Assembly (NCBI GenBank): GCA_031266805.1
Contig: JAISAH010000042.1
Span: 1 to 34,925 of the forward strand
DNA: 34,925 bases
Source of the DNA: Gracilibacteraceae bacterium
Lineage (GTDB): Bacteria > Bacillota > Desulfitobacteriia > Desulfitobacteriales > Syntrophobotulaceae
Reading direction: 5' to 3'
The translations under genes were made by a program, and so were the position numbers. Position 1 is the first letter of the stretch. The number at the start of each line of letters is the position of its first letter. Shown here piece by piece: positions 1 to 34,925 of the stretch. Under the pieces are notes generated by a model, which made no database searches, was not told the origin of the DNA, and saw only the letters and a program-made list of their open reading frames with translations.

Positions 1-144
1 GACACAGCGAGTAATGATTGTGCAACATCTTCGTCCGGGAAAGCTTGATATCACTGCATATGTTGTGACAATGCTAATCTGATTTATTATGTCTTGTTGT
101 TGCGCGAAAATCGGTGTTATATTGATAACTGCGGCGCCGCTTAA

Positions 145-438
145 AAAGGTTCGGATTTTTTCCGCCACAATTATGCTTCAAGAATATTGATGTGCTGGCT
201 TGAAGAAGGCAAAGACTTGAACGCATGGATGCCATACCTGAGCGCATATATGGGACACGATAATTTCAAAGCCACATTTTACTACATTAATATGCTGCCC
301 GAAAGGTTGGCCAATACGGCATTTACATGTTTAGACGGCATACTTCCGGAGGTGCGATATGAAGAACATATGTCTGTGCGAAGACTGGCAAAAGGGTCGA
401 AAATCTTACTTTTACAAATTTCAACTACAAAACCGTAA
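145..438 (+). pseudogene. RIT-type tyrosine recombinase, C-terminal fragment
   Basis: The open frame after a stop at 142-144 encodes the end of a phage-integrase-type catalytic domain. An FRHNYAS stretch gives the Arg-His of the third catalytic box, YLSAYMGHD gives the Gly-His box, and FKATFYY ends in the tyrosine nucleophile, followed by the MLPERL tail typical of the three-recombinase RIT elements. The N-terminal two thirds, including the first catalytic arginine, is missing: the 144 bases before it have stops in this frame and nothing I recognise. It cannot be an active recombinase. The next fragment follows as expected for a RIT array, in which recombinase genes lie head to tail. The family call rests on the YMGH...YY and LPERL signature. 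Confidence 0.75.
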
Positions 439-776
439 TGGGATTCTTAGACGAAATGGAAGCTACAAAAGGCTGGAAACCAGCCACCAGAAACCACAGA
501 CTGTCGCGTATTCGTTCATTCTTTCGATATGTGGCAGAACTCGAACCCACGCTAGCCATCCATTTAGCGGAACTCAGGAGAATTACGCTGAAAAAAGAAC
601 CTGATAAATCGTGATGTTTGACTCCGCTGCTCGTGATTGCGAAATGCTGTCCATGCGGTTGTGTGACATTGATGTAAAAAGAAAAGTGGTATATCTTTTA
701 GGAAAAGGAAACAAACCGAGGTATGTGCCGATTAATCAAACCACGGTTCAGCATTTTCAACAATACGCAAAATTGC
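359..776 (+). pseudogene. Second RIT-type tyrosine recombinase, broken
   Basis: Two pieces of one recombinase can be read in different frames. The first, best followed in the frame of 438-614 (GFLDEMEATKGW...NHRLSRIRSFFRYVAELEP), is the N-terminal SAM-like DNA-binding core domain and ends at a stop at 612-614. The second (611 to about 776: FDSAARDCEMLSMRLCDIDV...LLGKGNKPRYVPI) is the start of the catalytic domain, with the SAARDCEM stretch where the active-site arginine box lies. The linker between them is deleted, and the first residues after the ATG at 359 are in another frame. The gene stops abruptly near 774, where the antisense rhuM-like gene begins, so a deletion or recombination joined them. 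It is a dead remnant. Confidence 0.75.
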
Positions 777-1170
777 TTCAGGCGTTCGTCGTCCAATGTA
801 AAACCTTTTTGAATGTACTCGTGCAGACGCTGAGTCGCCCAACGGCGAAAACGCGTGGCAATCTGCGACTGCACCCTGTAGCCGATAGCGATCATATCGA
901 GGTTATAGTGGTCGACGCCGCGCTCAACCTGACGTTTTCCTTCGGTTTGAACTCGCAAGAATTTCTTGCAAGTTGAAATTTCAGCAAGCTCCCCGTCTTT
1001 ATAGATGTTGGCGAGGTGTTGATTGATGTTTTGGCGCGATGTGTCATAAATCTCCGCGATCTGCAGTTCGGTCAGCCATAAATCCTCATCCGAAAAACGC
1101 ACGGATACTTTGGTAAGGTAATACCGTTTTCGTCCTGATACAGGATGATGCTGTTGTCCGGTTTGCTCAC
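774..1170 (-). pseudogene. RhuM family protein, truncated and frameshifted
   Basis: The readable part (WLTELQIAEIYDTSRQNINQH, then FLRVQTEGKRQVER, YNLDMIAIGYRV and ATQRLHEYI.KGFTLDDERLKQ) is the conserved N-terminal half of the RhuM family, which has a winged-helix-like region and is often found in islands with restriction or toxin genes; the molecular role is not known. Translation should start at a GTG at 1170 (SKPDNSIILYQDENGIT), directly after the upstream gene, but two extra bases near 1105-1110 put the conserved part in another frame. At the 3' end the protein is cut after DDERLKQ where the RIT remnant is joined; about half of the usual length is lost. GGGAG lies upstream of the GTG. 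Confidence 0.75.
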
Positions 1171-1176
1171 CGCGGA

Positions 1177-2313
1177 TTAATTCTCCCGCCGGCGGCGGAA
1201 AAAATCTAACAGTTCTTCGTCGTTTTCTTCTTCCACTACGTTGCGTAAAAAGAGCGGCAGTCCGGCGCCCGGCGCGGTATCTTCCTCCGCCTCCGCGGGG
1301 ATAAACGTCAGTTTTTCCGCCGGTTCCGGCTCCAGGGGCACGGTCGCCCGCGGTTTCATGATCCCGCCGCCCGTATCCGTTCCGACTCCCCGGTCTTCAT
1401 CCCCGCTGAGCCAGGTGATGGTTTCCGGGCCGGCGGAAGCCGCGTCCAGCCAGATGCCGGCTTCCGGTTCCATAGCCGGGGAAGCCGGCTCGCCCGAAGG
1501 CCCCATCCAGAGGATCTCCTCCGCGGGCGGCGGCGTCAGTCCGCCGTCCGCCGTTTCCGCCGCGGCGGGGGGCTGAACCGGCGGGATGCCTGCTACTTCC
1601 GCCGCGGCGGGGGGCTGGATCGGCGGGATATCGGTGTATTCCGTCACGGGTCCTTCCGCCAAGGCTTCTGCCGGCGCGGCTTCTTCCGCCGCGGCCACTT
1701 CTGTCACCGCCAGGGTTTCCTCCGCTGCGGCTTCCTCCGCCGGAATTTCCGGCGCGGCGGCCGGCGGCGCGGCGGCTTCCGCCGTCTCGCCGGCTTCCGC
1801 CGCCTCCGGTTCCTCGAGCGGTTTTATCTTATAACGATAGCCCCAGGTGTATTTGGCAAAATCCTTGTCGGGATCCGCCGCGGCTTTTTCCGCTTGCGGC
1901 GCGGCCGGCGCCTGAGGCTGGGCTTCCGGCGCCGCTTCCGCGGGTCCCTCCGCGGCCGGCGCGGGTCCGTCCATGGCCGGCGCCGCGCCGTCCAGCGTGT
2001 AGCGGTAGCCCCAGGTGTATTTGGCAAACTCCGCCGCCGGCTCGGCCGCCGCTATTTTCGCCGCCGGCTCGGCCGCAGTTTCCGCCGCCGGGGCCTGAGC
2101 CTCCGCCGCCGGAGCGGGAATTTCCTCATCCGGAACGTCTTGCGGCGGCGTCTCGGACGCTTCCGCCGGGGCCGGCTCTATGGCCAGGGCCTGCGACAGT
2201 ATTTTTTTCACAAAAATATTGCGTTCTTCGGGCGGCATGGCGACCAATTCCCGCCAAACTTCCCAATCTGCCGATTCTTCCACTGTGATCGTAATGTAAC
2301 CCGTATTCCTCAT
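1177..2313 (-). CDS. Probable ParR-like filament adaptor with long Ala/Pro linker
   Basis: A 378-residue protein of three parts. Residues 1-45 (GYITITVEES, then two predicted helices) fit the strand-helix-helix plan of ribbon-helix-helix DNA-binding proteins. Residues 46 to about 345 are a disordered Ala/Pro/Glu tract with two copies of FAKYTWGYRY (96-105 and 152-161) and two of IPPxQPPAAAE. The last 30 residues (LPLFLRNVVEEENDEELLDFF) look like an amphipathic helix. It follows the ParM-like gene by 48 bases, the parM-parR order of type II partition systems. By analogy the N-terminus would bind a centromere and the tail the filament; this is inference, and I do not recognise a named family. 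I chose ATG 2313 because AAGGTGG stands 8 bases upstream; the in-frame GTG at 2325 lies within that site. Confidence 0.55.
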   Translation of the reverse strand: MRNTGYITITVEESADWEVWRELVAMPPEERNIFVKKILSQALAIEPAPAEASETPPQDVPDEEIPAPAAEAQAPAAETAAEPAAKIAAAEPAAEFAKYTWGYRYTLDGAAPAMDGPAPAAEGPAEAAPEAQPQAPAAPQAEKAAADPDKDFAKYTWGYRYKIKPLEEPEAAEAGETAEAAAPPAAAPEIPAEEAAAEETLAVTEVAAAEEAAPAEALAEGPVTEYTDIPPIQPPAAAEVAGIPPVQPPAAAETADGGLTPPPAEEILWMGPSGEPASPAMEPEAGIWLDAASAGPETITWLSGDEDRGVGTDTGGGIMKPRATVPLEPEPAEKLTFIPAEAEEDTAPGAGLPLFLRNVVEEENDEELLDFFRRRREN

Positions 2314-2361
2314 TTCTCTGCCCACCTTTACAAAATGACTTTTCCGAATTGATTAAGGGCA

Positions 2362-3471
2362 CTAGTTCCCGGATTCCACTCGGCGCGTCAGGTCGTTGAG
2401 CAGATTGGCGGCCACGATGCGAAACCCTTCGGCGTTGCCAAACTGCGGATCGTCGATCAATATTTTGTTTTCCAAATTCATGTAATCGTAAATCATCTCG
2501 CCGACTTTACCGGAAACCAGAATAGTGTGGATGCGGCCGGCGACGGACGTCTGCGCTCTCATGATCTCGCGCACGATATCCCTCGCCAGCCGATTCAGCT
2601 GCGTCCGCATTATGGGGTTCAAATCGATGGCCCCGTTGTTCCAGGGGTAAAATCCGCCTTCCGTCCGGAAGACCTTGTCCAGTTCCTGATCCTCTGTCTC
2701 GATCGGATTCGCGTTGCTCTGGGTCATATCGCGCAGTTTGGCGGCGACCCCGCCGTAAGCCCACTGCAAGCCTTTTTCCAGGCTGAAGGAGTTCGGGGAA
2801 TCCAGCATGGTGCCGTCGTAAAACATGGCCACGTCCGTCGTGCGAAAACCGGGGTCGATCACCAGCACGTAGCCGTGCTTATATTTGTCATTGCGAGCGC
2901 CGCCGTTTTCCGTTAAAGTTTCTTTGATAAACACGCCGTAACTCTGAGGCAGGATGCGGGAGCGCAGGATATTCATGCTGCGGGTCTGACCTTTCCGGGG
3001 CCCGGATAAAAATGTAACGGAAAACGAGCCTTTTAACTCGCTTTCATATTTGCCTTTCAGGGTCGCGAAATACTTGACCGGGACGCCCGTGCCGAGATAG
3101 ATATTCGTCTTGGGATAGGGCTGGGCCAGCGCGATGGAAACGATCAGGAGGGCCATCGCTTCCTCGTCGTCGGATTTGTCCTCGTCCCAGCAGTAGTGCA
3201 CTTCCTTGGGGTTGAGCTGTTCCGCCAGACTGCCCATGAAATAATGACGCTCCACGCCGGACGAATTGTTTTTTACGATAACGTCAAGGGAAGCGATTTG
3301 CCTTTCCAGATCGGAGCCGCTCTCTTTTTCGGAATTGCCCAGCATGGAAAAAATCCGTTCGCTGCCGTTGCAAATCAGGGCGGGGAAAAGAATCTTCTCG
3401 TCGCCGGTGTTAAGCTTGATCGCGCCAAAACCGGGGTCGGCGCCGGCCACCATGATATCATTATCAAACAC
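2362..3471 (-). CDS. ParM/StbA-like plasmid-segregation actin
   Basis: A 369-residue actin-like ATPase. The phosphate-1 motif is at residues 11-20 (ADPGFGAIKL), the phosphate-2 motif near 203-216 (VIDPGFRTTDVAMF), and an adenosine-type motif near 313-322 (ILVSGKVGEM), as in the actin/Hsp70 fold. Length and motifs fit ParM/StbA-like proteins, which polymerise with ATP and push DNA copies apart together with a DNA-bound adaptor. The candidate adaptor is the next gene. Start is GTG at 3471, preceded by AAGGGGGAG. A good promoter lies at 3535-3563. The window shows no plasmid replication gene, so it may be an integrated plasmid remnant, a phage-like segregation system, or a chromosomal actin with another job. 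The family is fairly sure, the exact subgroup is not. Confidence 0.8.
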   Translation of the reverse strand: MFDNDIMVAGADPGFGAIKLNTGDEKILFPALICNGSERIFSMLGNSEKESGSDLERQIASLDVIVKNNSSGVERHYFMGSLAEQLNPKEVHYCWDEDKSDDEEAMALLIVSIALAQPYPKTNIYLGTGVPVKYFATLKGKYESELKGSFSVTFLSGPRKGQTRSMNILRSRILPQSYGVFIKETLTENGGARNDKYKHGYVLVIDPGFRTTDVAMFYDGTMLDSPNSFSLEKGLQWAYGGVAAKLRDMTQSNANPIETEDQELDKVFRTEGGFYPWNNGAIDLNPIMRTQLNRLARDIVREIMRAQTSVAGRIHTILVSGKVGEMIYDYMNLENKILIDDPQFGNAEGFRIVAANLLNDLTRRVESGN

Positions 3472-3534
3472 AAAAGCTCCCCCTTACACTCTGAAAAATT
3501 ACAGAATCCGCTATATTTAATATAAACCCTTTTC

Positions 3535-3563
3535 ATTGTATAATAAGAATGACATTTTTTCAA
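3535..3563 (-). promoter_or_regulatory. Promoter of the ParM-like operon
   Basis: On the minus strand TTGAAA (3563-3558) is separated by 17 bases from TACAAT (3540-3535), about 60 bases upstream of the GTG start. I saw no repeated iterons in the leader that would mark a parC-type centromere. Confidence 0.65.
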
Positions 3564-3642
3564 GTAGCAGGGTCAGCCGCCGAAGTAATTTGTAGGGCAT
3601 GCCGGAATGACGGTGTGGGATCCGGTTCCATTCTCTCCCCTC

Positions 3643-3718
3643 CCGTCATTCTGGGCTCGTCCCAGAATCCATGCTCCATGGAGAAGAATGGATTCCGGCA
3701 TGAAGCCGGAATGACGGG
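3643..3718. repeat. Dispersed palindromic repeat, double copy
   Basis: Two inverted copies of a short palindromic element (GTCATTCTGGG...CCCAGAATCC and GGATTCCGGC...GCCGGAATGAC) face each other around ATGCTCCATGGAG, giving a large hairpin. A partial third copy (GCCGGAATGACGG) lies at 3601-3613. Related copies occur at 9956, 23284 and 34066. It lies between the divergent ParM-like and AMMECR1 transcription units. Nothing in it suggests coding. Confidence 0.8.
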
Positions 3719-3726
3719 CCGGCATC

Positions 3727-3754
3727 TTGTCAAACAAGCGAAAAAAGGTATAAT
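3727..3754 (+). promoter_or_regulatory. Promoter of the AMMECR1-tadA operon
   Basis: TTGTCA (3727-3732), a 16-base spacer and a perfect TATAAT (3749-3754), about 110 bases before the ATG at 3867. It begins right next to the palindromic repeat. Confidence 0.65.
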
Positions 3755-3866
3755 AAGAGTAAGAAAAAGCGGCGTTACATAACAGTAGCGACAAAATACC
3801 GTGTTGGGGAAACGGCTGTAAGCAGGAAATCAGGAACGCCAGCGATATGAAAAAAGGAGGCGGCGA

Positions 3867-5003
3867 ATGAGTTTAGTATATGTCGGAATATTCCCGCAAT
3901 TACCCCTGCCGGCGCAGGCCTCTCAGACGGCGGAGGCCGTCACGGAAATAGCGGCGGCGATCACGGCTCTAGCGGCTAGGCACGTGGTGGTGGCCGCGGA
4001 CGCCCGGATACTGCCGTGCGCGGAGACCGCGGAACCGGCGCAATGGCCGGCTTTGCGCGAGATCACTCCCTGGCCGCTTTCGGCTCCAGGCGCCGTGGGC
4101 CTGCTTTTTACGGCGCTGCGCCAAGCCGGCTGGCAGGGGCGGGCCCATGTGACGGCGGCGCCGGCCGAGGGGGGAGAGGCTTTGGGCCGCGCCATCGGCA
4201 ATGTTTTGAATGACGACTCGGATCCCTGCGCTCTTCTGGCCTACGGCCGACTGGCCTGTGGCCCTGGCGGCGGCGGGAGTGAGAGCGCGCCCGGCGGGCG
4301 GCTGGCGCAGATCGTTTTGCAAGGCTTAAAAAGAGATACCGTCCTCCTGCGCGGCGTTCCATCCCATTTATTGGAAGAACAAAACCTCTATAACGCGCTG
4401 CTGGTCGCCCTGGGCGCGCGCGAAGGCGAGCCGCGCGTTTTGGCTTACGAGAGTCTGGCCGGCGCCGGCTATCTGGCGGCGGAAATATACCGCTCCTCTC
4501 CGGTGGCCCGGTTCGCGCGGGCCTGTCTCATCCATCATCTCGCCGGCCGCTCGCTTGACGATCTGATCATACCGGAGGAACCGCTGCTGCGTGAGCCGGC
4601 GGCCTGTTTTGTCACATTGAAAAAAGAGGGCGACCTGCGCGGCTGCATAGGCACTGTCATCCCGACGCGGGCGGATCTGGCCGCGGAGATAAAACACAAC
4701 ACCGTCGCGGCCGCGACGCAGGACCCGCGATTTTGGCCGGTCACCGCCGACGAGCCGCCGCTGATCTCCATATCGGTCGACGTGCTCGGCCCCATGGAAG
4801 CGGTCGGCGGCCTGAATGAGCTTGACCCCTTTGAGTACGGGGTCGTCGTGCGCTGCCGCGGAAAATCCGGTATTCTCCTGCCGCGTCTGGAAGGGATAGA
4901 GGACGCGCGGCAGCAGGTGGATATCGCCAGACAAAAAGCCGGGATCTGGCCGGAAGAAGCGATCGAGCTGCGGCGTTTTCGGGCGGCGCGTTATCATGAG
5001 TAA
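3867..5003 (+). CDS. amrA: AmmeMemoRadiSam system protein A (AMMECR1 domain)
   Basis: A 378-residue protein. The C-terminal half (about 210-375) is an AMMECR1 domain: ACFVTLKKEGDLRGCIGT, followed by an AAATQDPRFWPV stretch and ISVDVLGPME. The N-terminal part (about 1-170) resembles a small, degenerate form of the extradiol-dioxygenase/LigB fold often fused to it; I see no convincing set of iron ligands. AMMECR1 proteins are found beside Memo-type and radical-SAM proteins in the AmmeMemoRadiSam gene set, but neither partner is in this window, and the reaction is unknown. Start is ATG 3867 with AAAAGGAGG six bases upstream. The gene is GC-rich and ends inside tadA, so the two are translationally coupled. 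Confidence 0.85.
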   Translation: MSLVYVGIFPQLPLPAQASQTAEAVTEIAAAITALAARHVVVAADARILPCAETAEPAQWPALREITPWPLSAPGAVGLLFTALRQAGWQGRAHVTAAPAEGGEALGRAIGNVLNDDSDPCALLAYGRLACGPGGGGSESAPGGRLAQIVLQGLKRDTVLLRGVPSHLLEEQNLYNALLVALGAREGEPRVLAYESLAGAGYLAAEIYRSSPVARFARACLIHHLAGRSLDDLIIPEEPLLREPAACFVTLKKEGDLRGCIGTVIPTRADLAAEIKHNTVAAATQDPRFWPVTADEPPLISISVDVLGPMEAVGGLNELDPFEYGVVVRCRGKSGILLPRLEGIEDARQQVDIARQKAGIWPEEAIELRRFRAARYHE

Positions 5004-5448
5004 TATGCGGCACCGTGATTGGATGGCGCTGGCTCTGGCCGAAGCCCGTCTGGCCGCCGCGAGCGGCGAGACGCCGGTCGGCGCCGTGATCGCCCGCGGC
5101 GGCGTTCTTTTGGCCCGGGCCCACAACGAGAGAGAGGCGGCCAAGGATCCGACCGCGCACGCGGAGATGATCGCCATAAGGCGGGCGGCGGCGGCGCTGG
5201 GCGATTGGCGCCTGAGCGGCGCCGTGCTTTATGTGACGCTGGAGCCGTGCCCGATGTGCGCCGGGGCGGTGATACTGGCGCGGCTGAGCCATCTGGTTTA
5301 CGGCGCCGGCGACGACAGGGGCGGGGCCGTGGACTCCGTCATGCGGATACTGGCGGGCGATTGGAATCACCGGACGGAAGTGACAGCCGGCGTTTTGGAA
5401 GAAGATTGCGCCCGGCTGATGCGGGATTTTTTTCGGAGTAAAAGGTGA
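4996..5448 (+). CDS. tadA: tRNA adenosine(34) deaminase TadA
   Basis: A 150-residue cytidine-deaminase-fold enzyme that converts adenosine 34 to inosine in the tRNA-Arg(ACG) anticodon, allowing reading of CGU, CGC and CGA. The zinc-binding and catalytic motifs are complete: HAEM near residues 53-56 (His ligand plus proton-shuttle Glu) and PCPMCAGA near 83-90 (two Cys ligands). Length is normal and the start aligns with typical TadA (MALALAEARLAAASGETPVGAV). It overlaps the AMMECR1 gene by 8 bases (ATGAGTAA). It ends 13 bases from the convergent gene at 5462; no clear terminator lies between. Confidence 0.93.
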   Translation: MSNMRHRDWMALALAEARLAAASGETPVGAVIARGGVLLARAHNEREAAKDPTAHAEMIAIRRAAAALGDWRLSGAVLYVTLEPCPMCAGAVILARLSHLVYGAGDDRGGAVDSVMRILAGDWNHRTEVTAGVLEEDCARLMRDFFRSKR

Positions 5449-5461
5449 AGGAGCATTGTCT

Positions 5462-6085
5462 TTAGCGCGCTTTCAATTCAATCTCGCCTGCATCCTCAAT
5501 GACAGATTTAGGGATACACAAGTTGTGAGCGTACTTAATGACAGACTCAGGAATACCTACGTCCCGCAACAGATCAACAATCTTTGAAGGTTCGCTGTAA
5601 ATAGGATAAGCCAAAGCGTTTATTGCAACCGCTATGGCGGTTCCGTGATCTTTGGCATAATCGTTGGTGCGGCTCTCGGCTCTCAATTTTTCGACTCTTA
5701 ATTTTGAGAAGATTTCGCTCTCGGTGTAGCCCTCAGCTTTCATTTTTTCAAACACTACGCTGTAGTCCGTCCATGGCAAGGTTTCTAACTGTAATTTCCG
5801 GAAAATTTCTTTCATTGAGGGGGCATAGTATTCTTCGATCCATTGATCCCGCGCCGCCGCCAAAGGATCTTCAAACTCCAAAAGGCGCTCCAGTAAATTA
5901 TCCGAACAGCGATCACCATCGAAATAGAGTTCGTTATACATAACGCGTGTAGCTTCAAGTTCTAAAGCCTTATCCCAGATTGTCAAAGGTGATTTGGGAA
6001 AGAACTCTGCCATGAACTCGTCCAGACTATGGTTGAGCTTTTCGCGCAACTGCTCCAGCATTTCGCTTCGGTTCAATTTGGCCAT
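5462..6085 (-). CDS. DUF3848-like protein of unknown function
   Basis: A 207-residue soluble protein. The first 95 residues (LREKLNHSLDEFMAEFF...IWDKALELEATRVMYNEL..., then LLEFEDPLAAARDQWIEEY) follow the pattern of DUF3848, a helical family of Clostridia whose function is not known. The second half is helical, with KMKAEGYTESEIFSKL, and has no motif I recognise. It starts 6 bases after the Fic gene stop, with AAAGGTGAGG upstream of ATG 6085, so it is in the same transcript as Fic and could be a partner, but nothing in the sequence proves this. The DUF3848 link is made by eye and is moderate. Confidence 0.55.
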   Translation of the reverse strand: MAKLNRSEMLEQLREKLNHSLDEFMAEFFPKSPLTIWDKALELEATRVMYNELYFDGDRCSDNLLERLLEFEDPLAAARDQWIEEYYAPSMKEIFRKLQLETLPWTDYSVVFEKMKAEGYTESEIFSKLRVEKLRAESRTNDYAKDHGTAIAVAINALAYPIYSEPSKIVDLLRDVGIPESVIKYAHNLCIPKSVIEDAGEIELKAR

Positions 6086-6091
6086 AAAACC

Positions 6092-6883
6092 TCACCTTTC
6101 CTGCGCTTTATTTTTCTTTGGCATATCTATACGAAACATACGGCAATAATCCTTCTGTGTCTCGATCTCGCATTCCGCAATAAGCCGGAAAAACTCAGCA
6201 TCGCTCGGATCCTTGGCCTTTTGTGCCGCAATGAGCGCGCCGATATATTCCGTTCGTAGTATTGGAGGGATGGCGACGATCTGATAGCCCCTGTTTACAA
6301 GGACAAGGTTCATCAAAAGTCTCGCTGCGCGTCCGTTGCCGTCTGTGAAAGGATGGATGTCAACAAGCCGCTTGTGGGCGAACGCCGCCAAGATGACAGG
6401 GTGCAGCTTTTTGCTTTTGTCATTCAGTTCCGCCACGAATTTCCTCATCAACGTCGGGATTTCCGGCGCCTCCGGTGGCAAGTATTCCGTTCCTGTGATA
6501 AAAACCTGATGTGTGCGATATCTGCCCGCATTTTCAACATCAAGTCCACTGTAGAAAAGCCGGTGCAGCGTCAAAATCATTTCTTCTGAAAAAACAAGGT
6601 TTTCGGCGCGGGCGGCTGAGAGCATGAAGTCATAAGCTTTGGCGTGTCCAGTAGCCTCATAGCAGTCCTTTAAAGGCTTGCCGCCCACGGTTATGCCGTC
6701 CTCAATGATGACCTTTGTTTCGCTGATAGTTAGCGTATTGCCTTCAAGAGCATTGGATGTATAGGTCAGCCCTACGCGAAAATAGTCGTCAAGCTCTTTT
6801 ACTTCTTCTTTTGTGAGTGGTCTGCGGACGTCGATGGCCGTCTTGTATTCATCGATCCTTTTCAAGAGGGCTGTAAGTTCCAT
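6092..6883 (-). CDS. Fic family AMP-transferase, self-inhibited (class II)
   Basis: A 263-residue Fic protein. The catalytic motif HPFTDGNGR (about 174-182) is complete: His is the base, Asp holds the metal, Gly-Asn-Gly-Arg binds the phosphates. These enzymes transfer AMP, sometimes another nucleotide group, to a hydroxyl of a target protein. Residues 40-46 (SNALEGN) form the inhibitory motif [S/T]xxxE[G/N] on an N-terminal helix that blocks the ATP site, so the protein carries its own inhibitor. I chose ATG 6883, seven bases after GGAGG; an earlier in-frame ATG at 6901 lies before that site. The same architecture is seen in the broken copy at 26247-26794. The target cannot be told. Confidence 0.88.
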   Translation of the reverse strand: MELTALLKRIDEYKTAIDVRRPLTKEEVKELDDYFRVGLTYTSNALEGNTLTISETKVIIEDGITVGGKPLKDCYEATGHAKAYDFMLSAARAENLVFSEEMILTLHRLFYSGLDVENAGRYRTHQVFITGTEYLPPEAPEIPTLMRKFVAELNDKSKKLHPVILAAFAHKRLVDIHPFTDGNGRAARLLMNLVLVNRGYQIVAIPPILRTEYIGALIAAQKAKDPSDAEFFRLIAECEIETQKDYCRMFRIDMPKKNKAQER

Positions 6884-6907
6884 ATGCGTTCCTCCATTCA
6901 TACCGAT

Positions 6908-6937
6908 ATTGTATCACGAAGGATATTGATGAATCAA
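6908..6937 (-). promoter_or_regulatory. Promoter of the Fic-DUF3848 operon
   Basis: Minus-strand TTGATT (6937-6932), 18-base spacer, TACAAT (6913-6908), about 25 bases upstream of the start codon. A near-palindrome TTGATGAATCAA overlaps the -35 box and could be an operator. Confidence 0.55.
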
Positions 6938-6966
6938 CGCGCATGATTGGTTACAGTTCCCACAAT

Positions 6967-7632
6967 TTATCCTATCTGACTCTTTGGGCGGCTAATTCCA
7001 ATCTTCCTGCGGAATTCCTGTTGCTCTTGTTGCGTGATGGAAGATGTGATGCGCTTAAACATGGCGGTCATCATCGCATAATCCTTGTCAAAAGACAGGA
7101 CACTTGCCTTAATCATTTCATCAGCGGACACGTCTGAGAAGTCCACATTATACCCGGCGCTCTGAGCTAGATATTTGATGAACGCCCGTTGCGTCCTGCC
7201 GTTCCCTTCGCGGAAAGGGTGCAAGACGTTTATCTCGCTCAAATAGTAGGTCAGGCGCTCAGGTATCTCATCTGGCGACTTGCCAAGCAGGAAATCCTCA
7301 TTCTTAAGTTCGGCAAAAAGGCCTTCGGCATAATCTGGAATGACGTGGCTCATACAAAACGGGTTGCCCTTTGAGATATTCACGGTGCGGGGCTTACCGG
7401 CCCAGTCGAAAATATCCCGGAAAATGGCGCGGTGGATGTCGCAAAGGTGCTTGAAGTTGAGTTTGCCGCGCACGGGCTTTTCTGTTATCCCGGCAATCGT
7501 GACAGCTGTTATCTCGCGTTCAGCCACGGCAAGGGCTTTGCCGTTCGTTATTCCGAACTTATTTTTCAGCACATTTGAATTGGGATAGCAATATCTGCTA
7601 TCCCATTCGTACTCATAGTCATGAACGCTCAT
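6967..7632 (-). CDS. Fic toxin, VbhT-like (class I)
   Basis: A 221-residue Fic domain protein with the active motif HPFREGNGR (about 138-146) and, unlike its neighbour, no inhibitory motif of its own. The N-terminus (YCYPNSNVLKNKFGITN) and the order of elements (FKHLCDIHRAIFRDIFDWAGKPRTVNI) match the VbhT/FicT type, the toxin half of class I Fic pairs, which poisons by AMP-ylation of essential proteins such as gyrase and topoisomerase IV in known cases. The upstream gene supplies the antitoxin and overlaps by 14 bases, so translation is coupled. VbhT itself has a C-terminal secretion domain; this protein ends after the Fic core, so it acts within the cell that makes it. Confidence 0.9.
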   Translation of the reverse strand: MSVHDYEYEWDSRYCYPNSNVLKNKFGITNGKALAVAEREITAVTIAGITEKPVRGKLNFKHLCDIHRAIFRDIFDWAGKPRTVNISKGNPFCMSHVIPDYAEGLFAELKNEDFLLGKSPDEIPERLTYYLSEINVLHPFREGNGRTQRAFIKYLAQSAGYNVDFSDVSADEMIKASVLSFDKDYAMMTAMFKRITSSITQQEQQEFRRKIGISRPKSQIG

Positions 7633-7807
7633 AAGCAGATGGCCTTTTTGGGGGACTGTGTTTCTGGATAAGAACCTGCACAGTTTCCTCGACGGTTGTC
7701 TTGCCTTCGAAGATGTCCCTCAGACGGCTTTTGTCCTCATCTGAGAGCGGCATTCCCTCCATCGCCATTGTCGCGTCCACTTCGCGGATTTTCTGCTCTG
7801 TATCCAT
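7619..7807 (-). CDS. VbhA-like Fic antitoxin
   Basis: A 62-residue protein with the antitoxin helix of class I Fic systems: residues 13-18 (TMAMEG) fit [S/T]xxxE[G/N], whose Glu pushes the gamma-phosphate of ATP out of the toxin active site. The following segment (MPLSDEDKSRLRDIFEGK.TVEETVQ) is typical of the VbhA family. ATG 7807 is preceded by GGGGGT. It is the first gene of the pair and is transcribed from the promoter at 7833-7861. Confidence 0.9.
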   Translation of the reverse strand: MDTEQKIREVDATMAMEGMPLSDEDKSRLRDIFEGKTTVEETVQVLIQKHSPPKRPSAYERS

Positions 7808-7832
7808 AACGCACCCCCATTTCCCACAATCT

Positions 7833-7861
7833 ATGATACTCTAAACATAGGCAAAATACAA
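7833..7861 (-). promoter_or_regulatory. Promoter of the VbhA/VbhT-like operon
   Basis: Minus-strand TTGTAT (7861-7856), 17-base spacer, TATCAT (7838-7833), about 25 bases before the antitoxin ATG. It separates this pair from the immunity gene upstream. Confidence 0.6.
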
Positions 7862-7931
7862 CCTTAACAAAAACAGCGCTTCCCGCGAGCATCAATGGAC
7901 AATGGAAAAAACGCCGCGTGGGTTTAACCTT

Positions 7932-8309
7932 TTACAAATACTCGTCCTGCGACATCACTTCCTCCACAGGCACGAGGCATACGGCTACGCCATCATCCTC
8001 GTTTTCCTCATCGTCACAGAGGAGCGCGCAGCTGCCGTCGCGTTCAAATAACAGCGTCTTTGCCTTAAAACGCTCTGCGGCATTGCCGTTTGCGCAGTCA
8101 TTCAGCAATTTCTCAATGATTGCAAGTTTTTGGACTTTTGTCGCTTCAAAGTCAGAAATCGCCTTTTCCTGTTCAGCGGTTACTCCATCTTTTTCATAAT
8201 ACGCCTTGAGTTTGACTGTGACATTAACGATTTTACCGAACATTGGCATATCAACAGCGGTTTTCCACCCTGTGTTAAAAATCAGTTCGCCATATACGGA
8301 GTTTTTCAT
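7932..8309 (-). CDS. Probable immunity protein for the HNH toxin
   Basis: A 125-residue acidic protein with no signal peptide. Its start overlaps the stop of the HNH toxin gene by four bases (ATGA), the usual layout of a toxin and its immunity protein. The N-terminus (VYGELIFNTGWKTAVDMPMFGKIVNVTVKLKAY) and the C-terminal acidic block (LLCDDEENEDDGVAVCLVPVE) recall small immunity-like families that keep polymorphic toxins in check; I believe it is close to the DUF6985/DUF2004-like group but cannot confirm. It would bind and block the nuclease in the producer cell. The last gene of the long operon. Confidence 0.65.
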   Translation of the reverse strand: MKNSVYGELIFNTGWKTAVDMPMFGKIVNVTVKLKAYYEKDGVTAEQEKAISDFEATKVQKLAIIEKLLNDCANGNAAERFKAKTLLFERDGSCALLCDDEENEDDGVAVCLVPVEEVMSQDEYL

Positions 8310-8893
8310 ATTCCGCCATCCTCTTTCTTCGCTTCAGATATTCCCCCGCTGTGCGGTATATTGCTATGAACTTCGCTCGCTGTTTTTTGCATAGTTTTCA
8401 TATCTTTGCACTCATGCCAAGTATAACGGTTTTCTTTTCGCCATTTTGCGACTTCTTCCGGCGAACACTCCTTTTGCGACGCCAACTCAATATCGGCTTT
8501 ATCAAAGTTGTCGGTTCGGGCGCTGGAGAACTCTTCTATTTCAACTGTACCCTTGCTGACGTCTCTAAAATCTGGCTCGCCATCCGTGTAGTTGATCCCG
8601 TCAATTCCGTATTTATCAAGAGTCTCGCCCCATGTTTTGCTGTCAGGATTTACTTTTCCTGGAATATAGTCGCGGTCAGGATGCCACTTAGAATCCCCGC
8701 GCGCGCTATCCCAATGCCCGTTATAGCCCTCTCGCGGACAATTTTTCATTTTTCCGTCTCCTGTTTCGAGCGGTTTATCGTACTCGCTCATCGGTTTATC
8801 AAAAATCTTGTTTTCAGCCGCCCGACCGAGAGGGCTTTCGGCAAAACGCTTGGTGGTGATTTCAGTTACTTCCTTATTACGAGCAAAATCCAT
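8306..8893 (-). CDS. Toxin: shared leader plus HNH (WHH-like) nuclease domain
   Basis: A 195-residue protein. Residues 1-42 (KRFAESPLGRAAENKIFDKP at the core) are nearly the same as the leader of the metallopeptidase toxin two genes upstream. The rest is a nuclease domain: GYNGHWDSARGDSKWHPD, then YTWHECKDMKTMQ (about 156-168) and VHSNIPHSGG (about 175-184), the pattern of the HNH/endonuclease VII superfamily toxins with a conserved Trp-His-(His/Glu) core (WHH/GH-E group). Such domains cut DNA in rival cells. ATG 8893 is chosen because this puts the leader at the N-terminus as in the paralogue; AAGGAG lies 12 bases upstream, slightly far. Followed by its immunity gene with ATGA overlap. Confidence 0.8.
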   Translation of the reverse strand: MDFARNKEVTEITTKRFAESPLGRAAENKIFDKPMSEYDKPLETGDGKMKNCPREGYNGHWDSARGDSKWHPDRDYIPGKVNPDSKTWGETLDKYGIDGINYTDGEPDFRDVSKGTVEIEEFSSARTDNFDKADIELASQKECSPEEVAKWRKENRYTWHECKDMKTMQKTASEVHSNIPHSGGISEAKKEDGGI

Positions 8894-8933
8894 TATTTTA
8901 TATTTCTCCTTACCGTAGAAATGAAACCCATAT

Positions 8934-9221
8934 TCAGCGCAGCGGCGCACGCAGCGCGGCCGCGGCTGTTTCGCCTTCTCTCAGCAGCCAATCATAACTG
9001 ATAAGGATCCCGATGTCAGCCATGTTTTTGTTATCACGCAGCCATTGCGGGGTTATTCCGTGCAGAGAGAACTCGCCGACCTCGCCATGCTCGATCCAGT
9101 CGTTGAGCAGCTTCGCCGATTCAGGAAAAAACCGCTCGCTTTTTCTGATGATTTCCGGTATTTGCGCTTCCGGACAGTCGCTTGCGCGCAAACAGGCCTG
9201 TAATTTTTCGCTGTCAATCAT
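8934..9221 (-). CDS. Probable immunity protein for the metallopeptidase toxin
   Basis: A 95-residue protein (start MIDSEKLQACLRASDCPEAQ) that begins two bases after the stop of the metallopeptidase toxin gene. I do not recognise the family. It is helical in the first half, with LHGITPQWLRDNKNM in the middle, and shows no membrane segment. Position, size and coupling point to immunity. I chose ATG 9221, because GGGAGGGG stands just upstream; longer in-frame starts at 9233 and beyond would lie inside that site or the toxin gene. Confidence 0.55.
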   Translation of the reverse strand: MIDSEKLQACLRASDCPEAQIPEIIRKSERFFPESAKLLNDWIEHGEVGEFSLHGITPQWLRDNKNMADIGILISYDWLLREGETAAAALRAPLR

Positions 9222-9222
9222 T

Positions 9223-9915
9223 TTATCCCCTCCCATTGGCTTCAAGCCGAAGCGCCGAAGCTATTCCTTCGCCAAAATGCCGCGCGTCCGCTTCCAGCGG
9301 ATTATAGAAATATCCCTCCGGATCAAAACAGTTGCTGCCTGACGACGCGTAGGTTTCAGTAGCGGAAATCCAAGCGGCAATAACCGAATTGCTGACGACC
9401 CCGCAAATGTTTCCGAGTATGACATCAGTCTGAAACTGGTGCCGCGATTCGTGCGCTATCGCATCGATACCGAGCAGTATCAATTTTGGATCATCCAAAA
9501 GTCCCTTATGCAAGTGGATAACGCCGTCGCCGAGATTATAACCAACCCCGCCGGGTTCAGTGATATCATACCTGACGCCTTTGTTTTTTATGCCGAGTTC
9601 TTTGGCTATATCGCGCTGATAGGCTCCAAATATCTTTTTACGCTCACTGGCGCTGAGTCCGCCCCATTCGGCCTGGATTTTTTCTGTGAAGCGCTTCCTG
9701 ACTATTTCTATACATTTAGCTAATTTATACTCCTTGATGTCGATAGCGTCTGTTGTTTCATTTTTCGATTCCATTGCCGCCAGTCCGAGCGGTTTACCGT
9801 ACTCGCTCGCCGGCTTATCAAAAATCTTGTGTTCAGCCGCTTGGCCGAGAGGGCTTTCGGCAAAACGCTTATTAACGGTGGTCTCGCGGACTTCCTCTTT
9901 ATGAGTAAAATCCAT
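9223..9915 (-). CDS. Toxin: shared leader plus HExxH metallopeptidase domain
   Basis: A 230-residue protein. Residues 1-43 carry the same leader as the HNH toxin (31 of 42 aligned residues identical by my count). The rest looks like a zincin toxin domain: IDAIAHESRHQFQ (HESRH about 153-157) fits HExxH, two zinc ligands and the catalytic Glu, and NPLEADARHFGE (about 206-217) has the downstream acidic residue expected as third ligand. This resembles the Tox-MPTase families of polymorphic toxins. No signal peptide. The ATG at 9915 shares one base with the stop of the HerA-type gene (TAATG) and is preceded by AAGGGGGTGG, so its translation is tied to that of the ATPase. Substrate unknown. Confidence 0.78.
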   Translation of the reverse strand: MDFTHKEEVRETTVNKRFAESPLGQAAEHKIFDKPASEYGKPLGLAAMESKNETTDAIDIKEYKLAKCIEIVRKRFTEKIQAEWGGLSASERKKIFGAYQRDIAKELGIKNKGVRYDITEPGGVGYNLGDGVIHLHKGLLDDPKLILLGIDAIAHESRHQFQTDVILGNICGVVSNSVIAAWISATETYASSGSNCFDPEGYFYNPLEADARHFGEGIASALRLEANGRG

Positions 9916-12900
9916 TATTTGCCACCCCCTTCTTTCTTCATTATGCGCCATTTTTTGGATTCCGGGACAAGCCCGGAATGACTGGATCTTAGGCGCCTCC
10001 TTTCCCTCGCGGCGTCGACCCATTGCTTGTATATCCGCTCGCGTGCTTCTTCTTTTCCCGGACCGGCGCTGAAATCTTTCATCAGGCAATGCGTGAGCGC
10101 CAGCGTCACTTCATCCGAAAACCCCGGCACAAGCAGCCTGATGGCAGCCGAAACTCCGCCTGTAACTTCGTCGTTATCCATGGATTCGGCGACGATATTT
10201 TCAATTTTCGCGGCAAGTCCCAATAATTGTCCGATATATTTCGCCAATACACCAAATTTTTCCTCTCGCCAGACGGAAACACGGCCGTCCGCCTCATACT
10301 CGCCGGCGCAGCGCTCAATAAAATCTCTCTGTTTGAACGTCAGTTTCAGATATTTCAGCGATCTTCTTATTTCGGTTATATCAAAATCCAAACGCTCGTT
10401 CACGCGGCCCTGGATCAGCAGATGCAGTATCTGCCGCGTCGCCTCAGCCGCGTCAAAACCTACTGTCTCGCCGCTAAAAATAAAGACCTTTTCCTCAATA
10501 CCGCTCTTGTTGATCTTGACGAGTACCGGCTCGACCCAGTCGTTCTGGTACACGGCGGCGACGCCGCGTTCCAATTTGGCCAGCTCCTTTATCTGCTCTT
10601 CATTGAGACTTGCCGCCAGTCCGACCGTTTCGCGGTCGCTTTGCTCCGGCAGACGCAGGATGATTTTTGTGTTCGTGTTGCGGATAACAGACATATCCAG
10701 AAGCCCCGGCGACTGGTCGGCGATGATAAAACCTTCCCCGTAGGTGCGCATTTCGGCGATGGAGTTCGCGAGCAGTTCCACCGATTTTCCCAGCAGATTC
10801 GACCCCTCGGCGGACTGCTCCGTAGAAGTGCGTTTTAAGAGATTATGTGCCTCCTCCAGCACCGTGATATGCGCGAGCGGGCTGTTGGCCTTGCCGGAAG
10901 TCATACGGTATTCGTTTAACTTCATGACGAGCAGCCCCATGATCAGCGACTTCGTTTCCGTCGAGCCGACGCGGCTCAGATCCACTATGACGCTTTTGTC
11001 AAACAAATCCGCGTCCGTCAGGTCGTCCTGGCAGAAAATCAGGCTGTTCAGCCCGTTCGTCAGCGAGCGGACGCGGGTGCAAAGCGCGCCGGAATAATCG
11101 CCCTTGCTGTCCGCGGAGTATTTGGAATCGCTGATGACCGTCTCGATCTGCTCCAGTAAATCAGCAAAGTTCGGGAAGACCTCTCCCTCGGAATTTTTCG
11201 AGGTGCTTATAATCCATCCCACCGCGGTATAGGCGCGTTCCATCGCTTCTTTCAGTATCGCGGGCATGGCGGCGTACATCGGCCAGCAGACGTTGAAAAT
11301 CTCAACGAGTCTGTCCAGATGCTCCAGAACGTGGATGTCGGCGGGAAAACGGAACGGGTTTATCCTGAGCAGCTCTGATTTCTTCGGGTTGGTCCCATAC
11401 ACCGACACATCGGCGAACTGGCCGAACACGTTCTTGTATTCACCCTTCGCGGGTTCGACCGCCAAAAACGGCGTGTGATAAAACTTTCTAAGCTGATTGA
11501 GGATTTCATATACGGCGTTGCTTTTGCCGGAACCGGTGGAACCGGTTATGAATGTGTGCATGGTGAGCGAGTCCTGGTCCAGGCGCGCTTCCACGCCTGT
11601 CGAACCGCCCATGCTGAATACGTCGCCGAGGACAAATCCGCCGGCGCTCTGATTGTATTTGACCACCTCTTTCCCGAAATCGGCGTGTTCGATCACCGGG
11701 AAACCGCAGACCGATTTGCGCGGAAGCCCCATTTGAATGGCGAGTTCGTTGCCGCTGACCAGCGAGGCCGCCATGACGGGCACGACCGCCGATTCTGAGC
11801 GGTATTCAAATACCGGATGGATAAAATTGGTAATATATTCTCGCAACAGGGGGAGTTTTTCCGCGTTTTTGCGTCCCCAATGGTTGATCGCGGAAATCTC
11901 TACGCCGGATTTTTCGCCTTTCATCAGGGCTTTATAAGTTCCCGCCGCCATTTCCGCCGTTTCCTGGCTGTCGGAGAGGAAATAAGCGGCGCATTCCCAC
12001 ATGCCCAGGCTCTCGCACTCGTCGATCCGCTTCAGCTGCAGGTCAATGCGCTCCAGAATGTTTACGAGGGTCTTGTTCTGCATCGTCAGCTGCATATTGT
12101 CGGACGTGCCGGTGGTTGATCCTTTGGTCCGCGTGAAGTTTTCATTTGTGCTTTCATTGGTGCTGTCACTGGTGCTGTCACTGGTGCTGTCAGATTCGCT
12201 GTCAGATCTGCCGTGTGTTTCGCTATGGGATGTCCCCATGGTCTTTGTTGAGGGATTGACGGCAATCAAGGCAATGTTTCCCGCCGCGACAGCGCCCGCG
12301 GCGACAAGGCTCGCTCCGCCCGTCAGCGGCGCGGTGATGAGACTCGCGGCCGTAAGCACAGCGGCGCCGGCTCCCTTGGCGATTAAGGCGGCGGTATCTT
12401 TTTTCGATACGGATTGATTCTCGCCTGTTCCTTGTGAATAGTTTGTTGATTTGCTTGTTGATCTGCTTGTTGATTTGCTTGTCGAGTGTGACGTCCCTGT
12501 CACCGTTCCTTTTGAAAGAGCGTCAGAAAGACTCCTCGCCTCATTCGTGCCGTAACTCAGCTGCAGATTGGCAAACGGCGACAACTGCGTATAGATGCTC
12601 TCGTAGGCGCGGCGGGTTTCCGAGAGCTGCTCCGCCGGCGTGCTTTTGGCCAGGACGACAGCGGTGTATTCCTGCCCCTGCATGGCGAGGGCGAGCTTTT
12701 CCAGCCCTTGAATGAATTTCGCGTTATCCTTGAATTCCTCATCCTTATTCTTGGCGACGCAGGAAACGGACGCTATATTTTTCGCCTTGATACCGGCGAG
12801 AAACTTCTCGGCGTCGGAATCAAGCAGGTCGCCGGTCTTTACGCCGGGGAACTGCCCGCACAGCGCGTTTTTCAGGGTGTTCTTGAGGGAGCTAGTCGTG

Positions 12901-13307
12901 CGCTTTTCGTCAAACGAGCGAACACCCATATAAAAATCTGTTTTTTGCCCGTCGCTGTCAGCGATGATGAATACGCCGCAGTTCAGGTTCTGCACCGAAT
13001 TGAAAACAGAAGCGAACTTATAAGTGGAATATTCATCATTTTGATAAACCATCTCGTTTATCTTAAACAGACGGATATCCTCTATTCGTTTCAGCTTGTC
13101 ATCCAAGGGAATTATTGCCAAATCAGTCAGCTTTGTCAGGTAGTTCTTGAGGATGACGTCGTCCACAAGGACGCTTGATTCGGCCAGCTGGTTTTTAAGA
13201 GCGGCGTAATCCGGCACATAGCTTTTAGGCCTGTTGAATCCCGCCGGGCCTGCTGGCATGACGCTCCGCTCATCCTTTCCCGCCGAAACGCCGGGAAAAT
13301 CACTCAT
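9915..13307 (-). CDS. HerA-type AAA ATPase with S/T-rich tracts and hydrophobic segment
   Basis: A 1130-residue protein of the HerA/FtsK superfamily (DUF87-like). The C-terminal half is the motor: Walker A FITGSTGSGKSN near 585-596, VEPAKGEYK, Walker B ITVLEEAHNLL near 808-818, and GFIIADQSPGLLD near 860, then LRLPEQSDRE. Such motors pump DNA or protein through a hexameric ring. The N-terminal half has an alpha/beta region, then two low-complexity tracts of Ser-Thr repeats (about 262-290 and 355-395) flanking an Ala/Gly hydrophobic stretch (about 300-345) that could enter a membrane. Start is ATG 13307 (MSDFPGVSAG) after AAGGAGGG, overlapping the previous gene by 4 bases. The last 15 residues are encoded by a dispersed palindromic repeat, so the native C-terminus may have been altered. 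Because toxins follow without a gap, export of toxins is my inference. Confidence 0.85.
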   Translation of the reverse strand: MSDFPGVSAGKDERSVMPAGPAGFNRPKSYVPDYAALKNQLAESSVLVDDVILKNYLTKLTDLAIIPLDDKLKRIEDIRLFKINEMVYQNDEYSTYKFASVFNSVQNLNCGVFIIADSDGQKTDFYMGVRSFDEKRTTSSLKNTLKNALCGQFPGVKTGDLLDSDAEKFLAGIKAKNIASVSCVAKNKDEEFKDNAKFIQGLEKLALAMQGQEYTAVVLAKSTPAEQLSETRRAYESIYTQLSPFANLQLSYGTNEARSLSDALSKGTVTGTSHSTSKSTSRSTSKSTNYSQGTGENQSVSKKDTAALIAKGAGAAVLTAASLITAPLTGGASLVAAGAVAAGNIALIAVNPSTKTMGTSHSETHGRSDSESDSTSDSTSDSTNESTNENFTRTKGSTTGTSDNMQLTMQNKTLVNILERIDLQLKRIDECESLGMWECAAYFLSDSQETAEMAAGTYKALMKGEKSGVEISAINHWGRKNAEKLPLLREYITNFIHPVFEYRSESAVVPVMAASLVSGNELAIQMGLPRKSVCGFPVIEHADFGKEVVKYNQSAGGFVLGDVFSMGGSTGVEARLDQDSLTMHTFITGSTGSGKSNAVYEILNQLRKFYHTPFLAVEPAKGEYKNVFGQFADVSVYGTNPKKSELLRINPFRFPADIHVLEHLDRLVEIFNVCWPMYAAMPAILKEAMERAYTAVGWIISTSKNSEGEVFPNFADLLEQIETVISDSKYSADSKGDYSGALCTRVRSLTNGLNSLIFCQDDLTDADLFDKSVIVDLSRVGSTETKSLIMGLLVMKLNEYRMTSGKANSPLAHITVLEEAHNLLKRTSTEQSAEGSNLLGKSVELLANSIAEMRTYGEGFIIADQSPGLLDMSVIRNTNTKIILRLPEQSDRETVGLAASLNEEQIKELAKLERGVAAVYQNDWVEPVLVKINKSGIEEKVFIFSGETVGFDAAEATRQILHLLIQGRVNERLDFDITEIRRSLKYLKLTFKQRDFIERCAGEYEADGRVSVWREEKFGVLAKYIGQLLGLAAKIENIVAESMDNDEVTGGVSAAIRLLVPGFSDEVTLALTHCLMKDFSAGPGKEEARERIYKQWVDAARERRRLRSSHSGLVPESKKWRIMKKEGGGK
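9956..9985. repeat. Dispersed palindromic repeat inside the HerA-type gene
   Basis: The palindrome ATTCCGGGACAAGCCCGGAAT core (9959-9979) with flanking TGG and GACTGG is the same element as at 3643, 23284 and 34066. Here it lies within the coding region and encodes the residues SHSGLVPESKKW near the end of the ATPase. Confidence 0.85.
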
Positions 13308-13897
13308 CTTAACCCTCCTTGCGTCGCGACGGCGACGGCGACCCCGCCCACGACGGCGCCCGTTGCCGCGCCTATCGGCACGGCAGCGGCGCTCGCGACA
13401 CACACGGCGATCACCCCTCCGGCGATTGCGCCGGCAGCGGCGCCGACGCCAATTTTAGCGCCGCGATATGATCCGTGCCGCTGGTCATAACGCTTCTGCT
13501 CCTGATAGCTTCTCCCAGGCTCTTCACCCGGCGTATCCAGCCCGGAGCGCTTACCGCCAGGCGGCTTGCCGTCTGGCGGCGCCGTGTTCGCGCGCGCGGG
13601 GTCAACCGGACGCAGATACCTCACCACTTCTTTGAGGTGGTCTAACCGCTCTGGCGAGAAATTGCCAACGACTTGAACCATGAGTTTGTCCATATAATCG
13701 TCGTTCCACTCCGACTTGTCAGACTTGAGTTCGCGTCCGTCGTGCTGATCATACAGACCGGACACAGCGGCGAGACGGCTCATCTCGTCAAACTCGGCGA
13801 ACGTCGGGTCTACGAGCAGACTGTCTTTCATCATAATGTGAATACCCATAACATTGCCCGCCGAAACCGCGTTTCTGAAAGCGTTAGTAACAGCCAT
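13304..13897 (-). CDS. Conserved protein with C-terminal glycine-zipper membrane segment
   Basis: A 197-residue protein of unknown function. Residues 1-100 form a soluble helical domain (VTNAFRNAVSAGNVMGIHIM, DSLLVDPTFAEFDEM, LYDQHDGRE) of a kind I have the impression of seeing in Firmicutes near secretion or toxin genes. A Pro/Gly/charged linker follows (about 101-145). The C-terminal 50 residues (GAAAGAIAGGVIAV and IGAATGAVVGGVAVAV) are two glycine-zipper segments likely to pack in a membrane as helical hairpins. It overlaps the ATPase gene by 4 bases (ATGA) and starts 14 bases after the GTPase stop, with AAGGAGG. The tight coupling suggests a membrane anchor or pore for the HerA-type motor; this is inference. 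Confidence 0.65.
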   Translation of the reverse strand: MAVTNAFRNAVSAGNVMGIHIMMKDSLLVDPTFAEFDEMSRLAAVSGLYDQHDGRELKSDKSEWNDDYMDKLMVQVVGNFSPERLDHLKEVVRYLRPVDPARANTAPPDGKPPGGKRSGLDTPGEEPGRSYQEQKRYDQRHGSYRGAKIGVGAAAGAIAGGVIAVCVASAAAVPIGAATGAVVGGVAVAVATQGGLR

Positions 13898-13911
13898 TGA
13901 TAATAACCTCC

Positions 13912-16200
13912 TTAAATTTCAAGTATGGATTCCATTTTGAGCTGAATTTGTTCCAGCCATTCCAGCCTGCGCTCGGATTCTTTAACGCGAATTTCCGCGT
14001 TCTTCTTGTCGGTGGCGCAGTTATTGAGTTCGTCGAGCTTCCCTTTGAGTATAGTGTCAAGCTGCTCGAATTCCTCGTTAAAACGCTCGGCAATATGCTC
14101 TGATTGTTTGAGCGCGTACTTATAAGCAGCATTGCCATTGGCGTACAGTCCTTGCTGAATCGGCTGGAAGAATTCTTGCGCAAATTCACTGCCGCTGATG
14201 TATTGGACAGTTTGATACTTTGTCCGGAAATAGCCTTTCTCTTGGGGCCATGTCCACGGTTTAAACCACCTTTTGTCCGTGTTCCTCATCCATTCCTCGC
14301 CGCTCTCGACTTTTTTCGTTTTTATCAGGTCCCGCGTAGAAAAATTCTCCGAAGTCACACTGCCGCTCATGAATTTCAGCGGGTCAATTTTCACTCCGGT
14401 GATTGCGCCAACGTTAATTTCCTCGGTCAGCGACGCGAGTTTTTGTTTGTAAGCGTCAAGCAAAGCGTTACCGGTGTTCTCAAGCTCGACCCTGATGGCT
14501 GCGTCAAGCGCGATCTCAAATTGGGGTTCGAGAGCCTTGGCGAACTTGCCGAGCTGCCCTGCTTCTTCCTCGGCGGCCTCAACATCAAGTTCCACATCAT
14601 ATTCGTAAATGCGATTGCGGATACGGCCTTGAAATGTTTCAATAATTTTTTCGACTGTCGCTTTGGCACCGTCATTGACCTTGGCGACAGCGCCAGCAAC
14701 CGCGTCTTTGAACTTCGCGGCGTCGCGGATGTCGCCCATCTTCCGGCGTATGCCTGCGATCTGTTCAACGATTTTCGCGTTCTCATCGCGGTTTTTGGCG
14801 ACATCTCGCTTGGTTTCCTCGAAACAGCCGACCTCTTCCAGTCTCTTCATAAACGTGTCCACGATATTCTTGATTTTCGCTGTTTTCGCGTATTTCTGCA
14901 CATACTGCCGTATCGCCGCCTCAATAGACACAACGCCTGTGTGAATCAAGGCGGTATCGGGATTTTCGATATCGTTGCCGTCCCATTTCCGCGCCGCCGC
15001 GCCAAGCTGTTCGCTTATTTCACCGCGTACACTTTTCGGGAGAGAAGCGTGTTTTTCAAAGTGCAAATTCTCGCTGCGGTTTAATTTCCTGATTCTGGTT
15101 TCGGTCTCGTCAATATCTTCTTCATCTATTTCGGCGCAGTTCTTCTTCATAAGCCGGATATTCAGCGCGGGCAGCGCCGCCGCTGGGAACAGGTTCGGAT
15201 TCGCGACTCCGTGGTCTTTAAGGTATGAACGGACACGTTCTAAAGTCTCATTCAAATCACCGTCCTCTTTATTGCGGCCATCCAGTTTGTTGACGACAAA
15301 TATGAATCTATCTTTTGATTGCTTGCCGCCGACCTTCATACTATCGGCGACACGAGCGAGGAGTTTATTGTCGTCGTCGGTCCCAAATTCACTGGTCATG
15401 ATGTAAAGCACCAGAGCCTTTGAAGATTTTGCCAGGAGTTCGCTTTGTACTTTTTCGTGTTGCCGATCACGGGAGTTGTTCGGGCCGGGCGTGTCTATAA
15501 GCACAAGGGAGACGTCTTCTGACATTACGAAGGGTATATTTCCAGCCGCCGCAATAGTTGACACATTTTCATCAGCATTCAGGCGCTCCATCGTCGGACG
15601 CGTCAGATTCTCATACGTTTCGACCAGACGTCCGTCTTTATCATAGACTTCCGCCTTAAAAGGCACATCCTCTCGCGAACAGTCTTTGATCCGCGTAATG
15701 ATGGCTGTACAGGCCTCTTGCTTTGACGGCATGAGTTTTGTGCCGAGCATAGCGTTAATAAGCGTCGATTTTCCCGCGCTCATCGTGGCCACGACACAGA
15801 CTTCAAAGTCGCTGCTTCTGGCGAGTTCAAACGCCTTGATTATCGCTTCGTCCCGCAGTTCTTCAAACGGGCCTCCTTGAACTTCCTGGAAAATTTCGGC
15901 AATAAGACCTTCTTTGTCAGAGGTTTCTTTGGCGGGAATATGGTTCAGTTTGGCGGAGGTCTCGCGGAAAATGCCGGTCAAATCCTCGAAATCAAGTACA
16001 GTCCCGTGGAATGTAATATCAAAGTCGATGTCATTGCATTCTTTTTTGAGAAGCCGCGGAAGTTCCTCCACCCATTCCTGCAAGCGGGAACCGTGGGGCA
16101 TCTTCCTGCCGATCTCACTGTTTTCCTTCAAGCCCTTGCCGTCAATCGTGATCTCGGTTTCAAGTTTATACGGATTATACTTAATGAACACCTTTTTCAT
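13912..16200 (-). CDS. Dynamin-like GTPase, long form
   Basis: A 762-residue protein with a dynamin-type G domain: G1 MSAGKSTLINAMLG near 140-153, G3 DTPGPNNSRD near 233, G4 NKLDGR near 301. Residues 1-100 form a conserved N-terminal part (MKKVFIKYNPYKLETEI). After the G domain come long helices and acidic coiled coil (about 490-640), a Trp-rich patch (RWFKPWTWPQEKGYF, about 665-680) that could touch membranes, and a final helical region ending ERRLEWLEQIQLKMESILEI. Bacterial dynamin-like proteins reshape or fuse membranes, often as pairs from adjacent genes. I chose ATG 16200, with GGAGG eight bases upstream; the open frame reaches further into the upstream paralogue, but that part is a shadow. 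Confidence 0.85.
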   Translation of the reverse strand: MKKVFIKYNPYKLETEITIDGKGLKENSEIGRKMPHGSRLQEWVEELPRLLKKECNDIDFDITFHGTVLDFEDLTGIFRETSAKLNHIPAKETSDKEGLIAEIFQEVQGGPFEELRDEAIIKAFELARSSDFEVCVVATMSAGKSTLINAMLGTKLMPSKQEACTAIITRIKDCSREDVPFKAEVYDKDGRLVETYENLTRPTMERLNADENVSTIAAAGNIPFVMSEDVSLVLIDTPGPNNSRDRQHEKVQSELLAKSSKALVLYIMTSEFGTDDDNKLLARVADSMKVGGKQSKDRFIFVVNKLDGRNKEDGDLNETLERVRSYLKDHGVANPNLFPAAALPALNIRLMKKNCAEIDEEDIDETETRIRKLNRSENLHFEKHASLPKSVRGEISEQLGAAARKWDGNDIENPDTALIHTGVVSIEAAIRQYVQKYAKTAKIKNIVDTFMKRLEEVGCFEETKRDVAKNRDENAKIVEQIAGIRRKMGDIRDAAKFKDAVAGAVAKVNDGAKATVEKIIETFQGRIRNRIYEYDVELDVEAAEEEAGQLGKFAKALEPQFEIALDAAIRVELENTGNALLDAYKQKLASLTEEINVGAITGVKIDPLKFMSGSVTSENFSTRDLIKTKKVESGEEWMRNTDKRWFKPWTWPQEKGYFRTKYQTVQYISGSEFAQEFFQPIQQGLYANGNAAYKYALKQSEHIAERFNEEFEQLDTILKGKLDELNNCATDKKNAEIRVKESERRLEWLEQIQLKMESILEI

Positions 16201-16222
16201 CGTCGGTTCCTCCAAATAGTAT

Positions 16223-17746
16223 TTAAATTTCAAGTATTGATCCCAGTTGAGCCGTAATCGCATCAAGCCATTCCAGTTTATGCTCCAACTCCCTGATATG
16301 TTCCTCATGTTTGTTTTCATTAATTTCGCTCGTGAGTTGATGTTTGATTTTCCCGAAATATCTGGCATCCTCAAGTTTATGCGCAAGTGTATCTACGAGA
16401 TTCTTGATCTTCGCCGGTTTCGCGTATTTTTGCACATACTGCCGTATCGCCGCCTCAATGGACATGACGCCCGTGTGAATCAAAGCGGTATCGGGATTTT
16501 CGATATCTCTGCCATCCCAATTCCACGCCGCCTCATGAAGCTGGGCGTTAATCTCGGCTCGCGCACTAGGCGGAAGCGGAGCGTAATTTTCAAAATGCAA
16601 ATTCTCGCTGCGGTTGAGTTTCCTGATTCTGGTTTCGGTCTCGTCAATATCTTCTTCATCCATTTCAGCGCCGTTCTTCTTCATAAGCCGAATATTCAGC
16701 GCCGGCAGCGCCGCCGCCGGGAACAGGTGAGGGTTCGCGATTCCGTGCGTTTTCAGGTAGGAACGAATATGTTTTAAAATCTCATTCAAATCACCGTCCT
16801 CTTTATTGCGGCCGTCAAGTTTGTTGACGACAAATATGAATCGGTCTTTCGATTGCTTCCCGCCGACCTTCATACTATCGGCGACAACACGAGCGAGGAG
16901 TTTATTGTCGTCGTCGGTCCCGAATTCTGTGGTCATGATGTAAAGCATCAAAGACTTTGAATGTTTACTGAGCAGTTCGCTCTGGATTTTCCTATGATTA
17001 GGATCACGGGAGCTATTCACAGTAGGCGTATCTATAAGCACAAGGGAGACATCTTCCGATGTCACGAAGGGTATATTTCCGGCCGCCCGGATCTCTGACA
17101 CATTTTCATCAGCGTTCAGGCGCTCCATCGTCAGACGCGTCAGATTTTCGTGCACTTCGATCAGACATCTGTCTTTACCATAGACTTCTGCCTTAAAAGG
17201 CATATCCTTTTGCGAACAGTCTTTGATCCGTGTGATGATGGCCGTACAGGCCTCTTGCTTTGTCGGTATGAGTTTTTTGCCGAGCATAGCGTTAATAAGC
17301 GTCGATTTTCCTGCGCTCATCGCACTCACGACACAGACTTCAAAATCGCTGCTCTTGGCATGTTCAAACGCCTTGATTATCATCTCATCCCGCAGTTCAT
17401 CAAACGGGCCGGCCTGGATTTTCCTGAAAACTTCGTCTATCAAGCCTTCCTTGTCAAAGGTTTCTTTGGCGGGTTTATGACAAAATTTGGTGGTCAATTC
17501 ACTGCGTTCCGTCGTCTCGCAGAAAACGCCGGTCAAGTCCTCGTAATCAAGCTTAGTCCCATGGAATGTGATATCAAAATCGATGTCATTGTATTCTTCT
17601 TTAAGAATTTCTGGAAGTTCCTCCACCCATTCCTGTAAGCGAGAACCGTCAGCCCGGAGACGGCTATTTTCCGTCAGTCTCTTACCGTCAACCGTGATCT
17701 CGGTTTCAAGTTTATACGGATTATACTTAATGAACACCTTTTTCAT
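16223..17746 (-). CDS. Dynamin-like GTPase, short paralogue lacking the stalk
   Basis: A 507-residue paralogue of the next gene, nearly identical over the first 460 residues (same MKKVFIKYNPYKLETEI start, MSAGKSTLINAMLG at about 140-153, NKLDGR). Two differences stand out. First, G3 reads DTPTVNSS instead of DTPGPNNS, so the glycine that contacts the gamma-phosphate is lost. Second, the 250-residue helical stalk of the long form is absent: after KNLVDTLAHKLEDARYF only a coiled-coil stub remains, joined in frame to the same end (LEWLDAITAQLGSILEI). It probably arose by tandem duplication followed by internal deletion. It may be a regulatory partner of the long form or the product of decay; the frame is intact and GGAGG precedes ATG 17746. 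Confidence 0.8.
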   Translation of the reverse strand: MKKVFIKYNPYKLETEITVDGKRLTENSRLRADGSRLQEWVEELPEILKEEYNDIDFDITFHGTKLDYEDLTGVFCETTERSELTTKFCHKPAKETFDKEGLIDEVFRKIQAGPFDELRDEMIIKAFEHAKSSDFEVCVVSAMSAGKSTLINAMLGKKLIPTKQEACTAIITRIKDCSQKDMPFKAEVYGKDRCLIEVHENLTRLTMERLNADENVSEIRAAGNIPFVTSEDVSLVLIDTPTVNSSRDPNHRKIQSELLSKHSKSLMLYIMTTEFGTDDDNKLLARVVADSMKVGGKQSKDRFIFVVNKLDGRNKEDGDLNEILKHIRSYLKTHGIANPHLFPAAALPALNIRLMKKNGAEMDEEDIDETETRIRKLNRSENLHFENYAPLPPSARAEINAQLHEAAWNWDGRDIENPDTALIHTGVMSIEAAIRQYVQKYAKPAKIKNLVDTLAHKLEDARYFGKIKHQLTSEINENKHEEHIRELEHKLEWLDAITAQLGSILEI

Positions 17747-19055
17747 CGTCGGTTCCTCCGAACAGTATTTTTTCCAGACCGGACAAGCCGCATTTCCTGC
17801 TCATCAGGGCCGCTTCGTCCTCGCCGCCGCTTGCGTCCGATCCGGCACAGCGGTCAGATAGGTCGTACTCCTCCCTTCTGAATTTTCTGGCGTAATAATC
17901 GCAGGCATCCTGCTCGTCCTCGGACAGCCTGTCCCCGCTCCGTCTCATTTTGACCAGCAGGGCGAAATACGCCGACAGCGGGCATATTACAGGGTTCTCG
18001 TAGCCGAGTCGTAGCAAGTCGCTACGCACCCCCTCCAAACTATCAGTGACAGAATCTTCTGACTTATTGAAGTCGTCAAGCTTGTTCAGCACGAATATGA
18101 CCTTGTCTTTCGGCACATTCTCCGCGACCCAGCGCAGATGGCGGAATTCATCTCCGGCGCCGATTTTGTTCGCGTTGAGGACAAAAATAACCTTGTCGTA
18201 TCTTTCCGCGAGTAAAGCTTCCCGCGTCAGTTCCCCATGATCGCGGTTCACGGCGGAGTTCGCGCCAGGCGTGTCGATGAGGCACAGCCGGTTTTGCGGC
18301 TCGGCGCTTCCGCGGAAGAACGAGGCCACATGGCTGACCTCCGTCCGTATGCCGCCGACGAGTTCATCATAGCCCGCGTCCAAATCAAACGGCGAGGCGC
18401 GCAGATGAACGGCGTTGTCTTCAAACGGCTTGTTATAGATGTAGCACAGATTTGCCGTGCAGACCTCCTGCGACGTTTTGGTCACCGGCTTGCCGACCAG
18501 CGCGTTGATCAGCGTCGACTTCCCCGCGCTCAGACCGGCCGTGACGATAAAACGCTTCTCTGTCTGGATGCCGAACCGCCGGTTGGCCCGGAATTGGTTG
18601 ATCAACTCCTTCGCGAATGAAACAGCCGCGGGAATCTCGCCATCGTTCCACAGAGCGGTGAATAAAGTGTCTAATCGCGCCGTTTCCTTGGGGCGAGGGA
18701 ATTCGCGCAATGAGGCATACGCCTTTTTGATCTCCGCTTCATCCAAAAGGATGAGGGCGATATCGCACAGGAGCCAGCAACTATACTTCCTTTTCCACGG
18801 CCAAATATTGTTCACCAGAGCGCTGATCGCGCGAGACATCTCGCTTTCAAAGAGCCACGCCTGTATGGAACCGCCCGCGAGCAGTTTTTGATACTGAGCA
18901 AGCCGCGCCTCAATATAGTCGGTATTACCCCAGCTCTGCCGCACAAAATATTCAAGCGCCATAAAATAATCCGTTTTCAGTTTTTGCTTGGACGGTTTCA
19001 TCGGGTGCCGCGCCAAGTCCAGCGACGATATAAAATGCCCGATATCGTTATTCAT
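17727..19055 (-). CDS. Dynamin-like GTPase with helical N-terminal domain
   Basis: A 442-residue GTPase that differs from the next two. Residues 1-150 are a helical domain without a motif I recognise. The G domain follows: G1 GLSAGKSTLINALVG near 172-186, G3 LIDTPGANSAVNRDHGE near 257, G4 VLNKLDDFNKSED near 321. G1 and G3 resemble the dynamin-like/Leo group. The C-terminus is short and acidic, with no stalk. It overlaps the next gene by 20 bases and the previous one by 8 (ATGAATAA), so all are translated together. I use ATG 19055; a TTG one codon earlier is less likely. Three adjacent GTPases fit hetero-oligomeric bacterial dynamin systems such as LeoABC, which is linked to toxin release in enterotoxigenic E. 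coli; the parallel is inference. Confidence 0.82.
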   Translation of the reverse strand: MNNDIGHFISSLDLARHPMKPSKQKLKTDYFMALEYFVRQSWGNTDYIEARLAQYQKLLAGGSIQAWLFESEMSRAISALVNNIWPWKRKYSCWLLCDIALILLDEAEIKKAYASLREFPRPKETARLDTLFTALWNDGEIPAAVSFAKELINQFRANRRFGIQTEKRFIVTAGLSAGKSTLINALVGKPVTKTSQEVCTANLCYIYNKPFEDNAVHLRASPFDLDAGYDELVGGIRTEVSHVASFFRGSAEPQNRLCLIDTPGANSAVNRDHGELTREALLAERYDKVIFVLNANKIGAGDEFRHLRWVAENVPKDKVIFVLNKLDDFNKSEDSVTDSLEGVRSDLLRLGYENPVICPLSAYFALLVKMRRSGDRLSEDEQDACDYYARKFRREEYDLSDRCAGSDASGGEDEAALMSRKCGLSGLEKILFGGTDDEKGVH

Positions 19056-19359
19056 CAAAATCCTCGTCGAATGTAATATTATATGTTATTTCATGTTTTT
19101 CGTTTTCCCCGCGAAACAATTCCATCGGATTAGCACCGCCAATCCGCCAGAATACCTTACCCAGAAGTTCCCCCTTAGCGTCAAAGGCCATTCCTCTCAC
19201 CTTGTAATAGCCGCCTTCGTCTCTTCGTTTCAGATCTGCCCGCGTGGCGCCGCCGCGCCCCATCTCATCCATCCAATTCTCAATATCGCGCGGTTTGTCC
19301 ATGACCCTTTCAGCTGTTTTTTCTACTAAACGCTCATGGAATGAATTCAAAAAGCTCAT
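19048..19359 (-). CDS. Small uncharacterised operon protein
   Basis: A 103-residue soluble protein that I do not recognise. The first 60 residues are charged helices (HERLVEKTAERVMDKPRDIENWMDEMGRGG); the rest reads as beta strands (YYKVRGMAFDAKGELLGKVFWRIGG, then KHEITYNITFDEDFDE). The start at 19359 has AGGAGG upstream. It overlaps the GTPase gene. A fragment of a near copy of its 3' end lies at 23650-23710, so the gene, or the operon, has been duplicated in part. Confidence 0.6.
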   Translation of the reverse strand: MSFLNSFHERLVEKTAERVMDKPRDIENWMDEMGRGGATRADLKRRDEGGYYKVRGMAFDAKGELLGKVFWRIGGANPMELFRGENEKHEITYNITFDEDFDE

Positions 19360-19424
19360 ATTTTCCTCCTGTTAATATTAATTAAGCTGTTTATTATGTT
19401 CACAGATTAACATATATTAACAAA

Positions 19425-21833
19425 TTATTTTTTGTTCTTCTGAAACTGCTCCTTGAACTCTGCTTTTAGGACCTCTGCTCCTTCTTTTTTACTCAGGTCG
19501 TTCTGGTTCAGCTTGCCCATTTTAATAGCCTTGCACACTTGAATGTATGCCTTACCAAGAGCAAGCGTAATTAGGCCCGCTGTTGACGCGGAAATAGCGC
19601 CGCCCACGACTGAACCCACACCGGGAATGAACTTTAAAGCGTTAGCAACAACCGTTCTCCCGATAACAGTGGCTCCGCCAACACCAACTGCCGCCGTCGC
19701 GAGCGATTTAAGCGTATCCCTGCTCACGTTGAACTGGAAAACCGAATTGATAGCAATCATCATAGCTACTTCTTCACCTATGAGCAGCGGCGCGTCAGCG
19801 AACGGGATGGGAATTGCTCCTGTCGCTCCTGTAGCGGCGACAAAGCCTAACACAACATTATCCGCTTTTTTTAGCATTTCCTTATACTCAAAATCTTGCA
19901 TCTCGACAGATTGCGCATAATCTTTAACATGATTAAAATAAGTATCGCCTGTATTGGATAACTCTACAATAAGATTTACATTCTTTGTGAAATTTTTTGG
20001 AGTTTCGCGAATACCAGTTGTATATCCTCTAAGTGGAATGCATTCATCGAACTCACAGTTTCTTACAGCGACAAATTCTTGTTCTTTGTTTGCTTCTTTA
20101 CCTGCGATACAACCAATGATTGATCCGTTTGTCGTGCAATTATTGAATTTGCAGGAAACAACAGTGGACTTTCCGGTGTTTTTTGACTTTATAACGACGG
20201 TAATTAAGTTGTCAGTTTGTCTATTTCCACAAACCCACGACTCCATCATTGTAGACACCTTAGGATCATATAAATCTACTGTTTCATTATTTACACAATC
20301 TGTAAATATACAATTAGTGACGTTCATCTGCTCTGCATGGATAGCGCACCCGGAACAAGATTCAAACTTCGAATTTTTAACAGTAAAATTTGAAGGCTCT
20401 ACGAAGCCGCCTATGCCGCATAGCCCGATCGTCTTTATAAACGTTGTACCGGTAATCTCCGCTATCGAAGCCCTTAAAAAGCTGTAATGTTCACGTTCTC
20501 TATTCTTGCCGATATATCCCGATAATATATTTTCAAAATGACACTGTACAATCTCGAGCTTATATAACTGCGATATTTCAATATCTATATCTCTAAAGAA
20601 AGTATTGAAGAGCGATAACTCCCCGTAATTTTTAAAACAGAACAAATATTCATTCCAGCTTCTGCCTGCTGATAAACATTCGGATATTTTTGAGCCATTA
20701 ATTTCCATTTTATTTGCTGAGATCGAAAACTTGCCCTTATGGGCAACAATTTGGCAGTTTTTTAGCGATAAATCAGCCTTGAAAATTATGCCAATGCAGT
20801 TTTTGAATTTACAATTACTAACATTTATGGTTTCGTCAGAGGATTTAATCACACAGCGCTCGTCGGAATGTCTGCTGTCTAAAACTGATGTGCATTCAGC
20901 AAACGTACAGTCGTTCAAATCAATAGAAGTGCTTTCGGCAGCCAGACAAGCCTCTCGGCAAACTCGCTCAGTCACAAAAACGCACTTGTTGAAATGAAGT
21001 TTGCTGTCTTTCACGGTCGCCGCGACGGGAAACTCAGAGTTGAAAGTGATCACGCAATTATTGAAAATAATATCCGCGTCTGTGATAGACAACATTTTGC
21101 TTATTTCAATTTTGCAGTCTGTAAAAGCATATTTTCCGGATGTTGCGGCATAAATATCTCTCGATTCCGCATATTGCGCGTCTAAATCATTGCTTTCGTT
21201 GATTTTTTCTTCCAGCTCGAACAAGGAAGGTGTTTGAATCCCGCCTATCACCAGCAATCCATATTTATCAGGCAATTTATCGTATACTGATTGGACTTGA
21301 TCGTTTATCTCACGAAGCCGCTTATTAGAAATTTCCGCATGTTCAAGCAGATGGTCCACCTTTTCTTTAATAATCGAATCATTGCCTGAAATAGCAACAA
21401 CATCGAATAAGAATTTTGCCAGGATTGCTGTCTCTTCCGGCACAAGGTTTGAAATTAGATTCAGGTCTACTTCCGCCTGTGGCAACACCCCTAACCGCGC
21501 AATAATACTCTGGATGTATTCATTGTATAACTCACGCGCAGATTCGTCATAAATGCGCAAAAGCGCTGTTGCGATGACTGTTCTGTTTTCTGGGGAAATA
21601 TTTAAGATTTGATTGAAATCAAGAGGCTTAAATCCATATTCTTGCAATTTCAAGCGCTTATCATCAGTGTCGATGTAGTCCATCAGCGCTTCATTTATGG
21701 CGCCTTGCGTCTCAGTGTTCCTAATAAGTAGAACTTCACTAGCGCCCTTTACCTCTGCGCCAACCATGTTTAATACCTTTTCAGCCACTTGTCCTGTAGC
21801 TTCTGCTCCTTTAATATAATTCTCGTTTGCCAT
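19425..21833 (-). CDS. Beta-helix protein fused to a DUF697 membrane domain
   Basis: An 802-residue protein of three parts. Residues 1-215 are helical. About 225-600 hold short repeats with the rhythm of a right-handed parallel beta-helix (for example VSNCKFKNCIGI, LSLKNCQIVAHK, VTNCIFTDCVNN), where an Asn-Cys ladder recurs roughly every 20-25 residues. About 655-775 is a DUF697-type domain with Gly/Ala hydrophobic segments (VVLGFVAATGATGAIPIPFADAP, FIPGVGSVVGGAISASTAG). DUF697 is normally joined to GTPase domains and places them at the membrane; here the GTPases are separate genes just downstream. No signal peptide, so the helix would sit in the cytoplasm. Base composition is lower in GC than in the flanks. 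The function of this combination is unknown to me. Confidence 0.75.
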   Translation of the reverse strand: MANENYIKGAEATGQVAEKVLNMVGAEVKGASEVLLIRNTETQGAINEALMDYIDTDDKRLKLQEYGFKPLDFNQILNISPENRTVIATALLRIYDESARELYNEYIQSIIARLGVLPQAEVDLNLISNLVPEETAILAKFLFDVVAISGNDSIIKEKVDHLLEHAEISNKRLREINDQVQSVYDKLPDKYGLLVIGGIQTPSLFELEEKINESNDLDAQYAESRDIYAATSGKYAFTDCKIEISKMLSITDADIIFNNCVITFNSEFPVAATVKDSKLHFNKCVFVTERVCREACLAAESTSIDLNDCTFAECTSVLDSRHSDERCVIKSSDETINVSNCKFKNCIGIIFKADLSLKNCQIVAHKGKFSISANKMEINGSKISECLSAGRSWNEYLFCFKNYGELSLFNTFFRDIDIEISQLYKLEIVQCHFENILSGYIGKNREREHYSFLRASIAEITGTTFIKTIGLCGIGGFVEPSNFTVKNSKFESCSGCAIHAEQMNVTNCIFTDCVNNETVDLYDPKVSTMMESWVCGNRQTDNLITVVIKSKNTGKSTVVSCKFNNCTTNGSIIGCIAGKEANKEQEFVAVRNCEFDECIPLRGYTTGIRETPKNFTKNVNLIVELSNTGDTYFNHVKDYAQSVEMQDFEYKEMLKKADNVVLGFVAATGATGAIPIPFADAPLLIGEEVAMMIAINSVFQFNVSRDTLKSLATAAVGVGGATVIGRTVVANALKFIPGVGSVVGGAISASTAGLITLALGKAYIQVCKAIKMGKLNQNDLSKKEGAEVLKAEFKEQFQKNKK

Positions 21834-21857
21834 CTAAGAAAACCTCCTGTTCATTAA

Positions 21858-23129
21858 TTAGTTAGTGGAATAAAGCCAATTGAAGTCTGTACTGAGAACC
21901 TTCTCTGCAAATCTTTCTTTCAAGTACTCTTGTTTTATCTCCCGAATAAATTTGGTATCAGAAACAAGCCTGTGAATTGTTGCGATAAAACCGCCTATAT
22001 CAAAGCGTTTGGCGGCTTCGGCCGGATTCTTGGCAGCGATGGCAATCCCAGTTGCAACAAGTATGTTGGACGCGCTTGAAATACAATTTGCCGTCAATAA
22101 TATTTTCCTCGTTCGCACCTGATAGAGCCGGATGTCGCCGTCTTTTTCTTCATCATACATCAACATATGGATAGCCTTGATGATTTCGTTGATCAGCAAA
22201 CTGACTGCGAATTGAATACCCACTATGGCAAAGTCTTTCCCTAAGGCCCCAGTGACCTTTTTTATTGCCTTTTCTGCTTCATCGGAATTCCATCCCTTTT
22301 CTATCAATTCTTGAGCTTTTTCCGCGCTTAGAAAAGGAATCGGCAATCCTGTTTTGCCTGTTTTATCTGAGTAAAGGTGAATTCCCTCTCTGGCTACCGC
22401 AGCAGGCAGTCGTTTGATATCCGCTTTAAAGGCTTTCCATGCGACGAAAAAAGCTTCGCCTATACTGCTGCGCCCATATATCCGGTTGCCTTTTTCTGTC
22501 ACGGTAAATGTTTCTAGTCCCGGGGATTTATAGGTTAATGTGCGGGTCATTATGTTTATCGGCCCAAATAAATACCCTAAAATCGGGTCATGCCCCAAAG
22601 TATACGCATGATGATTCAAACCGCTCAATTGCTGCAAATGGCCGGGGATCGGAAATTCCTTGGGCGCAAAGGCGTCATAGGGAACAGGGCGAGTAAGAAT
22701 TTGGAAAACGGTTCTATAACCTTCATCGGTATAGATGTCTTTATCTTTTTCGATTGTTTTCTTAATTTTATCAAGTTCTTCTTTGCTTTTTTTATCTTCT
22801 ATGCTCTTCCCTTCTTTGTCTGCTATTCTACTCTCGTTTGAGGGCTCGTGCTTGAAATCAAAATCAAGAGGTGCAATTTTCCCCATGATAAGCCATTTAG
22901 CGCACAATAATCCAATTGCGACAAAAAGAAAAGTCAAATCTTTTGAGTAAGTTATGCCTGTAGCTTTAGAAAATTCCGCATCTAAATCAGCCATAATTTC
23001 TCCGGCGCGACCAAAATGTTCGCCAATACGAAAACACTCATCACCCAGTTTATCGAGGTGTTTGATTGTTTCGCGATTATCAGCAATGAGCTTCGAATTT
23101 AGTTCGCGTAATTTGTCTGTTCTTCTCAT
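21858..23129 (-). CDS. Membrane protein of unknown family
   Basis: A 423-residue protein. A coiled-coil N-terminus (1-60) is followed by one hydrophobic segment (LTFLFVAIGLLCAKWLIMG, about 64-82), a Lys/Glu-rich stretch (about 95-130), a conserved-looking centre (LSGLNHHAYTLGHDPILGYLFG, about 170-192), and two more hydrophobic segments near 299-319 and 342-365. The His-rich LNHHAYTLGHD motif seems functional, possibly a metal site, but I know no enzyme with it. The gene is 24 bases upstream of the beta-helix gene. ATG 23129 has AAAGG upstream. It should be an integral membrane part of the system. Confidence 0.65.
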   Translation of the reverse strand: MRRTDKLRELNSKLIADNRETIKHLDKLGDECFRIGEHFGRAGEIMADLDAEFSKATGITYSKDLTFLFVAIGLLCAKWLIMGKIAPLDFDFKHEPSNESRIADKEGKSIEDKKSKEELDKIKKTIEKDKDIYTDEGYRTVFQILTRPVPYDAFAPKEFPIPGHLQQLSGLNHHAYTLGHDPILGYLFGPINIMTRTLTYKSPGLETFTVTEKGNRIYGRSSIGEAFFVAWKAFKADIKRLPAAVAREGIHLYSDKTGKTGLPIPFLSAEKAQELIEKGWNSDEAEKAIKKVTGALGKDFAIVGIQFAVSLLINEIIKAIHMLMYDEEKDGDIRLYQVRTRKILLTANCISSASNILVATGIAIAAKNPAEAAKRFDIGGFIATIHRLVSDTKFIREIKQEYLKERFAEKVLSTDFNWLYSTN

Positions 23130-23143
23130 GATCTTTGCCTTTC

Positions 23144-23257
23144 TTACAGATGCAATAAATTATTTCCCCCGGAATTAGCGACTTCCTGGGTCGCCAGCAA
23201 TTGATCTGGACCTGCCCTTCTTTCCCAATATTTTCCTTGCGTTTCTTCCGTTCTCAA
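23144..23257 (-). CDS. Possible 37-residue leader protein
   Basis: A TTG-started frame (RTEETQGKYWERR..., ending SGGNNLLHL) with GAGGTG seven bases upstream. Its TAA stop stands just before the ribosome binding site of the membrane protein gene at 23129, so it could be a coupled leader. The composition is not strongly protein-like, so I give it low weight. Confidence 0.25.
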   Translation of the reverse strand: MRTEETQGKYWERRAGPDQLLATQEVANSGGNNLLHL

Positions 23258-23283
23258 GCAAAATCACCTCGGCGAGGTATTTT

Positions 23284-23312
23284 TGGATTCTGGGACAAGC
23301 CCAGAATGACGG
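23284..23312. repeat. Dispersed palindromic repeat
   Basis: Palindrome ATTCTGGGACAAGCCCAGAAT (23287-23307) with TGG and GACGGG flanks, a variant of the element at 9956 and 34066. It lies in the gap between two minus-strand genes, next to a 13-base palindrome ACCTCGGCGAGGT (23266-23278). Confidence 0.8.
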
Positions 23313-23355
23313 GAGTCAAAAAGCGACATCAGTTAAACAGTACTCATCCTTCAAA

Positions 23356-23598
23356 TCAATAAAAGTATTTTCGCCGTGCAAGTACGCCTTGCAACAACTC
23401 ATCACGGACTATATTCCGCACTTCCCTCTCTCTAAGTTCACGAAGCGTCTGTTCATCTGTCATCTTGCCTACATGATCCAAAAATTTCTCTATTTTCGGA
23501 TTATCTATGCTTGCTAAGATGATTCCGCCAACAATAGCAGCCGTTGTTATGCCCGCCGTTATGCCCGCCGTTATAAGAAATTCTCGTAATAATGACAT
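23356..23598 (-). CDS. Small membrane protein at the head of the gene set
   Basis: An 80-residue protein with one membrane segment (AGITAGITTAAIVGGIILASI, about 11-31) and a charged cytoplasmic tail (TLRELREREVRNIVRDELLQG). ATG 23598 is preceded by GGGGGAGG; a longer in-frame start at 23640 lies before that site and has none of its own. It is the first minus-strand gene after the WYL regulator and is separated from the next gene by a gap holding a palindromic repeat, so it may belong to the operon or stand alone. Function unknown. Confidence 0.55.
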   Translation of the reverse strand: MSLLREFLITAGITAGITTAAIVGGIILASIDNPKIEKFLDHVGKMTDEQTLRELREREVRNIVRDELLQGVLARRKYFY

Positions 23599-23649
23599 AA
23601 CTGAATTCCTCCCCCTATTGATTTGATTTATGCCTGTCATCTTTTACCA

Positions 23650-23710
23650 ACATCAAAATCCTCATCGGATGGTGATATTAGGCGTTATTTCATGTTTTTC
23701 ATTTCCCCGC
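23650..23710 (-). pseudogene. Duplicate scrap of the 19048 gene 3' end
   Basis: The bases from 23650 match those at 19052-19113 with few changes (CATCAAAATCCTC, then GTTATTTCATGTTTTTC and TTTCCCCGCG). They correspond to the last 20 codons of the small protein at 19048-19359. The scrap runs into the 3' end of the WYL gene. It is a leftover of a duplication. Confidence 0.7.
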
Positions 23711-24715
23711 GGGAACTCCAGCACCACCCTTTCCGTACATCCGGCTGACGGCGGCGATATGCTCTCTCATTGCCGCGCGCAGGCTTTCAGGTTCGAGGAT
23801 CTCGGCCTTCTCGCCGAGTTGGAACATCCAGCCGAAAAAGACCGGGCTGCTTGATACCGAGGCGTTTATCTCAAAACGACCGCCGCCGATGCCGCGAAGC
23901 CGGGCTTTATTGCCGAATTGATCGAGGGCGACGCTCACGAGGCTTTCGTCGAAGGCGAGCCGGGCTTTTACCACCTCGCCGCTGTACATGCCGAAGGTCT
24001 GTTTGACGTAATCCGTTATCCGGAACGCCTGTTTATCCCATTTCTCCGCCTGTTCGGGCAACGCCGTGACTTCGGTCATGCGGTCGACGCGGTAGTTGGC
24101 GAAGGGATTGTCAAACTGCGGGCTATAAGCGATAAGGTAATAGCTGTCGCCGTTCCAGCACAGCGCCGCGGGGGTTTGGGTGTAGAGGGCGCCATTCTTG
24201 CGGAACACGGGCTGTTTTTTTAGGTGATAGTCGAAATACTTGAAGCTGATTTTCCGGTCGTCGTTGATGGCGGCGTGGAGGGCGTCGATATTGTAAAAAA
24301 CGTGTTCGTTCAGCGATTTCGCCCGGCCGTTGATGTATACCTGACGGTTGAGCTGTTTCGCCTGCGCCGAGCTGACAAGTTTTGACAGTTTTTTGATCAG
24401 CTCGCCGCTCTTTTTGTCGGTGATGATCCGGGAGGACTGCACGGCGTCCACGAGCAATTTGAGTTCCGGCAGCTCAAAGTCGCGGGCGGCGACAAAATAA
24501 CCGCCGCCTCGGCCGCGGCGCAGGACGACGTCCAGACCGAATTGCCGGAGGGCCTCGATATCGTCGTAGATACTGCGGCGGGCGGCGGGGATGCCGCAGC
24601 CTTCCAAGGCGGCGGTCAGCTCGTCGGCGGTGAGAAAATTGTCCTCATCCGTGTTTTCCAGCAATATCCGCATGAGGTACAGCGGTTTCAGCTTTTGGTT
24701 CGAGTAGCGCGGCAT
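23699..24715 (-). CDS. WYL-domain transcriptional regulator
   Basis: A 338-residue regulator. Residues 1-75 form a winged helix (LYLMRILLENTDED..LTADELTAALEGCGIPAARRSIYDDIEAL). The WYL domain follows: IDALHAAINDDRKISFKYFDY near 143-163, ALCWNGDSYYLIAYSP near 184-199, and YRVDRMTEV near 208-216. A WCX-type extension fills the C-terminus (about 245-330). WYL regulators bind nucleic-acid or nucleotide ligands and often control defence or mobile-element genes. ATG 24715 follows GGAGG. The palindrome at 24753-24778, about 40 bases upstream, could be its operator. It is upstream of the long operon on the same strand and may control it. Confidence 0.88.
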   Translation of the reverse strand: MPRYSNQKLKPLYLMRILLENTDEDNFLTADELTAALEGCGIPAARRSIYDDIEALRQFGLDVVLRRGRGGGYFVAARDFELPELKLLVDAVQSSRIITDKKSGELIKKLSKLVSSAQAKQLNRQVYINGRAKSLNEHVFYNIDALHAAINDDRKISFKYFDYHLKKQPVFRKNGALYTQTPAALCWNGDSYYLIAYSPQFDNPFANYRVDRMTEVTALPEQAEKWDKQAFRITDYVKQTFGMYSGEVVKARLAFDESLVSVALDQFGNKARLRGIGGGRFEINASVSSSPVFFGWMFQLGEKAEILEPESLRAAMREHIAAVSRMYGKGGAGVPAGK

Positions 24716-24752
24716 CGGCGGCGTCCTCCTTGGCTATGAGTGATCGGCGCAA

Positions 24753-24778
24753 GTCTCAAAAGGTAGACCTTTTGAGAC
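24753..24778. repeat. Perfect palindrome, candidate operator
   Basis: Arms GTCTCAAAAGGT and ACCTTTTGAGAC around AG. No T-run follows on either strand, so it is not a normal terminator. The same palindrome with longer arms recurs at 24906. It lies in the upstream region of the WYL regulator and is suited to bind a dimer. Confidence 0.75.
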
Positions 24779-24863
24779 CGGAGTTTCACAACCCGCAGTA
24801 GTGCTGAAAAGCCATAATATCCCCTAAGATTTCATAAAATTTCCTTGTTTTTGACAAAGTATC

Positions 24864-24893
24864 CTGACAATTCGGATATGACTATGCTATAAT
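24864..24893 (+). promoter_or_regulatory. Strong extended -10 promoter facing a hairpin
   Basis: CTGACA (24864-24869), 18-base spacer, perfect TATAAT (24888-24893), with TG one base before it (extended -10). Transcription would start near 24900, only about 8 bases before the hairpin at 24906. Confidence 0.6.
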
Positions 24894-24905
24894 GGTAAAT
24901 ACCTG

Positions 24906-24940
24906 AAACTCTCAAAAGGTCTACCTTTTGAGAGTTTTTT
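24906..24940 (+). terminator. Rho-independent terminator-like hairpin
   Basis: Arms AAACTCTCAAAAGGT and ACCTTTTGAGAGTTT (24906-24937) around CT, followed by TTTTTT overlapping 24935-24940. Placed right after the promoter above, it would give an RNA of only about 40 bases. No plus-strand gene ends here. Confidence 0.65.
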
Positions 24941-24996
24941 AATGGCTACAGCTGCGCTTGTTCCGCCTGAGTCAAGAGGATGACTTGCGGCAATTA

Positions 24997-25185
24997 TCAC
25001 GGGATTATTTTTGTTTTAGACGCCAATTGCCAGATTTTGACCCCAGCAATGATAGCAGTACCAGCAAGATTGAGCACATGCACCATTGCGGGTTTCGCGT
25101 TCTTTGCTTGCGCTACAATGCTAATAAGGCCCAAGGTAGCTGCCGCGACACCGGCAATGGGTACTATAACCTGACTTTTGTCCAT
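24997..25185 (-). CDS. Small membrane protein
   Basis: A 62-residue protein with two hydrophobic segments (VIVPIAGVAAATLGLISIVA, about 6-25, and VLNLAGTAIIAGVKIWQLA, about 37-55). ATG 25185 is preceded by AAGGAGG eight bases away, a strong site. It is transcribed from the conserved promoter element at 25278-25320, through a leader holding a short hairpin (GCCGGC...GCCGG, 25212-25228). Function unknown; its size would suit a holin-like or type I toxin-like peptide, but I see no proof. Confidence 0.6.
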   Translation of the reverse strand: MDKSQVIVPIAGVAAATLGLISIVAQAKNAKPAMVHVLNLAGTAIIAGVKIWQLASKTKIIP

Positions 25186-25277
25186 TATAAAATCCTCCTT
25201 TTTGTTTCCGTGCCGGCGTAAAGGCCGGTACAAGCAATTTCTCTCTTCAGCGCCTTCAGGATCCTTCTTACAATACC

Positions 25278-25320
25278 ATTATATAAATATTGATGTGCCA
25301 TAGTCCTCACTCATGGATTT
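25278..25320 (-). promoter_or_regulatory. Conserved promoter element, copy 1
   Basis: Minus-strand TATAAT (25283-25278), and at 16 bases upstream GGACTATGG with ATGAGT before it. The same element stands at 31001 and 34641, each time upstream of a minus-strand gene. Here it is about 93 bases from the start at 25185. Confidence 0.6.
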
Positions 25321-25420
25321 TCGTTGACAAATAATTGTTTTATGTTCTTTATCTTTCCGACTGCGCCGCGCAAAACCGGCGGCTGCAAATGGAATGGAAA
25401 TGAATATATGAATTTAGTGA

Positions 25421-25449
25421 TTGTCGAAAGGCCGTGAACCGTGTATAAT
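25421..25449 (+). promoter_or_regulatory. Promoter of the MazF-like operon
   Basis: TTGTCG (25421-25426), 17-base spacer, TATAAT (25444-25449), 24 bases before the GTG start. The bases around the -35 (TATGAATTTA..GTGATTG.CGAAAG) recur at 31052-31076. Confidence 0.6.
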
Positions 25450-25472
25450 AATAGAAACGCGGAGGTGAAACG

Positions 25473-25856
25473 GTGAAATCAACGGATATTAAAATCGGCC
25501 ATATCTACTATGTGGATTATGAGCCTGTGCGCGACGGCGAATTTAACGGGAAACATCTGTCGGTTGTCCTGAAACGGAATAACGATAAATACACTTTCGT
25601 TGTCATGCCCCTGACAAGCTCCGCGAACGGCGTCGGGGTAAACAAGATAAAGATAGGCAAAGTGGCCGGATTGCCGCCGAATATCCGAAACAACGATACA
25701 TACGCTGTTTTCGACCAAGTGCGGACAGTGAACGCGAACCGTTTTATGGCGGTCAAGGACGAGGGCGGCAGAATTGATGTTTCTATGGAGCGCGGCGTTT
25801 GGCTGTGCGGGATATGGTTTTCAACGTCGGGCAAGATGAAAAAATTGCCATATTGA
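25473..25856 (+). CDS. PemK/MazF-like endoribonuclease toxin
   Basis: A 127-residue protein of the PemK/MazF family, which cut mRNA at short sequences. IKIGHIYYVDYEP starts the SH3-like barrel, HLSVVLKRNN holds the RP-like loop in a changed form (normally RPxVVL), and YTFVVMPLTSS, then FDQVRTVNANRF close the barrel. The start is GTG 25473 with GGAGG seven bases upstream. No antitoxin gene precedes it, as would be usual for mazEF; instead a gene overlaps its 3' end by 58 bases. The family call is good; activity is open because of the changed loop. Confidence 0.8.
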   Translation: MKSTDIKIGHIYYVDYEPVRDGEFNGKHLSVVLKRNNDKYTFVVMPLTSSANGVGVNKIKIGKVAGLPPNIRNNDTYAVFDQVRTVNANRFMAVKDEGGRIDVSMERGVWLCGIWFSTSGKMKKLPY

Positions 25857-26059
25857 AAAGCGCGTATGACCGAGAACGCTTCAACAAGGCGAAAGATTTG
25901 GCATATGCTGTGATTAAACTCAGAAATTCGACTGATGAAAAAATTACCGCGTTAAAAGTCGAAATTCGGGATACACTAAAAGACGCGGTCTATACTTTGG
26001 ACGCGAAACAAACGGCGGACGGCATACAAAAAGTTTTCGACGAGGCTGTAAATCATTAA
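25799..26059 (+). CDS. Small helical protein overlapping the MazF-like gene
   Basis: An 86-residue helical protein (ILKSAYDRERFNKAKDLAYAVIKLRNSTDEKITALKVE...) in another frame than the toxin, overlapping it by 58 bases. The TTG at 25799 has GGAG eight bases upstream; an ATG at 25814 is the other choice. I do not recognise the family. It could be the antitoxin in reversed gene order, or an accessory gene. It is clearly richer in protein-like pattern than the shadow frames. Confidence 0.5.
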   Translation: MAVRDMVFNVGQDEKIAILKSAYDRERFNKAKDLAYAVIKLRNSTDEKITALKVEIRDTLKDAVYTLDAKQTADGIQKVFDEAVNH

Positions 26060-26170
26060 AAATGTGTATTGCAAAGCGTCGCGGGATATGTTATGCTGTG
26101 TATCAAGAAGGAGTTAGCAACTCCGACAAATGCCGTAAGGCGGGAATGGGTATAGAATCCCAACAAATAA

Positions 26171-26200
26171 GGGAGGGCGCGGTTTATGCCGCGCCCTCCC
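26171..26200. terminator. Strong hairpin, likely bidirectional terminator
   Basis: Arms GGGAGGGCGCGG and CCGCGCCCTCCC with a six-base loop. It lies between the convergent MazF-like operon and the broken fic gene. Neither side has a clean T-run, but the stem is very stable. Confidence 0.6.
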
Positions 26201-26246
26201 GTTACATTCAATTCCGACAATTTAGTCGTCAAACTCAAATTTGATT

Positions 26247-26794
26247 TTACAGGATTTGGAGCATTTGCCCGAGCCGCTCTTTGGTATATTCAGCGACCAT
26301 TTCAACCATAGGAAAAGGGTCGTTATCACGATAATAGCTGTCAAAGCAAGCGTAATACCGTTTTCTGTCCGCAAATTTCACATTAACGGACGGGTATCCC
26401 GCCTGCATGAGCATGAGGTTCAAAAGCAGCCTGCCCGTGCGCCCGTTGCCGTCGATAAAGGGGTGGAGTGAATGCCCTGGATGACCCGGTCGGAAATCGG
26501 CGTTTTTTCGCTGACAAGTTCGGCGACGTAGAGGAAAGCGTCCCGATGCCCGACCGCTTCCAAATGGTCTTTGAGCGGTTTTTGGTCAATGGTCACGCCT
26601 TCTAGGACCAGCGCGGTTTCTTTGAGCGTGAGCGTGTTTCCCTCGATCGCGTTTGAATTATAGGTGAACTCAACGAGAAACTCATCCCGCAAGCGTTGGA
26701 GTTCCCCTGACGTGAGCGGGCGGCGGCGGTCAAGCTCGGCTTTTATCGCGTCCACGGACGAAAAAAGAGACGCGCAGAGAAGCATGTAGTCCAT
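26247..26794 (-). pseudogene. Fic family gene broken by an internal deletion
   Basis: The first part (start ATG 26794 with GAGGT upstream) matches class II Fic proteins and includes the inhibitory motif SNAIEGN near residues 45-51. After RVIQGIHS the frame is lost. In another frame the gene resumes exactly at the catalytic motif HPFIDGNGRTGR and runs to a normal end (LLLNLMLMQAGYPSV...ERLGQMLQIL, stop at 26247-26249). About 40 residues between GIH and HPF are missing, which suggests a deletion between two similar GGCATTCAC stretches. The product would be inactive. It differs from the intact Fic at 6092, so it is a separate gene and not a recent copy. Confidence 0.85.
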
Positions 26795-26832
26795 CGACTG
26801 CACCTCGCTTTCCTATAAAGTGGTCTGAAAAC

Positions 26833-26868
26833 TCAGGCGGATTTTATGTCGCCAGTCAGTTCCTGCGT
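26833..26868 (-). pseudogene. Scar of a second dnaA 3' end
   Basis: The bases resemble those at 27351-27387, the 3' end of the LRR-DnaA gene (CTCAGG.G.ATTTTAT.TCG.CAGTCAGTTCCTGC). Read on the minus strand they give QELTGDIKSA and a stop, against QELTAEIKFT in the full gene. It suggests that another dnaA-like gene once ended here or that the end was copied. Confidence 0.6.
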
Positions 26869-26942
26869 CGCAGGATTTTACATGGCTCTTTTATCAGGTT
26901 ATAGCGTCCCACTAACTGCTCCCAATCAAACTTGTCAATCAA
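26856..26942 (-). CDS. Possible 28-residue protein
   Basis: A TTG-started frame (IDKFDWEQLVGRYNLIKEPC..., ending RRRN) with an exact AGGAGG and good spacing. It overlaps the dnaA scar, which may have truncated it. The sequence is protein-like but too short to assign. Confidence 0.3.
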   Translation of the reverse strand: MIDKFDWEQLVGRYNLIKEPCKILRRRN

Positions 26943-26964
26943 AGCGAATCCTCCTGTAATACAC

Positions 26965-26992
26965 GGAAAGAGAAACTATCGTCTCTCTTTCC
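26965..26992. terminator. Hairpin after the 27014 gene
   Basis: Arms GGAAAGAGA and TCTCTTTCC around an eleven-base loop, 20-50 bases after the stop of the minus-strand gene at 27014. No T-run, so it may be an RNA-stabilising stem and not a terminator. Confidence 0.4.
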
Positions 26993-27013
26993 CTACAAAA
27001 TCAATTTATGGTA

Positions 27014-27214
27014 TCAAGGCAACTGTCGCTGTAAACTTTTTTCTCTGTATTCTTCTTCTTCTTCTTTTGATGTACGATACATGCCGCTGTTGATCCTGAC
27101 CCCTCCAGTGAAAGTTCGCGCATAGTTCTCGCTTCTCGTTTTATCGGTAATCTCTCCGAGGGGAGGAAAATCAACAAACAAATAAGCGTATTTTTCCTCA
27201 ATGCGCCCAGCCAT
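27014..27214 (-). CDS. Small conserved-looking protein
   Basis: A 66-residue soluble protein (start MAGRIEEKYAYLFVDFPPLG; then ITDKTRSENYARTF.GGVRINSGMYRTSKEEEEEYREKSL). The pattern VRINSGMYRTxEEExxYREKSLxRxLP recalls small uncharacterised proteins of Firmicutes. ATG 27214 has AGGAG eight bases upstream; a frame beginning further up reads through that site. It stands downstream of the LRR-DnaA gene where dnaN would follow a normal dnaA. No function assigned. Confidence 0.6.
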   Translation of the reverse strand: MAGRIEEKYAYLFVDFPPLGEITDKTRSENYARTFTGGVRINSGMYRTSKEEEEEYREKSLQRQLP

Positions 27215-27310
27215 TTCTCGTACTCCTTTCAATCCGCGCAATCATTGTTCGTTAACGATTATTTTTGACTCAAATGCAATTCCTACTATAGAGTTTACCA
27301 TTCGCCGCCG

Positions 27311-27336
27311 TCACGGTCAACGGTCTGTGACCGTGA
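27311..27336. repeat. Short hairpin after the LRR-DnaA gene
   Basis: Arms TCACGGTCA and TGACCGTGA around eight bases, starting 12 bases beyond the stop of the minus-strand gene. It may end or protect the transcript. I see no DnaA box (TTATNCACA) near it. Confidence 0.5.
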
Positions 27337-27347
27337 AAACTCCGGAC

Positions 27348-29240
27348 TCAGGTGAATTTTATCTCGGCAGTCAGTTCCTGCAACATTTTCTCCAGCGCGG
27401 CGTCCTTTTCTTTCATCTCCCTGATCTTGTTGACGGCGTGGATCACGGTGGAATGATCCCGGCCGCCAAAGGCCTCGCCGATCTGCGGCAGCGAGAGCTC
27501 GGTCAAATCCCGGCACAGATACATAGCGATCTGGCGCGGCAGAGGGGTGAGTGATGAACGTTTGTTCTGTCTCAGATCGTCAGGCGTGAGACTGTAACGC
27601 CCGGCCACCGCGTTCATGATGGTTTCCGCCGTCACCGGCTGGTCCTGCGGCATCAGATCCCGCAAGACCCGGCGCGCCATCTCCAGCTCCGGTTTCTCCC
27701 CGGTAAAGGAGCAATAGGCGGCGAGCTTGTTGAGCGCCCCTTCCAGATCCCGCACGCTGCCGCGGATGGAGGAAGCGATGAGATCAAGAACGTCGTCTGG
27801 GACGGCGCTGCCGCCCTGCCGCGTTTTCGCGCGTAAAACAGCCATGCGCGTCTCGTAGTCAGGCGGAGCGATATAAACGGTCAGCCCGCCCTCGAAGCGG
27901 GAGCGCAGCCTTTCGGCCAATCGGGGAATGTCGCTGGGCCGCATATCGGAGGAAATGATTATCTGTTTGCCGGCTTCATACAATGCGTTGAGCGTGTAAA
28001 AAAATTCCATCTGCGTGGCTTCTCTGCCTGCCAAAAACTGGATATTGTCGATCAGCAGCATATCAAGTTTGCGGTAAGTATCACGGAAGGCCGCCTGTTT
28101 TTCATGACGGATGGAGTCGATCATTTCGTTGGTGAACTGTTCGGCGGTGGTGCAGACGGTCTTAAAATGAGGCCGAGTCTGGGATATTTTGTGGGCGACG
28201 GCGTGCATGAGATGGGTTTTGCCGAGACCGTTGCCGCCATAGATGAAAAGAGGGTTGCAGGCTTCAGCCGAGCATTCGGCCACGGCCAGAGCGGCGGCGT
28301 AGGCGAAGCGGTTGCCTTCCCCGACGATGAAGTTTTGGAAGGTATATTTCGCAAACGCGCTCTCCCCGGTGCTTATCACACCGGCCGATACAGCAATTTC
28401 CGTCAAACGGTCGCAGCCCAAAAACGCGCGATTGCTGATACTCGTCACGCTATCCGGAATGACAACCGTTTCCAAGTCGTAACAATCCTCAAACGCGCCG
28501 TCTCCTATACTCGTCAGACTATCCGGCAATACAACGTTTATTAGATTCCCCGCTCCGTCCGCAGTGCTGGCATTTCTGAGAGTGCCGCATCCGGCGAACA
28601 CATCGTCTCCGATGCGCGTCACGCCGGGCGGGACGACGTACAGGGAAGCTTTTCTCGACTGAGGGTAAAAAAGCAGTGTTTTCATATTCTTGGTAAACAG
28701 TACCCCGTCCCGAGTGGTATAACAGGCGCTGCCCTCCGCCACGACTATTTTCCGCAGATATCTGGCGTCAAACGCCCGGGTTCCGATACTTGTCACGCCA
28801 GCCGGAATGACAATTTCTGTTAAATCGCGGCAGTTCCAAAACGCGCTGTCCCCTATGCTCGTCACACTGTTCGGAATGCTTATGTTTGCCATTTTTTCAC
28901 AGCCAAAAAACGCGCAATCCCCAATGCTTTTCACAGTGCTGGGAATGTCGATCTTTTTGAGATTCACGCAATGAGCGAATGCGTTCTTCCCTATGCTTGT
29001 CAGGGGGGCGGAGATGGAAATGTTTGTCAAGCTGTGGCAGTGAAAAAACGCGCTGTCCCCGATATGCGTTACGCTGGCCGGAACATCGATATTTGTGAGA
29101 TTTTCGCAGCAGAAAAACGCGCCGTCCCCGATACTCGTCACGCTGCCGGGAATAGTGATGCTTTCCAGCGTTTCACAATTCGCAAAAGCGCCATCCGCAA
29201 TCTTTGTCACTCCGTCCCTGACGGTCGCCTTTTCCTCCAT
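27348..29240 (-). CDS. LRR_5 repeat domain fused to DnaA domains III and IV
   Basis: A 630-residue fusion. Residues 5-297 are BspA-type LRR_5 repeats (SITIPGSVTSIGDGAFFCC and similar) with one DGVLFTKNMKTLLFYP insert. From residue 298 (KYTFQNFIVGEGNRF) the protein is a standard DnaA: Walker A GGNGLGKTHLMHA near 333-345, Walker B LLIDNIQFLAG near 391-401, RLRSRFEGGL with the arginine finger region, and the domain IV signature GRDHSTVIHA near 593-602. All residues of the AAA+ and DNA-binding domains look intact, so it may still bind ATP and DnaA boxes. Domain I, which loads DnaB helicase, and domain II are replaced by repeats. ATG 29240 follows GAGGTGAGG, 17 bases after the stop of the LRR gene. 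No dnaN neighbour. Confidence 0.9.
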   Translation of the reverse strand: MEEKATVRDGVTKIADGAFANCETLESITIPGSVTSIGDGAFFCCENLTNIDVPASVTHIGDSAFFHCHSLTNISISAPLTSIGKNAFAHCVNLKKIDIPSTVKSIGDCAFFGCEKMANISIPNSVTSIGDSAFWNCRDLTEIVIPAGVTSIGTRAFDARYLRKIVVAEGSACYTTRDGVLFTKNMKTLLFYPQSRKASLYVVPPGVTRIGDDVFAGCGTLRNASTADGAGNLINVVLPDSLTSIGDGAFEDCYDLETVVIPDSVTSISNRAFLGCDRLTEIAVSAGVISTGESAFAKYTFQNFIVGEGNRFAYAAALAVAECSAEACNPLFIYGGNGLGKTHLMHAVAHKISQTRPHFKTVCTTAEQFTNEMIDSIRHEKQAAFRDTYRKLDMLLIDNIQFLAGREATQMEFFYTLNALYEAGKQIIISSDMRPSDIPRLAERLRSRFEGGLTVYIAPPDYETRMAVLRAKTRQGGSAVPDDVLDLIASSIRGSVRDLEGALNKLAAYCSFTGEKPELEMARRVLRDLMPQDQPVTAETIMNAVAGRYSLTPDDLRQNKRSSLTPLPRQIAMYLCRDLTELSLPQIGEAFGGRDHSTVIHAVNKIREMKEKDAALEKMLQELTAEIKFT

Positions 29241-29256
29241 GATCCTCACCTCTGTT

Positions 29257-30960
29257 TCAGATTCCCAGGACGGCCTCAAATTTGATCCCTTTATCCCGCG
29301 CGTACTCAGCGGCGCAGGAATTCTCTCCGGCGCGGATCGTCAGGTCGAACCAGGCAAACATGTCGCCCTCGATAATCGTCACGCTGTCCGGGACGGCGAC
29401 GCCGGTCAGATTTCTATGGTCACGGAAGGCGCTGCCTTTGATCCGCGTCACGCCGGTCGGGATGGCGTAGGAGGATCCTTCCTTGGCCGGAGGGTAATAA
29501 ACCAGCGTTTTCATATCATCGGTAAAAAGTACCCCGTCCCGAGAGGCATAATTTTCGCTGTTTTCGTCCGCGATGATGTGCGCCAGATTCTCACACCAGA
29601 AAAACGCGCCCTCGCCGATGCTTGCCACGCTCTCCGGGATCCTATAAACTGCCGTTTCTTTCGCCGGCGGGTAGCAGACCAGCGTTTTCATATCCCTCGT
29701 AAAAAGCACTCCGTCTTGGGCGGCATAAACAGTGTTCTCCTCCGCCACGCTTATTTCTCGCAGCCGCTCGGCGCCCATAAACGCGCCGCCGACAGCCGTC
29801 ACGCTGCGGGGAACGGCAATATGCAGCAGGTTTTTTGAGCCGCGAAACGCTCTGTCCTTGATCCGCTTCACGCCGGTCGGAATGGCGTAGACGGAGCCTT
29901 CTTTAGCCGGAGGATAGAAGATCAGCGTTTTCATATCTCTGGAAAAAAGTACCCCATCCAGAACGACGTAATTATTGCCGTCTTCCGCCGTGCTTATTTC
30001 CAGCAGCCGCCCGGCGTTCATAAACGCATGCTCCGCGATATGCTCCGGGCCTCCAGAGATAGTGAGGCTTGGCAGATTTGCGCATTCAATGAACGCATAA
30101 TCCCCGACCACCGTCACGCTGCCCGCGACGGTGACATCCGTCCACCCTTCAAACGCGCTCTTCTTGATTTTTGTCACGTTATGGACGACAATATTCGCCA
30201 ACCTTAAACAGCAGGAAAACGCCTCGCTGCCAATATTTGTCACACTGCGGGGCACGGCGACGCCCGCCAGACTCTCACAGCGGGCAAACGCGCGCTCCCC
30301 GATACTCGTCACGCCGTCCGGGATAGTGATACTCATCAGTTTTACGCACCCGTCAAACGTTCCATCCTCGATTGCCGTCACGCCCTCCGGGATAACGATA
30401 TCCGTCAGCTGGAAACAGCAGGAAAACGCGCCGTTACCGATGCTCGTCACGCTGTGGGGAATGGTAATATTTACAAGGCGGAGACAGCAGGAAAACGCCT
30501 CGCTGCCAATACTCGTCAAACCGCCCGGCATGTCGATATCCGTCAGCTTGTCACAGCACACAAACGCTCGGTTCCCGATGCTCGTCACGCTATACGGGAC
30601 AGTAACACTCGCCAGTGCGCCGCAGGCGGAAAACGCTCCGGCGCCGATAGCCGTCACGCCGCTGGGAATGGTGTACGCAGATTCTTTTCTCTGCGGAGGA
30701 TACCAAACCAGCGTTTTCATATCCGCGGTAAAGAGTACTCCGTCCTTGACCGTGTAATTTTCATTTTTTCTCGCCACGGTTATTTTTTGCAGCTGCCAGA
30801 CGCAGTCAAACGCGCCGCCTTCGATCTTCGTCACGCTGCGGGGAATTTCGTAGGCGGACCCTTTTTTATCCCCGGGATACCAAACCAGCGTTTTCATATC
30901 ATCGGTAAAAACTACGCCGTCCCTGACAATCATCTTTTCCTCGGCGCCCTCTGTGTCCAT
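29257..30960 (-). CDS. BspA-type LRR_5 protein, no signal peptide
   Basis: A 567-residue protein of leucine-rich repeats of the LRR_5 type (for example SITIPDGVTSIGERAFARC), broken at intervals by inserts DGVLFTxDMKTLVWYPP with YAIPxGVTxI after them. The last 30 residues (LTIRAGENSCAAEYARDKGI) are the usual cap of BspA proteins. BspA proteins are normally exported and bind host or microbial surfaces, but this one begins with MDTEGAEEKMIVRDGV and has no signal peptide or anchor, so it is probably cytoplasmic. It forms an operon with the LRR-DnaA gene and is led by promoter element copy 2. ATG 30960 follows GAGGT. A partner of the fusion protein is likely. Confidence 0.85.
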   Translation of the reverse strand: MDTEGAEEKMIVRDGVVFTDDMKTLVWYPGDKKGSAYEIPRSVTKIEGGAFDCVWQLQKITVARKNENYTVKDGVLFTADMKTLVWYPPQRKESAYTIPSGVTAIGAGAFSACGALASVTVPYSVTSIGNRAFVCCDKLTDIDMPGGLTSIGSEAFSCCLRLVNITIPHSVTSIGNGAFSCCFQLTDIVIPEGVTAIEDGTFDGCVKLMSITIPDGVTSIGERAFARCESLAGVAVPRSVTNIGSEAFSCCLRLANIVVHNVTKIKKSAFEGWTDVTVAGSVTVVGDYAFIECANLPSLTISGGPEHIAEHAFMNAGRLLEISTAEDGNNYVVLDGVLFSRDMKTLIFYPPAKEGSVYAIPTGVKRIKDRAFRGSKNLLHIAVPRSVTAVGGAFMGAERLREISVAEENTVYAAQDGVLFTRDMKTLVCYPPAKETAVYRIPESVASIGEGAFFWCENLAHIIADENSENYASRDGVLFTDDMKTLVYYPPAKEGSSYAIPTGVTRIKGSAFRDHRNLTGVAVPDSVTIIEGDMFAWFDLTIRAGENSCAAEYARDKGIKFEAVLGI

Positions 30961-31000
30961 GATTATTACCTCATCGGCTGACGTTTTGACCTCCGTAATG

Positions 31001-31040
31001 ATTATACAATTTCTTATGTGCCATAGTCCGTACTCATAGG
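31001..31040 (-). promoter_or_regulatory. Conserved promoter element, copy 2
   Basis: Minus-strand TATAAT (31006-31001), then 16 bases upstream GGACTATGG and ATGAGT. About 41 bases before the LRR gene start. The 5' leader (GAGGTCAA...CGTCAGCC.ATGAGGT) is also shared with copy 3. Confidence 0.65.
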
Positions 31041-31105
31041 TTTTCCGGAACTATGAATTTAAGTGATTGCCGAAAGACCCTAACTGTCAAAGCAAGGAAA
31101 ATAAT

Positions 31106-31174
31106 ATTTTAGCGGATAATAGAGTTACATTTTAGCGGATAATCTAATTGTATTTTAGCGGTTCGCGTGATATG
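31106..31174 (+). repeat. Three direct repeats, 23-nt period
   Basis: ATTTTAGCGG starts at 31106, 31129 and 31152, followed in the first two by ATAAT. The exact 23-base step is about two helical turns. The third unit overlaps the promoter of the DUF4143 gene. This is an operator- or iteron-like array. Confidence 0.85.
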
Positions 31175-31176
31175 CT
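31148..31176 (+). promoter_or_regulatory. Promoter of the first DUF4143 ATPase gene
   Basis: TTGTAT (31148-31153), 17-base spacer, TATGCT (31171-31176), about 49 bases before the TTG start. The -35 box overlaps the repeat array. The second DUF4143 gene has the same geometry and the same -10. Confidence 0.6.
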
Positions 31177-31224
31177 GATAGTAAGGGACTGACCACTTTA
31201 TTTCCACACAGGAGGTAGGCGACT

Positions 31225-32475
31225 TTGGAATACCATAAACGGTTTGCGGACCAAGCGCTGGCAGAGCGACTGCAAAGCTCCGGTGCGGTTCTGATTGAAG
31301 GGACGAAGGGCTGCGGCAAAACGGAAACCGCGACGCAAATCGCGGGGAGCGTCGTGCGGTTTGACGCCGATGAGCAAGTGAAGATAAAAATGGAGATCGA
31401 CCCCAAAAGCGTCCTCGCGGGAACCGTCCCGCGCCTCTTGGACGAATGGCAGGAGTATCCTCAAATATGGAACTATGTGCGCCGGGAAGTGGACGAGCGC
31501 AAACAGAAGGGCCAATTTATCCTGACGGGTTCCGCCACGCCGGACGACAGGGTCAGGCGGCATTCCGGCGCGGGGAGATTCTCCGTGATCAGGATGCGTC
31601 CCATGTCGTTTTTCGAAAAAGGCTGGTCCACAGGGGAAGTCAGTCTGGCAGCCCTGCTGAAAGGCGCCCCTCCCGCCTCTGAAAGCGCAGTCTTTGAGCT
31701 TGGTGACCTTGCGGAAAAAATCACGCTGGGGGGCTGGCCGGGCCTGATCGGGTCAAGCGCCGCGGACGGACTGCGCTTTGTCAGCGACTATGTATCTTTG
31801 ATTGCCGAAGTGGATCTTTCCAAGGTGTCCGAGAAGCGCCGCGACCCGTATAAGGTGACGCGGCTGATCCAGTCCCTCGCGCGCAACATTTCTACCGAAG
31901 CCGCCCTGACCGCGCTGTCTAAAGACACGGGCGGCAGCGGCGGCGGATTGGACGATGAAACGGTGGCCGAATACCTTTCCGCGCTGGAGCGCCTGATGGC
32001 CGTTGAAAACCTCCCGGCGTGGAATACGCATATCCGTTCCGCGGATATGCTGCGCAAGTCCCCAAAGCGCCACTTTGCCGACCCGTCCATGGCGGTGGGC
32101 GCACTGGGGCTTTCGGTGGATAAACTGACAGCCGACCTGAACTATTTCGGCTTGCTGTTTGAATCGCTTGTGATACGGGATTTAAAAATATACGCCGCCG
32201 TCAGCGGCGGCAAGGTGTTCCATTACCGCGACTCGCGAGGGCTGGAGATCGACGCCGTCGTGGAATACGCGGACGGGACCTGGGGCGCGTTTGAGATCAA
32301 GCTCGGAATCGGCGCGGCAGACGCCGCCGCGGAGAATCTCTTGAAATTCGCGGATAAGATCGATACCGAAAAAGCTAAAGCTCCCGCAGCCTTAGCCGTG
32401 ATCACCGCGAACGGGTTCGCCCACCGCAGGCCGGACGGGGTGAACGTCGTACCGCTATCCGTCTTGACGGCCTAA
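31225..32475 (+). CDS. AAA_14/DUF4143 ATPase, copy 1
   Basis: A 416-residue protein. The N-terminal AAA_14 domain has Walker A EGTKGCGKTET (25-35), Walker B RLLDEWQEYPQIW (about 69-82) and ILTGSATP (about 98-105). The C-terminal DUF4143 domain holds LEIDAVVEYADGTWGAFEIK (about 341-360), the D...ExK arrangement of the PD-(D/E)xK nuclease fold. The family is widespread and unexplained; proposed roles include defence and DNA metabolism. The start is a TTG with GGAGG nine bases upstream (an ATG in frame is far downstream). It is about half identical by eye to the copy at 32787. The two lie in tandem but have separate promoters, so each is separately controlled. Confidence 0.88.
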   Translation: MEYHKRFADQALAERLQSSGAVLIEGTKGCGKTETATQIAGSVVRFDADEQVKIKMEIDPKSVLAGTVPRLLDEWQEYPQIWNYVRREVDERKQKGQFILTGSATPDDRVRRHSGAGRFSVIRMRPMSFFEKGWSTGEVSLAALLKGAPPASESAVFELGDLAEKITLGGWPGLIGSSAADGLRFVSDYVSLIAEVDLSKVSEKRRDPYKVTRLIQSLARNISTEAALTALSKDTGGSGGGLDDETVAEYLSALERLMAVENLPAWNTHIRSADMLRKSPKRHFADPSMAVGALGLSVDKLTADLNYFGLLFESLVIRDLKIYAAVSGGKVFHYRDSRGLEIDAVVEYADGTWGAFEIKLGIGAADAAAENLLKFADKIDTEKAKAPAALAVITANGFAHRRPDGVNVVPLSVLTA

Positions 32476-32673
32476 CGATTTTTAAACATATCTTGCGTCG
32501 ATCATCACGCCGGATGTCCGTTTCCTTTGGGCATTAGAAATGCTTCGTCTCAATCGCTTTGTGAAATACACGCAGAACGCCAAGAGATTGTCATTGCCGC
32601 GCTTCTTCCTGTAAGACGCAAGTTTAGGGGCTTCCTCAATTTTCGAAAACAGTATATTTCATATCTTGGCGCG
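32476..32673. other. Intergenic region with a possible gene scrap
   Basis: The 310 bases between the two DUF4143 genes begin with about 200 bases without a start or ribosome site. One frame on the plus strand (around 32508-32610: TPDVRFLWALEMLRLNRFVKY) reads like the end of a lost protein, but I cannot name it. The rest of the gap is the repeat array and promoter listed separately. Confidence 0.3.
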
Positions 32674-32765
32674 CCAAAATCAAAAGCAAAACACAGCCAA
32701 AGTCAAAAGCCAACTGCCGCCAAATCCAAAAGTGAATCGTTGACAAAGTTAAAAGTCCATAGTAT
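32674..32765 (+). repeat. Four direct repeats, 23-nt period
   Basis: Units start at 32674, 32697, 32720 and 32743 with consensus CCAAANTCAAAAG. Spacing is exactly 23 bases, as in the array before copy 1, although the sequence is different. The last unit overlaps the promoter. Confidence 0.85.
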
Positions 32766-32768
32766 GCT
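32740..32768 (+). promoter_or_regulatory. Promoter of the second DUF4143 ATPase gene
   Basis: A perfect TTGACA (32740-32745), 17-base spacer, TATGCT (32763-32768), 18 bases before the ATG. The fourth repeat starts within the -35 box. Confidence 0.7.
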
Positions 32769-32786
32769 ATATGCGGAGGACAGACT

Positions 32787-34055
32787 ATGAGCATGGACTA
32801 TTTAAAACGAATTTCGGATGAAAAACTGGAACTGATGCTTCGCGCGAAGGGCGCCGTCTTAATAGAAGGACCCAAGTGGTGCGGCAAAACAAGTTCCGCG
32901 GAGATGTTTGCAAAAAGCGTCTTGTATATGCAGGATCCGGACACTTCAAAGGCGAACAGACTGACGGCGCAAACGAAGCCTTCACTGTTGCTCGAAGGCG
33001 AGACGCCGCGCTTGCTCGACGAATGGCAAGTCGCGCCCGAGCTGTGGAACGCCGTCCGTTTTGCGGTTGACAAAAGGCATGCCAGCGGTCAGTTTATCCT
33101 CACCGGATCCGTCGTACCGACCCGGACGGACGACATGCACACCGGAACAGGGCGCATTGCGCGCATGAAGATGCGTACGATGTCTTTATTCGAGACCGGC
33201 GAATCAACAGGCGAAGTGTCCCTTGCGGCTCTGTTCAACGGCGCCGCCGATCCGGAAGGACAGTCGAATGTTTCCGTTGAAGCGTTGGCATTTCTGATCA
33301 ATCGCGGCGGTTGGCCGGCCGTAGCGCGGGAGACGGATGAAAGGATCGCCCTGACCGTTGCGGCGGACTACCTTGAGGCCGTGGTCAACGAAGACGTCTC
33401 AAAAGCCGACGGTATTGAGAAAAATCCTGACAGGGTAAGGGCGCTCATGCGTTCCTTGTCACGCAATATATCGAATGAAGCAAAGACCACAACTATACTG
33501 AACGACCTGATTGCAAACGATGAGGCACTGTCGCAGGTCACCGTTGACCAATACATCAGCGCCTTGAAGAAAATATTCATCATTGAGGATCTGCCCGCCT
33601 GGAGCGCCAAACTACGCTCCAAGACCGCGATCCGCACCACGGCGAAACGTCATTTCACCGACCCCTCGATTGCGGCCGCCGCGCTTAGGGCGACGCCCAA
33701 GCGACTGCTTTCGGACTTTAACACCTTCGGATTTCTGTTTGAGTCGCTTTGCGTGAGGGATCTTCGGATTTATGCGGAGAGCATAGACGGCAATGTCTAT
33801 CATTACCGCGACAAGAGCGGGCTTGAGATAGACGCGGTCATATGGCTTGCGGACGGTCGCTGGGGCGCCGCCGAGGTCAAGATGGGGGCGGGAGAGATAG
33901 AGGACGCCTCAAAAAACCTGCTCAGGCTTAAACAAGCCATTGACACAGAGAAAATGAATGAGCCGTCCTTTTTGATGGTACTCACGGGAACAGAGTATGC
34001 TTTTCGGATGAAAAACGGCGTATTGGTCGTGCCGCTCGGATGCCTGAAAAACTAG
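32787..34055 (+). CDS. AAA_14/DUF4143 ATPase, copy 2
   Basis: A 422-residue paralogue of the 31225 gene. Walker A is EGPKWCGKTSS (about 26-36), Walker B RLLDEWQVAPELW, then ILTGSVVP; the DUF4143 end holds LEIDAVIWLADGRWGAAEVK (about 346-365). All key residues match copy 1. ATG 32787 has GGAGG seven bases upstream; a second ATG two codons later is possible. Divergence from copy 1 is spread over the full length, so the pair is old or was acquired separately. A palindromic repeat follows 11 bases after the stop and may serve as a terminator. Confidence 0.88.
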   Translation: MSMDYLKRISDEKLELMLRAKGAVLIEGPKWCGKTSSAEMFAKSVLYMQDPDTSKANRLTAQTKPSLLLEGETPRLLDEWQVAPELWNAVRFAVDKRHASGQFILTGSVVPTRTDDMHTGTGRIARMKMRTMSLFETGESTGEVSLAALFNGAADPEGQSNVSVEALAFLINRGGWPAVARETDERIALTVAADYLEAVVNEDVSKADGIEKNPDRVRALMRSLSRNISNEAKTTTILNDLIANDEALSQVTVDQYISALKKIFIIEDLPAWSAKLRSKTAIRTTAKRHFTDPSIAAAALRATPKRLLSDFNTFGFLFESLCVRDLRIYAESIDGNVYHYRDKSGLEIDAVIWLADGRWGAAEVKMGAGEIEDASKNLLRLKQAIDTEKMNEPSFLMVLTGTEYAFRMKNGVLVVPLGCLKN

Positions 34056-34065
34056 TTTTCTCCCT

Positions 34066-34105
34066 CCGTCATTCCGGGCTTGTCCCGGGCTTCTCCCGGA
34101 ATCCA
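34066..34105. repeat. Dispersed palindromic repeat, extended copy
   Basis: CCGTCATTCCGGGCTTGTCC followed by an extra CCGGGCTTCT and then CCCGGAATCC. It is the element of 9956 and 23284 with about ten extra bases in the right arm. It lies between two convergent genes. Confidence 0.8.
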
Positions 34106-34147
34106 AAAATTGGGTGTCATGAGCGCCTTTCAGATTCCCGGAACGGC

Positions 34148-34546
34148 TTAGAAGTCCTCAATGCTCGTCACACTATCCGGAATGGTGATCATTGCCAAAT
34201 TTTCGCAGCGACGAATCGCCCCGGATTGGATACGCGCCACAGTGGATAAAATCTGCGTTTTCTGGAAAGATAGAAAAGAACTCTTGATTTCCCCATTCCC
34301 GCCCTCGGTAATAGCATCGGCAATCGTGCCGCTGTCCATCGGCGTAGCGGCATTGGTCTTGTTTATGCATTTTGCCAACGCCGTAAATTCGCCGGCGAGG
34401 GCGTTGTACTGCGAGAGCAGTTCGGCAAAGCTCTCAGCGGGTTTCTCGCCCTCCTGAACCTTAATGTTGTTCTGCATCCTCGTCTTTAACTGGCTCAGTT
34501 TGGTTTGAGCGTCTGCTCGCTGGATAAGAGCTTCTGCGAGTTTCAT
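34148..34546 (-). CDS. DIP1984 N-terminus joined to an LRR_5 fragment
   Basis: A 132-residue chimera. Residues 1-75 (MKLAEALIQRADAQTKLSQL..., NIKVQEGEKPAES, INKTNAATPMDSGTIADAI) are the conserved start of the DIP1984 family, normally about 150 residues and of unknown function. The family's second half is missing; a novel stretch (about 76-98) leads into RIQSGAIRRCENLAMITIPD, a leucine-rich repeat nearly identical to the one at 34817-34912. The LRR cap is deleted and translation ends at EDF. ATG 34546 has GGAGG seven bases upstream and overlaps a leader peptide. It may be a decayed gene or a real fusion product. Confidence 0.75.
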   Translation of the reverse strand: MKLAEALIQRADAQTKLSQLKTRMQNNIKVQEGEKPAESFAELLSQYNALAGEFTALAKCINKTNAATPMDSGTIADAITEGGNGEIKSSFLSFQKTQILSTVARIQSGAIRRCENLAMITIPDSVTSIEDF

Positions 34547-34596
34547 GGCCGTTCCTCCGTTTCTTTGAGATTTTCGACGGTTTTTTGCATATTCAT
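34543..34596 (-). CDS. 17-residue leader peptide
   Basis: Frame MNMQKTVENLKETEERP, with ATGAGGT upstream at the same position as the ribosome site of the LRR operon. Its stop overlaps the ATG of the DIP1984-LRR gene (ATGA), so it could couple translation. It may also mark where an older first gene was deleted. Confidence 0.4.
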   Translation of the reverse strand: MNMQKTVENLKETEERP

Positions 34597-34640
34597 CTCA
34601 AAAAGCACCTCATAGGCTGACGATGTTGACCTCAGTAATA

Positions 34641-34678
34641 ATTATATAAGTTTTTATGTCCCATAGTCCGCACTCATA
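34641..34678 (-). promoter_or_regulatory. Conserved promoter element, copy 3
   Basis: Minus-strand TATAAT (34646-34641), then GGACTATGG and ATGAGT upstream, as in copies 1 and 2. About 95 bases before the ATG at 34546. Confidence 0.6.
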
Positions 34679-34711
34679 AACATTTTTTGCGCCAGTAAAA
34701 ATCAAAAACTC

Positions 34712-34925
34712 TCAGATTCCCGGAACGGCTTTAAATTTTAATCTAATTCTATGCTTCCTCGCGTATCCGGCGGCGTAAGAACCCTCTCCGGCGTGGATCG
34801 TCAGGTCAAAATACTGAAACGAGAAGTCCGCAATGCTCGTCACACTATCCGGAATGGTAATCATTACCAAATTTTCGCAGCGACGAATCGCCCCGGATTG
34901 GATACGCGTCACGCCGTCCGGAATG
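34712..34925 (-). CDS. C-terminal end of a BspA-type LRR_5 protein (partial)
   Basis: The frame is open to the window edge (IPDGVTRIQSGAIRRCENL...), so the start lies beyond 34925. It shows two LRR_5 units and the BspA cap (LTIHAGEGSYAAGYARKHRI). Bases 34824-34910 are nearly the same as 34152-34240 in the chimera, so one was copied from the other. Only the last 70 residues can be seen. Confidence 0.8.
   Translation of the reverse strand, partial: IPDGVTRIQSGAIRRCENLVMITIPDSVTSIADFSFQYFDLTIHAGEGSYAAGYARKHRIRLKFKAVPGI

What the first reader, a model, noticed from the sequence alone, without database searches (positions are those of the whole stretch)
27348..29240. DnaA whose N-terminal domains are replaced by leucine-rich repeats
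A BspA-type LRR_5 array runs in frame into a complete DnaA domain III-IV at residue 298, with Walker A, Walker B and the DHSTV signature intact. Domain I, needed to load helicase, is gone. If expressed, it could compete for origin sites, act as a regulator, or be a replication switch. If it is the only dnaA of the genome it would be extraordinary.
Basis: partly seen in the sequence, partly recalled or inferred. Interest (0 to 1): 0.93.

Follow-up and report, generated by a model that had tools for sequence, protein, structure and literature searches.

The report
Leucine-rich-repeat / DnaA chimera gene
A gut-type Firmicute genome carries, besides its normal DnaA replication starter, a second diverged DnaA whose helicase-recruiting front half is replaced by leucine-rich repeats; its DNA-reading part is unchanged, so it may bind replication-control sites without being able to start replication.

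Summary
A 630-aa reading frame (ATG 29240, stop 27348, minus strand) runs from a BspA-type LRR_5 array (1-297) straight into DnaA domains III-IV (298-630), and the junction sits exactly at the domain II/III boundary. It is not the genome's only dnaA: a normal 435-aa dnaA lies beside dnaN on another contig. The chimera is a diverged duplicate of it (80% aa, dS about 0.5) and was not found in any other genome searched. One stated detail is wrong: Walker B is not intact. Its second Asp, present in 71 of 71 aligned relatives, is Asn. Selection is uneven: 65 of 333 residues changed, yet a 52-residue block covering the DNA-binding helix-turn-helix has no changes, and all five residues matching the B. 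subtilis DnaA-trio contacts are kept. There are no stops or indels. Best reading: an accidental fusion in a rearranging LRR gene cluster, kept as a cytosolic DnaA-box-binding protein that probably cannot recruit helicase or hydrolyse ATP well, hence a competitor or regulator of normal DnaA. Main rival: a chimera on its way to decay, since the neighbourhood is full of gene debris and only one draft assembly shows it.

The parts
27348..29240 (-). LRR_5-DnaA chimera gene, 630 aa (ATG at 29240; TTG at 29279 possible)
29244..29252 (-). Shine-Dalgarno-like GAGGTGAGG upstream of the ATG; the ATG is 16 nt from the stop of the upstream LRR gene (operon-like)
   Evidence: sequence
28350..29240 (-). BspA-type LRR_5 array, residues 1-297, no visible signal peptide; solenoid, pLDDT about 79-87 for residues 1-140
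28349..28350 (-). junction: residue A297/K298, at the DnaA domain II/III boundary
   Evidence: alignment to C91, G001 and G003 DnaA; no near-identical copy of the junction elsewhere in the genome
27642..28349 (-). DnaA domain III (AAA+), residues 298-533; 52 fusion-branch aa changes in 236 codons
28068..28142 (-). region of the initiator-specific motif, residues 367-391, no changes; N371, I374, I377, R386 (and E412 outside this stretch) match the B. subtilis DnaA-trio contacts N187, I190, I193, R202, E228
28044..28061 (-). Walker B MLLIDN (394-399): D to N at the position that is D in 71/71 relatives (B. subtilis D215)
27351..27641 (-). DnaA domain IV, residues 534-630
27387..27542 (-). 52-residue block 567-618 (HTH and DnaA signature RDHSTVIHA) without any aa change but with 7 synonymous codon changes
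   Evidence: omega 0.0
29257..30960 (-). upstream LRR_5 gene, 567 aa, same orientation; its C-terminal end is 88% identical to G001:C189
26831..26866 (-). 36-nt remnant of a second DnaA-paralogue 3' end (QELTGDIKSA*), 89% identical to 27346-27381

Best explanation
A copy of dnaA was made around the time the species split from its closest sampled relative (G001), and codons for domains III-IV ended up in frame behind the LRR array of one gene in an LRR cluster, replacing that gene's C-terminal end. SHOWN: intact frame, plausible ribosome-binding site, diverged duplicate, unchanged DNA-binding HTH, kept ssDNA-contact residues and arginine-finger-type residues, Walker B D399N, a normal dnaA elsewhere. 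INFERRED: the product is cytosolic, still recognises DnaA boxes and can join DnaA assemblies, hydrolyses ATP poorly, and cannot recruit helicase because domain I is gone. It would therefore act as a competitor or brake (or DnaA-box transcription regulator) against normal DnaA, with the LRR solenoid as a protein-binding surface.
For: 65/333 aa changed on the fusion branch, but 0 in residues 567-618 despite 7 synonymous changes (permutation p=0.0003; neutral simulation expects 13 changes, none of 3000 runs gave zero). Omega on the fusion branch 0.25-0.41 against 0.04-0.06 background; omega=1 rejected with 2dlnL 37-46 for the (C91,fusion) topology. No stops (P about 0.05 under neutrality) and no indels in 333 codons; substitutions more conservative than neutral (mean BLOSUM +0.37 against -0.46). 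83/92 highly conserved DnaA columns kept. The junction is exactly at the start of domain III. Literature: domains I/II are not needed for strand separation or unwinding (PMC5742627; PMC10201431), whereas domain I recruits helicase directly or via DnaD (PMC10201431).
Against: Known from one assembly. Domain III changes (52) are close to the neutral expectation (about 60). With the fusion outside C91+G001, omega=1 is not rejected in the six-taxon model (2dlnL 2.1), although it is in the four-taxon model (11.6); the two topologies cannot be separated. Part of the constraint may date from before the fusion. The 52-residue block was chosen after seeing the data. The neighbourhood is decayed. No expression data. 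No DnaA-box enrichment in the window.
Confidence: 0.48

Rival explanations
1. Non-functional chimera: a by-product of illegitimate recombination in a rearranging LRR cluster, still open by chance and residual constraint, on the way to becoming a pseudogene.
For: Fusion-branch omega is 4-11 times the background; domain III near-neutral in number of changes; Walker B lost. Debris nearby: a 36-nt remnant of another dnaA 3' end, a frameshifted/deleted Fic gene, and a second LRR chimera (DUF6847-LRR, 34148-34546) made from a 91-nt copy that is 96% identical to the adjacent LRR gene. Unique to one genome.
Against: No stop or indel in 630 codons; HTH block invariant while synonymous sites moved; conservative substitutions; own ribosome-binding site; junction at a domain boundary.
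Confidence: 0.38
2. Assembly or binning artefact: an LRR gene of this genome joined to the dnaA of another organism.
For: Draft assembly (152 contigs, 1.46% contamination), LRR repeats break contigs, the DnaA part matches no other sequenced copy closely, and reads were not available.
Against: No near-identical copy of the junction exists in the genome (LRR side at most 71%, DnaA side 82% identity), so a repeat-driven false join is unlikely. The DnaA part is not followed by dnaN. Genus-specific dispersed repeats also lie on C42, and C42 differs from G001 by about the same amount (91% nt over the shared locus) as C91 does (94% nt in dnaA).
Confidence: 0.07
3. Alternative initiator: the LRR array replaces domain I and recruits helicase or a loader, giving a second route to start replication of the chromosome or of a mobile element (the contig also has a ParM-like actin, an integrase fragment and a HerA/TrwB-like gene).
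For: DnaA III-IV keeps the ssDNA-contact residues and the HTH block; mobile-type genes on the contig.
Against: No origin-like DnaA-box cluster in the window, no dnaN or loader seen nearby, relaxed AAA+ domain, catalytic-position Asp lost, and the LRR resembles ordinary LRR genes of the same genome.
Confidence: 0.05

Closest known systems
Chromosomal DnaA (TIGR00362; here the C91 copy)
   Same: Domains III and IV, Walker A, sensor 1 Asp, box VII/arginine-finger arginines, sensor 2 Arg, identical HTH and signature
   Different: No domain I or II; 297 residues of LRR_5 instead; Walker B D to N; not beside dnaN; fast-evolving AAA+ domain
BspA-type LRR_5 proteins
   Same: Tandem AFxxCxxLxxIxIPxxVTxIG repeats; solenoid matching 4gt6/4h09
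   Different: Most of the genome's about 20 LRR_5 genes look secreted; this one has no visible signal peptide and ends in DnaA
DnaA-like paralogues, e.g. DnaA-like proteins of Rickettsia felis plasmid pRF (PMC1800911); Hda
   Same: Extra DnaA-related proteins beside the main initiator; Hda also lacks domain I
   Different: Hda has no domain IV and is far more diverged; the passages read on the plasmid proteins mention no LRR fusion

Membership tests
DnaA (chromosomal replication initiator) | AAA+ domain III with Walker A/B | tested here: inconclusive
   Pfam Bac_DnaA 205 bits; Walker A kept, Walker B second Asp is Asn
DnaA (chromosomal replication initiator) | Domain IV HTH with DnaA signature | tested here: met
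   Bac_DnaA_C 98 bits; 52 residues identical to the normal copy
DnaA (chromosomal replication initiator) | Domain I (helicase/DnaD recruitment) | tested here: not met
   Only profile positions 105-437 of TIGR00362 match; residues 1-297 are LRR_5
DnaA (chromosomal replication initiator) | Location beside dnaN/oriC | tested here: not met
   The dnaA-dnaN pair is on C91; no dnaN next to 27348
DnaA (chromosomal replication initiator) | Binds DnaA boxes and ATP, initiates replication | not testable with these tools
   needs protein
BspA-type LRR_5 protein | LRR_5 repeats | tested here: met
   240.9 bits against a cut-off of 27.7; fold match 4gt6
BspA-type LRR_5 protein | Exported/cell-surface protein | tested here: inconclusive
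   No hydrophobic N-terminal segment by eye (MEEKATVRDGV...); no signal-peptide program was run
Hda (DnaA inactivator) | Hda-type AAA+ without domain IV | tested here: not met
   TIGR03420 88 bits against a cut-off of 194.8; domain IV present

The most novel reading that the evidence does not exclude
A functional, naturally evolved DnaA antagonist or DnaA-box regulator: a duplicated initiator stripped of its helicase-recruiting domain, with a Walker B change expected to slow ATP hydrolysis, and given an LRR protein-binding arm that could link replication control to another signal.
Probability: 0.3. Interest if true: 0.85.

Novelty: new variant of a known kind. Interest (0 to 1): 0.58.

Why it matters
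DnaA is among the most conserved bacterial proteins and its four-domain layout rarely changes. A diverged paralogue that keeps the DNA-binding residues exactly, loses domain I and the Walker B second Asp, and carries an LRR array is what a natural dominant-negative initiator or DnaA-box regulator would look like. If functional it would be a new way to control replication. If not, it is a clear example of LRR arrays capturing pieces of housekeeping genes.

Tried and rejected
Only dnaA of the genome: rejected. Same fusion in relatives: not found with a junction probe in family, order, class (83 genomes) or an even sample of 398 genomes of the phylum, nor in viral contigs. Syntenic locus in the sister species G001 found, but its contig ends about 60 codons into the corresponding LRR gene. 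G001:C261, another LRR contig, shows no synteny downstream of its LRR gene, so it is not evidently the continuation. DnaA-box enrichment near the gene: 7 near-matches against 5.2 expected, nothing. Region downstream of the fusion in relatives: only dispersed short repeats and weak short matches. Literature search for an LRR-DnaA fusion: nothing relevant. The protein tree puts the fusion with C91 (99/80) on a long branch, but nucleotide sites split 24:27 between C91 and G001, so the exact order of duplication and speciation is unresolved. The AlphaFold model has low confidence at the junction and in the last LRR turns, so the domain arrangement is not interpreted. The first six-taxon codon fit was repeated with several starts and gave the same likelihood.

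Full report
WHAT IS THERE. On the minus strand, 29240 to 27348, lies one uninterrupted frame of 630 codons. A Shine-Dalgarno-like GAGGTGAGG stands just before the ATG, and the ATG is 16 nt after the stop of another LRR gene (29257-30960). Residues 1-297 are a BspA-type LRR_5 array and residues 298-630 are DnaA domains III-IV. The change-over falls exactly where domain III begins in every aligned DnaA. The predicted model shows the LRR solenoid, the AAA+ domain and a confident domain IV, with an unreliable linker. Foldseek matches B. subtilis DnaA (8btg), solved LRR_5 proteins (4gt6, 4h09) and DnaA-box-bound domain IV (1j1v, TM 0.93 over the target).

THE GENOME. The window is contig C42 of a 3.38-Mb draft assembly (152 contigs, 95% complete). 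A normal 435-aa dnaA sits directly before dnaN on C91. The chimera is therefore an extra copy.

AGE AND SELECTION. The DnaA part is 80% identical in protein and 83% in DNA to the C91 copy; dS is about 0.5, against 0.25 between the C91 and G001 dnaA genes. Of 61 sites that differ between C91 and G001, the chimera agrees with C91 at 24 and with G001 at 27, so the duplication is about as old as that species split; the order is unresolved. Omega on the chimera branch is 0.25-0.41 against 0.04-0.06 elsewhere. Neutrality is rejected if the chimera groups with C91 (2dlnL 37-46). If it lies outside, neutrality is rejected with four taxa (11.6) but not with six (2.1). The pattern of changes is more telling: 65 of 333 residues changed, yet residues 567-618, the HTH and DnaA signature, have none although seven codons changed silently. 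A second unchanged stretch, 367-391, lies in the initiator-specific-motif region. Using the alignment to 8btg, the five residues reported to capture DnaA-trio bases in B. subtilis (N187, I190, I193, R202, E228; PMC10721633) correspond to N371, I374, I377, R386 and E412, all kept. Domain III otherwise changed at close to a neutral rate.

THE WALKER B CHANGE. It reads LLIDN; the second acidic position is Asp in all 71 aligned relatives. In AAA+ proteins this position (hhhhDE) normally carries the residue that activates water; Asp to Asn there is expected to slow hydrolysis while leaving ATP binding possible (general knowledge of AAA+ proteins, not tested here). Walker A Lys, the sensor 1 Asp, both arginines of RLRSR and the sensor 2 Arg are present.

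HOW IT MOST LIKELY WORKS. DnaA lacking domains I and II can still open origin DNA in vitro (PMC5742627; PMC10201431), but domain I recruits helicase directly or through DnaD (PMC10201431). A protein with this make-up would be expected to occupy DnaA boxes and enter DnaA assemblies without delivering helicase: a brake, competitor or transcription regulator. The LRR may bind a partner. Everything in this paragraph beyond the cited facts is inference.

THE NEIGHBOURHOOD ARGUES FOR CAUTION. Just downstream is a 36-nt remnant of another dnaA-like 3' end, then a Fic gene with an internal deletion and frameshift. At 34148-34546 a DUF6847 gene has been cut and joined to a 91-nt LRR piece that is 96% identical to the adjacent LRR gene. 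So the LRR cluster readily makes chimeras. In G001 the same locus exists (ATPase gene, LRR gene 1 shortened, start of LRR gene 2), but the contig ends inside gene 2. No other genome searched has the fusion.

ARTEFACT CHECK. No near-identical copy of the junction exists in the genome, and the contig shares genus-specific dispersed repeats with the rest of the assembly. Misassembly is unlikely but cannot be excluded without reads.

VERDICT. A real and unusual gene: a new variant of DnaA paralogue. Function is plausible but unproven.

Noticed in passing
window 34148-34546 (-): DUF6847 gene cut short and joined to an LRR fragment; the 91-nt LRR piece is 96% identical to about 34822-34912, a second LRR chimera on this contig.
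   Followed up: partly
window 26831-26866 (-): 36-nt remnant of a second DnaA-paralogue 3' end ahead of the Fic gene, suggesting an old tandem duplication with deletion.
   Followed up: partly
window 26280-26803 (-): Fic-family gene with internal deletion and frameshift (HPFIDGNGRTGR in another frame): a pseudogene.
   Followed up: partly
window 13912-23129 (-): Three adjacent dynamin-family GTPase genes followed by a DUF697 gene, with a HerA-like ATPase (9915-13403) and a WHH/colicin-type nuclease (8306-8950) nearby: possibly a defence or conflict island.
   Followed up: no
window 3631-3717, 9946-9986, 23280-23316: Short dispersed repeats (like GGATTCTGGGACAAGCCCAGAATGACGGG) present on many contigs of this genome and of G001.
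   Followed up: no
window 24751-24777 and 24907-24936: Palindromic CTCAAAAGGTAGACCTTTTGAG elements repeated here and on other contigs of the genome and of G001.
   Followed up: no
L164 (G001:C189) 5655-5966: The ortholog of the upstream LRR gene is only 103 aa against 567 aa here, showing very rapid gain or loss of LRR units between sister species.
   Followed up: partly
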